A stretch of DNA of 64,000 nt, taken from assembly GCF_010668395.1 (NCBI RefSeq), contig NZ_WUEY01000011.1, forward strand, positions 124,001 through 188,000. The letters are read 5' to 3'. Shown here one piece after another: positions 1 through 64,000 of the stretch. The notes under the pieces are model-generated. The model searched no databases, was not told where the DNA came from, and was given only the letters and a program-made list of their open reading frames with translations. Each line of letters begins with the position of its first letter. Position 1 is the stretch's first letter. The stretch is from Martinezella lusitana. GTDB lineage: Bacteria; Pseudomonadota; Alphaproteobacteria; Rhizobiales; Rhizobiaceae. Both the position numbers and the translations under genes were made by a program.

Positions 1-643
1 CGTCATCGAGGATGACTGGGACGGGATCGGCCAGCGCCAGACCGGGAGCGGCACCGTCAGCTTTCACGATCTTGAAATTCGGGACGACGAACTCATCGGC
101 TCTCCGGCGGTCCCCCTCACCCCCTACACATCGTTGACGTCTCTGCTGCAGCAAAGCGTGCTGCTCAACGTCTTCGTCGGCAGCGCGCAAGGCGCGCTGG
201 AAGAGGGCCGGGATTACACGACGACATCGTCGCGGCCCTGGATCTATTCCGGCGTCGACAGGCACGCGGACGATCCCTGGATCAAGCGGCAGTATGGCGA
301 CCTTTATATCCGCACGCTGGCGGCGGCCGAGCTTGCCGACAGGGCGGCGCGCAGCCTGGACGAAGTCTTCAATCAGGGACCGGGCCTGACGCATGAGGAT
401 CGCGGGGCGGCCGCCATCGATATCGCCACGGCCAATGTCTATGCCGGCGAGATCGGGCTTGCCGTCTCCAGCGAGATCTTCGAGGTCATGGGCGCGCGCT
501 CGGCGACCACGGCCAACGGCTTCGATCGTTTCTGGCGCAATGTGCGCACCCACACGCTCCACAATCCCGCCGAATACAAGAAGCGCACGATCGGCACATG
601 GCTGCTCACCGGCGAGCTCCCCATTCCGGCCATGTACCGCTGA
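1..643 (+). CDS. Acyl-CoA dehydrogenase-fold flavin monooxygenase (DszC/SfnB type), 3' part
   Basis: The gene is open from the left edge of the window in the frame starting at base 2, and ends at the TGA at 641-643, so only about the last 213 codons are seen. The visible part carries the DDWDGIGQRQTGSG segment that precedes the substrate loop, then the C-terminal helical domain with FEVMGARSA and HNPAEYK. It closely matches the complete paralogue at 2376-3596 along its whole length. Members of this group use reduced flavin and oxygen to oxidise sulfur or nitrogen compounds rather than to dehydrogenate acyl-CoA; that is family knowledge, and the substrate is unknown. It is followed after 11 bp by a luciferase-like monooxygenase, so it is probably an early gene of the 1-5782 operon. 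Confidence 0.85.
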   Translation, partial: VIEDDWDGIGQRQTGSGTVSFHDLEIRDDELIGSPAVPLTPYTSLTSLLQQSVLLNVFVGSAQGALEEGRDYTTTSSRPWIYSGVDRHADDPWIKRQYGDLYIRTLAAAELADRAARSLDEVFNQGPGLTHEDRGAAAIDIATANVYAGEIGLAVSSEIFEVMGARSATTANGFDRFWRNVRTHTLHNPAEYKKRTIGTWLLTGELPIPAMYR

Positions 644-654
644 AAGGATATCTC

Positions 655-2010
655 ATGGCAAGACGCAAGGACCAGATCAAGCTTGGAGCCTTCCTGCTTT
701 TCACCGGTCATCATGTCGCGGCCTGGCGGCATCCGGAGGCGTCGGTGGGCACCGAGTTCGAGAATTATCTCGAACTCGCGAAACTGGCCGAATCCGCCAA
801 GTTCGACACCATCTTCTTTGCCGATGGCGTCGCCGCCCGGCTGAAGGACCTCAATGCCGCGAGCCGGAAGGCGCATAGCGGCGTCTATCCGTTCGAACCG
901 ATCACGCTGCTGTCGGCGCTTGCCAGCGTCACCCGCAATATCGGCCTGATCGCCACGGCCTCGACGAGCTTTTCCGATCCTTTCAACCTTGCGCGCCAGT
1001 TCGGCTCGCTCGACCGCTTGAGCGGCGGCCGCGCCGGCTGGAATCTCGTGACCTCTTCCGATCCGGACGCTGCCTTCAACTTCGGCCACGACGCCCAGGT
1101 CCTGCATGCGGACCGCTACGACCGGGCGGAGGAATTCGCCGATGTCGTGCTCGGCCTATGGGACAGCTGGGAGGACGATGCTTTCCTCCGGGATCGCGAC
1201 AGCGGCCGCTATTTCGATCCGGAGAAGCTGCACCGCCTCGACCACAAGGGCCGCCATTTCAAGGTACGCGGACCGCTGAACATTCCGCGATCGCCGCAGG
1301 GACATCCGGTCGTCGTGCAGGCCGGGGCCTCCGAACCGGGCAAGGAACTGGCCGCACGCACCGCCGAAGCAATCTTCGCCGCGCAGATCACCCTTGACGA
1401 GGCAAAGGCCTTTTATGCCGACGTCAAGGGCCGCCTCGGCAAGTACGGCCGCTCGCCGGACGACCTGAAGATTCTGCCGGGCATTTTCCCCGTGGTCGGG
1501 CGCAGCGAGGCGGAGGCCGAGGACAAATTCCAGGCCCTGCAGGACCTCATCCAGCCGGAAGTCGGCCTCAATCTTCTCTCGCAATTGACCGGCGTCGACC
1601 TGAGTTCCTATCCGCTTGACGGTCCCGTGCCGCCCGAGCCGCCAACCACCAATGCCGGCAAGAGCCGGCAGGAACTGGTGCTGGATCTCGCCCGCCGCGA
1701 AAACCTGACCATTCGCCAGCTCTATCTGCGCATCGCCGGCGCGCGCGGGCATTGGCAAGTGGTAGGCACGCCGACGCAGATCGCCGATGTCATGGAAGAG
1801 CGCTTCGAAAACTACGGCGCCGACGGCTTCAACATCATGGCGCCGATCATGCCCGGAGGGCTTGCCGATTTCATTGCGCTCGTCGTGCCGGAATTGCGCC
1901 GGCGCGGCCTGTTCCGCACCGAATATGAAGGCGCGACGCTGCGGGAAAATCTCGGGCTCAAACGTCCAGACAATCGTTTTTCCGCAGGCAATGCGGTCGC
2001 AGCAGAATAG
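655..2010 (+). CDS. LLM-class flavin-dependent monooxygenase (NtaA/SnaA/DszA family)
   Basis: This 451-residue protein has the TIM-barrel luciferase-like fold signature of the nitrilotriacetate monooxygenase family: KLGAFLLFTGHHVAAWRHP at the N-terminus, the ASTSFSDPFNLARQF strand and the GGRAGWNLVTS motif. The ATG at 655 was chosen because it follows AAAGGA at 643-648; an upstream in-frame ATG at 598 lies inside the preceding gene. Such enzymes take FMNH2 from a separate reductase and cleave C-N or C-S bonds with O2. Its pairing with a DszC-like enzyme on one side and a nitroreductase-family gene downstream (4934) suggests a two-component oxygenase in organosulfur or related catabolism. The exact substrate cannot be read from sequence. 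Confidence 0.9.
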   Translation: MARRKDQIKLGAFLLFTGHHVAAWRHPEASVGTEFENYLELAKLAESAKFDTIFFADGVAARLKDLNAASRKAHSGVYPFEPITLLSALASVTRNIGLIATASTSFSDPFNLARQFGSLDRLSGGRAGWNLVTSSDPDAAFNFGHDAQVLHADRYDRAEEFADVVLGLWDSWEDDAFLRDRDSGRYFDPEKLHRLDHKGRHFKVRGPLNIPRSPQGHPVVVQAGASEPGKELAARTAEAIFAAQITLDEAKAFYADVKGRLGKYGRSPDDLKILPGIFPVVGRSEAEAEDKFQALQDLIQPEVGLNLLSQLTGVDLSSYPLDGPVPPEPPTTNAGKSRQELVLDLARRENLTIRQLYLRIAGARGHWQVVGTPTQIADVMEERFENYGADGFNIMAPIMPGGLADFIALVVPELRRRGLFRTEYEGATLRENLGLKRPDNRFSAGNAVAAE

Positions 2011-2021
2011 GAGAACACCAG

Positions 2022-2360
2022 ATGGCTCGTGACAAATTGTTTCTCATTTCGCCCGGCTTTGCCGATCCGAAGCATCCGGGCGTCAGCTTCGTCTGCCCCT
2101 ATTGCAATGCTATCGAGGGACTGCTGGCCTCCTTCCCGGATCTTGCTTCGGCAATCGATGTCGAAAGGGTTGCCTTCCTGCGTCCGCGGCAAAAGGTGAT
2201 CGACGTCGCCGGCGAAGCGAACCAATCCCTGCCGCTCCTGATTTTCGCGGAAAACCCGCCTGACGATGCTGGCGACTGGCATGGCACGCGCTTCGTCAAC
2301 TCTACCGATCGCATCCTCGAGCTGCTCGCCGAACGGCACGGCTTTCCGCGTTTGCACTGA
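2022..2360 (+). CDS. DUF3088 family protein with CPYC redox motif
   Basis: A 112-residue protein that I recognise as DUF3088 from its start (MARDKLFLISPGF) and overall length. Residues 25-28 are CPYC, the same dithiol motif found in glutaredoxins. It follows a short beta strand and precedes a helix (NAIEGLLASFP), as expected of a thioredoxin-like fold. No function is established for the family as far as I know. Its position, 11 bp after one monooxygenase and 15 bp before another, suggests a role as redox partner or thiol carrier in the pathway, which is inference. The ATG at 2022 is preceded by GGAGAA at 2010-2015. Confidence 0.8.
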   Translation: MARDKLFLISPGFADPKHPGVSFVCPYCNAIEGLLASFPDLASAIDVERVAFLRPRQKVIDVAGEANQSLPLLIFAENPPDDAGDWHGTRFVNSTDRILELLAERHGFPRLH

Positions 2361-2375
2361 TGAACGGAGGTCGCC

Positions 2376-3596
2376 ATGACCGTAAAGCCCGGCGGCTTCG
2401 AACCGCCCTCTCCTTCGCCCTCCCTCTTCGAGGCCGACAAGGCGAACCCCTTTCTGGCAAAGGCGGCGGAGCTGCGCGAGATCTTCGCCCGCGATGCCGT
2501 CGAGAGGGATCAGTCGGGTGGCAGGCCCCGTGAACAAATCGGGCTGCTCAAGGAGAGCGGCCTCGTCAATCTGCTGATCCCGAAAGAGTTCGGTGGCGCC
2601 GGCGAACGCTACTCCACCGCCATGCGGATCGTCCGCGAATTCGCCAAGGTCGACGGCTCGCTCGGCCATCTCTATGGCTATCATTTCAGCCCGCTGCAGA
2701 ATGCCGTCGCCACGCTCGAGGATGAACGGTCCCGGGACATCCTGCGCCGTTCGGCGGCCGGTCGCTGGTTCTGGGGCAATACGACGAACAGCTTTTCGAA
2801 AAGCCTTTTCGGTCGACAGGAAGCCGGAAAGGTCGTGCTGAACGGGTTCAGGCCCTTTGCCTCGGGCTCCCATGTCGCCGATTATCTGATGGTCGCCTGG
2901 GAGGATGAAGAAACCAACAAGCGCAGCTTTGCCTACATACCGGCAGACCGCGCCGGCATCACCATCGCCGACGACTGGGACGGGATCGGCCAGAGGCAGA
3001 CCGGAAGCGGACGCGTCTTCTACAAGGATGTCGAGATCGGCGACGGCGAGATATTGCCGGAGCGACGACAGAACCCGGCGTCCCTGCTGGCGCCGTTGCA
3101 GCAGCAGAGCGTGCTTCTCAACGTCTTCATCGGCAGCGCTCAGGGCGCATTGATCGCGGCGCGCGACTATACTGTCACGAAATCACGCCCGTGGATCTAT
3201 TCCGGCGTCGAGCGTCATGCCGACGATCCGTGGATCAAAAGGCAATATGGCGAGCTGTGGATCAAGGTGCAGGCGGCAACGGCGCTTGCCGACCGGGCGT
3301 TGGCAGCGGTCGATGCCGTCTATGAAAAAGGGCCGGATCTTACCGCACAGGATCGCGGCGAAGCCGCGATCGCCGTTGCGTCCGCCAACGTCCTTGCAGG
3401 CCGGGTCGCCCTCGAGGTGACGAGCGAGGTATTCGAGGTGATGGGGGCAAGGTCCGCGGTCAGGCCGCTTGGATTCGACCGCTTCTGGCGCAACGTGCGC
3501 ATCCACACGCTTCACAACCCCGCCGAATACAAGGCCCGCAATGTCGGGACATGGTTCCTGGACGGCGAGTTTCCGGAACCGGGGATATTCCAGTGA
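2376..3596 (+). CDS. Acyl-CoA dehydrogenase-fold flavin monooxygenase (DszC/SfnB type)
   Basis: A complete 406-residue member of the acyl-CoA dehydrogenase superfamily. The N-terminal helical domain (about residues 20-130), the middle beta domain with DDWDGIGQRQTGSG (about 200-213) and the C-terminal helical bundle with FEVMGARSA and HNPAEYK are all present. The usual catalytic glutamate region of true acyl-CoA dehydrogenases is not evident, consistent with DszC-like sulfide or sulfoxide monooxygenases. It is a close paralogue of the truncated gene at 1-643. GGAGG at 2366-2370 supports the ATG at 2376. The stop overlaps the GTG start of the next monooxygenase, indicating translational coupling. 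Confidence 0.88.
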   Translation: MTVKPGGFEPPSPSPSLFEADKANPFLAKAAELREIFARDAVERDQSGGRPREQIGLLKESGLVNLLIPKEFGGAGERYSTAMRIVREFAKVDGSLGHLYGYHFSPLQNAVATLEDERSRDILRRSAAGRWFWGNTTNSFSKSLFGRQEAGKVVLNGFRPFASGSHVADYLMVAWEDEETNKRSFAYIPADRAGITIADDWDGIGQRQTGSGRVFYKDVEIGDGEILPERRQNPASLLAPLQQQSVLLNVFIGSAQGALIAARDYTVTKSRPWIYSGVERHADDPWIKRQYGELWIKVQAATALADRALAAVDAVYEKGPDLTAQDRGEAAIAVASANVLAGRVALEVTSEVFEVMGARSAVRPLGFDRFWRNVRIHTLHNPAEYKARNVGTWFLDGEFPEPGIFQ

Positions 3597-4921
3597 GCAG
3601 GAAACGCGAACTTCACCTCAACATCAACATCCTGCATTCCGGCTTCTCACCGGCCGCATGGCGCATGCAGGGAAGCGATCCCCGCGCGTCCTTCGATATC
3701 AACCACTATATCAATGTCGCGCGCATTGCCGAACGCGGCACCTTCGACGCGATCTTCCTCGCCGATCAGGCGGCCATATCGGACCGCATCGATTTCAGGC
3801 CGCTCACGTCTCTTGAGCCGACCATCGTGCTGGCGTCGGTGGCGGCCAACACCGAGCATGTCGGCCTGATCGCGACGGCATCGACCACCTATAACGAGCC
3901 CTATAACATCGCGCGCCGGTTTGCGACGCTCGATCATGCGAGCGGCGGCCGCGTCGGCTGGAACATCGTCACCAGCGCCGACCTCTCGCAAAGCCGCAAT
4001 TTCGGCCTGGAGAAGCCGGTTGCGCACCAGAGCCGCTACGAGCGCGCAGCGGAATTCACAACCGTCGTGAAAGCGCTGTGGGATAGCTGGGAGGAAGACG
4101 CCTTTATCGGCGACGTCGCCACCGGGCGGTTCGTCGATACGAGCAAGGTCCATCCGATCGCCCATCGCGGCAAGCATTTTTCCGTTCACGGTCCGCACAA
4201 CGTCCCGCGCCCGCCACAGGGACACCCTGTTATCGTGCAGGCCGGCGGCTCCGACGATGGCCGCGAACTCGCGGCCCAGCATGCGGAGGCCGTGTTTTCC
4301 GCCTCGCAATCCCTGGAGGAGTCGCTCGACTATGCCGGCGATCTCAGGCAGCGCGCCGCACGCTATGGCCGGACGCCGGACAGCCTGCTGGTGCTCGCCG
4401 GCCTTGCGACCATCATCGGCAGCACCGAGGCGGAAGCCCGACAGCGGCAGGAAGAGCTGCGCGAACTCATCCCGCTGGAATACAGCCTCGCGCGGCTCGC
4501 CGGCGTTCTGCAAATCGATCCAAACCGGCTGAAGCTGGATGAACATCTGCCCGACGACATTCCGCTACCGGCCGATGGCGGGCACACGTTCTTTCGGGCG
4601 ACGCTCGCCCTGGCGCAACACGAGAAATTGACCGTGCGCGGCCTCATTCGCGCATTGAATGGCGGAACCGGACATCGCACCATCGTCGGCACGCCGGACG
4701 CGATCGCAGACGATATCGAGACATGGTTTACCGCCGGCGCCGCGGATGGCTTCAACCTGATGCCGGATGTGCTGCCGCATGGCCTGGAAGTCTTCGTCGA
4801 TGAAGTGGTGCCTATCCTGCGGCGTCGCGGCCTGTTCCGGAAGAGCTATGCCGGCCGTACGCTGCGTGACCATCTGGGCCTCTCCCGGCCCGCCAATCCT
4901 TATGCCATAGCAGCGGAATGA
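3593..4921 (+). CDS. LLM-class flavin-dependent monooxygenase (NtaA/SnaA/DszA family)
   Basis: A 442-residue luciferase-like monooxygenase with ELHLNINILHSGFSPAAW at the N-terminus, LIATASTTYNEPYNIARRF, and GGRVGWNIVTSA. I start it at the GTG at 3593, which overlaps the stop codon of the preceding DszC-like gene (GTGA). The longer frame back to the ATG at 3551 would intrude 46 bp into that gene. The tight coupling implies that the DszC-like and DszA-like partners are made together, as in stepwise sulfur oxidation followed by C-S cleavage. It is a distinct paralogue of the genes at 655 and 23724. Substrate unknown. Confidence 0.9.
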   Translation: MSRKRELHLNINILHSGFSPAAWRMQGSDPRASFDINHYINVARIAERGTFDAIFLADQAAISDRIDFRPLTSLEPTIVLASVAANTEHVGLIATASTTYNEPYNIARRFATLDHASGGRVGWNIVTSADLSQSRNFGLEKPVAHQSRYERAAEFTTVVKALWDSWEEDAFIGDVATGRFVDTSKVHPIAHRGKHFSVHGPHNVPRPPQGHPVIVQAGGSDDGRELAAQHAEAVFSASQSLEESLDYAGDLRQRAARYGRTPDSLLVLAGLATIIGSTEAEARQRQEELRELIPLEYSLARLAGVLQIDPNRLKLDEHLPDDIPLPADGGHTFFRATLALAQHEKLTVRGLIRALNGGTGHRTIVGTPDAIADDIETWFTAGAADGFNLMPDVLPHGLEVFVDEVVPILRRRGLFRKSYAGRTLRDHLGLSRPANPYAIAAE

Positions 4922-4933
4922 AGGAGAAAGAAC

Positions 4934-5782
4934 ATGACATCAGTGGCGACCGCAAAGCTTCCGGACGATGATCGGCTCGCCGCCCTCATCAGGGAGCGCT
5001 ATCGCAACAGCCAGCCCCTTGCTTCGGACTGGAACGAAACGATCGAAACGCTGCTGTCTCATCGCACCGTGAGAGACTATCTGCCGAAGGCCGTTCCGGA
5101 CGATATCCTCCGTCTCGCCATCGCTGCGGCACAATCCGCGCCGAGCTCATCCAATCTTCAGGCCTGGAGCGTCGTCGCCGTCCGGGACGATGAGCGCAAA
5201 GCCAGATTGAACGCCGTTGCCGGAACACAGCGGCAGATCACGCAGGCGCCGCTGCTGCTGATCTGGCTTGCGGACCTTTCCAGGCCACGCCGCATTGCCG
5301 CTGACCAGGGTTCCGCCGCCGATGGCCTGGACTATGTGGAGAGCTTCCTGCTGGGCGTCATCGATGCGGCCCTGGCCGCGCAGAATGCCGTCGTCGCCCT
5401 GGAGGCGCAGGGCCTCGGCACCTGCTATATCGGCGCCATCCGCAACGATCCGGAAATCGTCGCACGCGAACTGGGATTGCCGGAGGGCGTGTTTCCGGTT
5501 TTCGGCCTGACGGTCGGCTATCCGGATCCAGCCGCGCCGGCCGCCGTCAAGCCGCGTCTGCCGCAAGCAAGCGTGCTGCACAACGAGCACTACGATCGAC
5601 AGCCGAAGCCGGAAGATCTGCACCATTACAACAGCGTCCTGCAGGATTTCCAGGCAGAGCAGCGCATGCCGCGCGTAGACTGGACGGTACAGGTGAAGAA
5701 CAGGATCGGCACCGTCGAAGCCCTGAGGGGACGGCACCTGCTTGGCGTTGCCGCCCGCCGCCTCGGCTTCAGGCTGAAATGA
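4934..5782 (+). CDS. Nitroreductase-family flavoprotein (probable NAD(P)H-FMN reductase)
   Basis: A 282-residue nitroreductase-fold protein: LSHRTVRDYLPKAVPDDIL, AQSAPSSSNLQAWSVVAV (FMN-binding Arg and Ser region, about residues 38-75) and GLGTCYIGAIRNDPE (about 158-172) are typical of the NfsA/FRP group. The start ATG at 4934 follows AAGGAGAAAG at 4921-4930. It is the last gene of the 1-5782 operon, 12 bp after a luciferase-like monooxygenase. The most economical role is to supply reduced FMN to the oxygenases of the cluster, although a direct nitro or quinone reductase role is possible. It runs convergently into the LysR gene with only 6 bp between stops. Confidence 0.85.
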   Translation: MTSVATAKLPDDDRLAALIRERYRNSQPLASDWNETIETLLSHRTVRDYLPKAVPDDILRLAIAAAQSAPSSSNLQAWSVVAVRDDERKARLNAVAGTQRQITQAPLLLIWLADLSRPRRIAADQGSAADGLDYVESFLLGVIDAALAAQNAVVALEAQGLGTCYIGAIRNDPEIVARELGLPEGVFPVFGLTVGYPDPAAPAAVKPRLPQASVLHNEHYDRQPKPEDLHHYNSVLQDFQAEQRMPRVDWTVQVKNRIGTVEALRGRHLLGVAARRLGFRLK

Positions 5783-5788
5783 TCGGCG

Positions 5789-6799
5789 CTATTCGGCCGC
5801 GGCGATGTCGAGCTTGCGGAGTGAATGCCACGACAAGACATCGCCGACGGCGCGCAGCGCCTTCGCCTCGGCCTGAAGCCAGTTGCGGAAAAGCTCGACG
5901 CGCATTACGCGCGCCTTGGGTTGTGCCGTAACGAAGAAGTAAGAAAAGCTCACCGGCTGCAAACTGCCGAAGGGGCTGACGAGACGCCCCGCCTTCAAGT
6001 CGGCCTCCGCCAGCCGGACCTTGCCGAGGCCGAGCCCCTGTCCCGCCAGGGCAGCATCGATGACGAGCGATGACTGGTTGAGGCGGAACCCGCCTTGCGG
6101 CAACCGACAGGACAGTCCTTCGGCCCGCAGCCACGCACTCCAGTCAGGGCAGGAGTGATCGTGTTCTACCCCGTCCTCGTGCAGGAGCGGCGCTCCCTCT
6201 ATCGCCTGCGGATCGTTCCAGAGCCAATGCCGCTCGGCAAACTCCGGGCTGCAGATCGGCACGACAGCTTCCGAGAAGAGGTGATCGACCACCAGGCCGG
6301 GATAGCCGCCACTGCCGTAACGAATGGCGCAATCGGTGTCGCCGGCGTTGAGATCCGTCAAGTGGGTCGAGGCATCGACCAGGATCTGCAAACCGGGCGC
6401 CGCCCTCCTCAACCCGTCCAGCCGGGGGATCAGCCATTTGCTTGCAAAGGACGGCGCCACGGAAACGCGGATCGGCAGCTCGTGGTCACTGGCAATGAAT
6501 TGCGTCATCGTCTCGAGCACGGCGTCGAAAGCGTCCGTCAAGCCGGGAACCAACGCCAGGCCGGCAGCCGTCAGTTGCAGCTGGCCCCTGACGCGATGGA
6601 AGAGTGGTTGGCCGAGATAGTCCTCCAGCAAACGGATCTGCTGGCCGACGGCAGCTGAAGTGACGTGCAGCTCCTCGGCGGCGCCCAGAAAGTTCAGATG
6701 CCGCGCGGTCGCCACGAAGGCGCGCAGCGAGGTTAACGGCGGCAGGCGCGCCAAGGTCGGCTGGATGGCTTTTTTTCGTTTGCTGGCAAGCGTGTTCAT
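5789..6799 (-). CDS. LysR-family transcriptional regulator (GcvA-like)
   Basis: A 336-residue LysR protein with an N-terminal winged helix (LTSLRAFVATARHLNFLGAAEELHVTSAAVG in two adjoining stretches, about residues 20-60) and a periplasmic-binding-like effector domain containing SFASKWLIPRL, typical of the GcvA branch. The start could be the ATG at 6826, nine codons upstream; neither has a convincing ribosome site, so the shorter one is taken. It is divergent from the solute-binding protein gene at 7120, and the intergenic region holds an AT-rich palindrome with LysR-type T-N11-A symmetry at 6924-6949, so it probably regulates that transporter gene and perhaps the whole island. Confidence 0.88.
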   Translation of the reverse strand: MNTLASKRKKAIQPTLARLPPLTSLRAFVATARHLNFLGAAEELHVTSAAVGQQIRLLEDYLGQPLFHRVRGQLQLTAAGLALVPGLTDAFDAVLETMTQFIASDHELPIRVSVAPSFASKWLIPRLDGLRRAAPGLQILVDASTHLTDLNAGDTDCAIRYGSGGYPGLVVDHLFSEAVVPICSPEFAERHWLWNDPQAIEGAPLLHEDGVEHDHSCPDWSAWLRAEGLSCRLPQGGFRLNQSSLVIDAALAGQGLGLGKVRLAEADLKAGRLVSPFGSLQPVSFSYFFVTAQPKARVMRVELFRNWLQAEAKALRAVGDVLSWHSLRKLDIAAAE

Positions 6800-7119
6800 G
6801 TTGCGATTGCAGCACGATCCGACCATCGAAGACGAGAACGCGCTTTGCGTTTGTCTGGAAGCGGACGGACATTTTCTTCCATGCCTTGCGGACGCCGTGG
6901 AAGCAAAAACTAAAATCGCGAAATAGTCTATATTTTTACTAGATAACTGTTCGCGGCGGCCTCCGGCGGGAGGGGATTTCGCAAAGCTTTTCTTTCTCGG
7001 TCGATGAGAAAAACATTCTTCCGTTTTGCCGGCTCGGCACCCGAAGATGTGCCGATCAGGGGCCTGTCCGCCATCTATTCGTACAGAAGCCGATCCATCC
7101 AGCCGGCAAGGAAAATCGA
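6800..7119. other. Divergent regulatory region between LysR gene and solute-binding protein gene
   Basis: This 320-bp stretch holds no convincing gene. It carries the LysR-like box at 6924-6949 in an AT-rich patch and, nearer the plus-strand gene, a plain GC-rich leader. The short ORF overlapping its left end antisense to the LysR gene has no support. Confidence 0.6.
6924..6949. promoter_or_regulatory. LysR-type palindromic box, copy 1
   Basis: A 26-bp AT-rich element beginning TAGTCTATA with arms TCTA and TAGA around a T-N11-A core. It matches the element at 23648-23673 at 19 of 26 positions by eye. It lies between the divergent LysR and solute-binding protein genes, the normal place for a LysR operator. 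Confidence 0.5.
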
Positions 7120-8739
7120 ATGACCATCAATCGCCGCCGTTTCAATCAACTGCTTCTGCTGTCGACCGCCGCGACCTTTCTGCCGTCCGCCGCAACCTAC
7201 GCGGCAGACGCAGCGCCGCCGCGTGGCGGCACGCTCAACTTCATCGTCGAACCCGAACCGCCGACGATTCTTGCGCTTGCCCACACCGCCGGCGGCACGC
7301 AGAAGATCAGCCCGAAGATCACCGAGGGCCTGCTGGCCTACGATTTCGACCTGACGCCGAAACCGCAGCTCGCAACAGAATGGTCGGTCGCCGCCGACGG
7401 ACTGACCTATACGTTCAAGCTGCGACCCAACGTCAAATGGCATGACGGCAAGCCGTTTACCTCCGCTGATGTCGCCTATTCGATCGAACTCCTGAAACAG
7501 GTCCATCCCCGCGGGCGAGGCACCCTTGCCAACGTCGTCGCCGTTGATACGCCGGATCCGCTGACTGCGGTATTCCGCCTTTCGAAGCCGGCACCCTATC
7601 TACTGAAAGCGCTCTACGCGGCCGAATCCCCGATCGTGCCCAAGCATGTCTACGAAGGCGTCAAGATCGCCGATGTTCCGACCAACCCGAATGGCGGCGC
7701 GCCCATCGGCACAGGTCCGTTCGTCTTCCGGGAATGGGTGCGCGGCTCCCATATCATCCTGGAGCGCAATCCTGACTATTGGGATGCCGGCAAGCCCTAT
7801 CTCGATCAGGTCGTCGTCCGCTTCGTGCCCGACGGCGCCGCTCGCGCTGCAGGGTTCGAAACCGGAGAATTCGATCTCGGCGGCGACAATCCCATTCCGC
7901 TCGCCGATCTCGATCGCATCAAGGCCTTGCCGAATATCGGCATCGATTCCCGCGGTTACGAGACGAAGGGCGACCAGACGCAGCTCATCCTCAACCTTGA
8001 CAACGAGTATCTGAAGGATGTCCGCGTGCGCCGCGCGATTGCCCACGCCATCGACCTCAACGTGATCCTCAACACGGTCTGGTATGGCTATGGACACGTT
8101 TCGCCGACACCGGTCAGCACGTTCCTGCCGCAATATCTGGACACCACGATCAAGCCCTATGCCTTCGATCTGAAAGCCGCCGAACAGCTGCTCGACGACG
8201 CCGGCTACAAGCGCAACGGCAATGGCACCCGCTTCGCGCTTCGCCTGACGCACAATTCCTACAACGAGGGCTTCAAGCGCGTCGCCGAATATCTGAAGCA
8301 GAACCTGGCGCGCATCGGCATCGATGCGCGGATCGACTCCTATGATTTCTCCACCTACATCCAGAAGGTCTATACCGAGCGCGCATTCGACCTGGCGGCC
8401 GAGTATCTCGGCAACCAGTTCGATCCGACGCTTGGCGTGCAGCGCATCTATTGGTCGAAGAACTTCAAGCTCGGACTGCCCTTCTCCAACGCCAGCCACT
8501 ATCAGAACCCGGAGGTCGACAGGCTTCTCGAGGCAGCGTCGGTCGAGGTCGACGAGGCGAAGCGCAAGCAGGAGTTCAACGATTTCCAGAAGATCATCGC
8601 CGACGAGCTTCCGGTCATCAACCTGATCGCGCTCGAAAACGTCACCGTCTTCAACAAGCGCGTCAAGAACCACACGACCGGCGCCGAAGGCGTGCAATCG
8701 AATTTCGCCGATGTCTATATCAAGGAAGGCGAGGGCTGA
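7120..8739 (+). CDS. ABC transporter substrate-binding protein, family 5 (peptide/opine/nickel type), Tat-exported
   Basis: A 539-residue family 5 periplasmic binding protein. The N-terminus MTINRRRFNQLLLLS has a twin-arginine motif (residues 5-8) before a hydrophobic stretch and an AYAADA-like cleavage region near residue 30. Family landmarks include LRPNVKWHDGKPFTSADV, GTGPFVFREW and LERNPDYWD. It is close to the proteins at 16780 and 21836, particularly the latter in its signal region. It has no permease of its own and probably serves the DppBCDF system encoded at 12596-16491. It stands alone on the plus strand with a strong terminator behind it. Confidence 0.92.
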   Translation: MTINRRRFNQLLLLSTAATFLPSAATYAADAAPPRGGTLNFIVEPEPPTILALAHTAGGTQKISPKITEGLLAYDFDLTPKPQLATEWSVAADGLTYTFKLRPNVKWHDGKPFTSADVAYSIELLKQVHPRGRGTLANVVAVDTPDPLTAVFRLSKPAPYLLKALYAAESPIVPKHVYEGVKIADVPTNPNGGAPIGTGPFVFREWVRGSHIILERNPDYWDAGKPYLDQVVVRFVPDGAARAAGFETGEFDLGGDNPIPLADLDRIKALPNIGIDSRGYETKGDQTQLILNLDNEYLKDVRVRRAIAHAIDLNVILNTVWYGYGHVSPTPVSTFLPQYLDTTIKPYAFDLKAAEQLLDDAGYKRNGNGTRFALRLTHNSYNEGFKRVAEYLKQNLARIGIDARIDSYDFSTYIQKVYTERAFDLAAEYLGNQFDPTLGVQRIYWSKNFKLGLPFSNASHYQNPEVDRLLEAASVEVDEAKRKQEFNDFQKIIADELPVINLIALENVTVFNKRVKNHTTGAEGVQSNFADVYIKEGEG

Positions 8740-8762
8740 GATCCGCTCGCGGCAAATCGTTT

Positions 8763-8789
8763 GGGGGGCGATGCGGCGCCCCCTTTTTT
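8763..8789 (+). terminator. Rho-independent terminator
   Basis: A stem of GGGGGCG pairing with CGCCCCC around a six-base loop is followed directly by six Ts. It ends the solute-binding protein transcript about 24 bp after its stop. Confidence 0.9.
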
Positions 8790-8797
8790 ATGTCGCC

Positions 8798-10219
8798 CTA
8801 GGACGCGATGAGCGAAAGCAGCGTCAGCTTGCCGAGGATGCGGTCGGCCAGCGCAATCGCCTGCGCACGCTGCTCGGTGATCGAGCTCGATTCCCAGGCA
8901 ACGCCCCTGAGCGGATGGCCGATCGCGCTGATGTTGCGGTGGACCCGCCCCTCCTCGGAGATGACATCGCCCTGCTCCGTGGCGTCGATGCCGAAGCCGG
9001 TGCTGTGCGGACGAACCTCTCCGCTTTCGAGCAGGTTTTTGACGAAGGGATCCGAAATGCGCCGCCAGTCGTGCAACTGATGGCCGCGGCAATCGATGAC
9101 GCCGCCAAAGGAATGGGCTTCGGTGCCGGATCGGGTTTTCAGCGTCGCGGCGATCAACCGGCCGGAGGGTTTCATCGAGAGCAATCGTGCGGGCTGGTGC
9201 CGGAGGCGGCCCTCGGTAACCGCATTGGAGACGGCGCGATAGCTCTCGGGCGCCGCGCGATGCGCCGTCACGTCCCAGAACGCGCGGAGATGGCGGGCAA
9301 ATCGCAATCTCTCCGCATCGCCGGCCCTCTGCCAGAGAGGCAGGATGTGCGGCCGGATGGCAAGCGGCAGCGCCTGCCAATCCTTGCCGGCGGCCGCCAA
9401 TGCGCGGCGCTCGGCCTTGACGACGGATAGCAGCGATCGTGCGGTGGTCGGCAGCGGTCCTTCAGCGAGAAAGTCGCGCTCCAGCGTTGCATTGCGCCGA
9501 TCTTCGATGAATTGGCCCCGTCTGGATATCACCCGATACTGGCCACGGAAGCCGCGGGCCTCCATGCTGGCGACGGCATCGACCATCGACAGGCTCGACC
9601 CGACGAGCAGGATCTCCTCGGCGTCGACAAGGCGATCCAGCGCGCCGCTATCCCATGGCGACGCGGCATAGGCCGCATGGGTCGCGACAGACGCCTCCCG
9701 CGCCGCAAGTTCGGGCTGGAAGACGCCGAGGGCAAGGATCACCTCATCCGCCTCGATGGTCTCTCCTTCGCTCGTCGTGATCGCAACTCTGTGCGGAGCG
9801 GAAACCAGCGTGGACGCCGAAGCCCTGACATGGCGGAATATCGATCCGGACCGTGCCGTCGAGATCGCTCGGCGCAGCTCGTCGCGAACGTAGGTTCCGT
9901 ACAGGTATCGCGGCGGAAAACTGGAGGCGATATCGGCAGGCGGCGTCCAGCCGTAGCGCGGCGCATGATCGCCGAGCCAGCGCACCAGATGCTCGGGCTC
10001 CTCCGGATGAAGCGAAAACGTGCTGGCCGGGCCGTTGACGAGATGAACGGTCTCGACCGTGCTGTAGGCGACCCCGCGTCCCAGCTCCTCGCGGGGCTCC
10101 AGTATCGTGATCGATAAAGGCACCTCGGTCCTGTCGAGCAGCTTGATCGCGGTCAGCGCACCGGCGAAGCCACCGCCGATGATGGCGATGGAGTGATGGG
10201 AATGCGGGTCTATGTGCAT
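8798..10219 (-). CDS. FAD/NAD(P)-binding protein (YdhS/COG4529-like)
   Basis: A 473-residue flavoprotein with an N-terminal Rossmann motif (IAIIGGGFAGALTAIKLL, about residues 11-28), the LGRGVAYST motif and a second nucleotide-binding segment, ILLVGSSLSMVDAVASM. This layout fits the FAD-NAD(P)-binding family related to YdhS, whose reaction is unknown to me. It follows the acyl-CoA dehydrogenase-like gene at 10223-11458 with 3 bp between them, so the two are co-transcribed and probably act on the same substrate. The start is the ATG at 10219. Confidence 0.85.
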   Translation of the reverse strand: MHIDPHSHHSIAIIGGGFAGALTAIKLLDRTEVPLSITILEPREELGRGVAYSTVETVHLVNGPASTFSLHPEEPEHLVRWLGDHAPRYGWTPPADIASSFPPRYLYGTYVRDELRRAISTARSGSIFRHVRASASTLVSAPHRVAITTSEGETIEADEVILALGVFQPELAAREASVATHAAYAASPWDSGALDRLVDAEEILLVGSSLSMVDAVASMEARGFRGQYRVISRRGQFIEDRRNATLERDFLAEGPLPTTARSLLSVVKAERRALAAAGKDWQALPLAIRPHILPLWQRAGDAERLRFARHLRAFWDVTAHRAAPESYRAVSNAVTEGRLRHQPARLLSMKPSGRLIAATLKTRSGTEAHSFGGVIDCRGHQLHDWRRISDPFVKNLLESGEVRPHSTGFGIDATEQGDVISEEGRVHRNISAIGHPLRGVAWESSSITEQRAQAIALADRILGKLTLLSLIAS

Positions 10220-10222
10220 GGC

Positions 10223-11458
10223 TCAGAAGACCTTGCCTTCTTCCAGATGCGTCGTGGTGCCGTTGATATAATAGTCGCCCACCACCCGCGCCTTGTGCAG
10301 CAGCGGATTGTGGTTGAGCACGGTGCGGATGTTGCGCCAATGGCGGTCGAGATTGAGATGGCGCGATGTCACCGAACCGCCCCCGAGCTCGAAGACATTG
10401 GTGGCGGCGGCAAGGGCAAGCTGGGAGGCGACGATCTGGGTGCGCGCCGTCGTCAGCGCACTCTCGACCAGGGCTGCTTCCAGCGCCTGGGGATCGTCGC
10501 CCGCGAAGGCCGCGGCCGTACGGTCGAGCGCGCGGGCGCTCTCGCGGATCAGCGTATCGACGGCGAAGGAGCCGGCGGCGATCTCGCCCAGTATCTTTTG
10601 CACGAAAGGATCGGCATCGGCTGTTTCGGCGGCACTGTGCGCCGCCGAACGCGCCTGCCTGCGCACATATTCCGTACCCTCGCTCAGCGCTCCGCGGACG
10701 GCGCCCGCCATCGAGGCGGCAAGGTGAAGCTGGCGTAGCGTCGATGTGTGCCTGCCGACCAGCGTGTTCAGCCCGCGCGTCGAAATCTCGTGCGGCAGGA
10801 CTTCGACGTCTTCGAGAAGCACACCGCCGCTTGCCGTCAGGCGCTGGCCCATGCCGTCCCAATCGTCGAGAATGGCGATCCCCTTGCGGTCCACCGGCAA
10901 CAAGACGCTGACGAGCTGGTCTTCATCGTTCTTGGCGCTGAAGGAGGCAAAATCGGCGAATGCCGTGCCTGTCGCGTACCATTTTCGACCGTTGAGGCGG
11001 TAACTTTCGCCGGATTTCGTCAGTCGGGTCGTCACCTCGCCCGGACGTTTCGTCCCCTGCTCCGTATGAGCGCCGCCGAAGAGTTTGCCGCCGAGAACGC
11101 GCGCAAGCTGCGTGCGATCGACGGCGCTGTTCGGATTGAGCAGCAGGGCCTCGGTGAAATTGAAGTGGCTCCGGAGCGCATGGGCCACATTGGAGTCGGC
11201 CGCGCCGAGCGCCATGATCATCTCGATATAGTCGAGCACCGATCCGCCCGGACCGCCAAGCGTCGTCGGTATGCGCAAGGCGCCAAGACCCGTCTCCTTG
11301 AACAGCCGAAAGGCCTCATGCGGAAGCTCGCGCTCAAGATCTCGCCGCGCCGCCCCTTTTGCGATCTGCACCGCCAGGTCCGGTATTCGGGCAAGCAGCG
11401 TCGCGCGATCGGTTTCGACGGGAGCGGAGGGTACGGCTGATGAAGCTATGATGGGCAT
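10223..11458 (-). CDS. Acyl-CoA dehydrogenase-fold flavin monooxygenase (SfnB/DszC type)
   Basis: A 411-residue member of the acyl-CoA dehydrogenase superfamily. It shows GALRIPTTLGGPGGS near residue 60, DDWDGMGQRLTASGG near 215 and a C-terminal FELGGGSVTSRHLNLDRHWRN. It is more divergent from the pair at 1 and 2376 than they are from each other and resembles SfnB-like proteins of sulfur acquisition. It is the first gene of a two-gene minus-strand unit with the FAD protein. The terminator at 11488-11511 separates it from the aldo/keto reductase upstream, so it must have its own promoter in a short gap. Confidence 0.85.
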   Translation of the reverse strand: MPIIASSAVPSAPVETDRATLLARIPDLAVQIAKGAARRDLERELPHEAFRLFKETGLGALRIPTTLGGPGGSVLDYIEMIMALGAADSNVAHALRSHFNFTEALLLNPNSAVDRTQLARVLGGKLFGGAHTEQGTKRPGEVTTRLTKSGESYRLNGRKWYATGTAFADFASFSAKNDEDQLVSVLLPVDRKGIAILDDWDGMGQRLTASGGVLLEDVEVLPHEISTRGLNTLVGRHTSTLRQLHLAASMAGAVRGALSEGTEYVRRQARSAAHSAAETADADPFVQKILGEIAAGSFAVDTLIRESARALDRTAAAFAGDDPQALEAALVESALTTARTQIVASQLALAAATNVFELGGGSVTSRHLNLDRHWRNIRTVLNHNPLLHKARVVGDYYINGTTTHLEEGKVF

Positions 11459-11487
11459 GAACGGTTCTTTTCGCGCCGGAAGGAAAG

Positions 11488-11511
11488 AAGGCCCCGCTCC
11501 AGCAGGGCCTT
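11488..11511 (-). terminator. Terminator after the dpp-aldo/keto reductase operon
   Basis: On the minus strand AAGGCCC pairs with GGGCCTT with inner GCT/AGC pairing, followed by a pyrimidine-rich CTTTCCTT. It lies 12 bp after the stop of the aldo/keto reductase gene. Confidence 0.75.
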
Positions 11512-11522
11512 GGGCTTGGCGA

Positions 11523-12581
11523 CTAGGCTACGGCGCGGGCGAGCGGCACGACGTTTTCAGCATCGCCGGCGGCACTGACGGGAACGCGGCCCTCGACCGG
11601 ATGGCTGGGGTCGTTGAAGCCCGGGGTCGAGGGATGGCCCGTCGTCACCAGGCGATCGACCAGGGCTTCGTCCTCGGCATTGAGCTTGACGTCGAGGGCA
11701 CGTAGATAGCTGTCCCAATGCTCTTCCGTGCGCGGACCGGTGATCGCGGAGGTGATCAGCCTGTTGTTCAGCACCCAGGCGATCGCAAACTCTGTCGGCG
11801 TCACCTTCCGGGCGGCGGCGTGGGCGGCGATTTCCTTGGCGATGGCGATCGATTCCGGCCTCCATTCGGTTTCGAGAATGCGCTTATCGCCACGGCCGGC
11901 GCGGGTATCGGCCGCGGGCTCCTTACCCGGCTCGTATTTTCCGGTCAGCACGCCGCGCGCCAGCGGCGAATAGGACACGACGCCGAGGCCGTAATGGTAG
12001 GCGGCCGGAAGCTGCTCGGCTTCGGCCGTGCGGTTGACGATGTTGTAGAGCGGTTGGCTTGCGACCGGGCGATCGATGCCGAGCTGATCGGCCAGATGGG
12101 CGATCTCGGCGATACGCCAGCCGCGGAAGTTCGACACGCCGAAATAGCGCAGCTTGCCCGCGCGGACGAGATCGGCAATCGCACGCACCGGCTCTTCGAG
12201 CGGCGCGTCGAAGACGGCACGGTGGAAATAAAGGATATCGATGTAGTCGGTGTTGAGACGGCGCAGCGAGTTCTCGACGGTCTCGATCACCCATTTGCGC
12301 GAATGACCGCCGAGATTGGGACCCTTCTTGTGGGAGTTGACGAACTTCGTCGCCAGAACCCAGTGGTCGCGGTGCGCCTTGATGCCACGGCCGACCACCT
12401 CTTCCGACTTGCCGTCATGATAGACGTCGGCGGTGTCGACGAAATTGATCCCCTGGTCGCGCGCCTTGTCGATGATGCGGAATGCGACGTCGTCGGGCGT
12501 CGGGCCGCCGAACATCATGGTTCCAAGGGTGAGAGGCGATACCTTCAGCGCGCTGCGCCCGAGATAGCGATAGTCGACCAT
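11523..12581 (-). CDS. Aldo/keto reductase
   Basis: A 352-residue aldo/keto reductase with the tetrad context intact: FVDTADVYHDGKSEEVVG (Asp and catalytic Tyr), LATKF (Lys) and ILYFHR (His). GVSNFRGW completes the barrel signature. It reduces aldehydes or ketones with NADPH in the cytosol; the substrate is unknown. I use the ATG at 12581 (MVDYRYLGRS), the normal start for the family, rather than the ATG six codons upstream that overlaps the ATPase gene. It is the last gene of the dppBCDF operon, so its substrate is probably linked to the imported compound. Confidence 0.9.
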   Translation of the reverse strand: MVDYRYLGRSALKVSPLTLGTMMFGGPTPDDVAFRIIDKARDQGINFVDTADVYHDGKSEEVVGRGIKAHRDHWVLATKFVNSHKKGPNLGGHSRKWVIETVENSLRRLNTDYIDILYFHRAVFDAPLEEPVRAIADLVRAGKLRYFGVSNFRGWRIAEIAHLADQLGIDRPVASQPLYNIVNRTAEAEQLPAAYHYGLGVVSYSPLARGVLTGKYEPGKEPAADTRAGRGDKRILETEWRPESIAIAKEIAAHAAARKVTPTEFAIAWVLNNRLITSAITGPRTEEHWDSYLRALDVKLNAEDEALVDRLVTTGHPSTPGFNDPSHPVEGRVPVSAAGDAENVVPLARAVA

Positions 12582-12595
12582 GTCATTTCTCCATT

Positions 12596-14503
<1,908 letters not shown>

Positions 14504-14504
<1 letters not shown>

Positions 14505-15505
14505 CAGCGCTCCTCCGAGAAGCGGGGATTGAGCGCATCGTTCAGACCGTCGCCGATGAGGTTGAGCGCAAGCACGGTGAAGACGATGGCAAGTCCGGGC
14601 AAGGCGGTGAGATACCAGGCCGTGCGGATGACGTCACGACCCGAGCCGATCATCGACCCCCAGGAGACGCGATTGGGATCGCCGAGCCCCATGAAGGACA
14701 GCGCCGATTCCATCAGGATCGCGCTCGCCACCATGACGGAAGACGTCACGATCAAAGGCGGCAAAGCATTCGGCAGGATCTCGCGAAAGATGATGCGGGA
14801 ATGGCCGAAGCCGAGGCTGCGGGCGGCAAGAACATAGTCCTTTTCCCGTATCGCGCGGAATTCGGCGCGCGTCAGGCGCGCAACCGTCGGCCAGCTGACG
14901 ATGGCAATCGCAATCGTCACCGTCGACGTGGTCGGCTGTGCGATTGCGACCAGCACCACGAGAAGGACGAAGCTCGGTATGGTCTGGAAAATCTCGATGA
15001 GCTTGACCAAGAGATCATCGACCACCCCGCCGAAATAGCCGGCAAGCGCCCCGATCGTGACACCGGCGCCAAGTCCGAGAAGCGTTGCGGCTATGCCGAC
15101 GGTCAGCGAGATCTGGGCACCATGCAGGATGCCCGCCAGCACATCGCGCCCCATGGAATCCGTGCCCAGCGGATAGGCTGCGTTCTGGCCCGGCCAGAGG
15201 AAGGGCCGCGCCACCATCTCCAGCGGATCGCCGGGATAAAGTACCGGCGCGAGCAGAGCCGCAAGCACGATGCCGGCAAGGACCGCAAGGCCGAAGAGCG
15301 CATTGGGATTGGCAAGAAAGATCCTCAGCTCCCGCCTGCGTCCCTGCCAGCGCCCGCCCGACACGGCTGTCGTGCGGGCATCGGGCGCGTGAATATGGGT
15401 CCACCGACGCTCCACGACCGGCTCCGGCTTTGCGTCCGTCCCGGACGCTTCGGAGCTGAAATCACGCTCTTCATCCGCATAGACCTTGAGCTCTTGCGCT
15501 TTCAT
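14504..15505 (-). CDS. dppC: Peptide-type ABC transporter permease (DppC-like)
   Basis: A 333-residue inner-membrane permease. It has a longer cytosolic N-terminus (about 75 residues) before the first membrane segment, as DppC proteins do, and the EAA loop ARSLGFGHSRIIFREILPN near residue 225. LGTDSMGRDV and SFMGLGDP are family landmarks. It overlaps both neighbours by four bases. Confidence 0.92.
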
Positions 15506-16491
15506 CGGCTTGCTCCGATCCGAGGGTCGAGCCAGGCTTGCAGGATATCGACAGCGGCATTGGCGATGATGACGAGGAATGACGAAAGAAGCAGAATGCC
15601 GAGCAGAACGCTGAAATCGCGGGCCATCACCGCCTCGAAGGCCAACCGTCCGAGGCCGGGCCAGCTATAGACGGTTTCGACGACGACGGCCCCGCCAAGC
15701 ATGCCGCCGAAATGCATGCCGGCCATGGTGGTGATCGGGATCAGCGCGTTGCGCAGCACATGCCGGGTCGTCAGGATGAAGGGTGAGACGCCCTTCGCCC
15801 GGGCGGTGCGCACGAAATCCTGCGACTTGACCTCCAGCATCGCTGCCCGGGTCAATCTGGCGTAGATGGCGAGATAGAACAAGGCGAGCGAAACTGCCGG
15901 CAGCACCATGTAGCGTATCCGGTCGAGCAGCGCCGGCAATCCGGTCAGCCGCGAGCCGATGGTGCTGTCGCCGCCGCTCGGCAGCCATCCGAGCTTGACG
16001 GAAAACAGGAGGATCAGCATCAGCCCGATCCAGAAACCGGGAATGGAATAGAAGAGCAGCGAAACGATCGAGATCAGCCGGTCCGGCAGCCGGCCGGCGA
16101 AGCTGGCCATCAGCGATCCAAGCGTCAGGCCGATCACGATGGCGAAGATAAGCGCCGCCAGCATCAGCGTCAGGGTGCCGGGCAATCGTTGCCCGATCAG
16201 ATCGGCCACCGGCATGCCGTAGCGCGGCGAAAAGCCGAGGCTGAAATGCGCAAGATTGTTCAGGTAGTTCGCAAGCTGCACGAGGATGGGATTGTCCAGG
16301 CCGAAGCGTTCGCGCAGCGCCGCCATCGTCTCGACCGTCGCCGAGCCGGCTTCGGCCGCCATGACATCCGCCGCATCGCCCGGCGCCAGCTTCAGCAGGA
16401 AGAAGTTCAGGATGACGATGCCGAGCACCGTCGGCACCGCCTGAATGGCCGTCCGGCGTAGCGTTCGTCCTATCCGCATGTAAGCCGACAT
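15502..16491 (-). CDS. dppB: Peptide-type ABC transporter permease (DppB-like)
   Basis: A 329-residue permease with the DppB N-terminus (RRTAIQAVPTVLGIVILNFFLLKL in two adjoining stretches), the RFGLDNPILVQ motif, and the EAA loop ARAKGVSPFILTTRHVLRN. It is the first gene of the minus-strand operon dppBCDF plus aldo/keto reductase, divergent from the solute-binding protein gene at 16780, which is probably one of its partners. Confidence 0.92.
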   Translation of the reverse strand: MSAYMRIGRTLRRTAIQAVPTVLGIVILNFFLLKLAPGDAADVMAAEAGSATVETMAALRERFGLDNPILVQLANYLNNLAHFSLGFSPRYGMPVADLIGQRLPGTLTLMLAALIFAIVIGLTLGSLMASFAGRLPDRLISIVSLLFYSIPGFWIGLMLILLFSVKLGWLPSGGDSTIGSRLTGLPALLDRIRYMVLPAVSLALFYLAIYARLTRAAMLEVKSQDFVRTARAKGVSPFILTTRHVLRNALIPITTMAGMHFGGMLGGAVVVETVYSWPGLGRLAFEAVMARDFSVLLGILLLSSFLVIIANAAVDILQAWLDPRIGASR

Positions 16492-16541
16492 CGAGACTCC
16501 CCGGCAGCGTCACGGAAATTCCAATCGCTGCATCGCAATAG

Positions 16542-16566
16542 TAGTTGACTAAATCTGTAGGTTTTG
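16542..16566. promoter_or_regulatory. Possible LysR-type box, copy 3 (weak)
   Basis: TAGTTGAC followed by AAATCTGTAG and TTTTG partly matches the elements at 6924 and 23648 if one base is gapped. It sits 51 bp before the dppB start and 214 bp before the solute-binding protein start. Confidence 0.3.
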
Positions 16567-16779
16567 TCAAATCCGTATTGGTAGATATTTCCAGAATTTA
16601 TCGATTGGTCGGCAAAGTTTGGAATAAATGTGCGACGTATCGATACAAACGAGTTTTCCGTACTAAAAATCGAACTTTCGGGGACAAAGGAACCTACGGG
16701 AGCCGCTCTCGTCGAAAAGATAAAACCAGCCGCCGCTCGTAAGTCGCAGCACGGCCCCAGACATGCGAGGCAACCTCAG

Positions 16780-18384
16780 ATGACCAGACTTCCAGCAACT
16801 ACACGGCGTGGTTTCCTGCTTTCGTCCGCAGCCTTCGGCGCGCTCGTCATGACGGGAACGGCGGGCTATACGGCTCCATCCAAGGGCGGCACGGCAACCC
16901 TGCTGCTTTCGGCCGAACCGCCGGTTCTGACGACGATCGCCCACACGGCTTTCAATTCGGTCTACGTGTCGCCGAAGGTGACCGAGGGTCTGCTGACCTA
17001 CGATTTCGACCTCAACCCGCAGCCGCTGCTCGCCACGCGGTGGACTGTCAGCGACGATGGACTGCGCTACACGTTCAAGCTGCGCGACGGAGTCAAATGG
17101 CATGACGGAAAACCCTTCGGCGCCGATGACGTGGCCTTTTCGATCAAGACGCTGAAGGATGTTCACCCGCGCGGGCGCAACACGTTTCTCAATCTCGTCG
17201 ATATCGAAACGCCCGATCCCTTGACGGCGGTACTCGTCCTTTCCAAACCGGCGCCCTATCTCATCACCGCGCTCGCGGCTTCCGAATCTCCCATTGTTCC
17301 GCGCCATCTCTACGAGGGCACGAAGGTCGCGGAAAATCCGGTCAATCTCGCGCCTGTGGGCACCGGGCCGTTCAGGTTCAAGGAATGGGTGCGTGGCAGC
17401 CATATCGTCTATGAGCGCAATCCCGACTATTGGGACCAGCCCCGCCCCTATCTCGACCAGCTAATCGTTCGTTTCATTCCCGATGCCGCGGCGCGCTCCA
17501 TCGCGATCGAAACCGGGGAGATCGATCTGGCGCCATCGACGCCCGTCCCGCTCAGCGATCTCGAACGCTTCAAGAGCGTGGATGGCCTCGCCTTCGAAAC
17601 CCGCGGCTATCAATATTCCAACGGCGTCAGCCGCATCGAGTTCAACCTCGAAAAGCCGGCCTTCAAGGATGTCCGGGTCCGCCGCGCCTTTGCGCATGTC
17701 ATCGACCGGAAGGTGATCCGCAACACGATCAACTATGGTTACGGCGAACCGATCCCCGGCCCCATCAACCCCAACCTGACGAAATGGTACGTCGCCGACC
17801 TGAAGACATATCCGATCGACCTCGCCGCGGCGGAGAAGCTGCTGGACGAAGCCGGCCATCCACGCGGCTCGGACGGCGTGCGCCTGCGCCTCAACCTCGA
17901 CTACGTGCCGAGCGGAGAAAGCTATAGCCGCGGCTCGGAGTATATCCGCCAGGCGCTCGCCAAGGTCGGCGTCGAGGTGACGGTGCGCAGCCAGGACTTT
18001 GCGACCTATACCAAGCGCATCTATACCGATCGCGACTTCGATTTCGCCTTCGAGGGGATGAGCAATCTCTTCGACCCGACCGTCGGCGTGCAGCGGCTCT
18101 ACTGGAGCAAGAATTTCCAGCCGGGTGTGCCCTTCTCCAATGGCTCGGCCTACAACAATCCCAAGGTCGATGATCTGCTTGAAGCCGCCGCGATCGAGGT
18201 GGACGCAAAGAAGCGCGTCGAGCAATGGCGTGAGATCCAGGAGATCCTCGTCGACGACCTGCCGGCGCTCGACATCGTCAGCCAGCCGGAACTGACCATC
18301 TACAACAAGCGCATCGCCGACCACACGCTCGGCGGCGAAGGCATCTCCGGCAGCCTCGCCTACGCCTATCTCGCAACCGCCTGA
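16780..18384 (+). CDS. ABC transporter substrate-binding protein, family 5, Tat-exported
   Basis: A 534-residue family 5 binding protein starting MTRLPATTRRGFLLSS, with a twin-arginine motif and hydrophobic stretch. Landmarks are LRDGVKWHDGKPFGADDV, GTGPFRFKEW and YERNPDYWD. An in-frame extension to 16630 exists but has no signal-peptide logic, so the ATG at 16780 is used. It heads the plus-strand operon 16780-21798 and is divergent from dppB, making it the natural partner of the DppBCDF importer. Its gene is followed 22 bp later by an SsuD/SfnG-like monooxygenase. Confidence 0.9.
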   Translation: MTRLPATTRRGFLLSSAAFGALVMTGTAGYTAPSKGGTATLLLSAEPPVLTTIAHTAFNSVYVSPKVTEGLLTYDFDLNPQPLLATRWTVSDDGLRYTFKLRDGVKWHDGKPFGADDVAFSIKTLKDVHPRGRNTFLNLVDIETPDPLTAVLVLSKPAPYLITALAASESPIVPRHLYEGTKVAENPVNLAPVGTGPFRFKEWVRGSHIVYERNPDYWDQPRPYLDQLIVRFIPDAAARSIAIETGEIDLAPSTPVPLSDLERFKSVDGLAFETRGYQYSNGVSRIEFNLEKPAFKDVRVRRAFAHVIDRKVIRNTINYGYGEPIPGPINPNLTKWYVADLKTYPIDLAAAEKLLDEAGHPRGSDGVRLRLNLDYVPSGESYSRGSEYIRQALAKVGVEVTVRSQDFATYTKRIYTDRDFDFAFEGMSNLFDPTVGVQRLYWSKNFQPGVPFSNGSAYNNPKVDDLLEAAAIEVDAKKRVEQWREIQEILVDDLPALDIVSQPELTIYNKRIADHTLGGEGISGSLAYAYLATA

Positions 18385-18406
18385 AGCATAGAAAGCAGGG
18401 AATGCC

Positions 18407-19585
18407 ATGTCTATTCAGCACCTGCCCGGCTCCATCGTGGGCCTGCCGAAATTCGCCGCGCCGACCGATTTTGCCGATAGCCCGCTGTCGCAGGCCCTGA
18501 AGCAGCCCGTGCTTCTCGGCCTCTTCCTGCCGATCCAGGCCGGCGGCTGGACGCAATCGACGCTCGAACGCTCCACCGACTGGCGCTTCGACTACAACAA
18601 GGCGCTGACACTGCGCGCCGAGGAGCTTGGCTTCGATCTGGTGTTCGCACTGTCGCAATGGCTTCCCAAGGGCGGCTATGGCGGCGTCTTCAACGGACAG
18701 GCGCTCGACAGCTTCGTCTCGACCGCCGCCTTGGCCGCCCTCACGAAGAAGATCATGCTCATTTCCACGATGCATGTTCTCTACGGACCATGGCATCCCC
18801 TGCATCTCGCCAAATTCGGCGCCACGCTCGACCACATCACCGGCGGCCGCTGGGGCATCAATGTCGTCACCGGCCACAGGGCGGTCGAACACGAAATGTT
18901 CGGCTGGCCGCGCATCGAGCATGACAAGCGCTATGAGCTTGCGGCGGAATTTCTCGAGGTCGTGCAGCGGCTGTGGAGCGACGATGAGAATTATTCCTTC
19001 GAGGGCGAGAGCAGCTGGAAGCTCGGCGGCGGCTTCGTCACGCCGAAGCCGAATTTCGGCCGGCCGATCCTGGTGAATGCCACCGGTTCGGATGCCGGCA
19101 TCGCCTTCGCCGCCCGCTACTCCGATATCGTCTTCATCACCAGCCCGACCGGGGCGGATATCGACAGCGCCCTTGCCTCCCTGCCGGCCCACACGAAGAG
19201 GGTGAAGGACGCCGCCGCCGATGTCGGCCGCACCGTACGCACCCTGCTCAATCCGATGGTCATTTGTCGGCCGACCGAGAAGGAGGCATGGGAACTGGCG
19301 GACCGGATCGTCGCCCATGCCGACCAACGCTCTCCGCAGGGCTTCCAGTCGCTGAGCTCCGACGCCCAGGCATGGAAGGGCCGCGACCCGCAGGATCCCT
19401 ACCGCTTCGTCGGCGGCAACATCCGCGTCATCGGCTCGCCGGAACAGGTGGTCGACCAGTTCGTCAAGCTCAAGGCGGCCGGCGTCGACGGCCTTCAGCT
19501 CAGCTTCTTCGACTTCCGCGACGACCTCGAATTCTTCGGCACGAACGTCCTGCCGCTGATGAAACAAGCCGGCCTGCGCCACTGA
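18407..19585 (+). CDS. LLM-class flavin-dependent monooxygenase (SsuD/SfnG-like)
   Basis: A 392-residue luciferase-like monooxygenase from the alkanesulfonate/dimethylsulfone monooxygenase branch rather than the NtaA branch. The motifs ERSTDWRFDYN, LDHITGGRWGINVVTGH and a C-terminal EFFGTNVLPLMKQ match the SfnG/SsuD pattern as I remember it. Such enzymes release sulfite or sulfinate from sulfones or sulfonates using FMNH2 and O2. It sits directly before a DszB-like desulfinase gene (11 bp gap), which would act on a sulfinate product. GCAGGGAATGCC places a weak Shine-Dalgarno before the ATG at 18407. Confidence 0.88.
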   Translation: MSIQHLPGSIVGLPKFAAPTDFADSPLSQALKQPVLLGLFLPIQAGGWTQSTLERSTDWRFDYNKALTLRAEELGFDLVFALSQWLPKGGYGGVFNGQALDSFVSTAALAALTKKIMLISTMHVLYGPWHPLHLAKFGATLDHITGGRWGINVVTGHRAVEHEMFGWPRIEHDKRYELAAEFLEVVQRLWSDDENYSFEGESSWKLGGGFVTPKPNFGRPILVNATGSDAGIAFAARYSDIVFITSPTGADIDSALASLPAHTKRVKDAAADVGRTVRTLLNPMVICRPTEKEAWELADRIVAHADQRSPQGFQSLSSDAQAWKGRDPQDPYRFVGGNIRVIGSPEQVVDQFVKLKAAGVDGLQLSFFDFRDDLEFFGTNVLPLMKQAGLRH

Positions 19586-19596
19586 AAGGAACGACC

Positions 19597-20634
19597 ATGA
19601 CCAGCAATGCCATTTCCGAAATCTGGTACACGCGCTGCCCTGTTCCGACGCCCGTCGGCCTTGCGGCACAGCTCGGCTATCTCGAAGACGCCTTTCGCTC
19701 CGAGGGCGTGACGCTGAAATCCATCATCGACTCGCCCGACCGGAACATCCGGCAGAGCCACTTCAACCATACGCTCGACTGGTCCTTCCGCCACGGCGGC
19801 AACGTGCCGCCCATTCGCGCCCGCTCGGAAGGGCGCCGCACGCGCCTTGTCGGCATCACATGGACGGACGAGTTTCAGGCAATCATCACCCTGCCGGGAA
19901 CCGGCATCAAGACGACCAGGGATCTCAAGGGCCGTCGCTTCGGCATTGCCCGCCGCCCCGAGGGGATCGTCGACTTCATGCGTGCGACGGCGCTCAAGGG
20001 CCTGGTCTCGGCTCTCTCGCTCGGGGGCCTGTCGAAGGACGATGTCGAGATTGTCGAGATCGCGCTTGCCGATTCCGTGCTCGCAAGCCAGGAAGGGCCA
20101 TCGCTTTTCGGCCTCAAGCGCCGGCAGGCCTATGGCGAAGAAATCGCCGCTCTGCTGCGTGGCGAGGTGGACGCCATCTACGTCAAGGGAACCGCGGGCA
20201 TCAACGTCGCCAATCTCATCGGCGCCGTCCAGGTGGCCGAATTCGGCTTTCATCCGGATCCGAAGATCCGCATCAATTCCGGCTCGCCGCGCGTGCTGAC
20301 CGTGGATGATCTGCTGGCCGACGAACGTCCCGATCTCGTGCGGAAGCTCATCGAGGCGATCTTCAAGGCAAGCGCCTGGGCGGAAGCCCATCCGGAGGAA
20401 ACACGGCGTTTCGTCGCGCGTGAATCCGGCGCCACGGAAGAACAGGTCCTTGCGGCCAACGGCCCGGAAATCCATCGCCATCTCGGCCTCGGATTGGATC
20501 CGGAGCTTGTAGGCGCCGTCGAGCACTACAAGAATTTCCTGCGCGACTTCGGTTTCCTGGCCGGAGATTTCGACATTGGCGCCTGGGTGGACCGCCGCCA
20601 TCTCGACGGCTTTGCCGAACGTGCCGTTGCCTGA
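19597..20634 (+). CDS. DszB-like sulfinate desulfinase
   Basis: A 345-residue protein with the periplasmic-binding fold but no signal peptide. Its N-terminal part follows 2'-hydroxybiphenyl-2-sulfinate desulfinase (DszB): YTRCPVP with Cys14, then RQSHF with His55, and FRHGGNVPPI with Arg65. DszB uses Cys27, His60 and Arg70, and the ten-residue His-Arg spacing is identical. TRLVGITW and GEVDAIYVKG also fit. The known reaction hydrolyses an aromatic sulfinate to sulfite plus the desulfurised product in the cytosol. The gene lies between an SsuD/SfnG-like and a DszC-like monooxygenase, which supports a sulfur-oxidising pathway. Homology to SsuA-type binding proteins is the alternative, made unlikely by the missing signal and the intact triad. 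Confidence 0.8.
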   Translation: MTSNAISEIWYTRCPVPTPVGLAAQLGYLEDAFRSEGVTLKSIIDSPDRNIRQSHFNHTLDWSFRHGGNVPPIRARSEGRRTRLVGITWTDEFQAIITLPGTGIKTTRDLKGRRFGIARRPEGIVDFMRATALKGLVSALSLGGLSKDDVEIVEIALADSVLASQEGPSLFGLKRRQAYGEEIAALLRGEVDAIYVKGTAGINVANLIGAVQVAEFGFHPDPKIRINSGSPRVLTVDDLLADERPDLVRKLIEAIFKASAWAEAHPEETRRFVARESGATEEQVLAANGPEIHRHLGLGLDPELVGAVEHYKNFLRDFGFLAGDFDIGAWVDRRHLDGFAERAVA

Positions 20635-20649
20635 AGACTTGCAAAATCG

Positions 20650-21798
20650 ATGACCGAGACATTCACCGACCTGATCGGCAAGGCCAGGAGCCTTGCCGAC
20701 GATTTCTCCGGCACAGCCGCGCATCACGACGCGACCGGGGCCTTTCCCTTTGAGAACTTCGACAGGCTCTTCGACACGGGCCTGCTGGGGCTCGTCACCG
20801 CTCGCGAGCACGGCGGGCTTGGCGAGGGCCTGACTTCGGCGCAGGCCGTCATCAGCGAGATTGCCCGGGGCGAGCCCTCGACCGCGCTGGTGCTTGCCAT
20901 GCACTACACCTCGCATTTCGCGATCCGCCGCTTCGGCAAGTGGCCTCGGCATCTGGCGGAACGGGTGCTGTCGGCAAACAGGCAGGGCGTGGCACTGATC
21001 AACAACGCGCAGGCCGAACCGCGCATCGGCTCGCCGGCCCATGGCGCCCTGCCGGAAACCATCGCGCGCCGTGACGGCGATCGCTGGCGCATTTCCGGCC
21101 ACAAGAGTTACGTGACCGGCATCCCCGTCCTGAAATGGGTGTCGCTCCTTGCCCTCACCAACGAGCCGGAACCGCGCCTTGCTTCCTTTCTGGTGCCGAC
21201 CGATGCCGCCGGCCTGCGGATCGAAAAGAGCTGGAATGCGGCGGGCATGCATGCGACGGCGAGCGACGACATCATCCTCGAGGACGTCTCTGTCCCGCTC
21301 GACGACCTCATCGAGGCCCAGCCGGCCGGCGAGCCGATCCGCCGCGACGAGCATGCCGCGGCCTTCTTCTTCGGCCTGCTCGGTGCGGTCTATCATGGCG
21401 TGGCGAGGACGGCGCGCGACCGCGTTCTTGCCTTCGCAAGCCATCATGCGCCCGCCAGCCTCGGCGCGCCGATCGCAACGGTGCCGCGTATCCAGGATGG
21501 CCTCGGCGAAATCGAGGTACGGCTTGCGACGAATGCGCGGCTATTGCGCTCGCTCGGGGAGGATGTCGATGCCGGCAGGCCTGTCGGAATGGACGGCATG
21601 CATGTCCGCCATGTCGTCATCGACAATGCGGTTGCCGTGACCAGCCTCGCGCTCGAGCTTGCCGGCAATCCCGGCCTCAATCGCGACTTTCAGCTGGAGC
21701 GCCATCATCGCGATGCGATCACCGCCCGGTCGCACGCGCCGCAAAGCCATATGATCCGCACGATCGCAGCCAGGAACGCCTTGAGCCGGCTTGGATAA
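20650..21798 (+). CDS. Acyl-CoA dehydrogenase-fold flavoprotein (probable monooxygenase)
   Basis: A 382-residue acyl-CoA dehydrogenase superfamily member with LFDTGLLGLVTAREHGGLGEG near residue 40-60 and RISGHKSYVTG near 150. It ends the 16780-21798 operon, 15 bp after the DszB-like gene. It differs from the three DszC/SfnB-like proteins of the window, being shorter in the C-terminal domain and lacking their DDWDG motif, so it could be a dehydrogenase or a monooxygenase for another step. A clear ribosome site is not visible before the ATG at 20650. Confidence 0.85.
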   Translation: MTETFTDLIGKARSLADDFSGTAAHHDATGAFPFENFDRLFDTGLLGLVTAREHGGLGEGLTSAQAVISEIARGEPSTALVLAMHYTSHFAIRRFGKWPRHLAERVLSANRQGVALINNAQAEPRIGSPAHGALPETIARRDGDRWRISGHKSYVTGIPVLKWVSLLALTNEPEPRLASFLVPTDAAGLRIEKSWNAAGMHATASDDIILEDVSVPLDDLIEAQPAGEPIRRDEHAAAFFFGLLGAVYHGVARTARDRVLAFASHHAPASLGAPIATVPRIQDGLGEIEVRLATNARLLRSLGEDVDAGRPVGMDGMHVRHVVIDNAVAVTSLALELAGNPGLNRDFQLERHHRDAITARSHAPQSHMIRTIAARNALSRLG

Positions 21799-21835
21799 GC
21801 CTGCTCAAGATCCACAGGCGGCAAGCGCCGGCCCC

Positions 21836-23437
21836 TCAGGCGTTCGGGCTCAGCCAGATCTGGCCGAAGCTGTTGTTGATGCCCTGCGCCCCGGGTGCAA
21901 AATTCTTTACCCGCTTGTTGGCGACGATCTGCGCCCCCGCGGCAACCAGATCGACGGACACGACGTCATCGTGGACGATGTGCTGGAACTTGTACCAGAG
22001 CTGGCGGCGCTTGGCCTCGTCCGGCTCCGTGGCGGCGGCCTCGAGCACCGCATCGACCTCCGGATTGGAATAGTGGCTGGCATTGGAGAACACCAGGCCG
22101 ATCTTGAAGTTCTTCGACCAATAGGCGCGCTGCACGCCCAGGGTCGGGTCAAACGTATTGGAAAGGGATTCGATCACAAGATCCCAGGTGCGATCCGTAT
22201 AGACGGTCTTCAGAAAGGTCGCGAGGTCGAGCTGCAGGATTTCCGCATCGATACCGACCGCGGCAAGCGACTGCTTGATGAAATCGGCATAGGACGTCTG
22301 CAGGAAGGGATTGTAGGCAAGCCGCAGCTTGAAACGCGTGCCGTTGGCGCCGCGCGGATAGCCGGCATCGTCAAGAAGCTTGTTGGCAAGCTTGGGATCG
22401 GGTTCGCGCGCCTTGATGCTCGGGTCGTACCATTTCGGCAATGCGGTGCTGATCGGGCTTGGAGAAACCTGCCCATAGCCGAACAGGGCGATATCCACGA
22501 GCTTCTGCAGATCGATGGCGTGGGCAATGGCCAGCCGCACATCCTTCTTCGTGAGGATCTCGTTCTCGTAGTTGAAGAAGAGCTGCTGCTGCGGCCCGGA
22601 ATAGGCATAGGTCGTCGTATCGACGACGAGATTGGAATTGGCCTTCAGGCGCTCGACATCGGATAGCGGCACCGGGTTTGCACCGATATCGATTTCCCCG
22701 GTTTCAAGCGCTGCGGCCCTTGCCGCCGGATCGAGGATGACACGAAGGACCACGCGGTCGAGATAGGGCTTGGGCGCATCCCAGTAGTCGGGATTGCGAT
22801 CGAAGATCAGATGGCTGCCCGGCACCCATTCCTTGAGGATGAACGGGCCGGTGCCGATCGTCTGGGCAAGGGTCGGCTGCTCCGTCGGCTTGAAGGTTTC
22901 ATAGACGTGCTTCGGCACGATCGGCGATTCCGAGCTTCCGAGTGCGGAGATCAGGTAGGGCGCCGGCTTGGAAAGCACGATGATGGCCGTCAGCGGATCG
23001 GGCGTCTCGACCGATGTCACGTTTTGGAAGGTGATGCGCCCGCGCGGATGCGCTTCCTTCAGACGGAAAATCGTGAACTTGACATCCTCGGAGGTAAAAT
23101 CCTTGCCGTCATGCCACTTGACCCCTTTTCGCAGGGCGAAGCTGTAGCGAAGACCATCGTCACTGACCGACCAGGATGTCGCCAGGAACGGCGTCGGATT
23201 GAGATCGTAGTCGAAGTCGAGCAATCCCTCATTGATCTTCGGGCCGATCGCCTGCCCTGTGCCGGAAGAGGTGTTGATCGCGATCAGCGCCGTGGGATCG
23301 GGATAATAGGCCCAGTTCAGGGTTCCGCCGCTCACGGGCGTCTCGGCAGCGCCAGCCCATGACGGGATGCCTCCAAAGACAAGGCCTGCACCTCCCAGAA
23401 GCAGCAATTGGTTGAAGTGACGGCGATTGATCGACAT
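21836..23437 (-). CDS. ABC transporter substrate-binding protein, family 5, Tat-exported
   Basis: A 533-residue family 5 binding protein starting MSINRRHFNQLLLLGG, nearly the same signal region as the protein at 7120 and again with twin arginines. LRKGVKWHDGKDFTSEDV, GTGPFILKEW and FDRNPDYWD are present. It is a third orphan binding protein with no adjacent permease and probably shares DppBCDF. It is divergent from the monooxygenase at 23724. Confidence 0.92.
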   Translation of the reverse strand: MSINRRHFNQLLLLGGAGLVFGGIPSWAGAAETPVSGGTLNWAYYPDPTALIAINTSSGTGQAIGPKINEGLLDFDYDLNPTPFLATSWSVSDDGLRYSFALRKGVKWHDGKDFTSEDVKFTIFRLKEAHPRGRITFQNVTSVETPDPLTAIIVLSKPAPYLISALGSSESPIVPKHVYETFKPTEQPTLAQTIGTGPFILKEWVPGSHLIFDRNPDYWDAPKPYLDRVVLRVILDPAARAAALETGEIDIGANPVPLSDVERLKANSNLVVDTTTYAYSGPQQQLFFNYENEILTKKDVRLAIAHAIDLQKLVDIALFGYGQVSPSPISTALPKWYDPSIKAREPDPKLANKLLDDAGYPRGANGTRFKLRLAYNPFLQTSYADFIKQSLAAVGIDAEILQLDLATFLKTVYTDRTWDLVIESLSNTFDPTLGVQRAYWSKNFKIGLVFSNASHYSNPEVDAVLEAAATEPDEAKRRQLWYKFQHIVHDDVVSVDLVAAGAQIVANKRVKNFAPGAQGINNSFGQIWLSPNA

Positions 23438-23647
23438 TTGCTCGCTCCGAAATTGGCGTTATCGGGCACGATGTCCCGTTGCAAAAATGATCGTTTCGAA
23501 ACCCGGATATCCAAAGACAGTTTTTCTAGCGCACGGCGAAAGCAATCCTTCCCGCACCCGGATATTCGGCGTTTGCCGCTTGGAACGATGCGGCCATCCG
23601 CCCCGCTTCCGGTGGGCGCAAATTAATTTCCCGGGTCAGCGGAATAT

Positions 23648-23673
23648 TAGTCTATAAATTCTGTAGAGAATTG
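23648..23673. promoter_or_regulatory. LysR-type palindromic box, copy 2
   Basis: A 26-bp element starting TAGTCTATA with near-palindromic arms TCTATA and TGTAGA, matching the box at 6924. It lies 50 bp before the monooxygenase start at 23724 and 210 bp before the divergent binding protein start. Confidence 0.5.
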
Positions 23674-23723
23674 ACCGTGCGAACTAGCGTGCATCGCCCT
23701 CCCCGAATAAAAGGCGCAGCCGC

Positions 23724-25058
23724 ATGACCTCAGCGAAACGACAGCTTCATCTCAATGTCGGCATCAACACCACCGGCTATCTTGCCAATGCGTGGCGCTA
23801 CCGCACCGGCGACCGCCATGATATCAACAACCCCGAATACTACCGCCGGCTGACGGAACTGGCACACAGGGGGCTGTTCGACGCGGTCTTCTTCTCGGAC
23901 CACCCCGCATTGATGACCGATCCGAACGGGCGCCCGTTCCACACCATCGATCCGTTGATCCTGTGCACGGCACTGGCCGCACAAGTGCCCGACATCGGCT
24001 TCGTCGCGACCATGTCGTCGACCTACAATTCACCCTACAATCTGGCGAGGCGCACACAATCCGCCGATATCATCTCCGGCGGTCGGTTGATCATCAACAT
24101 CGTCTCGTCGTTCAACCCGAACGTCGCCGCCAATTTCGGCGCAGCGCCACTGCCGCCGCGCAGCGAACGCTATGCGAAGGCATCCGAGTTTCTCGATGTC
24201 GCCAAGAGGCTTTGGTCAAGCTGGGATCCGGCGCGCGAGGGCGAAATTCCCGACGACCGCTTTTGGGACGCGGCGAGCGCGCAGGCGATCGACCACTCCG
24301 GAGACTATTTCACCGTCAAGGGGCCGTTGAACGTGCCTGTCGGTCCGCAAGGCCATCCGGTCATCGCGCAGGCGGGCGCCTCCGAAGGCGGCATCGATCT
24401 GGCTGCCCGTCATGGTGAAATCATCTATTGCAACATTCTGTCTCGCCCGGCAGGTCAGGCCTTTGGCAAGAAGGTCAAGGATAGAGCCGTCGCGTTCGGG
24501 CGCGACCCTTCGGGAATACGCATCGTTCCGGGCCTCGTCGTCATCCTCGGCAAGAGCAGGGACGAAGCGCTGCGCAAGCATGAACTCTTTAGCGGCACCG
24601 GCTCGGAGGATGGTCTGATCGCGCGTTTCGTCAAGGACAACGGCATCGACCCGGATGGTTTCGATCCCGATGCCGTTTTGGACGCGGAACGCTTCATCCC
24701 CGATGCCAACCGTATTCAAGCCGTGGGCATGGGCCTGGGATTGTCCGATCTTCTCGCGCACGAGAAGCTCACCGCGCGCCAGGCGGTACGACGGTCCGAA
24801 GGGCACCATCGGCTGGTCCTCGGAACACCGGAGGAGGTCGCCGATGCGATCATAGATCTCTGGGCCGATGGGACCGTCGACGGCTACACATTGCAGCCGC
24901 CACGCGCTCCCGACGACATCGAAGAGTTCGTGGCCAATGTCGTGCCGATCCTGCAGGACCGCGGCGTCTATAGAACGGCCTATGAACAGGAGACGATACG
25001 CGATCGCTACGGTCTCCCCTATCCGCTGAACGACGGTGGCGATGCCTGGGCCGTTTGA
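23724..25058 (+). CDS. LLM-class flavin-dependent monooxygenase (NtaA/SnaA/DszA family)
   Basis: A 444-residue luciferase-like monooxygenase beginning QLHLNVGINTTGYLANAW after a short lead, with ATMSSTYNSPYNLARR and GGRLIINIVSSF. It is the third NtaA-type paralogue of the window. The gene stands alone, divergent from a binding protein gene, with a LysR-like box in the shared promoter region. Its cofactor reductase is presumably encoded elsewhere (the nitroreductase-family gene at 4934 is a candidate). Confidence 0.9.
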   Translation: MTSAKRQLHLNVGINTTGYLANAWRYRTGDRHDINNPEYYRRLTELAHRGLFDAVFFSDHPALMTDPNGRPFHTIDPLILCTALAAQVPDIGFVATMSSTYNSPYNLARRTQSADIISGGRLIINIVSSFNPNVAANFGAAPLPPRSERYAKASEFLDVAKRLWSSWDPAREGEIPDDRFWDAASAQAIDHSGDYFTVKGPLNVPVGPQGHPVIAQAGASEGGIDLAARHGEIIYCNILSRPAGQAFGKKVKDRAVAFGRDPSGIRIVPGLVVILGKSRDEALRKHELFSGTGSEDGLIARFVKDNGIDPDGFDPDAVLDAERFIPDANRIQAVGMGLGLSDLLAHEKLTARQAVRRSEGHHRLVLGTPEEVADAIIDLWADGTVDGYTLQPPRAPDDIEEFVANVVPILQDRGVYRTAYEQETIRDRYGLPYPLNDGGDAWAV

Positions 25059-25571
25059 TCGGCCCGATCGCTTTCCAACCATCGATCCGCAAGCCTGATC
25101 TCGGGCGACGCGCCGGGGGCCTGTGAACGGGCGGGCCGGCGTTCGACCGGATTGGCTTGGCCTGTCATCGTGGCATCTCGCTCTGCACAGTCACCTTGGC
25201 GATTGCATTCCAGGCGAAACAATAACGATCCCGATAGCGGGCGCATAAGCAGCCTTGCGATCCGGCATACCGGTCGCGGCCGCGATCCGCTCGCCGACAT
25301 CACGCAGGGAAGCGCGCGCCCGCCTCACTCAATTCCATCGCCGCGTCCTCGGCCCGAAGAAGCACCGCTACTTGCCGCGAAAGCCGTTGGACTGACGGTG
25401 ATTCTTACAAGGCTGCCCAGCGAAGTCGGCATCTCCTCGTCATTGCCGACGACCGCCGTTGCCTGACATCGGATTTCATCAACAGCACATTTTGCGATGA
25501 CTGGCCCCAGGGGCTATTTCATATTTGTGAAAATCATATAGTATTTTTCACATTATCGCTGGAGATCGCAA
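25059..25571. other. Intergenic region with regulatory palindrome at its right end
   Basis: This 513-bp stretch separates the sulfur island from the polyamine-type operon. Short frames exist on both strands, but their composition and lack of ribosome sites make them unconvincing. The right 70 bp turn sharply AT-rich and hold the palindrome at 25527-25551. Confidence 0.5.
25527..25551. promoter_or_regulatory. GTGAAAA-N11-TTTTCAC palindrome (operator candidate)
   Basis: Inverted arms GTGAAAA and TTTTCAC flank an AT-rich centre containing TATAGT, 20 bp before the oxidase start. A related palindrome precedes potB. The XRE-cupin regulator of the same operon is the likely binder. Confidence 0.5.
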
Positions 25572-26858
25572 ATGCCCCTACGCATGAAACTTCGCTCCGC
25601 CTGGCAAAAAACCGGTGGCGATCAATCGTTGCACACGCCGATCCGGGAAGCGGAGAACGTCGACGTTGCAATCATTGGTGCGGGATTCATGGGTCTCTCC
25701 ACCGCGCTCGAACTTGCAAGACTGGGCAAGACCGTCCGCGTTCTGGAAGCAAACGAGGTTGGCACCGGCGCATCCGGCCTGAATGGCGGGCAGGTGATCC
25801 CGGGGCTGAAATATGATCCGGACTGGCTGCTCGAACATTTCGGCGCGGTGCGCGGCGAGGCCCTGATCGAATTCGCACAATCGACTGCGGATGCCGTCTT
25901 CGATCTGATCGACCGTGAGCATCTCGATGTCCCGCGTACGCGCAATGGCTGGATCCAGGCGGCACATACCGAACATGCCCTGGCGGCCGCAAAACGTCGG
26001 GACGCCCAGTGGCGTGCCCGCGGCGCCGATCTCCGTATGCTCGACGCTCCGGAAATCGAGAAGCTCACAGGCGCCCATGGCTATCTCGGCGGCTGGCTCG
26101 ACCGCCGCGCCGGCGTCATCGATCCGCTTTCCTTCGTCACACAGCTTGCGCTTGCCGTAACGAGAGCCGGCGTCCGGATCGCCGAACATGCCAGGGCAGC
26201 CGCGATAAAACGCGAAAGTGGCGGCTGGATCGTCACCACGGCAAACGGACAATCGGTTCGCTCCCGTTTCGTCGTCCTTGCGACCAACGCCTATAGCGAC
26301 GGACTTCTTCCCGGATTGGCGCGCAGCATCGTGCCGCTGCATTCCTTTCAGATCGCGACAGGGCCGCTTCCGGACAGGCTTCAAAAGACCATTCTGCCTG
26401 GCGAACAGGCAGTCTCCGATTCCCGCAGGATCCTGGTCTACTATCGAAAAAGCGCCGACGGCCGCCTCCTGCTCGGCGGCAGAGGACGGATGGCGGAGCC
26501 GAAGAGCGAGGCCGACTGGAAACATCTGGAGCACGCGATGCGGCGCCTCTACCCCGATCTCGATGGCGTGCCCATCGAAAGGCGCTGGTTCGGGCGGGTT
26601 GCGATGACGCCGGATCATCTGCCGCATATTCACGAACCCGAGCCGGGCCTGCTGACCGTCGTCGGATGCCAGGGACGCGGCGTCGGCATGATGACGGCTC
26701 TGGGGCCACGCTTTGCCCGATACATCGAGTCCGGCGATCGCGCAGCACTTCCTTTCCCCATCTCGACGATCCGGCCGATTCCGCTCCACGCGTTCCGTCA
26801 GGTCGGCGTCGCCGCCGCGATCGCCTGGTATCGGCTGCTCGATACGCTCGAAAAATAA
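25572..26858 (+). CDS. FAD-dependent amine oxidoreductase (PuuB/OrdL-like)
   Basis: A 428-residue DAO-family flavoprotein. The Rossmann motif VAIIGAGFMGLSTALELARL spans about residues 35-54 and is followed by GASGLNGGQVIPGL, typical of gamma-glutamylputrescine oxidase and related amine oxidases. A C-terminal GCQGRGVGMMTALG closes the FAD site. It would oxidise an amine to an aldehyde, matching the aldehyde dehydrogenase at the operon end and the polyamine-type importer between them. The ATG at 25572 follows GGAGA at 25561-25565. The precise substrate (putrescine derivative, other amine or amino acid) is not decided. Confidence 0.85.
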   Translation: MPLRMKLRSAWQKTGGDQSLHTPIREAENVDVAIIGAGFMGLSTALELARLGKTVRVLEANEVGTGASGLNGGQVIPGLKYDPDWLLEHFGAVRGEALIEFAQSTADAVFDLIDREHLDVPRTRNGWIQAAHTEHALAAAKRRDAQWRARGADLRMLDAPEIEKLTGAHGYLGGWLDRRAGVIDPLSFVTQLALAVTRAGVRIAEHARAAAIKRESGGWIVTTANGQSVRSRFVVLATNAYSDGLLPGLARSIVPLHSFQIATGPLPDRLQKTILPGEQAVSDSRRILVYYRKSADGRLLLGGRGRMAEPKSEADWKHLEHAMRRLYPDLDGVPIERRWFGRVAMTPDHLPHIHEPEPGLLTVVGCQGRGVGMMTALGPRFARYIESGDRAALPFPISTIRPIPLHAFRQVGVAAAIAWYRLLDTLEK

Positions 26859-26874
26859 TGCGCGGATAGCGCGC

Positions 26875-26906
26875 TTGACATTTTTCACAAAAATGAAAAT
26901 TATCAT
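26875..26906 (+). promoter_or_regulatory. Possible internal promoter with overlapping palindrome before potB
   Basis: TTGACA at 26875-26880 is followed by the inverted repeat TTTTTCA-CAAAAA-TGAAAAT (26881-26900) and TATCAT at 26901-26906. The half-sites are those of the palindrome at 25527, in swapped order. The -35 to -10 spacing is long at 20 bp, so the -10 is uncertain. Confidence 0.45.
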
Positions 26907-26930
26907 TCAAATTTCATTTATAGGTCACAC

Positions 26931-27812
26931 ATGATCAATGAGAGCACCTCGTCTGGAGCATTGGGCGGCACCCGGATCTTCCGTGGCGCCATGTTGGCGC
27001 CGGGCACGATCGTAACCCTGGCCCTGGTGCTCTTTGCCCTGTTCCTGGTGCTTTTCCTTTCGATCCGCATCAATGACGGATCGCTTCTCGGCGCCGGCGC
27101 GTCCCTCCAGAACTTCATCGCCATCCTCACCGATCCGCTCTACGGCCTCGTCGTGTTGCGATCGCTGACGATTGCCGGGCTCGTGACGCTGGCAACGGTC
27201 GTCACCGCCTATCCGGTCGCCTATTATCTGGCATTTCATGCCGGCCGGCGGCGCAGCCTGATCCTCTTTCTCGTTACGCTGCCTTTCTGGACGAGTTACC
27301 TTCTGCGCGTCTTCGCCTGGAAGATCGTTCTGGCCTATAACGGCGTCCTGAACTCGGCCTTGATGCTGTCGGGCCTGACATCCGAGCCCTCGACCCTGTT
27401 CTTGAACACGCCGTCCGCGGTCGTGCTGACCCTCGCCCACGCCTACGCCCCTTTCGCGATCCTGCCGATCTTCGTTGCGCTCGACACCATTCCGAAATCG
27501 CTGATGGAGGCGGCTGCCGATCTCGGTGCGCGGCCCTTCACCACATTTCGCCGGGTCATCCTGCCGAATTCCATGCCCGGCGTGCTCTCGGCGGCGATCG
27601 TCGTCTTCGTGCCAACGGTCGGGGACTACGTGACGCCGGCCCTGGTCGGCGGCCCGGCAAGCACGATGATCGGCTCTCTCGTGCAGGCGCAATTCGGCAA
27701 GGCCAACGACTGGCCGTTCGGCGCGGCGCTGGCTGTCGTCGTGATGCTGGTTATTCTCGCCGTCGTGCTCATCGTCCGCCAGGCGGACCGCATGTTCGGG
27801 AGCCGCACATGA
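26931..27812 (+). CDS. potB: Polyamine-type ABC transporter permease (PotB-like)
   Basis: A 293-residue permease with about six hydrophobic segments and the EAA-loop segment MEAAADLGARPFTTFRRVILPN near residue 190-210 in two adjoining stretches. The PotB landmark VGDYVTPALVGG is present. It overlaps potC by four bases. It is the first transporter gene after the PuuB-like oxidase, with its own candidate promoter in the 72-bp gap. Confidence 0.9.
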   Translation: MINESTSSGALGGTRIFRGAMLAPGTIVTLALVLFALFLVLFLSIRINDGSLLGAGASLQNFIAILTDPLYGLVVLRSLTIAGLVTLATVVTAYPVAYYLAFHAGRRRSLILFLVTLPFWTSYLLRVFAWKIVLAYNGVLNSALMLSGLTSEPSTLFLNTPSAVVLTLAHAYAPFAILPIFVALDTIPKSLMEAAADLGARPFTTFRRVILPNSMPGVLSAAIVVFVPTVGDYVTPALVGGPASTMIGSLVQAQFGKANDWPFGAALAVVVMLVILAVVLIVRQADRMFGSRT

Positions 27813-28627
27813 AGCGCCGTCCGACAAACGCCGCCAATGGCGGCTGGCTACGCTGGTATGTGGGCCTCTACCTCATTTTCCTGTATCTGCCCGTCGCGCT
27901 GATACCGCTCTTCTCTTTCAACGATTCCATACAGGCGGCCTTTCCGCTGAAGGGCTTCACCTTCGCCTGGTATGAGACGCTGATCGGCAACGAGACCCTG
28001 ACCGGCGCGCTTTTGACCAGCCTGTCGATCGGCATCACCGCTGCAGCGATCGCGACGCTGTGCGGCATCACCATCGGCTACATGGACACGCAGGTCCGCT
28101 CACCCTTTACCAAGCTCGTCTCCAGCCTCGCACGCCTGCCGATCCTGATCCCGGGCGTCGTCGTCGGCATCTCGCTGCTGATCCTCGTCAATCTGCTCGG
28201 CTTTGGCCCCTCGCGGCTCGCGATCGTGCTCGGCCACGTTCTGGTCTGCCTGCCGACGACCGTGATCATCATGCGCGGCCGCTTCGCGTCCATTCCGCGC
28301 AGCATTCCCGAGGCCGCGGAAGATCTCGGCGCGGGCGAAGCGATAATTTTCCGCCGCATCATGCTGCCTCTGGCCCTGCCGGCCGTCGGCTCGGCCTTCA
28401 TGCTGGCCTTCCTGACCTCGTTCGACGAGTTCATCGTCGCCTTCTTCCTGGCCGGAACACAGCCGACCTTGCCGCTCTATATCTGGAGCCAGCTGAGATT
28501 CCCGAAGTCGCTGCCGACGGTAATGGCGCTCGGGACGGCCATTCTTGCGGTCTCGATCGTCATTGCCGGCTGCGCCGAGCTGTTGCGGCAGCGCGGCCTG
28601 TCGAAATCCCCTGCTTCCAGCACCTGA
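27809..28627 (+). CDS. potC: Polyamine-type ABC transporter permease (PotC-like)
   Basis: A 272-residue permease with the PotC N-terminus (YLIFLYLPVALIPLFSFN), a loop with PEAAEDLGAGEAIIFRRIMLP and the SFDEFIVAFFLAG segment. It pairs with PotB to form the membrane channel of the importer. ATGA overlap with potB indicates coupling. Confidence 0.92.
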   Translation: MKRRPTNAANGGWLRWYVGLYLIFLYLPVALIPLFSFNDSIQAAFPLKGFTFAWYETLIGNETLTGALLTSLSIGITAAAIATLCGITIGYMDTQVRSPFTKLVSSLARLPILIPGVVVGISLLILVNLLGFGPSRLAIVLGHVLVCLPTTVIIMRGRFASIPRSIPEAAEDLGAGEAIIFRRIMLPLALPAVGSAFMLAFLTSFDEFIVAFFLAGTQPTLPLYIWSQLRFPKSLPTVMALGTAILAVSIVIAGCAELLRQRGLSKSPASST

Positions 28628-28658
28628 AATGCCAAAAATCAGAAAGAGGAGAACTGCT

Positions 28659-29732
28659 ATGCATCATGATCATAAAGGCCGTTCCGCCAGACGCGCATCG
28701 AGCGTCATGACGGCAATCGCCCTCTCGGTGTCGTTGAGCCTGCCGGCCGCGGCCGCCGACAAGCTCACCTACTTCACCTGGTCGGGCTACGAGCTTCCCG
28801 ATTTCCACAAGTCTTTCACGGCCGCGCACCCCGACAGCGTCGATATCTCCGTCTTCGGCGACGACGATGACGCCTTCACCAAGGTCAAGGCAGGCTTCCA
28901 TCCGGATGTCGCCCATCCCTGCTACGACAAGGTGGCGCGCTGGAACAAGGAAGGCCTGCTGCAGCCGATCGATACGGCCAAGATCAAGAACTGGGACAAG
29001 ATCTTCCCGGTCTTCCGCAATCTTCCCGATATTCAGGCCGGTAACGGCAAGGTCTGGATGGTTCCGTGGGACTGGGGCAACACCTCGGTTCTCTATCGCA
29101 CCGACCTCGTCAAGAACCCCGAGCAGAGCTGGAATCTCCTCTGGGACAAGCAGTATGCCGGACGCATCGCAACCATCGATGCCGTGCACGACACGCCTGT
29201 CGTCGCGGCCCTGCTCGCCGGCGTCAGCCCCTTCGACATGACACCGGACCAGCTGAACAAGGTGGCCGACAAGCTTCGCGAGCAGCGACCGCTGGTTTCG
29301 GCATATACGACCGACATGACCTCGGTGGAGCAGTCGCTCGCAAGCGGCCAGCTCGTGGCGGCCATGACCTGGAACGCATCCGCCGTCGCGTTGAAGAAAC
29401 AGGGCGTGCCGGTGGAGTTCATGAAGCCGAAGGAAGGCATGCTGACCTGGGCCTGCGGTTTCGTCATGCTGAAGGACGCCAAGAACACCGATCTGGCCTA
29501 CGATTTCATCAACAGCCGGCTCGAGGCGGATTCGGGCAAGGCGCTGATCGAAAATTATGGTTATGGTGCATCGACGACGACGGCTTTCGCCGCCGTACCG
29601 AAGGATGAGCTCGAGAATCTGCAGCTTCCCTCCGATCCGGAAACCATGCTGAAGTCGACCGTCTTTACCGGACCGATGAAGCAGAATGACGATCTGGCGA
29701 AGATGTTCGAGAAGGTCAAGGCAGGCGGCTGA
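28659..29732 (+). CDS. potD: Polyamine-type ABC transporter substrate-binding protein (PotD-like)
   Basis: A 357-residue periplasmic binding protein. The ATG at 28659 follows a strong AAAGAGGAG at 28642-28650 and is chosen over an in-frame extension to 28545 lying inside potC. The signal peptide is long, with RRASSVMTAIALSVSLSLPAAA in two adjoining stretches, cleaved before about residue 38. Mature landmarks are LTYFTWSGYELPDF and VPWDWGNTSVLYR, typical of the PotD/PotF fold. It delivers the amine substrate to PotBC. Confidence 0.9.
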   Translation: MHHDHKGRSARRASSVMTAIALSVSLSLPAAAADKLTYFTWSGYELPDFHKSFTAAHPDSVDISVFGDDDDAFTKVKAGFHPDVAHPCYDKVARWNKEGLLQPIDTAKIKNWDKIFPVFRNLPDIQAGNGKVWMVPWDWGNTSVLYRTDLVKNPEQSWNLLWDKQYAGRIATIDAVHDTPVVAALLAGVSPFDMTPDQLNKVADKLREQRPLVSAYTTDMTSVEQSLASGQLVAAMTWNASAVALKKQGVPVEFMKPKEGMLTWACGFVMLKDAKNTDLAYDFINSRLEADSGKALIENYGYGASTTTAFAAVPKDELENLQLPSDPETMLKSTVFTGPMKQNDDLAKMFEKVKAGG

Positions 29733-29744
29733 GCCCGAGATGCT

Positions 29745-29770
29745 TGGCCCGGACGCGATTGTCCGGGCCA
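29745..29770 (+). terminator. Hairpin after potD, within the operon
   Basis: A perfect 10-bp stem (TGGCCCGGAC with GTCCGGGCCA) around a six-base loop, without a T-run. Such hairpins often protect binding-protein mRNA and lower expression of genes behind. Confidence 0.65.
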
Positions 29771-29797
29771 TTCCCAATCTTGAGATGTGGAGTGCGG

Positions 29798-30398
29798 ATG
29801 GACGTGGATGAATTGACAACCAGGGCGGAGCGCGAGGCGGATGAGGCCGATGTCCGCATCGGCCGGCGCGTGCGCGCCCTGCGGCTCGAAAAGAACCTGT
29901 CGCTGGCGGATCTTGCCGCCAAGGCAGGCATATCGATCGGGGCACTCAGCCAGATCGAGCGCGGCATGTCTTCGCTGCGCGTTCGGGTGATCTGGCCGCT
30001 TGCCGCAGCGCTCGACGTCGAGCCGTCCGCGCTGATTACCGATGGCAACGAGCCGGTCAGCGATCTTTATTGCGTGCGCGCCAACAGCCGCCGTCCGCTG
30101 CCCGTGCATTCGGAAGGCATCACCAAGGATCTGCTGTCTCCTCCCGGCGCATCGCTGACCGGCATGGTCGTGACGGTCGAGCCCGGCGGCGGCACCGATG
30201 CCTATGCCCATAGCGGCCATGAATTCGGGATCGTGACTTCGGGCGAAGCCGAACTCGTCGTCGATTCGACGCGCTACCTCCTGAAGACCGGAGACAGCTT
30301 CGCCTTCAAGAGCACGCTGCTGCATTCGTTCCGCAATCCCGGAACAGAGCGCTGCACCATTCTCTGGGTCAACACGACCAAGCCTTCGGAGGCGCGTG

Positions 30399-30409
<11 letters not shown>
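29798..30409 (+). CDS. XRE-family regulator with C-terminal cupin domain
   Basis: A 203-residue regulator: a helix-turn-helix of the Cro/XRE type (LAAKAGISIGALSQIERG, about residues 40-57) followed by a cupin domain with HSGHEFGIVTSGEAEL and a C-terminal LLHSFRNPG. This is the PuuR-like architecture, in which the cupin senses a small amine or amino acid. I take the ATG at 29798, after GGAG at 29789-29792. The gene sits between potD and potA and probably controls its own operon through the GTGAAAA/TTTTCAC palindromes. Confidence 0.88.
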
Positions 30410-31484
<1,075 letters not shown>

Positions 31485-31508
31485 TCAATCAGAGACAATG
31501 GAGAACCC

Positions 31509-32936
31509 ATGACAAACCACCTGAAATTCTTCATCGACGGCGCCTGGGTCGATCCTGTCACGCCTAACGCGATCGACGTCATCAATCCGGCAACGGAGGA
31601 AGCCTATACCGCGATATCCGGTGGTTCGGCCGCCGATGTCGACAAGGCCGTCGATGCTGCAAAGCGAGCCTTTGCGAGCTTCTCCCTGACCTCCAGGGAA
31701 GAACGTCTTGCCCTGCTGAAGCGGATTCTCGAATGCTACAACGAGCGTTTCGAAGACATAGCGCAGGCCGTCAGCGACGAAATGGGCGCTCCGCTGCCCT
31801 TCGCCAGGGATTCGCAGGCCTGGGCCGGCCGCGGCCATCTTGAAGCGACGATCACGGCCTTCGAATCCTATGAGTTCACGGCGCAACGCGGCACGACCAC
31901 CATTCTCAAGGAACCGATCGGCGTCTGCGCGCTGATCACGCCCTGGAACTGGCCGCTCAATCAGATCGTCTGCAAGGTGGCGCCCGCGATCGCCGCCGGA
32001 TGCACGGTCGTCCTGAAGCCATCGGAGATCGCCCCGATCAGCGGCATCATCTTTGCCGAGGTCATGGCCGCGGCGGGAACGCCGAAGGGTGTCTTCAACC
32101 TCGTCAACGGCACCGGTCCCGATGTCGGGCAAGTCATGGCCGGCCATCGCGACGTCGATATGGTCTCGTTCACCGGCTCCACGCGCGCCGGCATCATCGT
32201 CGCCAAGACCGCCGCCGACACCGTCAAGCGTGTCGCCCAGGAACTGGGCGGCAAGTCGGCCAATATCATTCTTCCCGACGCCGATTTCGAGACCGCGGTC
32301 ACCAAGGGCGTCAACGGCTGCTTCGGCAACTCCGGGCAAAGCTGCGACGCACCGACCCGCATGCTCGTGCCCGCCGAACGCCACGACGAGGCGCTGGCGA
32401 TCGCCCGGAAGGCCGCCGAAGCCTTCAAGACCGGCGATCCCCGCGCCGAGGGGATCGATCTCGGCCCCGTCGTCAGCCAGATCCAGTACGACAAGATCCA
32501 GCGCCTGATCGAAAGCGGCATCGGCGAAGGCGCGACGCTGGTGACCGGCGGACCCGGCAGGCCCGAAGGCCTGAACCGCGGCTACTACATCCGCCCGACG
32601 ATCTTCGGCCATGTGACACCGGAAATGACGATCGCGCGCGAGGAGATTTTCGGGCCCGTGCTGTCCATCATTTCCTACGAGGACGAAGAGGACGCCGTCC
32701 GCATCGCCAACGACACCGTCTATGGCCTGGCCGCCTATGTTCAATCGACGAACATCGAGCACGCCCGCGCCGTCGCAAAGCGCATGCGGGCGGGATCTGT
32801 CTATCTCAACTATCCCGACTGGGACACCTTCGCCCCCTTCGGCGGCTACAAGCAGTCCGGAAACGGCCGCGAATATGCCGACTGGGCCATTCACGACTTC
32901 CTGGAAATCAAGGGCGTCGTCGGCTGGGGAAGCTGA
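31509..32936 (+). CDS. Aldehyde dehydrogenase family protein
   Basis: A 475-residue NAD(P)-dependent aldehyde dehydrogenase. The nucleotide-binding loop FTGSTRAG, the general base in QELGGKSAN and the catalytic Cys in NSGQSCDAPTR are all present. It is the end gene of the oxidase-pot operon and would oxidise the aldehyde released by the PuuB-like amine oxidase to a carboxylate. AATGGAGAA before the ATG gives a good ribosome site. Confidence 0.93.
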   Translation: MTNHLKFFIDGAWVDPVTPNAIDVINPATEEAYTAISGGSAADVDKAVDAAKRAFASFSLTSREERLALLKRILECYNERFEDIAQAVSDEMGAPLPFARDSQAWAGRGHLEATITAFESYEFTAQRGTTTILKEPIGVCALITPWNWPLNQIVCKVAPAIAAGCTVVLKPSEIAPISGIIFAEVMAAAGTPKGVFNLVNGTGPDVGQVMAGHRDVDMVSFTGSTRAGIIVAKTAADTVKRVAQELGGKSANIILPDADFETAVTKGVNGCFGNSGQSCDAPTRMLVPAERHDEALAIARKAAEAFKTGDPRAEGIDLGPVVSQIQYDKIQRLIESGIGEGATLVTGGPGRPEGLNRGYYIRPTIFGHVTPEMTIAREEIFGPVLSIISYEDEEDAVRIANDTVYGLAAYVQSTNIEHARAVAKRMRAGSVYLNYPDWDTFAPFGGYKQSGNGREYADWAIHDFLEIKGVVGWGS

Positions 32937-33211
32937 TATCACCGCGCCGCGGCACGATCGGCCGCGATCCGGGTGAGAAGATGAAACGATGGCGCGCGGC
33001 GGTCTCTCGACCGTCGCGGTGGCGTCTCCTCTGAAAAATTGAGGCCCCGCTCCGGACATAAGCGGGTCGGGGATCCCCGCCGGGATAGGGGCGAAGCGAT
33101 GACGTGCAGGCGTTTTCGTATTCGCCGGCGGATTTGACGCGGATCAATGTCGGATCGGCCAATCCATGGAAAACATCGAACCATCCTGAACAAAGTTCAT
33201 CGATTGGAGAG

Positions 33212-33886
33212 ATGGCCATGCGGGCACAAGACATCATGACAACGACGATCGTTTCGATCGATGACTGCGCCAATGTCCGCCACGCCATGCGGCTGATGAT
33301 CGAGAACGAAATCAGCGGCCTTCCCGTGCTCGATCAGTTGGGACGCGTCTGCGGCGTGCTGACGGAGGGCGACCTGCTCGCGCGCTGCGAAATCGGCTCC
33401 CTGCAACAATCATGCGCCGATATCGGCAAAGCGGACGGCGCGCTGCTGAACTATATCAGGAGCAAGGCCTGGCGCGTCGGCGACATCATGACGCCGAACA
33501 TCATTGCCGTCACGCCGGATACGCCGATTTCCACGATCGCCAAGCTCCTGGCATCCCATGGCATCAGGCGCGTTCTCGTTCTCGACGAGGGTCGGCTGGT
33601 CGGCCTTGTCAGCCGCCGCGATCTCCTGCGCGCCATCGCCGACGTGGCACCGGACAGGATCGCATCCGGCGATGCGGCTCTAAAGCTGGCGATCCAAACG
33701 CGATTGAGGAACGAACTGGGTCTCGACGGCAAGCGGATCGAGGTCGATGTTGACGATACCCAGGTTCGTGTGAGCGGCAGTATCGATTCCGAATTGCAGC
33801 GCCAGGCGATCAGGGTGCTCGTCGAACTTGTCGGGGGCACATGCAGCTATATTGACGAACTGCATCTCGCGCCCCAGATCGCTTGA
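33212..33886 (+). CDS. CBS-domain pair protein with C-terminal BON domain
   Basis: A 224-residue protein with two CBS motifs: MRAQDIMTTTIVSIDD (from residue 3) with GVLTEGDLL, and VGDIMTPNIIAVTPD with GLVSRRDLLRAI. The last 75 residues resemble a BON domain (RIEVDVDDTQVRVSGSI). CBS pairs bind adenine nucleotides and BON domains bind membranes or partners; the target is unknown. I start at the ATG at 33212, preceded by TTGGAGAG at 33204-33211. The GNAT gene follows at 75 bp. Confidence 0.85.
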   Translation: MAMRAQDIMTTTIVSIDDCANVRHAMRLMIENEISGLPVLDQLGRVCGVLTEGDLLARCEIGSLQQSCADIGKADGALLNYIRSKAWRVGDIMTPNIIAVTPDTPISTIAKLLASHGIRRVLVLDEGRLVGLVSRRDLLRAIADVAPDRIASGDAALKLAIQTRLRNELGLDGKRIEVDVDDTQVRVSGSIDSELQRQAIRVLVELVGGTCSYIDELHLAPQIA

Positions 33887-33961
33887 ACGACCACCCGAGG
33901 CTGCCGCCGATCGTGGGTGAGGCGATGCAGGTCAAATGCCATTCGAACACAGGAGACGACC

Positions 33962-34477
33962 ATGCCGGAACAGAAATGGAGCATCACCACGCGGGATGGC
34001 TTGCGGGTCTCGGTCAGGCCCGCGGGCTTGGAAGACGAGCAGCTCCTGACCGACCTTTTCGATCATGTCAGCCCGCAAGATCTTCGCTTCCGCTTCCTGT
34101 CGGCGGTCAAGCATGTTTCACGACGGCAGATTGCGGATCTGATCGGCATCGACCACCGCGCGGTAGAGAGCTACATCGCCTTTGCGGAGGATAGCGCGGT
34201 GCCGATCGCCACCGCCGTGCTCGCCTGCGATCGTGACAGGAAGCGGGCCGAAGTCGCCATTTCCGTACGAAGCGAATTCAAGGGGCATGGCCTCGGCTGG
34301 GAGCTTCTGGGCCTGATGGTCAAGGAAGCCGGACAACGCGGCATGGACAAGATCGAGTCCATCGAGGACAGAAGCAACTATGACGCCATAGAACTCGAAC
34401 AGAACATGGGCTTCACGGCAAAGCCCTATCCGGACGATCCAACGCTGCTGCTGCTGTCGAAATCGCTCGCCCCGTAG
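33962..34477 (+). CDS. GNAT-family N-acetyltransferase
   Basis: A 171-residue acetyltransferase domain. The acetyl-CoA loop is RSEFKGHGLGWELLGL near residue 100-115, after the beta strand AEVAISV. It resembles the stand-alone GNAT domain of the Pat/acyl-CoA synthetase-associated type (FDHVSPQDLRFRF). The ATG at 33962 follows AGGAGACG at 33950-33957. Substrate unknown; neighbours give no firm clue. Confidence 0.85.
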   Translation: MPEQKWSITTRDGLRVSVRPAGLEDEQLLTDLFDHVSPQDLRFRFLSAVKHVSRRQIADLIGIDHRAVESYIAFAEDSAVPIATAVLACDRDRKRAEVAISVRSEFKGHGLGWELLGLMVKEAGQRGMDKIESIEDRSNYDAIELEQNMGFTAKPYPDDPTLLLLSKSLAP

Positions 34478-34550
34478 GAAACGGCTGCGCCGGGCCGACA
34501 AGGTTTCCGATGAGGGCCGTACCCGTTGTCTTGGCAGGCACCAAACGGCT

Positions 34551-35957
34551 TTAGTTGTTTATCCGGTCGACATCCGGAAGTATCCACTTCTTGTCGAAGA
34601 AGTCTTTCGTCGGGCCGTAGGCGCGGAACATCAGCTCGAACTTCCGCTTTGCGTCGGTCGGAATCCAGTTTGCCTCCTGGCCGCGTGGAGCCTTGGGGCC
34701 GAAATAGAGATCGATGGAACCATCGGGCTTCTTGGCAAGCTCCGGGATCTGAGACGAGCGGCTGGCGAGCGAGACGTTTTTGATCAGGGCGTGCGTCTTG
34801 CGATCATAGGCCGTTATCGACCAATATTGCTGAACGGGAACGTTCGCCGGAACCGTCAGGCGGTAGGTTTTGCCGCCATCGAAGGGATGCCCTTCCTTGT
34901 CGCGAGTGGAAATCGAATAAAACTGGCCGGCTCCGAGCCGCTTGATGCCGACATAGGCGTAACTATAGGCGACGCCGCGATGTTCTATCGGACAGTCGTC
35001 CGGATCATCGAAATTCGCCTGGGCCGCCTTGATGAGATCGGGATAGGCGGGGTAAGTCCAGCGGCTCGTCTCGCTGAAGAATGGCGGCAATCCCGCATCG
35101 TATTTTGCTTCGAGCAGCGTTTGGGCTTCCTTTATGGCTTTCGTCAGGAGAGTTCCCGTGTGCCGGTTCGGCGCGAACGGCTTGCCCTTCTCGATCCCAA
35201 GAGATTTCAGCGGATCGATCATTGCTCGATCGCGTGCGATCCACGGCTCTTCCTGTACGACCCGATTGAGGTTCTCGAAGAAGCTCCCATCCCACCGGAT
35301 GGTGGAGTCGAAGAGCACATCCTTCACATCGGTGAAGACGGTCTCCGGCGGATGATCGGCCTGATCAAGGCTATAGACCTTCAGCTTTTTCCCGTAGGCG
35401 ATGGAGGCCTGGACGTCGGCATCGCCGTGACTTGCGAGATTGGAGCGAAACAGCATGTATCCCCCATACACCTCCGATCTCAGCGGAATATATCCCTCCG
35501 GCACCGTCTCCTGGTAATTCGGCGGAAGCACCAGGAATTTCCCGCCCTTCCCCTTGTCGTAGCCGAGCAGGCCGGCATCCTCCAACGGCAACTGCCATGC
35601 CGTCACGATGTTGCCGTTGAAAGATGCCGCCTCTTCCGCAGGCGGCAGGTCAAGAACCACCGGGCCATCCTTGGTGGTGAAGAACACCATGAAGTAAAGG
35701 GCGTCCGGATTTGGAGTCAGGGTCTGATTGCGCCAATCAAGCGGCCGCCCCCAGTAAATGACCTGCCCCACCTTGCCCGGCGTCTTTGCCAGCATTTCCT
35801 GGCGCATGAGATCGTAGTTCACGACGGGTATTCCCCAGACCGCTGCCTGCACGGCATTGCGCTCGATCTCCCGATCGAATGCGGCTTGCGATGCCTTGTC
35901 GGCGGCGACCGCCGGCAAGGCGAACAGAACCGCGAATAACATGACGACAAGTCGCAT
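34551..35957 (-). CDS. Exported DUF1254/DUF1214 domain protein
   Basis: A 468-residue protein with an N-terminal signal peptide (MRLVVMLFAVLFALPAVAADK), an N-terminal DUF1254 region and a C-terminal DUF1214 region (about 350-465). VQQYWSITAYDRKTHALI and RGQEANWIPTD are typical of the latter. Catalytic function is not known. The ATG at 35957 is used; the frame runs 14 codons further upstream without a signal-like start. A facing copy of the RTTTACNGTWRCGTACTY box lies 60 bp upstream (36018-36035), so it is probably a regulon member divergent from the lipoprotein hydrolase. Confidence 0.88.
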   Translation of the reverse strand: MRLVVMLFAVLFALPAVAADKASQAAFDREIERNAVQAAVWGIPVVNYDLMRQEMLAKTPGKVGQVIYWGRPLDWRNQTLTPNPDALYFMVFFTTKDGPVVLDLPPAEEAASFNGNIVTAWQLPLEDAGLLGYDKGKGGKFLVLPPNYQETVPEGYIPLRSEVYGGYMLFRSNLASHGDADVQASIAYGKKLKVYSLDQADHPPETVFTDVKDVLFDSTIRWDGSFFENLNRVVQEEPWIARDRAMIDPLKSLGIEKGKPFAPNRHTGTLLTKAIKEAQTLLEAKYDAGLPPFFSETSRWTYPAYPDLIKAAQANFDDPDDCPIEHRGVAYSYAYVGIKRLGAGQFYSISTRDKEGHPFDGGKTYRLTVPANVPVQQYWSITAYDRKTHALIKNVSLASRSSQIPELAKKPDGSIDLYFGPKAPRGQEANWIPTDAKRKFELMFRAYGPTKDFFDKKWILPDVDRINN

Positions 35958-36017
35958 GATGGCACCCTTCCCGTTTCGCTTGGCGGGGGAATAAGACACC
36001 GCGGACTTCGATTGCGG

Positions 36018-36035
36018 GAGTACGTTACGGTAAAT
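36018..36035 (-). promoter_or_regulatory. Regulon box copy 1 (toward the DUF1254 gene)
   Basis: Read on the minus strand it is ATTTACCGTAACGTACTC. It ends 60 bp before the DUF1254 start and faces copy 2 across 29 bp. Confidence 0.75.
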
Positions 36036-36064
36036 GCGGCGCCGCCGACCGTAAACGACAGTGC

Positions 36065-36082
36065 ATTTACGGTTACGTACTT
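36065..36082 (+). promoter_or_regulatory. Regulon box copy 2 (toward the lipoprotein hydrolase)
   Basis: ATTTACGGTTACGTACTT, ending 53 bp before the ATG at 36135. An extra half-site CCGTAAACG lies just upstream at 36048-36056. Confidence 0.75.
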
Positions 36083-36134
36083 ACGCCCGCGCCCGCGATT
36101 GCCGATGGTGCCAGCGATCAACGACGGAGCGCCC

Positions 36135-37346
36135 ATGCATCGATACCTCGCCATCGCTGCACTCCTTCTGCTGGCCGGCTGTGGCCATCCGGCTGGTGTG
36201 ATGACGCCCGTCGCGCTGCGCCCCGGCGCACCGGCAACCTCCCAGGTCGATATGCTGGTCGCGACCACGCGGCAGCCTTCCGGCAATCCGGCGACGCTGT
36301 TCAATGGCGAGCGCAGCCCGAAGCCCTATCTGACGGAGATCGCCGTCTCCATCCCGCCGAAACGGGATCCCGGCACCGTGCAGTGGCCAAGGCGCCTGCC
36401 TCCCAACCCGGACACCGATTTCGCCGTCACCCGCGTCAAACAGATCGATACGATCTCCGAGGGCAAGACATGGTTCAAGCAGCATGTCGAGGATGGCCAT
36501 GCCCTGGTCTTCGTCCACGGCTTCAACAACAAGTACGAGGATTCGGTCTTCCGGCTGGCACAGATCGTCCATGACTCCCGCATGAGGGCGACGCCGATCC
36601 TGTTCACCTGGCCGTCGCGCGCAAGCCTGTTCGCCTATGAATACGACAAGGAGAGCACGAACTATTCCCGAACGGCGCTGGAACAGGCGCTGCGTATTCT
36701 TGCACGCGACCCCAACGTCAAGGACATCACGATCCTCGCCCACTCTATGGGGACATGGCTTGCCATGGAGTCCCTGCGCCAGATGGGCATTCGCGACGGC
36801 CACGTCGACCCCAAGATCCGCGATGTCATTCTTGCCTCGCCCGATATCGACATTCAGGTCTTTGCCAAGCAGTTCGTCGAGATGGGAAGCCCGCATCCCA
36901 AGTTTACGATATTCGTCTCCCAGGACGACCGTGCCCTCGCCGCTTCGAGCTGGATCACCGGCCGCGTCCAGAGGCTCGGCGCCATCAACCCCGCCGAGGA
37001 ACCCTATCGCTCGCGCCTCGAAAAGGCCGGGATCACCGCGATCGATCTGACGAAGGTCAAGAGCGGGGACAGCATGAACCATGGGAAATTCGCCGAGAGC
37101 CCCCAGATCGTTCAGCTTATCGGCCAGCGGCTGATGACGGGCCAGACGCTGACGGACTCCAACGTTTCGCTCGGCGAAGGCGTCGCGGCCGTTATCGGCG
37201 GAACCGCAAGGACGGTCGGAACCGTTGCGGCAACGACGATTTCCGCCCCCTTGAACGCCGTCGAACAGCCGCACACGCACCATTCGCCGACCGATCTCGG
37301 GTCGACTTTGACCGAAGATCCGGAATCGAAACCGCTGACGCAATGA
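36135..37346 (+). CDS. Lipoprotein alpha/beta hydrolase (DUF900 family)
   Basis: A 403-residue protein with a lipobox (LLLAGC, Cys16), so it is probably anchored to the periplasmic face of a membrane. The hydrolase core shows HGFNNKYED, LFTWPS and the nucleophile elbow AHSMGTW, as in the DUF900 group. A C-terminal tail of about 60 residues is low in structure and ends with a His/Pro patch. The ATG at 36135 is chosen because it gives the lipobox signal; an ATG at 36105 is the alternative. The substrate is unknown. A regulon box lies 53 bp upstream. Confidence 0.87.
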   Translation: MHRYLAIAALLLLAGCGHPAGVMTPVALRPGAPATSQVDMLVATTRQPSGNPATLFNGERSPKPYLTEIAVSIPPKRDPGTVQWPRRLPPNPDTDFAVTRVKQIDTISEGKTWFKQHVEDGHALVFVHGFNNKYEDSVFRLAQIVHDSRMRATPILFTWPSRASLFAYEYDKESTNYSRTALEQALRILARDPNVKDITILAHSMGTWLAMESLRQMGIRDGHVDPKIRDVILASPDIDIQVFAKQFVEMGSPHPKFTIFVSQDDRALAASSWITGRVQRLGAINPAEEPYRSRLEKAGITAIDLTKVKSGDSMNHGKFAESPQIVQLIGQRLMTGQTLTDSNVSLGEGVAAVIGGTARTVGTVAATTISAPLNAVEQPHTHHSPTDLGSTLTEDPESKPLTQ

Positions 37347-37389
37347 ACATCCGTGTTTTACGTCCGCATTTACCATCAGCAACGCGACC

Positions 37390-37407
37390 ATTTACCGTTA
37401 CGTACTT
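37390..37407 (+). promoter_or_regulatory. Regulon box copy 3 (toward the sulfatase)
   Basis: ATTTACCGTTACGTACTT, ending 126 bp before the sulfatase ATG. Two further half-sites, TTTTACG and ATTTACC, lie at 37356-37374. The long leader contains a possible 10-codon upstream ORF. Confidence 0.75.
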
Positions 37408-37501
37408 CCGCGCCCGTAGATAAAGAAGAAGTCTTCCCTGCGTCGAATGACGACGATCCAGCTGCGGCGGCATCCGTCCGCCCGACGATAGGGAGACCGT
37501 A

Positions 37502-37534
37502 ATGTTCAACGACCGAATTGCTGGGAGGACGTGA
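37502..37534 (+). other. Possible leader ORF coupled to the sulfatase
   Basis: A 10-codon frame starts at the ATG at 37502 after GGGAG (37491-37495) and ends TGA so that its stop overlaps the sulfatase ATG (TGATG). Translation through it could couple to or tune the sulfatase start. Its size makes chance occurrence quite possible. Confidence 0.3.
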
Positions 37535-39165
37535 TGACCTCCCTTTCCAACAAGCTCTTTTTCGCGACCTTCGCCGCCGCGATGACCTTGACGTCGACAA
37601 CATTCCTGACGTCAGCTCATGCACAATCCGCCACGACCGCGGCAGCGCCGGCCAATCCCGCCCCGCCAAACATTCTTGTCATTTTCGGCGACGATGTCGG
37701 CCAGACCAACATCAGCGCCTATTCCATGGGCGTGGTCGGTTACAAGACTCCGAACATCGACAGCATTGCCAAACAGGGCATGATGTTTACCGACTATTAC
37801 GCGGAGAACAGTTGCACGGCCGGCCGCTCGACCTTCATCACCGGCCAGGTTTGCCTGCGGACGGGTCTTTGCAAAGTGGGCGCTCCGGGAGCCCCCGTCG
37901 GCCTGCAGCCCGGTGACATGACGATTGCCCAGGCGCTCAAGCCGCTTGGCTATGCGACCGGCCAGTTCGGCAAGAACCATCTCGGCGACAAGGACGAATA
38001 TCTGCCGACCAACCACGGCTTCGACGAATTCTTCGGCAATCTCTATCATCTCAACGCCGAGGAAGAGCCCGAAGCTCCCTATTGGCCCAAGGACGATCCG
38101 GAATTCCTGAAGGCTTACAATCCGCGTGGCGTCGTCAAGGCATCGGCCGACGGCAAGGTCGAAGATACCGGTCCCTTGACCAAGAAACGCATGGAGACGA
38201 TCGACGACGAGACCACCGCCGCCGCGATCGATTTCATGGGCCGGCAGGTCAAGCAGAAAAAGCCGTTCTTCACCTGGATGAACACGACGCGCATGCACGC
38301 CTTCACCCATGTACGGGAATCGATGCACGGCCAGAGCGGCATGCCGGGGAACGACTATGCCGATGGCATGGTCGAGCACGATGGCGATGTCGGCAAGCTG
38401 CTGAAGGCGCTCGACGATCTCGGCATCAAAGACAACACCATCGTCGTCTATACGACGGATAACGGCCCCAACCAGTGGTCGTGGCCCGACGCCGCGACCA
38501 CCCCGTTCCGCAGCGAAAAGGACACCAACTGGGAAGGCGCCTTCCGCGTTCCGGCGATGATCCGTTGGCCCGGACACATCCAGCCCGGCCAGGTCACGAA
38601 CGGCATCTTCTCCGGTCTCGACTGGTTTCCAACCCTTCTTGCCGCTGCCGGTGATCCGGGCGTCAAGGACCGCTTGCTGAAGGGGTGGCAGCCTGCAGGC
38701 AGCAGCACGACCTTCAAGAACCATCTCGACGGCTACAACCAGCTCGACTACCTGGAAGGCAAGTCCGACCAGAGCGCCCGCCACGACTTCTACTACTTCG
38801 ACGACGACGGCAATCTGGTCGCAACGCGGTTCGACGATTGGAAGGTCGTGTTCCACGAGCAGCCCGCGCCCGGAGGCTTCGCGGTATGGCAAACGCCTCT
38901 GATCACCTGGCGGGTTCCAAAGCTGTTCAATCTCAGAATGGACCCCTACGAGCGCGCGGATATCGTATCCGACCAGTACAACGACTGGCTCGTCCGCAAC
39001 GACTACCTTCTCGTCAAGGGTCAATTGCAGGCCGCCGCCTTCCTGCAAACATTCCTCACCTATCCTCCGAGCCAGCGGGGTGCGAGCTTCAACATCGAAG
39101 GCGTCCGTGCGCAGGTCGACAAGGCGATCGACCAGTCCTTCAAGGATCGCGGCATCGAAAAATAG
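37534..39165 (+). CDS. Exported type I sulfatase (arylsulfatase) with Cys-type formylglycine site
   Basis: A 543-residue alkaline-phosphatase-superfamily sulfatase. A Sec-type signal (to about residue 30, AHA) is followed by the metal ligands in NILVIFGDDVGQ (Asp53/Asp54) and the modification motif SCTAGRSTF, with Cys94 as the residue to be turned into formylglycine. DNGPNQWSWPD and the C-terminal RMDPYERAD also fit. It hydrolyses sulfate esters (some homologues phosphonates) in the periplasm. A matching formylglycine-generating enzyme is encoded at 45605 under the same box. GGGAGG (37523-37528) precedes GTG 37531 and ATG 37534; the ATG is taken. Confidence 0.9.
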   Translation: MTSLSNKLFFATFAAAMTLTSTTFLTSAHAQSATTAAAPANPAPPNILVIFGDDVGQTNISAYSMGVVGYKTPNIDSIAKQGMMFTDYYAENSCTAGRSTFITGQVCLRTGLCKVGAPGAPVGLQPGDMTIAQALKPLGYATGQFGKNHLGDKDEYLPTNHGFDEFFGNLYHLNAEEEPEAPYWPKDDPEFLKAYNPRGVVKASADGKVEDTGPLTKKRMETIDDETTAAAIDFMGRQVKQKKPFFTWMNTTRMHAFTHVRESMHGQSGMPGNDYADGMVEHDGDVGKLLKALDDLGIKDNTIVVYTTDNGPNQWSWPDAATTPFRSEKDTNWEGAFRVPAMIRWPGHIQPGQVTNGIFSGLDWFPTLLAAAGDPGVKDRLLKGWQPAGSSTTFKNHLDGYNQLDYLEGKSDQSARHDFYYFDDDGNLVATRFDDWKVVFHEQPAPGGFAVWQTPLITWRVPKLFNLRMDPYERADIVSDQYNDWLVRNDYLLVKGQLQAAAFLQTFLTYPPSQRGASFNIEGVRAQVDKAIDQSFKDRGIEK

Positions 39166-39178
39166 AGGCGATCACCGT

Positions 39179-39200
39179 GAGGCGCGCTTCGGCGCGCCTC
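39179..39200 (+). terminator. UUCG-capped hairpin after the sulfatase
   Basis: A perfect 9-bp stem (GAGGCGCGC with GCGCGCCTC) closed by a TTCG tetraloop, 14 bp after the stop. No T-run follows, so it may be a partial terminator or an mRNA-stabilising element between the sulfatase and the MoxR operon. Confidence 0.65.
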
Positions 39201-39230
39201 GCTTCACATCTGTAGATCGAAAGCTGCCTC

Positions 39231-40208
39231 ATGACCGCTCGTGACGACATCCTCGCGCTCGGCAAGCGTATCGGCCAGTCCATCATCGGGCAGGAGACCA
39301 TGGTGGAACGCCTGCTGCTGGGCCTTCTTGCCAATGGCCATCTCCTTGTCGAGGGCCTGCCGGGGCTTGCCAAGACGCGCGCCATCAAAAGCCTTGCCAA
39401 GAACCTCAACTCCGAACTCTCGCGCGTGCAGTTTACCCCCGACCTGCTGCCAGCGGATATCACCGGCTCGGAGATCTATTTTTCCGACGGCGGCAAGGGC
39501 GAGTTCAAGTTCCAGCAAGGTCCGATCTTTGCCAATCTCATCCTCGCCGACGAGATCAATCGCGCGCCTGCGAAGGTGCAATCCGCCCTTCTGGAGGCGA
39601 TGGAGGAACGGCAAGTCACGGTCGGAGGAAAAAGCTACCCCCTGCCTGATCTCTTCATGGTGATGGCAACCCAGAATCCCATCGAGCAGGAGGGAACCTA
39701 TCCGCTCCCCGAGGCTCAGCTCGACCGTTTCCTCATGCATGTGGAGGTCGGCTATCCGGACGAGACCTCGGAGGCCGCGATCATGCGCCTCAATCGCGAT
39801 GAGGAAAACGCCGCCCATAGCGGCCACCCGCCGGTCGCGACGGAACGCCTCGACCCGCAGGCCGTCTTCCAGGCACGCAAGGAAATCGGCAGCGTCACGG
39901 TGTCGTCACCCGTGGAGAAATATATCGTCGCTCTCGTTTTCGCGACGCGCTACCCGGACCGCTATGACAAGGAGCTTGCCAAGCTCCTGCAGGTCGGCGC
40001 AAGTCCGCGCGGCGTCATAGGCCTCGACAAGGTCGCGCGATCTCGGGCCTGGCTCAACGGGCGCGACTATGTGACCCCGGACGACGTCAAGGCCGTCGTC
40101 AACGATGTCCTTCGTCATCGCCTGATCCTCTCCTATGAGGCGCATGCATCCAACACCCGCGCGGACGACGTGGTCGATCGCATCACGGAACTGGTGGCGG
40201 TCTCATGA
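39231..40208 (+). CDS. MoxR-family AAA+ ATPase
   Basis: A 325-residue MoxR ATPase with Walker A GLPGLAKT (residues 42-49), Walker B LILADEIN, sensor region ATQNPIEQEGTYPLPEAQLDRF in two adjoining stretches and the C-terminal lid. MoxR proteins act as chaperone-like partners of von Willebrand A proteins, which follow here. The gene heads a tightly overlapping operon to 45476. No regulon box lies directly before it, so transcription probably comes through the sulfatase gene. Confidence 0.93.
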   Translation: MTARDDILALGKRIGQSIIGQETMVERLLLGLLANGHLLVEGLPGLAKTRAIKSLAKNLNSELSRVQFTPDLLPADITGSEIYFSDGGKGEFKFQQGPIFANLILADEINRAPAKVQSALLEAMEERQVTVGGKSYPLPDLFMVMATQNPIEQEGTYPLPEAQLDRFLMHVEVGYPDETSEAAIMRLNRDEENAAHSGHPPVATERLDPQAVFQARKEIGSVTVSSPVEKYIVALVFATRYPDRYDKELAKLLQVGASPRGVIGLDKVARSRAWLNGRDYVTPDDVKAVVNDVLRHRLILSYEAHASNTRADDVVDRITELVAVS

Positions 40209-41164
40209 ATTCCCGGGCGACGGCGGAGGGCGACGAACGGATTCATGTCACGACGGAAGGGCTTGTCGCGCTCGAAAGCCAGGCGCGGGACCTTACCTTC
40301 GTGCAGCGCGCCAGAAGCCATCAGCAACTCGCGGGACGCATGCAATCTGCCCTTCGCGGCCGCGGCCTGATCTTCGAGGAATTGCGCCAGTACCTGCCGG
40401 GAGACGATATCCGCTCCATCGACTGGCGGGTAACGGCGCGGACCGGCGGACCGGTCGTTCGCGTCTACGACGAGGAGAAGGAGCGGCCCGCGATCGTCAT
40501 CGTCGATCAAAGGATCAACATGTTCTTCGGCAGTCGCCGATCCATGAAATCGGTCACGGCGGCCGAGGCGGCGATGCTATGTGCCTGGCGCACGCTCGGC
40601 TCGGGCGATCGTATCGGCGGATTCGTCATCGGCGATACCGGCATTGCCGAGATCAAGCCGCATCGGAGCCGCAACGCCGTCGTCGCGCTTGCCGACGCGA
40701 TCGCCCGGCAGAACGCCCTGCTTTGCGCGACCTACACCGAGAAGGCATCTCCGGCCAGGCTCGACGAAACGCTTTTGCAGGTCGCCAACATCGCCCATCA
40801 CGACCATCTGCTGATCCTGATAACCGACTTCGACGGCCACGGTGATCGCACGCGCGACCTCCTTCTCAGGCTGTCGAGCCGCAACGATGTCATCTGCCTG
40901 CTGATTTACGATCCGTTTCTTCTGGAACTGCCGCGAAGCGGCGATATCGTCGTCAGCGGCGGCGGATTGCAGGCCCAGCTTCCACTCGGCAGGAATGCGG
41001 TGCGCAGTTCCATCGACACATTTGCCCGTCGTCGCGGCCGGGAGCTTCGCGCCTGGCAGCGGGATCTGGGCCTGCCCATGCTGCCGGTGTCTTCCGCCGA
41101 GGAAACGGCGCCACAACTGCGGCGCCTCCTGGAGCAGGCGGCCTGGCGACAGCGGAGGCGATGA
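40205..41164 (+). CDS. DUF58 domain protein
   Basis: A 319-residue DUF58 protein with the family signature YLPGDDIRSIDWRVTARTG and VYDEEKERPAIVIVDQ. DUF58 proteins regularly accompany MoxR and VWA proteins and probably form part of the same complex. It overlaps moxR and the next gene by four bases each, so the stoichiometry is likely set by coupled translation. Confidence 0.92.
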   Translation: MNSRATAEGDERIHVTTEGLVALESQARDLTFVQRARSHQQLAGRMQSALRGRGLIFEELRQYLPGDDIRSIDWRVTARTGGPVVRVYDEEKERPAIVIVDQRINMFFGSRRSMKSVTAAEAAMLCAWRTLGSGDRIGGFVIGDTGIAEIKPHRSRNAVVALADAIARQNALLCATYTEKASPARLDETLLQVANIAHHDHLLILITDFDGHGDRTRDLLLRLSSRNDVICLLIYDPFLLELPRSGDIVVSGGGLQAQLPLGRNAVRSSIDTFARRRGRELRAWQRDLGLPMLPVSSAEETAPQLRRLLEQAAWRQRRR

Positions 41165-41679
41165 TGGCATCCGGAGCAAGCATCGACCAGATGACCAACG
41201 TCGCGCTTCGTTCGCTGCACGACGTTGCCGTTCCGCAGCCGGTTGCCTGGCTGCCGCAAACCTGGGGATGGGCGGTCCTTTTCATCGTCGCCGTTGCGGC
41301 CTTAGGCACCTATGCCTGGTCGAGATGGCGGCGATACCGGAAAAACGCCTACCGCCGCGAAGCCTTGCGCCTCGTGGACCGGATCGCCGACAACGTCGAA
41401 GGGACGGGACTGCAACGCCGGCAGATGGAAGAGCTGGCGGAAATCGTCAAAAGAACGGCGCTCGCGACCTGGCAGCGCGAGCGTGTGGCTGGTTTGGCGG
41501 GCGCCGACTGGAATGCGTTTCTGGGCGCCTCCTTCGACGGTTCCGAAAATTCGGCTCTCAAGAGCCTGCTTGACGACCTCGAATATCGCAAGGACGGGAC
41601 ACCGGAGCAGGTCTCGCCGATGGCCGCTGGCGACGCCATCGCCGGCGCCAGGCGATGGATCGAGGGACATCATGTATGA
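41161..41679 (+). CDS. DUF4381 family single-pass membrane protein
   Basis: A 172-residue protein with a transmembrane segment at about residues 38-57 (WAVLFIVAVAALGTYAW), followed by a basic cytosolic stretch and a C-terminal helical domain (WNAFLGASFDG). This matches DUF4381, usually found between DUF58 and BatA-like genes. Four-base overlap upstream and eight-base overlap downstream. Confidence 0.87.
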   Translation: MMASGASIDQMTNVALRSLHDVAVPQPVAWLPQTWGWAVLFIVAVAALGTYAWSRWRRYRKNAYRREALRLVDRIADNVEGTGLQRRQMEELAEIVKRTALATWQRERVAGLAGADWNAFLGASFDGSENSALKSLLDDLEYRKDGTPEQVSPMAAGDAIAGARRWIEGHHV

Positions 41680-42661
41680 ACTCGCCCTGCCCTGGCTGCT
41701 CCTTTTGCTTCCGGTCCCGCTGCTGGCGTGGCGCCTGCTCCCTCCGCGCCACTCGATCGAGCCTTCGGTTCGGCTGCCTTTTTTCGACGATGTCGCCAAG
41801 GCGGCCGGCATTACACCGTCTCAAGGCTCCGTCATCGCGGGAAGAACCCGATCACAGGCGGCCATGCAGGCAACGGTATGGTGTCTGCTTGTCGTTGCGC
41901 TGGCGCGACCGCAGTTCATCGAGCCGCCGATCGAAAAATCGGAACCGCAGCGCGACATTCTGCTGGCTCTCGACCTTTCCCAATCGATGGACACAAGGGA
42001 TTTCGCCAAGCCTGACGGATCGCCGGAGCCGCGCGTCGAAGCGGTCAAGCAGACCGTTACAGACTTCATTGCGAAGCGGACCGGCGACAGGATCGGATTG
42101 ATTGCGTTTGGCGACGCCCCCTACCCGCTCGCGCCCTTCACAATGGATCATCCGCTGGTGAGCAAGATGGTCGCAAACCTGCTTCCGGGCATCGCCGGGC
42201 CGCGCACGGCATTGGGAGACTCGCTCGGCCTCGCCATTCGGATGTTCGACAAGACGAACATGCCGGAAAAAGTCCTGATCCTGCTCACCGACGGTAACGA
42301 CACGGCCAGCCGGATGCCGCCTCTGAAGGCCGCCGAAATCGCCAGGACCAAGGGCATTACGATCCACACCATCGGCATAGGCGATCCGAAGGCGAGCGGC
42401 GAGGACAAGCTGGATATGGCGACGCTGCAACAGATCGCGGCAAAAACAGGCGGACGTTACTTCTTCGGCAGCGACCAGACGTCTCTGTCTGCCATCTACA
42501 ATGTTCTCGACGCAATCACGCCGCAGGCGCAGCGGAGCCTCTCCTGGCGTCCGCGCATCGAACTTTTCCCGTGGCCGCTCGCCGCCGCAGTTCTGCTTTT
42601 ATCCGGCTGGTATCTCTCTTCCGGCATGATCGGAGTCGCAAGGCGGAGGTTCGCAGGATGA
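41672..42661 (+). CDS. batA: VWA-domain membrane protein (BatA-like)
   Basis: A 329-residue protein with an N-terminal membrane anchor, a von Willebrand A domain with an intact MIDAS motif DLSQS (residues 101-105), and a C-terminal membrane segment (WPLAAAVLLLSGWYLSSG). The start is the ATG at 41672, inside the end of the DUF4381 gene. The Bat proteins, named from the aerotolerance operon of Bacteroides, probably serve as an envelope adaptor complex driven by MoxR. Confidence 0.9.
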   Translation: MYELALPWLLLLLPVPLLAWRLLPPRHSIEPSVRLPFFDDVAKAAGITPSQGSVIAGRTRSQAAMQATVWCLLVVALARPQFIEPPIEKSEPQRDILLALDLSQSMDTRDFAKPDGSPEPRVEAVKQTVTDFIAKRTGDRIGLIAFGDAPYPLAPFTMDHPLVSKMVANLLPGIAGPRTALGDSLGLAIRMFDKTNMPEKVLILLTDGNDTASRMPPLKAAEIARTKGITIHTIGIGDPKASGEDKLDMATLQQIAAKTGGRYFFGSDQTSLSAIYNVLDAITPQAQRSLSWRPRIELFPWPLAAAVLLLSGWYLSSGMIGVARRRFAG

Positions 42662-44205
42662 TCTCCGATTTCCATTTTCTAAGGCCGTGGTGGCTGGCGG
42701 CCATCGTCCTGCCTGTAATCATCGTTTGGCTGGCGTCACGAACGACGGATATTCGGCGGCACTGGAAAGGCATGATCGCGCCGCATCTGCTCGACAACCT
42801 TCTGATCGAGCCGGATCAGCAGCGCCACCTGAGGCCGGTCTGGCTGCTCGCCCTGGTGCTTGCCCTGATGGCGGTGGGCCTGGCAGGGCCGACATGGAAG
42901 CGCGAGGCATCGCCCTTTGCCGCAGACACGGCCGCCCTCGTCATCGCCGTCGATCTTTCGCGATCAATGGACGCCACCGATATCAGTCCGAGCCGGATCG
43001 AGCGCGCAAAGCTTAAGATCCATGACATTCTGGCGATGAGGCAAGGCGCGCGCGCAGCCGTGATCGCCTACGCGGGAAGCGCGCATCTTGTCGTGCCTTT
43101 AACCGACGATGACGCCCTGATCGAAACCTACACGGACGCGCTGGCAACCGACATAATGCCGAAGCCTGGCAAGGACACGCCCGCTGCGCTTCTGCTGGCC
43201 GACAGCTTGTTGAAGACGGACGGTTCGAGTGGAACGATCCTGCTTCTGACGGACGGGGTGGAGGACGCCGCGATCACGGCTGCCAAGAGCATCGAAAACG
43301 ACATCCTGATCCTCGGCTTTGGGACGGCCGCCGGCGGTTCGCTCAATCCGGCCAGGGGCAATCCGGGCGCGGTATCGGGTGGTCACGAAACCGCCTCGGG
43401 GCTCGACACGGACGCATTGCAAAAGACCGCCACCGCGATGGATGCCGATGTCGCGACCATGACGGATGGCGACACCGATATACGGTGGATCGCTCGAAAC
43501 ATCCAAGCGAACTTTGTTCGGCAAAGCTCCAAGGATAGCGACCGCTGGCATGACCTGGGATGGTGGTTCCTCATGCCGGCGGCATTGCTTTTCGCATTGT
43601 CGTTCCGGCGCGGCTGGGTTGTGAAGCTGATGGCGACCATGGTGGCAATCCGTCTGCTTACGCCGATTGAAGCAAGCGCCGGGGAATTTGCGGATATGTG
43701 GCTGACGCCGGACCAGCAGGGACGGCTGGCTTTCGAGCACGGCGACTTCGAGACGGCCGCCAAGCTCTTCAAGGATCCGCCGTGGAAAGGCATCGCTCTT
43801 TACCGCGCTGGCCACTTCGATCAAGCCTACGACACCTTTGCCGCGAGCGACACGCCGGAAAGCCGGTACAATCAGGGCAATTGCCTGATGCACATGGGCA
43901 AGTTCGACGAGGCCGTCGACGCCTATCGCAGAGCGCTTGCGGCAAGGAAGGATTGGCCGGAGGCCGAGGCAAATCTCGCAATCGCCGAGCGGCTGAAGAA
44001 GCAGCAGGAAGACGACGATCAGGCGCAGGAGCCGAACGAAAAGCCCGATAGCATCCAGTTCGACGACAAGGGCAAGCGTGGCAAGGCCGGCACGGTGAAC
44101 CTTGCGGAACAGACAGCGGAAATGTGGATCCGGAATATCCCGATCAGCCCGGCAGACCTGATGGCGCGGCGATTTGCCCTGGAGACCAAGGGAGCACGGC
44201 CATGA
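42658..44205 (+). CDS. VWA-domain protein fused to TPR region (BatB-BatC fusion-like)
   Basis: A 515-residue membrane protein. Two N-terminal membrane segments flank the start of a VWA domain whose MIDAS motif is DLSRS (residues 99-103). A further membrane segment near 310-335 leads to a periplasmic TPR region (ESRYNQGNCLMHMGKFDEAV and the following repeat) and a charged tail with NLAEQTAEMWIRNI. The combination corresponds to BatB plus BatC in one chain, as often seen in Proteobacteria. ATGA overlaps join it to both neighbours. Confidence 0.88.
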   Translation: MISDFHFLRPWWLAAIVLPVIIVWLASRTTDIRRHWKGMIAPHLLDNLLIEPDQQRHLRPVWLLALVLALMAVGLAGPTWKREASPFAADTAALVIAVDLSRSMDATDISPSRIERAKLKIHDILAMRQGARAAVIAYAGSAHLVVPLTDDDALIETYTDALATDIMPKPGKDTPAALLLADSLLKTDGSSGTILLLTDGVEDAAITAAKSIENDILILGFGTAAGGSLNPARGNPGAVSGGHETASGLDTDALQKTATAMDADVATMTDGDTDIRWIARNIQANFVRQSSKDSDRWHDLGWWFLMPAALLFALSFRRGWVVKLMATMVAIRLLTPIEASAGEFADMWLTPDQQGRLAFEHGDFETAAKLFKDPPWKGIALYRAGHFDQAYDTFAASDTPESRYNQGNCLMHMGKFDEAVDAYRRALAARKDWPEAEANLAIAERLKKQQEDDDQAQEPNEKPDSIQFDDKGKRGKAGTVNLAEQTAEMWIRNIPISPADLMARRFALETKGARP

Positions 44206-45476
44206 ACTGGCTAATGCTGGTATTCGCTATGCTCGTGCCTGCCACCGCCATGGCGGCGGGGCCGTTTGCGCGGGCGGATATTGACGATGGCAAGAACATC
44301 GTGCCGGGGCAGCAACTGCATATCACCGTCCAGGTCTTCGCGCCGAACTATTTCACCTCGCCGCCGCAGTTTCCCCTGTTCGATATGCCGAATGCCTTGG
44401 TGACGCTTTCGGAGGAACGTGCTCGCAACGCGGTGCAGACCATAGACGGCACGCAATACTCCATCATCGCCCGCGGCTATGTGGTGGTTCCGCAAGTCTC
44501 GGGCGCCTTTAATGTACCGGGGATCCAGATCGAGCTTGGATATTCGGCCGATGGAACGCCGACGACCGCTGTTGCCGCAACCCAACCGCTCGCTTTCACA
44601 GTCGGCAAGGGTGACGACAATTCCGCGCCGATCTTCGCCGCCCGGGGCCTTCGGATCAAACAATCCTTCGATCGCGACCCGGAAGCCATGAGGACCGGCG
44701 ACGCTCTGGTGCGGACGATCACGATTACGGCGTCCGATACCCAATCGATGCTGATCCCCCCGATCCGGTTCGAGAGTGCGCCGGGGCTCGATCAGTACAT
44801 CAGGCAGCCAAAGCTCGAAGACAATGTCGCTCTTGGCAGGGAAACGGCGAGCCGCCGCACCGAAACCATCGTCTATACGGCAACGAAGCCAGGACGATTT
44901 GCGCTTCCGGCGATCGATTATCCCTGGTTCGATGTCGATGCTCACAGCCAGGCCTTCGCCCACCTGACTGCGGGAGATGTCACCGTGACCGCTGCCCCTG
45001 CAACGGCGGGGATCGTTCCCACGCAGAGGGACGGCCGGCGCAAATTCGCCGAAGGATCCCGCCTCATCGTCGTCGCAGTTGCCGTATTGCTGTTTCTGGT
45101 GCTCGCCATCTGGCTGGCCCGCCGCCTCCCGAGACAGGCCGCGAGGATGCTGCGGGACGTCCGCTTGCGCATATCGACATCCCGACGATCGCGGCTCAGG
45201 CGCCTGAGAGCCAAGCTCCTGTCCGCCGATCTGCCGCAGGTCTATGCCGCACTCCAGCAATGGAGCCGGTTCGAGGGATACAGGACGCTCCAGGACTGGT
45301 CGGATCGGCAGCCGCAGGAAGTGCGTGACAATGTCCGCCGCCTCGAGGAAGAGCTGTATGCCGGCCGAGAAGGAGGCTTTGCGCGGCGCCGGGTTGCACG
45401 TCTTCTGGCAAAGACGGAAAGCCGGCCTGGGGCTTCCTCGCCGAAGCATTTTCTGCCCGAGTTGAATCCGGGCTGA
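44202..45476 (+). CDS. batD: BatD-like exported membrane protein
   Basis: A 424-residue protein with a cleavable signal (MNWLMLVFAMLVPATAMAAG), beta-rich periplasmic domains typical of BatD (GQQLHITVQVFAPNYF; IIARGYVVVPQVSG), a single membrane segment near residue 285-305 and a cytosolic tail rich in Arg. It closes the MoxR-Bat operon. The start ATG at 44202 overlaps the previous stop. A regulon box follows 58 bp after its stop and serves the next gene. Confidence 0.85.
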   Translation: MNWLMLVFAMLVPATAMAAGPFARADIDDGKNIVPGQQLHITVQVFAPNYFTSPPQFPLFDMPNALVTLSEERARNAVQTIDGTQYSIIARGYVVVPQVSGAFNVPGIQIELGYSADGTPTTAVAATQPLAFTVGKGDDNSAPIFAARGLRIKQSFDRDPEAMRTGDALVRTITITASDTQSMLIPPIRFESAPGLDQYIRQPKLEDNVALGRETASRRTETIVYTATKPGRFALPAIDYPWFDVDAHSQAFAHLTAGDVTVTAAPATAGIVPTQRDGRRKFAEGSRLIVVAVAVLLFLVLAIWLARRLPRQAARMLRDVRLRISTSRRSRLRRLRAKLLSADLPQVYAALQQWSRFEGYRTLQDWSDRQPQEVRDNVRRLEEELYAGREGGFARRRVARLLAKTESRPGASSPKHFLPELNPG

Positions 45477-45534
45477 AACCGTTCAGTTTCACGATGAAGC
45501 ACTTTTACAGCTGGCTTACGTAAACGACCCGGAC

Positions 45535-45552
45535 ATTTACTGTTACGTACTT
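45535..45552 (+). promoter_or_regulatory. Regulon box copy 4 (toward the formylglycine-generating enzyme)
   Basis: ATTTACTGTTACGTACTT, ending 52 bp before the ATG at 45605, with a half-site CGTAAACG at 45519-45526. Confidence 0.75.
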
Positions 45553-45604
45553 ATCAGCCGTGCCATGACACGCAAACATGGCCTCTCACGAACCGGAGGC
45601 AAGA

Positions 45605-46570
45605 ATGGCACTGGCTTTCGACGGCACGGCGTCAGAAGAAGCGGGACCGGCCGGCATGGTCTGGATACCCCGCCAGACTTTCATGATGGGTTCCGATCAC
45701 CACTATCCGGAGGAGGCTCCGGCTCATCCGGTCAAGGTCAACGGCTTCTGGATCGACGAAGCTCCCGTCACCAATCGCCGCTTCATGGAGTTCGTGAAGG
45801 CGACGGAATACGTGACGGTTGCGGAAAAGGCGCCCGATCCGAAAGACTATCCGGGTGCAATCCCCAAAATGCTCAGAGCCGGATCCCTTGTCTTCTTCCA
45901 GCCGAAATCCGTCGATGGGCCGGATATTCAACAATGGTGGACCTTCAAGTTCGGCGCCAACTGGCGCCGGCCGCTTGGAGGCTTAAGCGACTTGCGCGGC
46001 AAGCTGGATCATCCGGTGGTTCATGTCGCCTGGCATGACGCCAAGGCCTATGCCGATTGGGCGGGTCTGGACCTGCCGACAGAGGCGGAATGGGAACTTG
46101 CGGCCCGTGGCGGCCTCGAGGACACGGAATTTGCCTGGGGTGACCAATTGCAACCGGCCGGCCGGCCGATGGCCAATACCTGGCAAGGCACCTTCCCGAC
46201 CCACACGACAAAGCCCAAGGGACAGGAGCGCACGACCCCCGTCCGTTCGTTTCCCCCCAACGGATATGGCCTCTACGACATGATCGGCAACGTCTGGGAA
46301 TGGACATCCGATTACTGGAGTTCGCGCCATCCGGAGCCTGCGGAGCATTCATGCTGCATTCCTGCCAATCCCCGAGGCGGCAGAGCTGACGCCAGCTACG
46401 ACCCGCGCCAACCGGACATCCGAATTCCGCGCCGTGTCCTGAAAGGCGGCTCGCATCTCTGCGCACCGAACTACTGCCGCCGGTACAGACCGGCGGCGCG
46501 GCATGCCGAACCGGAAGACACCTCCACGAGCCATGTTGGCTTCCGATGCATCAAGCGGATTTCCGCATGA
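45605..46570 (+). CDS. Formylglycine-generating enzyme (SUMF1/FGE family)
   Basis: A 321-residue FGE-sulfatase domain protein. It starts with GMVWIPRQTFMMGSD, includes GNVWEWTSD near residue 230 and ends with HLCAPNYCRRYRPAARH. There Cys286 and Cys291 have the same spacing as the two catalytic cysteines of human FGE, so it should be an active copper-dependent oxidase that converts the sulfatase Cys to formylglycine. No signal peptide is seen, so it acts in the cytosol before sulfatase export. The ATG at 45605 follows GGAGG at 45595-45599; the ATG at 45578 lacks such a site. Confidence 0.9.
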   Translation: MALAFDGTASEEAGPAGMVWIPRQTFMMGSDHHYPEEAPAHPVKVNGFWIDEAPVTNRRFMEFVKATEYVTVAEKAPDPKDYPGAIPKMLRAGSLVFFQPKSVDGPDIQQWWTFKFGANWRRPLGGLSDLRGKLDHPVVHVAWHDAKAYADWAGLDLPTEAEWELAARGGLEDTEFAWGDQLQPAGRPMANTWQGTFPTHTTKPKGQERTTPVRSFPPNGYGLYDMIGNVWEWTSDYWSSRHPEPAEHSCCIPANPRGGRADASYDPRQPDIRIPRRVLKGGSHLCAPNYCRRYRPAARHAEPEDTSTSHVGFRCIKRISA

Positions 46571-46581
46571 GGAGAGCGACG

Positions 46582-47595
46582 ATGAGAACAGCTTATGACA
46601 GGGCGGAGGCAACGCTTGCTTCCTTGATCGCAGCGCTTGTGATGATCCTGGTCGGCATACTCCCGGCCTTGGCCCAGGAACCTTTGCCGTCGTGGAACGA
46701 CACTGCCGCCAAATCACGCATCATGGACTTCGTGAAGGCGACGGTCACCGAAGGAGGCGAAGGCTATGTGGCGCCGGAAGACCGCATTGCCGTCTTCGAC
46801 AATGACGGAACGCTCTGGACGGAACAGCCATATTATCCCCAGCTCGGCTTTATGCTGGACCGTGTCAAGACGCTCGCTCCGCAACACCCGGAATGGAAGA
46901 CCAAGGAACCGTTCAAGAGCATTTTGAACGGCGATCTCAAGGGATTGGCCAAGGGCGGCGAGATGGGCATCATGGAACTGGGAACGGCAACCCATGCCGG
47001 CATGACAACCGATCAGTTCAGCAAGATCGTCACGGACTGGTTTGCAACGGCAACCCATCCGAAAACAGGCAAGCTCTACACCGACATGACCTATCTGCCG
47101 ATGCGCGAGCTCCTGGAATACCTGCGCGCCAACGGCTTCAAGACCTACATCGTCTCCGGCGGCGGCGTCGAATTCATGCGGCCGGTCAGCGAGCGTCTGT
47201 ACGGCATTCCTCCCGAACAGGTCGTCGGCAGCACGATTGCCACGGAATATGCCATCGTCGGCGACGTGCCTGTGCTGAAGCGCCTGCCGAAGATAGATTT
47301 CGTCGACGACGGCCGAGGCAAACCGGTGGGCATCAACAAGTTCATTGGCCGCAAGCCGATCTTCGTGGCAGGCAACTCCGATGGCGACTACGAGATGATG
47401 CGATGGGTGACGGCCGCCAAAGGACCGGGCTTTGCGATGCTGGTCCACCATACCGACGCAGACCGGGAATATGCCTATGACCGCCAATCTGCTTTTGGCA
47501 AGCTCGACAAGGCGCTGAACGAGGCCGAACGCCGGAACTGGCTGGTCGTTGACATGAAGACCGACTGGAAGAAGATCTTCGCCTTCGAACAATGA
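46582..47595 (+). CDS. Exported HAD-family phosphatase
   Basis: A 337-residue HAD hydrolase with an N-terminal hydrophobic signal (LIAALVMILVGILPALAQ). Motif I is FDNDGTLW (Asp73, Asp75), motif II lies in TYIVSGGG, and GNSDGDYEM is motif IV. This is the phosphoserine-phosphatase-like branch, but periplasmic. The substrate is unknown. It lies 11 bp after the FGE gene with AGGAG overlapping the FGE stop, so the two are co-expressed. Confidence 0.87.
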   Translation: MRTAYDRAEATLASLIAALVMILVGILPALAQEPLPSWNDTAAKSRIMDFVKATVTEGGEGYVAPEDRIAVFDNDGTLWTEQPYYPQLGFMLDRVKTLAPQHPEWKTKEPFKSILNGDLKGLAKGGEMGIMELGTATHAGMTTDQFSKIVTDWFATATHPKTGKLYTDMTYLPMRELLEYLRANGFKTYIVSGGGVEFMRPVSERLYGIPPEQVVGSTIATEYAIVGDVPVLKRLPKIDFVDDGRGKPVGINKFIGRKPIFVAGNSDGDYEMMRWVTAAKGPGFAMLVHHTDADREYAYDRQSAFGKLDKALNEAERRNWLVVDMKTDWKKIFAFEQ

Positions 47596-47602
47596 CGATA
47601 AA

Positions 47603-47632
47603 GCCGCTCCGTCATGAGCCTGACGGAGCGGC
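47603..47632 (+). terminator. Strong hairpin after the HAD gene
   Basis: A perfect 12-bp stem (GCCGCTCCGTCA with TGACGGAGCGGC) around a six-base loop, 7 bp after the stop. No T-run follows. Confidence 0.7.
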
Positions 47633-47744
47633 AGCCATATTCGTGGGGCTTTGCTCATGGCGCCGAATTCAGGCGCGAACGGCGGGTTCGCCCGGCCTCT
47701 CTCAAGCCGACAGCGATCACGGAAACCCGCGAGGGGGGTCTCGC

Positions 47745-48725
47745 CTATTGCGCGGAGACCGGCTTTGTAATCGACAACGGCATTGAGAGAGTGAGCAAGA
47801 CAGCATCGCCGCTTGCTCGGTTCTTCGTGTCGAATTCATGGAAATATTTCAGGCGCGTGGATAGCGGAAGTTCACCGACCTTGAAGGTCCAGCCCACCGT
47901 CGCGCCAATTGCGAGCGACCGTCCCTCGAAGTCGCCGAGCGTGGCACCTTGCCCGCTGTCACCCGTGACCTGTTGATAATAATAGCCAACCAGGCCGGCA
48001 TCGAACTGCTCGTTGAAATGCTGAACGGCCGCCCATTCGAAATGGAACTCGTTACCGGTTCTGTAGTCGGTCGCCGGATTTTCGGCATTGAACGTCATGC
48101 CGACCGTTCCCGAGAGATCCAGGCCGATCGAGGGATCAAGCCACGTCAGCGATGTCGAGACGTCCGCGCCCCAGTGATGGAAGGCCACGTTGGATATTTC
48201 CCCGTCCTGATAGTCGCCGATCGGCACGTTAACCATGACGCCGGTCTGCCAGTGGAAATTGCCCGATTCCCAGCCAAGCAAAGCGCTGACCACGGGATCG
48301 CCAACAGTGAATACCGTATCCGTCACGCTACCGTCCGCCGCGTGGCCTCGCGGACCTTTCAAGGTCAGATCCGCGGACGTCTTCATCCAGCCGACCGGCA
48401 CCGTCGCGGAAAGGCCGAACCGGCCGCCGGCAACATCCTCGGGAAGGATCCACAGGACTGTCGGCAATTCGAAGACGGCATTCCCATCGACGCCGACCGC
48501 AACCCGGCCACCCGTCGGCAAGGATTTGCCGCCACCCAAGCTACCGGAATAGATGTAAACGTCGTTCTCGAAATAGACGCCCGGCGGAGGCGTGAAACCT
48601 GCACCGGGGCCTTTGGAGCCAAGCAGATAGAAGCCCGTTCCATTTTCTGCGGCATGAACGCCCACACCCGACAGCAGCAAGGAAGCACCCGCAGCCATCA
48701 GGCAGACCAAATGATACGACTTCAT
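47745..48725 (-). CDS. Outer-membrane transporter-like protein (phenol MetA-degradation family)
   Basis: A 326-residue exported protein with a signal peptide (to about residue 25, VHAAE) and alternating strands ending in a final beta hairpin (RASGDAVLLTLSMPLSI). GTGFYLLGSKGPGAGFTPPPGVYF is the family start, given here in two adjoining parts. The family is thought to form outer-membrane barrels for small aromatic or hydrophobic compounds. A regulon box lies 73 bp upstream on its strand. Confidence 0.82.
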   Translation of the reverse strand: MKSYHLVCLMAAGASLLLSGVGVHAAENGTGFYLLGSKGPGAGFTPPPGVYFENDVYIYSGSLGGGKSLPTGGRVAVGVDGNAVFELPTVLWILPEDVAGGRFGLSATVPVGWMKTSADLTLKGPRGHAADGSVTDTVFTVGDPVVSALLGWESGNFHWQTGVMVNVPIGDYQDGEISNVAFHHWGADVSTSLTWLDPSIGLDLSGTVGMTFNAENPATDYRTGNEFHFEWAAVQHFNEQFDAGLVGYYYQQVTGDSGQGATLGDFEGRSLAIGATVGWTFKVGELPLSTRLKYFHEFDTKNRASGDAVLLTLSMPLSITKPVSAQ

Positions 48726-48798
48726 GCAGCCCCCTTGAACACAATCCCAAGTAGAATCACTATTCTAACGAAGGATCTCGTGCCGGGGGGTCATGCGC

Positions 48799-48816
48799 AA
48801 GTACGCAACGGTAAAC
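48799..48816 (-). promoter_or_regulatory. Regulon box copy 5 (toward the outer-membrane protein)
   Basis: On the minus strand GTTTACCGTTGCGTACTT, ending 73 bp before the start at 48725. A half-site CCGTAAAT upstream overlaps the stop codon of the regulator gene. Confidence 0.75.
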
Positions 48817-48827
48817 CGGGCTGTAAT

Positions 48828-50540
48828 TTACGGCTGCTGGGCGCTGATGACGGTCGGGAAATTTGCACCTGCCTTCGAAAGGCCGGCCTCGAGGTCGGCC
48901 ACGATCTCCGGCCGCATACGAGCCGTCGCCATCCGGTCGCGAAACAGGTCTTCGAAGTTGTGGTCGGATCCCTTCACGTCGTTGAGGAGGGCATTCGCAT
49001 CCGTGGCTCCGAGCTGCCCCGATGCGGCCGCTCTCACGGCACGAACGATGAAGTCCGTACAGTTGACGCGATCTGACAGAAGCGATGCTTCGGACCAATT
49101 GCCGTTTCGGTAGGCGTCGAGCGCCAGCACCACCATGGCATCGCGCGGCGGCGTGTCGCTCTCGTTGCTTGCGGTCTGCGCCAGATCCACGCCCGCTTTC
49201 CAATATCCGGCGGAAAATAGCACGAGGCCCAAAGAAGCGGCGGCATCCGGATTGTTCGGATTGAGAGCCATTGCCCGATTGCCCGCCTCGATCGCCGCAT
49301 CTGTCCTTCCATCCAGAAAATGCGCGATCATCAGCGCCGTCTGTGCCCGGTCGGAAAGCGGCGCAAGCAGCACGGCGCGTTTCGCCAATTCCAGCGACCG
49401 CGCGCGCGTGGCTGCATCGATGGCGCTGTCGCGCGGAGCAAGCAGGATGCGCGAAAGCAGGGCGTTGGCATCGGGATCGTCAGGCGTGCGCGCGAGCGTG
49501 CGCTCAAGACAGAGGGACGCGGCGGCAATGCCGCGGCTGCCGCCTTCGTCCAACGCATATTCGGCGCGCAGCACACATGCATTTCCAAGCGCTCCCTTCG
49601 GACTGCTCTGCACTTCGAATGTGTTGACGACGCCATGGGTGGCGGCGATGCGCCTTGCCAGTATTCCGGTTATTTCCTCCCGGACAGCCGCCGGGCTCCT
49701 GCCGCTGATCTCGACGGTTTCGACGCCCGATTTCAACAGCTCGCCGGACATGCGGTCCACGATCTGCCACCACACACTATGATCGTCGCTCGTGCCGTAA
49801 TACTTCATCTCAACGTCATATCTCGGGAAGACCCCAAGGCTCCGGCTCGATTCCAGGGACGGCTTCGCGACGACGACGGTCTGAAATTGCGTGAGGGCGG
49901 TGAGCAGCATATCCGTTGTCTGCGCGGCCTCGTCGTTCAGATCGGCGGATACGGCCGTCATGGCGAGCGTGAGGCTGGGTTTGCTCGTGGTGTTCGGCAG
50001 GAGATAAAGAGTGCCGGCTGTCACCAGCAACAAGGCAACAGACACCGCCGCCCCTGCAACCAGAAGCCATTTCCATCTCGGACGCGATGGCCGTCTGACG
50101 TCGGCGACGCGGACGGAATCGCGCAAAGGTGCCGGCAAGCCGCCGTTTACGGGCAAATCCTCGACGCCGCCTCGGTCGGGCGTCTTCAGGAACAGGGTGA
50201 GATAGCTCCCCTTCGGTATGTAGACCGACACGCCCAAATCCGCGCCGAAGACGCCGTAGTAGCTTTCGAGGCTGGTTCTCAGGCGGCTGATCTCTATGCG
50301 AACGATCGGATCGTTTGCAGCATCGAAACCGCTTGGCCTGCCGAGGACATCAAGGGCTATCGAATATGCCTTCACACCACTTTCGCAACCGGCGAGCCGA
50401 CGTTCCGCAAGATATCGCAGGATATCGCGCTGCCGGTCGGATACCCGGAAGCGGTCGTCCGACAGCAGACGCTCAAGCTCCAGTCTCGCCTTCTCAAGAG
50501 AGACCTCTCCCGACCTGATCTCAGATGTTTCGACAGCCAT
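48828..50540 (-). CDS. Membrane-anchored wHTH regulator with TPR sensor domain (CadC-like)
   Basis: A 570-residue regulator. Residues about 30-115 form a winged-helix DNA-binding domain of the kind found in rhizobial TPR regulators: VKAYSIALDVLGRPSGFDA, NDPIVRIEISRLRTSLESYY, and the wing VYIPKGSYL. A single membrane segment follows (about 156-181, WLLVAGAAVSVALLLVTAG), and the C-terminal half is a periplasmic TPR array (LAKRAVLLAPLSDRAQTAL; AMALNPNNPDAAASLGLVLF). The architecture is that of one-component membrane sensors such as CadC. I infer that it reads the RTTTACNGTWRCGTACTY boxes. An ATG eight codons upstream is an alternative start. Confidence 0.85.
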   Translation of the reverse strand: MAVETSEIRSGEVSLEKARLELERLLSDDRFRVSDRQRDILRYLAERRLAGCESGVKAYSIALDVLGRPSGFDAANDPIVRIEISRLRTSLESYYGVFGADLGVSVYIPKGSYLTLFLKTPDRGGVEDLPVNGGLPAPLRDSVRVADVRRPSRPRWKWLLVAGAAVSVALLLVTAGTLYLLPNTTSKPSLTLAMTAVSADLNDEAAQTTDMLLTALTQFQTVVVAKPSLESSRSLGVFPRYDVEMKYYGTSDDHSVWWQIVDRMSGELLKSGVETVEISGRSPAAVREEITGILARRIAATHGVVNTFEVQSSPKGALGNACVLRAEYALDEGGSRGIAAASLCLERTLARTPDDPDANALLSRILLAPRDSAIDAATRARSLELAKRAVLLAPLSDRAQTALMIAHFLDGRTDAAIEAGNRAMALNPNNPDAAASLGLVLFSAGYWKAGVDLAQTASNESDTPPRDAMVVLALDAYRNGNWSEASLLSDRVNCTDFIVRAVRAAASGQLGATDANALLNDVKGSDHNFEDLFRDRMATARMRPEIVADLEAGLSKAGANFPTVISAQQP

Positions 50541-50593
50541 TTCGCAGCTCCCCCGCATGCGCAAATCGACTAATGTATAATATTATTAATTAC

Positions 50594-50689
50594 CCCCACA
50601 TATCATGGGGTGCGCAGCAAGTCACAGACAAAAATTTGGAGTTGCATCGAAAGCGCTAAATAAAACTAATACGTGATCAATTTCGATGC
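50594..50689. promoter_or_regulatory. Leader region of the regulator with inverted repeats
   Basis: Two symmetric elements lie upstream of the regulator: CCCCA-N7-TGGGG at 50594-50610 and the perfect GCATCGAAA/TTTCGATGC pair at 50644-50652 and 50681-50689. No regulon box is present here, so the regulator does not appear to be autoregulated by that motif. Confidence 0.4.
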
Positions 50690-50815
50690 GACCATGGTAT
50701 CGATCCGAGACGTTTTCCGCACCGGCCCGTCTTCCAGCTTCCCCGTTTTGCCCGGCGAGGAAAATCGGCAGAGCGTCGATGCGCGCCAGTGGGACACTTG
50801 CGGCCGACAAATGCG

Positions 50816-51433
50816 TTACAGAACGAAGACAACGGTGCCCTTTGACACATGGGCGTAAAGCTCCATCACGTCTTCGTTCACCATTCTGATGCAGCCGGAA
50901 GAGACTTCTTTGCCGATCGTCCAGGGCTCCGAGGTGCCGTGAATGCGGTAAAGGGTGTCGATCCCGTTCTTGTAAAGATAGAGCGCGCGCGCACCCAGGG
51001 GGTTGCCCGGCCCCGGCTCAATCCGATGCGGCAGTTCCGGAGCATCGCTGCGCATGTCGTCCGTCGGATACCAGGCCGGCCATTTCGCCATCCTTCCAAT
51101 GGTCGCAACCCCGGACCAGGCATGGCCCGACGCGCCGACGGCAATCCCATAGCGGCGCGCCTTTCCGTCACCCAGTATGAAATAGAGCTGCCTTGCGGAG
51201 GTATCGACGACAATGGTTCCCGGCGCGTAACCCACTGGGGCCGTCACGGTCGCCGGGCGGAACCGCGAGGCAAACTTGCTTCTGTCGATCGGCCTGACAT
51301 TGTATGGTTCATCGGCATAGGGCCGAATTTCCGCGGACTTCGGCGCGCCATCGACATCTTGATGCGCGCAGGAGACAAGAAGGCCGAGCGCGCCGGCACA
51401 TATGAGGGGAGCGAGGCGACGGACAAACGTCAA
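50816..51433 (-). CDS. L,D-transpeptidase (YkuD/ErfK family), lipoprotein
   Basis: A 205-residue envelope enzyme with a lipobox (LLVSC, Cys22) and a YkuD catalytic domain ending IHGTSEPW (His165) and SSGCIRM (Cys181). It crosslinks peptidoglycan or attaches proteins to it in the periplasm. It is on the same strand as the regulator downstream (275-bp gap) but has no regulon box before it. It could be an independent housekeeping gene lying within the cluster. Confidence 0.92.
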   Translation of the reverse strand: MTFVRRLAPLICAGALGLLVSCAHQDVDGAPKSAEIRPYADEPYNVRPIDRSKFASRFRPATVTAPVGYAPGTIVVDTSARQLYFILGDGKARRYGIAVGASGHAWSGVATIGRMAKWPAWYPTDDMRSDAPELPHRIEPGPGNPLGARALYLYKNGIDTLYRIHGTSEPWTIGKEVSSGCIRMVNEDVMELYAHVSKGTVVFVL

Positions 51434-51533
51434 GCTGCATACCCCGCGCCTGTCGTCGCCCTATGAATCCTGTCGCAAAGCCGTCGCCGATCGACAGGAC
51501 ATGGTTCTCGCCAGCCCGGTTTTCTCGAACGCC

Positions 51534-54500
51534 TCACCATTTGACGCGAAATCCGGCCGTGCCGTTGAGGGAGTAGCTGTCGCCAAGCGACTTGAGGCTG
51601 GTATTGGCGGAAAGCTCCGCATACACGGAATACTTGTCGTCATTCCAATTATAGCTGCCGCCCACGCCCAAGCCACCCCATAGCCGTTCGTTGCCGGTCT
51701 CGAAACCGACCCCGGAGACCTCGACCACGGACGGATCAAGGAACTCGTAGTAGAGATTGGCGATGCCATAGAGATGGCTGCGTCGCGTCTTGCCGGCCTC
51801 GTCCTTCCAGCTTGCATCCTTGTCGGCGGAGACGCCAAGCCGGCCGAGAAGGCTGTCGTTGCCGCCCGACGATATTCTGGCGCCGAACGTGTCCGTGAAA
51901 CTGTCGAAGCGGACGTTTGAATAGGCGAGCTGAATCTGGGGAGTGACCGTCCAGTCGTCATGCAGCTCGATCTTCTTGCCGGTCTCCACAGACAGCGCAT
52001 AGCCAAAGCCGCCGTTGTTGTCCTGGAGATCGCGATGAGCGGCGTCGGAGAAAAGATCGCTTTCGAACCAGCTCAGGGATGCCTGACCGTCGACATAGAA
52101 GCCGGTGCTATCGAGCCATGTCAGCGTACCGCCGAATCCGTAGCCGTCCGTTCGAAGACTGCCGTCGCCAAACACCGACGAAACGTCGGTGACGGCCCGG
52201 CCGTAGTGAAACGACACCCCGCCGACAAGTTTCGCCCCGTCCTTGGCGTCGTACAGCAATCCGTCGAGGCCGGCCTGCAGCCGCCATATGTCCATGTCGT
52301 AGTCCATGGAGGCGGTCGCCGTGCGAGGCTCGTAGTGGCCATGAAGCCCGTCAATTCTGGTCCAGATGGCGTTGCTTTCGATTGTCGCCTTCCCGTCTCC
52401 GTAATAGCTCGCCTGCTCGGGGGTGACCGTGCATCGGAAGTTCTGCGTCGGATCCTTGCAGAACACCTGCTCTGGAACGGCGGGCTCCGTCCAATAGCGA
52501 TTTCCGACGCGCTGCTGCATCGTCGGCAAGGACTGCAGAGCCATCAGAACCTGCGGATAGACCTGGTAGACAGGGTCGCCGGGCTGGTAGAGCGGCTCGG
52601 GCGAACCAGGTGTCGAGGATGGCGCATCGGAGCGAAGATACCAGTTGTTGTCGGTCGCATTCGCGCCGACCCCTCCGTAGTGAAGCGTATATGCATAGGC
52701 GCCGCCGACGACCGCCGGCTCACCCTGCTCCGTCACATAGTCGCTCGCCAGCGTGAAGGCAGTCGGCACCGAGGTTGCCCCGTTGACGGTGTCGACGACG
52801 AGGATGCCGTCGCCCGTGGTCAGGGCGCCGGGACCCGTCGTGTTTTTCACGGCAAGCGTCGAGTTGCCGGTGATCGTACCCCCGTCGACGATCAGCCTGT
52901 CCGAGGGAGATCCGTCCGCGCCCAGATAGGTGTTCAGACCGATCTCGCCGCCTTGGCCGACATAATTGGCGACGGTCAGCGTCTTGTAGCTCGCCAGCAC
53001 CGTCGGATCGCCGACCGGAGGCGTGTATTGGATAAGGCTCGGATCATTGATCAGGTTCGTCAGGTTGGAGCTTCCGGTCATCGTCCACAACGTATCGACG
53101 AGCGTCACGTTCGAGACGCTTCCCGGCTCGGTGAAGGCGGCGCCGGTCAGCGTCGAGTTGCGCGCCGTTACGTTGGCGGTAGTCGATCCGGCAGCGACGA
53201 CCGCAACGGGAGACAGCGAGGTGCGAACGAGCGTGCCGTCGTCGGCGACCTGATCGATCCCGAAGCTGACCGTCGGAAGTGCCCGAAACGCGCTTGCACT
53301 CTTGACGTCGAGCCAGTCGATCCCCTTGACGGTAACGCCATCGAGGCTGACACCCCCCGTGCCGCCGCCGACACCGATCGCCGTGCCGTTGCTGGCAATG
53401 GAGCCGCCACTGAAGCTGGCGGTCTGTTCCGTTCCGCTGCCCGTCAGGAACAGGCCAATGGAGCCGGCGCCACTCACCGCGATGTCCGTGTCGCTGCCGG
53501 AAACGGTCGCTCCCGAGTGGACGACAACCCCGTCGGAGCCGCTTCCGACGGTCGTTATGGTCGAATCTTCCGTCACCAGACTGCTCTCGGGTCCATAGAC
53601 GAAGGCTCCCGCGGAGGTGTCCCCTGTTGTCGATACATCCGTACGACCGATGAGCGCGTGCCCCCGATAAATGAACAATCCCTCGCTCTCGGTGCCCGAG
53701 GTACTGATGCTCGATCGCCCGGGCCCTTCGGCCGATATTGTGAGCCGCGTCATGTCGGGGTCGGCATATAGAAATGCGCCGGCGCTAAGATCGCCTGTGG
53801 TCGTGATCTGCGTGACGCCCCTGAGATCGCTACGTCCCGTATTGATGGTGTAGAGGCCATCCGACTGATTGTTCGAGTGCGTATCGATCGTCAGCAGAGA
53901 ACCGGCATCGGATGTCAGAATACCGCCGAGCCCCGTATTGACGTTCTGCGACACGAGAATGCCCCTGTCGTAGCCCGTCGTCCCGCCATCCGCGACATGG
54001 ACCGAAAGCTGACTGCCTGCATCCAAATGCAGCGATGCGCCGCCGCTCATGCTGATGCCCTGGAATATCCCCGGCTGCTGGTATGCGTCGATATTGACGA
54101 TGGAGTTGGGCCTCAGGACAACATCGTTGGTCAGGGCCGGCGTCGCCGCCGCCGATGCCCCGAGCATCATTCCAAGATAGGCGCGGATGTTGGTCGTCGA
54201 TCCCTGCTCGAAGACCAGATGGGTCTGGGCTCCGGCGCCGAGATGAATGCCATAGGAAAGATTGCCGTTCGTCGAGATATTGGTCGTAACACCGGATCCG
54301 AAAGTCAATGACGTTCCGGTAATGCTCCCTGAGCCATCGGTCGTCGTCCAAATACCATGCCCGTTGGTGCCGGACGAGTTGATGGTGATCGGCCCAGCCA
54401 CCGGCCCGTTGGACAGGGTCACGGTCGAGTTGCGCTGAATCCTGAGTGCGGTGTTGTTCGTGCCGGTGACGGTGTCGCCGCTCGACAGCACGAACGAGGA

Positions 54501-54641
54501 ATTGGGGGGCACGACAAGATTGGTATAGTTGTCGGCCATGGCTGGAGAAGCGCATGCAACAAGCAAAGTACCGGTCCAGGCCAGCAGATTTGGCGGAAAC
54601 GAAGACCGTTGAAATGCCTGAGAGCCCGCGTCGTGGACCAT
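51534..54641 (-). CDS. Autotransporter (type V secretion) outer-membrane protein
   Basis: A 1035-residue autotransporter. The start at 54641 follows GGGAGAAATAGAG and gives a signal peptide ending SPAMADN near residue 36. The passenger (about 37-740) is a Gly/Ser/Thr-rich beta-helix with repeated short strands. The last 270 residues form the barrel and end in GTAGFRVKW with a terminal Trp, as barrel proteins do. It probably shows a surface adhesin or protective layer. The frame runs 56 codons further upstream, but that part overlaps the small gene at 54679-54978. It may be co-transcribed with that gene under box copy 6. Confidence 0.88.
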   Translation of the reverse strand: MVHDAGSQAFQRSSFPPNLLAWTGTLLVACASPAMADNYTNLVVPPNSSFVLSSGDTVTGTNNTALRIQRNSTVTLSNGPVAGPITINSSGTNGHGIWTTTDGSGSITGTSLTFGSGVTTNISTNGNLSYGIHLGAGAQTHLVFEQGSTTNIRAYLGMMLGASAAATPALTNDVVLRPNSIVNIDAYQQPGIFQGISMSGGASLHLDAGSQLSVHVADGGTTGYDRGILVSQNVNTGLGGILTSDAGSLLTIDTHSNNQSDGLYTINTGRSDLRGVTQITTTGDLSAGAFLYADPDMTRLTISAEGPGRSSISTSGTESEGLFIYRGHALIGRTDVSTTGDTSAGAFVYGPESSLVTEDSTITTVGSGSDGVVVHSGATVSGSDTDIAVSGAGSIGLFLTGSGTEQTASFSGGSIASNGTAIGVGGGTGGVSLDGVTVKGIDWLDVKSASAFRALPTVSFGIDQVADDGTLVRTSLSPVAVVAAGSTTANVTARNSTLTGAAFTEPGSVSNVTLVDTLWTMTGSSNLTNLINDPSLIQYTPPVGDPTVLASYKTLTVANYVGQGGEIGLNTYLGADGSPSDRLIVDGGTITGNSTLAVKNTTGPGALTTGDGILVVDTVNGATSVPTAFTLASDYVTEQGEPAVVGGAYAYTLHYGGVGANATDNNWYLRSDAPSSTPGSPEPLYQPGDPVYQVYPQVLMALQSLPTMQQRVGNRYWTEPAVPEQVFCKDPTQNFRCTVTPEQASYYGDGKATIESNAIWTRIDGLHGHYEPRTATASMDYDMDIWRLQAGLDGLLYDAKDGAKLVGGVSFHYGRAVTDVSSVFGDGSLRTDGYGFGGTLTWLDSTGFYVDGQASLSWFESDLFSDAAHRDLQDNNGGFGYALSVETGKKIELHDDWTVTPQIQLAYSNVRFDSFTDTFGARISSGGNDSLLGRLGVSADKDASWKDEAGKTRRSHLYGIANLYYEFLDPSVVEVSGVGFETGNERLWGGLGVGGSYNWNDDKYSVYAELSANTSLKSLGDSYSLNGTAGFRVKW

Positions 54642-54678
54642 CTCTATTTCTCCCAACTTTTGAGGTGGAAAACACGGT

Positions 54679-54978
54679 TCATTCCGCAAAGCTTGACCCG
54701 CTTTGCAGAATGAATTGGATGACATCGGCTTCGATATCGCGGCAGACGGCCTCGTACTCATCGACGAGGGGGCCGCCGCTGCCGCCTCCGTCTTTCTGAA
54801 ATCGTTCAAGCGCGAGACTCGCCTCCTCGTATGCCTCGAAGAGGTCGTCCAGCCGCCGGCTTCTGACCGCGAGAATCTGAAGCCGGCCCCGCAAGGCAGG
54901 CAGCTTCAACATCAGACGCCAAAGTCCGCGCTGTGCCGCCTTGCTTGTCCTGCTCGCTTCGCCGCCTCGCCTATCCAT
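54679..54978 (-). CDS. Small hypothetical protein before the autotransporter
   Basis: A 99-residue, probably all-helical protein (LQILAVRSRRLDDLFEAYEEA; LVDEYEAVCRDIEADVIQF, given in parts). I do not recognise the family. Its start lies 62 bp from a minus-strand copy of the regulon box, the same distance as for the confirmed genes, which argues that it is real. It ends 37 bp before the autotransporter start, so it may be the first gene of that operon. A shorter start at Met23 is possible. Confidence 0.55.
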   Translation of the reverse strand: MDRRGGEASRTSKAAQRGLWRLMLKLPALRGRLQILAVRSRRLDDLFEAYEEASLALERFQKDGGGSGGPLVDEYEAVCRDIEADVIQFILQSGSSFAE

Positions 54979-55040
54979 CTAACGACGACCTTCCCCCATC
55001 GAGGTGATCGACCGAGTATGGGATGTTTTAGATGAAACGT

Positions 55041-55058
55041 AAGTACGTTACCGTAAAT
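55041..55058 (-). promoter_or_regulatory. Regulon box copy 6 (toward the small protein and autotransporter)
   Basis: On the minus strand ATTTACGGTAACGTACTT, ending 62 bp before the start at 54978. Confidence 0.72.
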
Positions 55059-55098
55059 GGCCCGACATCTCGGCGGCGCACGGATCGTTTACGGGACT

Positions 55099-55116
55099 GT
55101 TTACTGTTGCGTACTC
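55099..55116 (+). promoter_or_regulatory. Regulon box copy 7 (toward the outer-membrane protein/MscS operon)
   Basis: GTTTACTGTTGCGTACTC, ending 55 bp before the ATG at 55172, with the half-site CGTTTACGGG at 55086-55095. Confidence 0.72.
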
Positions 55117-55171
55117 GCATGCGCGTGGCGAACGTGGCTTCATGACGGCAATTTGCCCGGAGGCCGCAAGA

Positions 55172-55966
55172 ATGCAAATGAAAGCCTGGCTGATCGCAAC
55201 TATCCTTTGTGCGGGAACGGCTGCCGCTCAGGAGCATTCTGACGTCAACGAGGCCAATAACCCTCTGACGCCCAAGATTACGATCAATCTGCAGGACTAT
55301 TACGTTCCGAGCTTCATCGACACGCCCGGCCACCCGAAGGCAAACCAGTTCCTGCTGCGCGGCTTGATCCCCTCCGACCTCGGAGGCGCGCCGCAACTGT
55401 TCCGGTTCACCTTGCCCATAGCCACATCGCCCGACGTGCCGACCGGCTATGTGACGGGTCTCGGCGACCTCACGCTGATGGATCTCTTCATTCTACCGAA
55501 GAAGGGCGACATTACCTTCGGCGCGGGGCCGCTGGTAGTGCTGCCGACCGCGACCGATACGTCGCTTGGAAGTGGAAAATGGCAGGTTGGCGCAGCGGGC
55601 GTGGCCGTCGTTCCCCAGGAATGGGGGCTGCTGGGCGGACTGCTCACCTACCAGACCTCGTTCGCCGGCAAGGAAGACCGTGAAGACGTCAATCTCCTGA
55701 CGGTGCAGCCTATCGTCAACTTCAATCTCAAGGACGGCTGGTACGTCCGGTCGTCGGCGACCTGGAATTTCAATCTGGAAAACGGCAGCAGCTACATCCC
55801 TGTCGGCCTCGGCCTGGGCAAGGTGGTCCCCCTGGAGAGCGGCATTACGATGAACGCCTTTGTCGAACCGCAATATACCGTCTGGCACGACGGGCCCGGC
55901 GCACCGCGATGGCAGATCTTCGCAGGCCTGAACTTCCAGTTCCCGATCAGAAAGCCATCGCAATGA
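55172..55966 (+). CDS. Exported beta-rich protein, probable outer-membrane barrel
   Basis: A 264-residue protein with a short signal (MQMKAWLIATILCAGTAAAQE) and then amphipathic strands (GLGDLTLMDLFILP; DGWYVRSSATWNFNLENG), ending NFQFPIRKPSQ. It resembles the transporter/MetA-pathway barrel proteins, like the gene at 47745, but is more divergent. GGAGG (55059+100: 55159-55163) precedes the ATG at 55172, which is preferred over the frame start at 55142. It overlaps the MscS gene by four bases. Confidence 0.8.
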   Translation: MQMKAWLIATILCAGTAAAQEHSDVNEANNPLTPKITINLQDYYVPSFIDTPGHPKANQFLLRGLIPSDLGGAPQLFRFTLPIATSPDVPTGYVTGLGDLTLMDLFILPKKGDITFGAGPLVVLPTATDTSLGSGKWQVGAAGVAVVPQEWGLLGGLLTYQTSFAGKEDREDVNLLTVQPIVNFNLKDGWYVRSSATWNFNLENGSSYIPVGLGLGKVVPLESGITMNAFVEPQYTVWHDGPGAPRWQIFAGLNFQFPIRKPSQ

Positions 55967-57909
55967 GCTGGATCATGGCACGTGTATTCCTGGCCGCCGG
56001 CATCCAGACGGAAGCGACAGCAGGGCCCGGTCAGCAACGGAAGATCGACGAGTTCGTCAAGCTTCTCGAGGACCCGGACATTCGCACATGGCTGACGGCA
56101 CGGTCACAAGCCGCCGGCGCGCCCACCGCTCCCGCAGGGCTCGCGTCCGGCGGCCTGGCGAATTGGGAAGCCACCACCCGGGCCCACATCCACGAGATTG
56201 TCTCTGCAATTCCATCGATTCCATCGGAGCTTCTTTCGGCCTCGCTGCGCGTGCGCCAGGACGCGATCAGCCATGGCTTCGCACCCGTTTTCCTGATCTT
56301 TGCCGGTCTGGTCGCGCTGGGCCTGGCCGCCGAATGGATATATCGGCGCATCCGATCCTCCACGGGAAGCCTGATGGCGCAGCTTGCCCCCATCTGCGTG
56401 TTTGCCCTGGGCATCGCAGTGGTCTTCTTCGCGGTCGAATGGCCACCTCTCGCCCGTATCGTCCTCCTTGCCTATCTCGCAGGCTTCATCGTCTTTCGCG
56501 CCGGCTCCGTGCTGGTCGGCTTTGCCGTTTCTCACCGCTCGCTGCGCCTGAGATGCCGCATCCTTCTTGCGGTCGTCATCATCGCCATCGCCAGTGCCGC
56601 TTTGGCGCAGCCACTCGAATTGCCGTCGGCCGTCGCCGATGCGATTGCGGTCGGCTTTTCGATCGTGATTCTCGCGCTCGCGATCGAGGCCATCTGGTCG
56701 TCATCGCCGCAGCGCACGAAAAATTCGAAGGCGGCCTTGACGCTCCTGCTGGTCATTGTCTGGTGCTTCTGGGCCTTCGGTCTCAAATCGCTGTTCTGGC
56801 TGGGGCTTTATGCGGTCGGACTTCCCGGGCTTCTGTCCGGGATCGGACGCGCCGCCGAACGTTTCGCCGGGAACGACACCTCCGGTATCAGGCGGGTACT
56901 CGTGGTTCGAGGCGCTCGCGCCATCGTCATCGCCGCCGCGGCCGGCTGGCTCGCCATCGTCTGGCGACTGAACCCCGAGGGGCTCGGCCACAGTAATCCG
57001 GTCGTGACGGCCATTTTCTACGGGCTCCTGAAAAGCGTCGTCATCCTCCTGCTTGCCGATCTGGCTTGGCAACTTGCGCGGAACTGGATCGATCGCACCC
57101 TGGCCGCGTCTTTGGACACATCGAGCCTCCCGCCGGCCGACGCCGCCCGCCAGGCGCGATTCCGCACCCTGTTGCCGATCCTGCGAAACGCGCTTGCCGT
57201 CATCGTGGCGGTCATGGCGGGCCTGATCGTGCTTTCCGAATTCGGCGTACAGATCGGCCCCCTGATCGCCGGCGCCGGAATATTCGGCGTCGCCCTGGGG
57301 TTCGGTTCGCAAACGCTGGTCAAGGATATCATCAGCGGCGTCTTCTATATGTTCGACGACGCATTCCGCGTGGGCGAGTATATTCAGGCCAAGAACTACA
57401 AGGGCACCGTCGAGGGCTTCAGCTTGCGCTCGGTGCGGCTGCGCCACCATCGCGGCCCCGTCTTCACCGTGCCGTTCGGCGAGCTCGGCGCGGTGCAAAA
57501 CATGAGCCGCGACTGGGTGATCGACAAGTTTCGCATTACCGTCGGGTTCGACACGGATGTGGAAAAGGCGCGCAAGCTCACGAAACAGATCGGCGCGGAG
57601 CTCACGCAGGATCCCGAACTTGGTCCCCTGTTTCTTCAACCATTGAAACTGAAGGGCGTGGAAGAGTTTGGCGATTACGGCATCGTGCTGAGCTTCGGGA
57701 TGATGACGGTGCCGGGAATGCAGACCTACATCCGCCGCAAGGCGTATCTGAAGATTCGCGAAGCTTTCAAGGCAAATGGCATCGATTTCGCCCAACCGAC
57801 CGTCAACGTCGGCGGTGACGAAAAGGCCAGCGGTGCCGCGCCGGCCTCCGCACTTGTTCGACGGAACAAGCTGGCCGCGTCCACGGAGGCCGCAAGTGAC
57901 GGTGGATGA
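55963..57909 (+). CDS. Large MscS-type mechanosensitive channel
   Basis: A 648-residue membrane protein. About ten hydrophobic segments precede the MscS core near residues 410-530, with IGPLIAGAGIFGVALGFGSQ (pore helix), TLVKDIISGVFYMFDDAFRV and the beta domain (FTVPFGELGAVQNMSRDW). The C-terminal domain follows and the tail is rich in Ala. It should gate solute release on membrane tension in the inner membrane. It begins at an ATGA overlap with the outer-membrane protein gene and ends overlapping the next gene by 14 bp. Confidence 0.9.
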   Translation: MSWIMARVFLAAGIQTEATAGPGQQRKIDEFVKLLEDPDIRTWLTARSQAAGAPTAPAGLASGGLANWEATTRAHIHEIVSAIPSIPSELLSASLRVRQDAISHGFAPVFLIFAGLVALGLAAEWIYRRIRSSTGSLMAQLAPICVFALGIAVVFFAVEWPPLARIVLLAYLAGFIVFRAGSVLVGFAVSHRSLRLRCRILLAVVIIAIASAALAQPLELPSAVADAIAVGFSIVILALAIEAIWSSSPQRTKNSKAALTLLLVIVWCFWAFGLKSLFWLGLYAVGLPGLLSGIGRAAERFAGNDTSGIRRVLVVRGARAIVIAAAAGWLAIVWRLNPEGLGHSNPVVTAIFYGLLKSVVILLLADLAWQLARNWIDRTLAASLDTSSLPPADAARQARFRTLLPILRNALAVIVAVMAGLIVLSEFGVQIGPLIAGAGIFGVALGFGSQTLVKDIISGVFYMFDDAFRVGEYIQAKNYKGTVEGFSLRSVRLRHHRGPVFTVPFGELGAVQNMSRDWVIDKFRITVGFDTDVEKARKLTKQIGAELTQDPELGPLFLQPLKLKGVEEFGDYGIVLSFGMMTVPGMQTYIRRKAYLKIREAFKANGIDFAQPTVNVGGDEKASGAAPASALVRRNKLAASTEAASDGG

Positions 57910-59035
57910 CGAAGAAAGCAGAATCCGGATCATGCATGGCGGCCCCTTCTATGAACTCATGTCATGGCTGGGACTGCGCAAACGGGGATGGCGTGCCTTG
58001 TGCCTTGCCCTGCTGGCTTGGGTCGTCCCCGTCCTGATGCTGCTATCGACCGGCGGCGCCTACCTTGCAGGCCTGTTTCTTCAGGATTGGGGCGCCTGGG
58101 CGAAGTTCCTCATCGCTCCGATACTGCTGACCCTTTCCGAAAAGCCGATCGCTTTCGCGATCGACGAATGCACGTCGCTTGTTTTTCGCGTGCCGCTACT
58201 TGCTTCCGTGTCGCGCACCGAGGGCCGCAAGGCACTCGAGCGCGCCCGAGAACGGACTGTCGCGACCATACCCGAAGCGATATGCCTGCTCCTGGCATTC
58301 GCCGCCTCCGGCGCGAATGCCGCCAGCTTCCTTGGCGGCAACGCTCCCTCGTGGGCTTCGTCTGCGGCCTCACAGACGCTTGCCGGCGTTTGGTGCCTGG
58401 CCGTCAGCAATACGATCTACTGGTTTCTCCTTTCGAGGCTGATCTGGAAGCACCTCGTCTGGGCAGCGTTTCTTTCAGACATCTCCGACTGCCGCCTGCG
58501 GCTTGTCGTAACCCATCCGGACGATCATGCGGGATTGGGCTTCCTGGGCTTCTATCCGGCAGGCTACGGCCTCTTCACGCTGGCGGTCAGCTGCGTGGCG
58601 GCGGCAGCCATTGGCCATGTCATGGAGCGCCAGCCACTGACCCCGACGCTCTTTACAATCATATGCGCCGCGTGGCTGGTCATCGTGACGCTCTATTACG
58701 TCTTGCCGCTTTTCAAGCCCGGGGCCAAGATCGTCGAGTTGAAGAAGAAAACCATTCTGCTCGCAATGGCCAAGGCGACCGACTACGAGAGGTGGAACGA
58801 GCGGACGACACTCGGCAGCAACATGTGCGACGATCTGCAGGAGGAGCAATTCGCCGAGCTTCACGATATAAAGCCGATCTGGACTGCTGCACTGAGGACA
58901 TCGGGTCTGCTGATCAACCGGAAAAACATGGTAGTGTTGCTTGTTCCTGCACTCTTGCCGCTGCTTGCCGCGGGGGCTGCCTTCCTGCCGTACTCACAGC
59001 TCGGGCCGGTGGTGAAGCGCCTGCTGCTTCTTTAG
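57896..59035 (+). CDS. Multi-pass membrane protein of unknown function
   Basis: A 379-residue protein with about seven membrane segments and a long cytosolic loop (FKPGAKIVELKKKTILLAMA). I do not recognise it. I choose the GTG at 57896 because GGAGG at 57885-57889 lies six bases before it. The frame is open further upstream into the MscS gene, which it overlaps by 14 bp. Coupling to MscS suggests a partner or regulator of the channel, which is inference. Confidence 0.78.
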   Translation: MTVDDEESRIRIMHGGPFYELMSWLGLRKRGWRALCLALLAWVVPVLMLLSTGGAYLAGLFLQDWGAWAKFLIAPILLTLSEKPIAFAIDECTSLVFRVPLLASVSRTEGRKALERARERTVATIPEAICLLLAFAASGANAASFLGGNAPSWASSAASQTLAGVWCLAVSNTIYWFLLSRLIWKHLVWAAFLSDISDCRLRLVVTHPDDHAGLGFLGFYPAGYGLFTLAVSCVAAAAIGHVMERQPLTPTLFTIICAAWLVIVTLYYVLPLFKPGAKIVELKKKTILLAMAKATDYERWNERTTLGSNMCDDLQEEQFAELHDIKPIWTAALRTSGLLINRKNMVVLLVPALLPLLAAGAAFLPYSQLGPVVKRLLLL

Positions 59036-59049
59036 AAAAGGACTGTCCC

Positions 59050-59247
59050 ATGTGGTTCCCCATCGTCGTACGTATCCCATTTGCCATTGCGGGCATCATT
59101 TCGGGCTGGTTCTTTGCCGAGGGCTCGCTCCGGTACAACGTGGTCCAACTGGCAATTTCGCTTCTGATGCTGGCTGCATCCATCGCATGCGTCATTTACG
59201 CGCCGGGATTTCTAAGACGCCTGGGCGTCAGAAAGGACAAATCCTGA
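59050..59247 (+). CDS. Small two-segment membrane protein
   Basis: A 65-residue protein starting MWFPIVVRIPFAIAGIISGW with two hydrophobic segments and a basic end (RRLGVRKDKS). It starts at the ATG at 59050 after AAAAGGA (59035-59041), 14 bp after the preceding gene. The same frame is open far upstream, but that part is only the shadow of the neighbouring gene. Its place suggests a small accessory subunit of the MscS unit. Confidence 0.65.
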   Translation: MWFPIVVRIPFAIAGIISGWFFAEGSLRYNVVQLAISLLMLAASIACVIYAPGFLRRLGVRKDKS

Positions 59248-59335
59248 GGCCTGCCCTGCCCAGCTCAACGTCGGTGCAACTTTCCGCCGCTTTCTCTCGT
59301 ACGATTCTGGATCGTAGTGCATAGAGGAAGCCGAA

Positions 59336-59596
59336 ATGTACGACATGAAATGGCAAGCGCCCATTGTCATCGTCCTGCCTTTCCCGGACGGGCCCCAGAG
59401 AATCGGCAGCGTAAGAGAGGCAGCCGATTGCCTGATGGACAGATGGCCAGAACCGGACTGCAGTTTCGAGCGTGACGAAGCGCTTCGCATCTGCCTGGAG
59501 GTCTTCGAGGGCGGCGCAAGCCCGCAGCAGGCGCGAGAGGCATTCCTGGCAGCGGCAAGGGCTGCTGGATATGTGACCACCGTTCAACCGATGTAA
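59336..59596 (+). CDS. DUF982 family protein
   Basis: An 86-residue protein with the DUF982 pattern: W near the start with a beta strand, VREAADCLMDRWP in the middle, ALRICLEVFEGG and a C-terminal FLAAARAAGY. These are small proteins abundant in rhizobia with no known function. An inverted repeat ACGAT-N5-ATCGT lies about 25 bp before the start. Confidence 0.75.
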   Translation: MYDMKWQAPIVIVLPFPDGPQRIGSVREAADCLMDRWPEPDCSFERDEALRICLEVFEGGASPQQAREAFLAAARAAGYVTTVQPM

Positions 59597-59638
59597 CACG
59601 ACGTTCGAACTGCGCAGTCCGCGTGCGTTTACGGGCAC

Positions 59639-59656
59639 ATTTACCGTTGCGTACTT
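59639..59656 (+). promoter_or_regulatory. Regulon box copy 8 (toward the DUF2092 gene)
   Basis: ATTTACCGTTGCGTACTT, ending 69 bp before the ATG at 59726, with half-site CGTTTACGGG at 59626-59635 spaced as in copy 7. Confidence 0.75.
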
Positions 59657-59725
59657 CCTCAGGATGACCATGCGCGCCTAGCCTTATCTTGTCCCGGTCT
59701 ATGTGGGAGAAAGGAAGGCAAAGCG

Positions 59726-60493
59726 ATGCCGCATCTCAGATGGTCGCGCCTCATGCTTGCGACGGTGACGCTCCTCATTGCCGCCGGAGGCGTGCTCGCC
59801 CAGGAGAGGCATTCCAAGGAGCCCCGCATCGAGCCGGAATCCATTCAAGCGCTCAAGACGATGGGCGAACATCTGCAATCGCTGCAGACTTTCAGCCTGA
59901 AGGCAACGACGACCTCTGAAGTCGTCCTCGACACCGATCAGAAGCTGGAAATCGGCGGCACCGCGACTTACGAGGTAAGGCGGCCCGACCATCTGCGCAT
60001 CGATCTCACCACCGATGTCGTCCATGGTGAACTGGTCTATGACGGCAAGACGCTTGTCTATGCCTCGCCCGACCAGCATGTCTACGCTCAGGTCCCGGCC
60101 CCAGCCACCATCAAAGCGACCCTGGAAGAGGCGGCGCAGAAATATCATCTGGCTTTCCCACTGGCGGATCTCTTTTCCTGGGGAACGTCTGACGCGCCGA
60201 TCAACCTGATCCACGAGGGTTTCTTCGTCGGCCATGCCTATATCAACGGCAAGGAAACCAATCACTGGGCCTACCGGGGCCCTGATCAGGACGCCGAAAT
60301 CTGGATCGCTGCGGAAGGCAGCCCGCTTCCCCTGAAGATTTCACTGGTCGATCGGGAAGACCTCACCCGGCCGCGGATCACCTCTATCCTGGAATGGACG
60401 GAAAACGCCACGATCCCCGACGATACCTTCGTCTACACGCCGGCGGAAGGCGCACAGAAAATCAAGTTCCTGGGCGAGGGAGACAAGAAATGA
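59726..60493 (+). CDS. Exported DUF2092 protein (LolA-like fold)
   Basis: A 255-residue periplasmic protein with a signal peptide (LMLATVTLLIAAGGVLAQE). DUF2092 features are LKTMGEHLQSLQTFSLKA, YEVRRPDHLRIDL and VYTPAEGAQKIKF. The family is related to LolA-type lipid or lipoprotein carriers, so it may bind a hydrophobic ligand between membranes. GGAAGG at 59713-59718 precedes the ATG. Its stop overlaps the next start (ATGA). Confidence 0.87.
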   Translation: MPHLRWSRLMLATVTLLIAAGGVLAQERHSKEPRIEPESIQALKTMGEHLQSLQTFSLKATTTSEVVLDTDQKLEIGGTATYEVRRPDHLRIDLTTDVVHGELVYDGKTLVYASPDQHVYAQVPAPATIKATLEEAAQKYHLAFPLADLFSWGTSDAPINLIHEGFFVGHAYINGKETNHWAYRGPDQDAEIWIAAEGSPLPLKISLVDREDLTRPRITSILEWTENATIPDDTFVYTPAEGAQKIKFLGEGDKK

Positions 60494-61173
60494 AGAAGCC
60501 CGGCACGTTCCTATGCGCACTTCTCGTCACCGCCTTGGTTGCCCCGCATGTCGCCGAGGCGAGAGGCGGCTTCGGCGGCCGGGTGCCGCGCATGAATTTT
60601 GGTGGCGGCGGCTTCCACGGAGGCGTTCATCCCGGCGGCGGCAACTTTCGCGGCTTCAATGCGCCAACACATTTCCAACCCCGTTTTCATCCGGGCGGCA
60701 ATCCCCACCCGGCCCATGGACCGCGACCGGCGCCGCACCCGGCTCCTCATCCGGCCCCACAACCCGCGCCGCATCCGAACCCGTCCGGGCTTCACCCTCA
60801 TCCGCCGACGCCGACACCCCATCCAAACCCGCATCCCGGTCCACATCCCTATCCGGGGCCACATCCATATCCTGGCCCGGGCCCACACCCATATCCGGGA
60901 CCGGGGCCATTCCCTGGCCCGCATCCTGTGCCTTACGCACCACTTCCTCCGCCACCCGGTCCCTATTGGCCCGGATATTGGGGTCCCGGGCCGGCTGCCG
61001 TCTGGGGAGCAGCAACGGCTGTCGCGGTTGGATCCGTTATTGCCACGCTCCCGCCCGCATGCTCCGCGGTCGTCGTGAATGGCGTGTCCTATCAGGACTG
61101 CGGCGGGAATTGGTTCGAACCGCAATATAACGGTCATGCCGTCGTTTATGTCGCGGTCAAGGATCCCAGATAG
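60490..61173 (+). CDS. Secreted Pro/His/Gly-rich protein
   Basis: A 227-residue protein with a signal peptide (MKKPGTFLCALLVTALVAPH), a Gly-rich part with repeated GGG, a long Pro/His tract (about residues 70-165) made of HPxP and PGPHPYPG units, then a compact C-terminal domain (NGVSYQDCGGNWFEP). This last domain occurs at the ends of many small alphaproteobacterial exported proteins. The His content suggests metal binding, which is inference. It is translationally coupled to the DUF2092 gene. Confidence 0.75.
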   Translation: MKKPGTFLCALLVTALVAPHVAEARGGFGGRVPRMNFGGGGFHGGVHPGGGNFRGFNAPTHFQPRFHPGGNPHPAHGPRPAPHPAPHPAPQPAPHPNPSGLHPHPPTPTPHPNPHPGPHPYPGPHPYPGPGPHPYPGPGPFPGPHPVPYAPLPPPPGPYWPGYWGPGPAAVWGAATAVAVGSVIATLPPACSAVVVNGVSYQDCGGNWFEPQYNGHAVVYVAVKDPR

Positions 61174-61356
61174 GAACGCCCAACGCGGTGACGGCGCACA
61201 TCACCGCGGCATCGCAGCAGTTCGGCACAACGACGGACGTGACAGGTAAGCATTTACATCGATACCCATGGCAAACAGCCGGAATGTCGACAGCTATTCG
61301 ACAAGCCTGTCCGGAAGGCGCCAGATCACTGCCCCTCGGAAGCAAAGGAGATGAGG

Positions 61357-61779
61357 ATGAGGAAGACCGGCAGATTATTTTGTGGATTCTTATTGGCGGG
61401 GATGGTCTCCGCAGGCATCGCGAGAGCCGAGACAATCAGCTATGCGGATGCGGTCACGACACTGGCGAAGGATTGTGGCGCCGACATCAAGAAACTCTGC
61501 AAGGGGATCAACCTCGGCAGCGGCCGCGTTGCCGATTGCCTGAAGCAGAATGCAGCGAAGGTCTCACCGACCTGCACCGCATCTCTTTCCAATGTCACGA
61601 CCTCGATCCAGCAACGCGAGGATGCGCAGACGGCCTATGAAAAGGTTTGCGCCCATGACATGGCTCAGCATTGCCGAGGCATCAAGGGAGACGGCTACAT
61701 ACTTGCCTGCCTGATAAAGACACAGCGTCTGGTCGGCAACAAATGCAACCAGGCAATCACCGATGCGGGATGGAGATGA
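61357..61779 (+). CDS. Exported cysteine-rich repeat protein
   Basis: A 140-residue protein with a signal peptide (LFCGFLLAGMVSAGIARAE) and a pair of cysteine-rich repeats: CGADIKKLCKGINLGSGRVADCL and VCAHDMAQHCRGIKGDGYILACL, each given only as recognised units, similar to the GLG1-type Cys-rich repeat. AAAGGAG (61344-61350) supports the ATG at 61357 better than the one directly beside it at 61351. It lies 183 bp after the Pro/His-rich gene and is coupled to the OmpA-like gene. Confidence 0.8.
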   Translation: MRKTGRLFCGFLLAGMVSAGIARAETISYADAVTTLAKDCGADIKKLCKGINLGSGRVADCLKQNAAKVSPTCTASLSNVTTSIQQREDAQTAYEKVCAHDMAQHCRGIKGDGYILACLIKTQRLVGNKCNQAITDAGWR

Positions 61780-61784
61780 GACCC

Positions 61785-62363
61785 ATGAACGTCAAAGCAA
61801 GCATCATGACCGCCTTGGCATTCGCGCTGGTCATTCCAGCCTATGCGACGGCGCAGCAAGTGTCGGAACAGCGCATCGTCTCCGGCCTCGGTAAACTTAC
61901 AGGCGCAGCGCCGATCGTCGATGTCGAACTTCTGCGCCAGGAGGCTATGAGCGCCTCCGGAAAGGACATGGCCGGGCTTCCCAATTGGAGCAAGGTCGCC
62001 CACCTCCCGCAAATGGTCGTGGAAGTCGATTTCCAGAACGACTCCGTTGCGATCGAACCGGAATCCTATCGCACATTGGGGTTGATCGCCGACGCCCTCC
62101 ACCACCCGAACCTCTGGGACTACAAATTCCTGGTCGTCGGTCACACCAGTTCGACGGGAAGCGATCAGCACAACCTCGATCTCAGCCAGCAGCGCGCGGA
62201 CGCAATCAAGGAAATCCTCGCGACCACCTTCGCCGTTTCACCGGATCGCCTCTTTGCGGTCGGCGTCGGCAAGTATTTCCCCATCGCCGGCACAAAGTCG
62301 GAGGCGGCTGACAATCGCCGCGTTCAGCTCTTCAACCTCGGTCTCCTGACGCGAAAGCCTTGA
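61785..62363 (+). CDS. OmpA-family protein
   Basis: A 192-residue protein with a signal peptide (MTALAFALVIPAYATAQQ) and a C-terminal OmpA-like peptidoglycan-binding domain (about 80-188: FQNDSVAIEPESYRTL; GHTSSTGSDQHNLDLSQQRA; NRRVQLFNLG). It anchors the envelope to peptidoglycan. GGAGATGAG before the ATG at 61785 serves as ribosome site; ATGs at 61770 and 61776 are alternatives. It ends the group of envelope genes. Confidence 0.87.
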   Translation: MNVKASIMTALAFALVIPAYATAQQVSEQRIVSGLGKLTGAAPIVDVELLRQEAMSASGKDMAGLPNWSKVAHLPQMVVEVDFQNDSVAIEPESYRTLGLIADALHHPNLWDYKFLVVGHTSSTGSDQHNLDLSQQRADAIKEILATTFAVSPDRLFAVGVGKYFPIAGTKSEAADNRRVQLFNLGLLTRKP

Positions 62364-62398
62364 GAATCGAAAACAATTCCTGATTCCACTCAATCACG

Positions 62399-62438
62399 AC
62401 ATGCTCCCCGGCACGCCTGCCGTCGCCAGGGAGCATGT
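62399..62438. terminator. Hairpin between convergent OmpA-like and GntR genes
   Basis: A perfect 10-bp stem (ACATGCTCCC with GGGAGCATGT) around a 20-base loop, 35 bp after the OmpA-like stop. It may act as a bidirectional terminator. Confidence 0.55.
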
Positions 62439-62506
62439 CCATCCGCCGCTTGGGTCTCGCGGTCTCTATTTGGAAGCTTCAGCGCGACAGGGACCGCAGA
62501 TACGCT

Positions 62507-63223
62507 CTACAGCCCTTCCTCCCTGGCATATGCCGCCAGCAGGTCGCGAAAATCCTTCTCGGGCGTTGCTTTCAACAATGCGCGGGTGGTGATGGCTTCG
62601 ATATGATCGATCATCAGGGCGCGCGCCTTGTCGCGGTCTGCCTGGGCGAGGGCGACGATCAGTTCCCGGTGCTCGGAAACGGCACAGTCCGGGGAATGCG
62701 GGCGGCCGTAGAGCGACAGGATGAGCGATGACCGGGAAACGAGCTCCGTCACGTAGCGCGACAGCACGTCGTTTTCGGTAAGCGTCGCGAGCAGCACATG
62801 GAATTCGCCGGAAAGCTGGATCGAGGCGGACGCGTTGTTGACCTTTGCATTGTCCTCCGCATCGACATGGGCTTCAAGCTGGCGGATCTGCTGCGACGTC
62901 AGCTTGCCGGCCAGCGTATCCACCACCAGCGCCTCGAGCACCCGGCGCACGGCCAGGATGCTGCGGCCATCTTCGAGGCTCGGCTGAGCGACGCAGGCGC
63001 CCTTGTGCGGACGCAGCTCGATCAGGCCTTCGCCGTTGAGCCGGGCGAGCGCCTGCCGGACGATCGTCCTGCTCACGCCGAGCCGATCGCCGATCGAATC
63101 CTCAGGAAGCTTCGCCCCCGCCGCCAGAACCTGATCGAGGATCGCGCGCTTCAGGATGCGGTAGACGGCATCGGATTTGGAGACGGCAGATTTCTGATTC
63201 TTATCACTGGAATTGGGTGCCAT
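62507..63223 (-). CDS. GntR-family transcriptional regulator (FCD branch)
   Basis: A 238-residue regulator with a GntR winged helix (LPEDSIGDRLGVSRTIVRQAL, in two parts, residues about 40-60; LNGEGLIELRPHKGACVA) and a C-terminal FCD ligand domain with EFHVLLATL and SEHRELIVAL. FCD domains bind small carboxylates or related ligands with a metal. It lies behind the amidohydrolase gene on the same strand and may regulate it. Confidence 0.9.
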   Translation of the reverse strand: MAPNSSDKNQKSAVSKSDAVYRILKRAILDQVLAAGAKLPEDSIGDRLGVSRTIVRQALARLNGEGLIELRPHKGACVAQPSLEDGRSILAVRRVLEALVVDTLAGKLTSQQIRQLEAHVDAEDNAKVNNASASIQLSGEFHVLLATLTENDVLSRYVTELVSRSSLILSLYGRPHSPDCAVSEHRELIVALAQADRDKARALMIDHIEAITTRALLKATPEKDFRDLLAAYAREEGL

Positions 63224-63300
63224 GATCGTCCTGACCTAATATCCAAGAATGCAACAAAGGGAAGCTTCGCACGTCGGGGAGGCAAGACGTTCCCCCGATG

Positions 63301-63325
63301 CGAGCCGGCCGCCCTGGCCGGCTCG
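63301..63325 (-). terminator. Hairpin after the amidohydrolase gene
   Basis: A perfect 10-bp stem (CGAGCCGGCC with GGCCGGCTCG) around a five-base loop, 26 bp after the amidohydrolase stop. No T-run. Confidence 0.6.
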
Positions 63326-63350
63326 CTCGTTGCGTTGCCTGTCGGTGCGG

Positions 63351-64000
63351 CTAGCCGATATGCGGTAGCGCGTCGCTTGGCACGCCGTCGCGCACCACGA
63401 CCCGGCCGCGGCGAATGACCGTTCGGCGCTGCGGCGTCAGCGCGACCGCCTCGGCGAGAGTTCGGGCCGGCACGAGCACCACGTCGCCGTGGCAGCCGCT
63501 CGACAAGCCGTAGTCGGCAAGAGCGATGCCCTCGGCGCTGCCGAAGGTGCAGATCCGCGCCATTTCCGCGAGATCGGCATCGTTGGTCATGCCGTTGCGC
63601 TGCGCCAGGTACTTTGCCCGTTCCAGCATGTCGCCATTGCCCCAGGGCTCCCAAGTGCCCTGGATGCCGTCGGAACCGGATGCGAGAACAATGCCCGCCT
63701 GGCGCATGGCCCGCAGCGGCAATGCAGGCCCGGAGGGGCTGCCGACCGTCATGACCGCAATTCTTTCGGCGGCGAGAGCATCGACAAGCGCGCGCTGCCT
63801 CGGCGCGTCCAGCATGCCGAGGCAATAGGCGTGGCTCACCATCACCTTGCCCTGCATGGACAGGGCCCGGGTTCGTTCGACGATCAGTTCGAGACAGAAG
63901 GCGCCAAGCTCGCCCGGCTCGTGCAGGTGGATATCGATCGGCTTTCCGTAGCGCTCGGCAAGCCCGAAGATCGCGTCAAGATGATGGACGGGATTGCGAT
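63351..64000 (-). CDS. Amidohydrolase, cytosine-deaminase-like, 3' part
   Basis: The last 216 or so codons of a metal-dependent amidohydrolase; the 5' part lies beyond the right edge. IDIHLHEPGELGAF supplies metal ligands, KVMVSHAYCLGML the next His, and the region with ASGSDGIQGTWEPWGNGDML holds the conserved Asp. The C-terminal beta strands (RTVIRRGRVVVRDG) are usual for COG0402 cytosine-deaminase-like enzymes. It would deaminate or dechlorinate a nitrogen heterocycle in the cytosol; the substrate is not known. Confidence 0.85.
   Translation of the reverse strand, partial: RNPVHHLDAIFGLAERYGKPIDIHLHEPGELGAFCLELIVERTRALSMQGKVMVSHAYCLGMLDAPRQRALVDALAAERIAVMTVGSPSGPALPLRAMRQAGIVLASGSDGIQGTWEPWGNGDMLERAKYLAQRNGMTNDADLAEMARICTFGSAEGIALADYGLSSGCHGDVVLVPARTLAEAVALTPQRRTVIRRGRVVVRDGVPSDALPHIG

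Follow-up and report, generated by a model that had tools for sequence, protein, structure and literature searches.

Rhizobial DNA holds a gene whose product may be read either as a sulfinate desulfinase related to DszB or as a binding protein of the SsuA type, and the question is which of these the 345-residue protein encoded at 19597-20634 is. The gene lies in a stretch of 64,000 nucleotides from Martinezella lusitana, called the window here. Its open reading frame runs for 345 codons plus a stop from an ATG at 19597, with the sequence AAAGGA 7-12 bases 5′ of the start. A sequence-only reading had proposed a DszB-like desulfinase with an intact Cys/His/Arg triad, set among genes for sulfur oxidation. 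DszB itself is an enzyme that strips sulfur from petroleum compounds.

Likeness to DszB and to SsuA-type binding proteins

DszB is the sole significant match to the protein in a phmmer search of PDB sequences, and it is not a chance match, since residues 8-333 are covered at E 1.9e-14 and the next structures, THI13 and SsuA, stand at E 0.13 and 0.6. A search with a 42-sequence profile gives E 1.7e-28 for DszB versus 6.7e-4 for SsuA. The identity to DszB is 25-29%. The closest homologs, among the best 80 of 109, come from R. miluonense, R. hainanense, R. multihospitium and R. tropici and share 95-97% protein identity. Pfam assigns the protein to the general NMT1/THI5-like family, and the SsuA family model TIGR01728 matches it at 77 bits, under the cut-off of 163.5 bits. 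The desulfinase of the Mycobacterium plasmid pMyong1 is likewise weak on this model (65 bits), and the sub-threshold scores of both proteins may be the origin of the automatic transporter name. The expectation that annotation would say sulfonate-binding protein is nearly right: 'ABC transporter substrate-binding protein' is the label of many annotated relatives, others are a 'hypothetical protein' or 'monooxygenase', and the TIGR01728 score stays below its cut-off. Numerous plasmid records carry no annotation at the homologous gene, and the pMyong1 gene adjoining dszC is labelled as a desulfinase.

The triad claimed earlier is placed identically by phmmer and MAFFT, Cys14, His55 and Arg65 pairing with Cys27, His60 and Arg70 of DszB; Thr12 pairs with Ser25 and Gly68 with Gly73. 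The spacing of His and Arg is 10 in both proteins, as the same reading had noted, and the distance from Cys to His is 41 versus 33 in DszB. The RxGG motif is present as R65-H-G-G68. DszB residues 152 and 155, which we take to be pocket residues, have no aligned counterpart in the 345-residue protein. Cys, His or Arg at the DszB catalytic places is found in none of six SsuA-type rows. In DszB itself, the C27S change abolishes activity and H60Q cuts it about 17-fold; the H60-S25 pair is suggested to assist the reaction, and R70 belongs to an RxGG motif described as conserved among homologs (PMC6100217).

The Cys/His/Arg/Gly set is intact in 130 of the 141 homologs that remain once identical copies and proteins shorter than 280 amino acids are removed. 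Because close rhizobial copies dominate the 141, counts by cluster are the fairer measure: a representative with the intact set is found for 60 of 69 clusters at 90% identity, 26 of 33 at 70% and 15 of 20 at 50%. The homologs compared by peptide pattern are the best 80 of 109 and hence biased to close relatives. At the Ser25 position all 130 intact homologs carry a hydroxyl residue (Thr in 129, Ser in one). The 11 exceptions comprise three ordinary binding proteins (L082, L090, L091), one protein with a disturbed N-terminus (L086), one with His changed to Asp (L107) and six Cys-to-Ser copies. In the L086 homolog the N-terminal part is unaligned, whereas the stretch corresponding to residues 67-343 of the query is about 64% alike, which looks like the result of a disturbed reading frame.

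An AlphaFold2 model built from a 42-row alignment has a pLDDT of 88.7 and a pTM of 0.87, with residues 1-3 and 165-174 as the segments below 50. The check suggested with the original proposal, an overlay of the predicted structure on DszB, gives DszB as the closest fold over the whole chain. It is the top match in Foldseek (E 1.6e-19, TM 0.77) and in VIA-align, with a Z of 31.5 to substrate-bound 2DE3 (rmsd 3.1, 315 residues aligned) and 30.1 to 2DE2, versus 25.2 for the best SsuA. The full-length match, together with the alignment of the four residues, implies indirectly that Cys14, His55 and Arg65 would lie around one pocket and not far apart. Binding of substrate turns DszB loop 55-62 into a helix that carries H60 in (PMC6100217). 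The predicted model has His55 within a helix at 49-57, the counterpart of that loop.

The fold is also used by HMP synthase, MqnA/MqnD and dihydroxyphthalate decarboxylase, and a different chemistry on the same scaffold, such as release of sulfite from a sulfonate or removal of some other small group, would fit a protein in which the DszB pocket is partly unaligned. Such enzymes score far under DszB, however: among 50 VIA-align entries Thi5 has a Z of 16.5, dihydroxyphthalate decarboxylase 14.5, MqnD 14.2 and MqnA 12.7, and THI13 is the one member of this group that appears in the sequence search. A setting of flavin monooxygenases and sulfur genes also speaks against this alternative, which is considered unlikely.

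The protein appears to lack a signal peptide, as had been claimed, by N-terminal hydrophobicity and by its start position relative to SsuA. The highest Kyte-Doolittle 12-mer in the first 40 residues scores 0.95 versus 1.8, 2.4 and 2.6 for three SsuA proteins; across 109 nearer homologs the range is -0.05 to 1.8, so that single values overlap with SsuA. Residue 5 of the model falls opposite residue 25 in SsuA of E. coli, where the mature protein starts. A cytosolic location of the 345-residue protein is thereby supported as a prediction.

A probable operon within a sulfur island

The features of the window that bear on the gene are as follows.

598-2010, plus strand: NtaA/DmoA-class luciferase-like (LLM) monooxygenase (589 bits)
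2376-3596, plus strand: DszC/SfnB-type protein (317 bits on the DszC model with its cut-off of 850; 269 bits on the SfnB model)
3551-4921, plus strand: NtaA/DmoA-class LLM monooxygenase (537 bits)
4934-5782, plus strand: nitroreductase family protein, candidate flavin reductase (PRK10765 172 bits, cut-off 223)
5789-6826, minus strand: LysR-type regulator that may control the island (279 bits on the GcvA model with its cut-off of 288)
7120-8739, plus strand: third SBP_bac_5 solute-binding protein
10223-11458, minus strand: SfnB/DszC-type protein (286 bits on the SfnB model with its cut-off of 431; 123 bits on the DszC model)
11523-12599, minus strand: aldo/keto reductase
12596-13546, minus strand: DppF-type ABC ATPase (name given to a homolog: oligopeptide/dipeptide ABC transporter ATP-binding protein)
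13509-14504, minus strand: DppD-type ABC ATPase (annotated homolog in L109, a Rhizobium sp. T1473 locus)
14504-15505, minus strand: DppC-type ABC permease (annotated homolog in L109)
15502-16491, minus strand: DppB-type ABC permease of the divergent operon (L109 homolog annotated as ABC transporter permease)
16630-18384, plus strand: SBP_bac_5, a family 5 extracellular solute-binding protein whose gene opens the operon
18407-19585, plus strand: SfnG-like LLM monooxygenase, candidate for C-S cleavage (211.6 bits, cut-off 382.95)
19597-20634, plus strand: predicted DszB-like sulfinate desulfinase (345 amino acids; by homology, fold and residues)
20650-21798, plus strand: acyl-CoA-dehydrogenase-fold protein, distant SfnB/DszC relative, candidate S-oxidising monooxygenase
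21836-23437, minus strand: second SBP_bac_5 solute-binding protein
23724-25058, plus strand: NtaA/DmoA-class (DszA-class) LLM monooxygenase (over the TIGR03860 cut-off)

The stretch 16630-21798 looks like a four-gene operon with the desulfinase gene in third place, after SBP_bac_5 and the SfnG-like LLM and before the distant SfnB relative. The gaps between the four genes are 22, 11 and 15 bp in that order. The Dpp-type importer and the aldo/keto reductase form a divergent operon at 16491-11523. The open reading frame at 16630-18384 has a long N-terminal extension ahead of a signal-like TTRRGFLLSS, and its true start is probably further in.

The gene had been described as lying between an SsuD/SfnG-like and a DszC-like gene. 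The upstream part of this description stands, the LLM being SfnG-like, but the downstream neighbour is a distant relative of SfnB and DszC (125 and 54 bits on the two models, both under cut-off) that scores similarly on other acyl-CoA-dehydrogenase models. Closer relatives of DszC in the window are the proteins at 2376-3596 and 10223-11458, at 317 and 123 bits. YEGT is a motif of acyl-CoA dehydrogenases. When the 20650-21798 protein is aligned with pMyong1 DszC, this motif is not seen in it, two His of conserved blocks are kept, and one block is C-terminal with Arg and His. It may, with moderate confidence, be taken as a flavin monooxygenase.

The sulfur-oxidation setting is richer than first noted, with four LLM monooxygenases, three SfnB/DszC-type proteins and one nitroreductase in the window. 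On contig C13, where the window begins at base 124,001, a 27-kb stretch at C13:121,984-148,878 (window positions -2016 to 24,878) holds five of the 33 LLM matches of the genome and four of its 28 SfnB-profile matches; the Poisson chance of such clustering is 1.5e-7 for LLM and 3.5e-6 for SfnB-profile matches, for a stretch picked afterwards. Directly ahead of the window, in L129 (which spans its start and the 14 kb before it), genes resembling those for SsuA, SsuB and SsuC, one further LLM, of the DmoA class, and one further DszC-like gene extend the sulfur island.

Neighbours, relatives and paired copies

Much of this setting recurs around homologous genes. In 80 homologous loci, 10 of them shorter than 17,000 bases, and with tblastn hits set aside if they covered less than half of the query, the 20650-type gene is present in 71; in 70 of these its start follows the desulfinase-like gene by less than 200 bp. 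The SfnG-like LLM (at least 80% identity) is found in 42 of the 80, directly upstream in every case. The aldo/keto reductase and DppB each occur in 77 of the 80, and an LLM of the 23724 type (at least 70% identity) in 26. An FAD_binding_3 monooxygenase is present in 22 homologous loci, two of them of S. meliloti, and is not found in the window. The FAD_binding_3 family includes many aromatic hydroxylases, and the gene hints at aromatic substrates in those 22 loci. In Rhizobium sp. T1473, a further LLM and an arylsulfatase gene lie a few kb 3′ of the homologous operon (L109:16115-20043).

More distant or plasmid-borne relatives keep similar company. With matches under 60 bits set aside, an LLM or SfnB/DszC-type gene is found in 13 of 16 such loci, among them the actinobacterial dszABC (L104). 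For three of the 13 (L101, L105, L127) the LLM match is weak, at 72-95 bits, and part of the reference proteins came from L104 and L107. No such neighbour is found in the other three (L108, L110, L128), though L128 does carry a nitroreductase and genes resembling SsuB and SsuC. Ssu-type transporter genes above 110 bits stand beside an LLM in seven of the 16 (L101, L107, L122, L123, L125, L126, L127). On pMyong1 (L104:437-4118) an LLM, the desulfinase and dszC lie in a row, followed by transposase genes of the IS256 and IS3 families. A Sphingobium plasmid (L107:5459-12302) carries three DszB-like genes among ssu genes, one of them with Asp at the place of His55.

On pSymA of S. meliloti, two Cys-bearing desulfinase-like genes flank an acyl-CoA-dehydrogenase-fold gene and are followed by NmrA-like, FAD-binding, NAD-binding and LLM genes, a run of at least seven genes in one direction; five divergent genes include the Dpp-type set and the aldo/keto reductase. 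Divergent pSymA operons of five (sma2085-sma2077) and eight genes (sma2087-sma2101) are reported to be up-regulated in one pSymB deletion (PMC5940162), and by layout and approximate position the desulfinase-like cluster may correspond to these operons. A gene of the sulfite-oxidase family (L100:19552-20958, minus strand; PF00174, PF03404; PDB E 2.6e-52) adjoins the desulfinase-like operon on pSymA. As support for a desulfinase role it is weak, since among homologous loci it is limited to the two S. meliloti records and several loci end before that point.

A tree of 53 rows places DszB (2DE2) and the pMyong1 enzyme on one branch (support 100/99) and the 345-residue protein with 46 relatives on the other (94/81, slightly under the limit for strong support). 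Together they stand apart from four SsuA-type rows (97/90). The tree was rooted at its midpoint and has some long branches, and it therefore points to two groups of one desulfinase-like set and not to an order of descent. The spread of the gene is patchy. Counting the source genome each time, matches occur in nine of the 199 genomes sampled from the family (E 1e-10; two of these, G088 and G175, have ordinary binding proteins alone, and G120 a partial match), in four of 385 of the class (E 1e-15; one, G444, a partial match) and in seven of 398 of the phylum (E 1e-15). Judged by sequence, similar genes are present in many other Gram-negative bacteria. The proposal of a Gram-negative DszB-like desulfinase candidate is upheld in that homology to DszB is full-length and the catalytic residues are intact and widely conserved.

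Many of the loci L058-L073 (e.g., L068:7989-9029 and 10253-11320) have a second paralog about 2.3 kb downstream, with CPAP for CPVP, 52-58% identity to the query and its residues intact. A different kind of pair occurs in one genus of the same phylum. The gene is present in 15 of 25 genomes (E 1e-40), each time as two matches side by side, and all 15 pairs consist of one Cys copy and one Ser copy, the latter with His for Arg one residue before. For example, L122 has the Ser copy at 9905-10960 and its Cys neighbour at about 11056-12090, both on the minus strand; further loci are L130-L159. H55, H58, R65, G67 and G68 are retained in all 30 paired copies. Both kinds of copy are under purifying selection: across 91 usable pairs the Ser copies have a median dN/dS of 0.082, and across 105 pairs the Cys copies have one of 0.083. 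Cys-to-Ser copies are also found in a Burkholderia record (L101:12239-13315, minus strand), where His and Thr are missing as well, and at the end of a Devosia locus (L060:2-886, minus strand), where His is missing; the His place holds Tyr or Ile, and intact copies are present in both loci. Since C27S inactivates DszB, the Ser copies look like non-cutting partners. Because some homologs have Ser for Cys, not every member of the family is likely to be a catalyst by DszB chemistry.

These Ser copies bear on a further alternative, that the protein is a cytosolic sulfonate- or sulfinate-binding protein or sensor, descended from SsuA by loss of the signal peptide and devoid of catalysis. Natural Cys-to-Ser members under purifying selection suggest a use that does without the Cys of DszB, and the shared SsuA fold (Z 25.2), the NMT1 assignment and the sub-threshold SsuA-family match are in line with such a descent. 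However, the sequence is much nearer to DszB than to SsuA, and while 130 of 141 homologs (or 26 of 33 clusters at 70%) retain the Cys/His/Arg/Gly set, all six SsuA-type rows lack Cys, His and Arg at those places. A binding-only role of this kind is thus rather improbable, and an SsuA binding protein proper is disfavoured by sequence, residues and N-terminus.

Proposed function and its meaning

From sequence and model together, the protein is probably a sulfinate desulfinase that works in the cytosol without a cofactor; it has a periplasmic-binding-protein fold and belongs to a clade distinct from that of DszB. For this desulfinase we infer catalysis, the order of steps and a substrate other than the sulfinate derived from dibenzothiophene (DBT). 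The reading is weakened by the 25-29% identity to DszB, the unaligned residues 152 and 155, the presence of the SsuA fold at a Z of 25 and the distance of the flanking DszC-like gene. It is very improbable that the protein is DszB proper, which ends the 4S pathway for dibenzothiophene, and this reading was set aside. In its favour, residues and fold are alike and DszA- and DszC-class genes lie in the island; against it, the protein and its 46 relatives branch apart from DszB and pMyong1, DszB 152/155 are unaligned, there is no dszABC operon, and an operon importer with family 5 binding proteins would be unexpected for dibenzothiophene.

In the proposed route an organosulfur compound would be taken in by the Dpp-type ABC importer with its family 5 binding proteins. 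Flavin monooxygenases of the SfnB/DszC type, with the acyl-CoA-dehydrogenase fold, would oxidise the sulfur, and a luciferase-like flavin monooxygenase of the SfnG/DmoA/DszA type would cut one C-S bond to yield a sulfinate. The desulfinase could then hold the sulfinate by Arg65 and Gly68 and remove the second C-S bond with Cys14 and the Thr12-His55 pair. The sulfite released would feed cysteine synthesis. DFT work on DszB favours a mechanism in which the proton of Cys27 attacks the ring of an aromatic substrate (PMC6100217), and this predicts an aryl or at least an sp2 sulfinate. The older nucleophilic proposal would also allow alkyl sulfinates.

The rhizobial gene may be compared with several known systems. 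Its product shares with DszB the fold, a similar length, the C27/H60/R70/G73 set with RxGG, and genes of the DszA and DszC classes nearby. It differs in having Thr for Ser25 and His58 for Tyr63, in its separate branch, in the part of the pocket that is unaligned, and in its place amid an SfnG-like LLM, a distant SfnB relative, an aldo/keto reductase and a Dpp-type importer. SsuA and TauA (TIGR01728) have the same fold, and annotation leans to their name, but they carry a signal-type N-terminus of their own, lack the Cys/His/Arg set in six of six rows and go with SsuB and SsuC. The Sfn system for dimethyl sulfone resembles the rhizobial island in its SfnG-like LLM and SfnB-like proteins, whereas the island also has a DszB-type desulfinase; we know of no such desulfinase in the Sfn route. 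BdsA, the desulfinase of the benzothiophene operon bdsABC in Gordonia terrae C-6, is, by its published description, likewise encoded beside genes for an FMNH2 monooxygenase and an alkanesulfonate monooxygenase, but it is actinobacterial (PMC3868597).

Several published phenotypes touch on the family. Sinorhizobium sp. KT55 reportedly desulfurises benzothiophene and uses dimethyl sulfone (PMC3868597, PMC6630823), and a connection with the rhizobial gene is a lead and nothing firmer. In the Gram-negative Chelatococcus, DszB is reported from MS peptides; the one DszB peptide shown is of the Rhodococcus type and not of the rhizobial-clade type (PMC4839641). Gordonia alkanivorans 135 reportedly desulfurises DBT with sfnB and has no DszB analog (PMC11852219). 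A lead from sulfolane degradation was dropped, the Rhodoferax concerned being reported to have a DszA homolog and no dszB (PMC6395730), which is uninformative on the desulfinase. The 'sulfinate desulfinase' of works on Burkholderia pyrrocinia, sigma-54 and Polaromonas is cysteine sulfinate desulfinase, a different enzyme. The desulfinase family is already known. For the clade apart from DszB, no publication was found in open-licence literature available in part, a weak negative.

Tentatively, and with less confidence than the assignment of the enzyme itself, the clade may be an overlooked second group of cofactor-free desulfinases in Gram-negative soil bacteria, hidden under 'ABC transporter substrate-binding protein' and similar names and acting on natural non-DBT sulfinates. 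In several lineages the Cys enzyme would be paired with a binding-only Ser partner, and KT55 could owe its use of benzothiophene and dimethyl sulfone to the rhizobial form. The more than 100 homologs with intact residues, in mostly Gram-negative hosts, are new candidate enzymes in which aryl versus alkyl sulfinates would separate the mechanisms. If some substrates are alkyl sulfinates, electrophilic aromatic substitution would be excluded for them and a nucleophilic Cys mechanism needed. More than 95% of soil sulfur is organic (PMC4267179). If the proposal is true, a recurrent misannotation would be corrected and a sulfite-yielding end step added to the use of organosulfur compounds by rhizobia.
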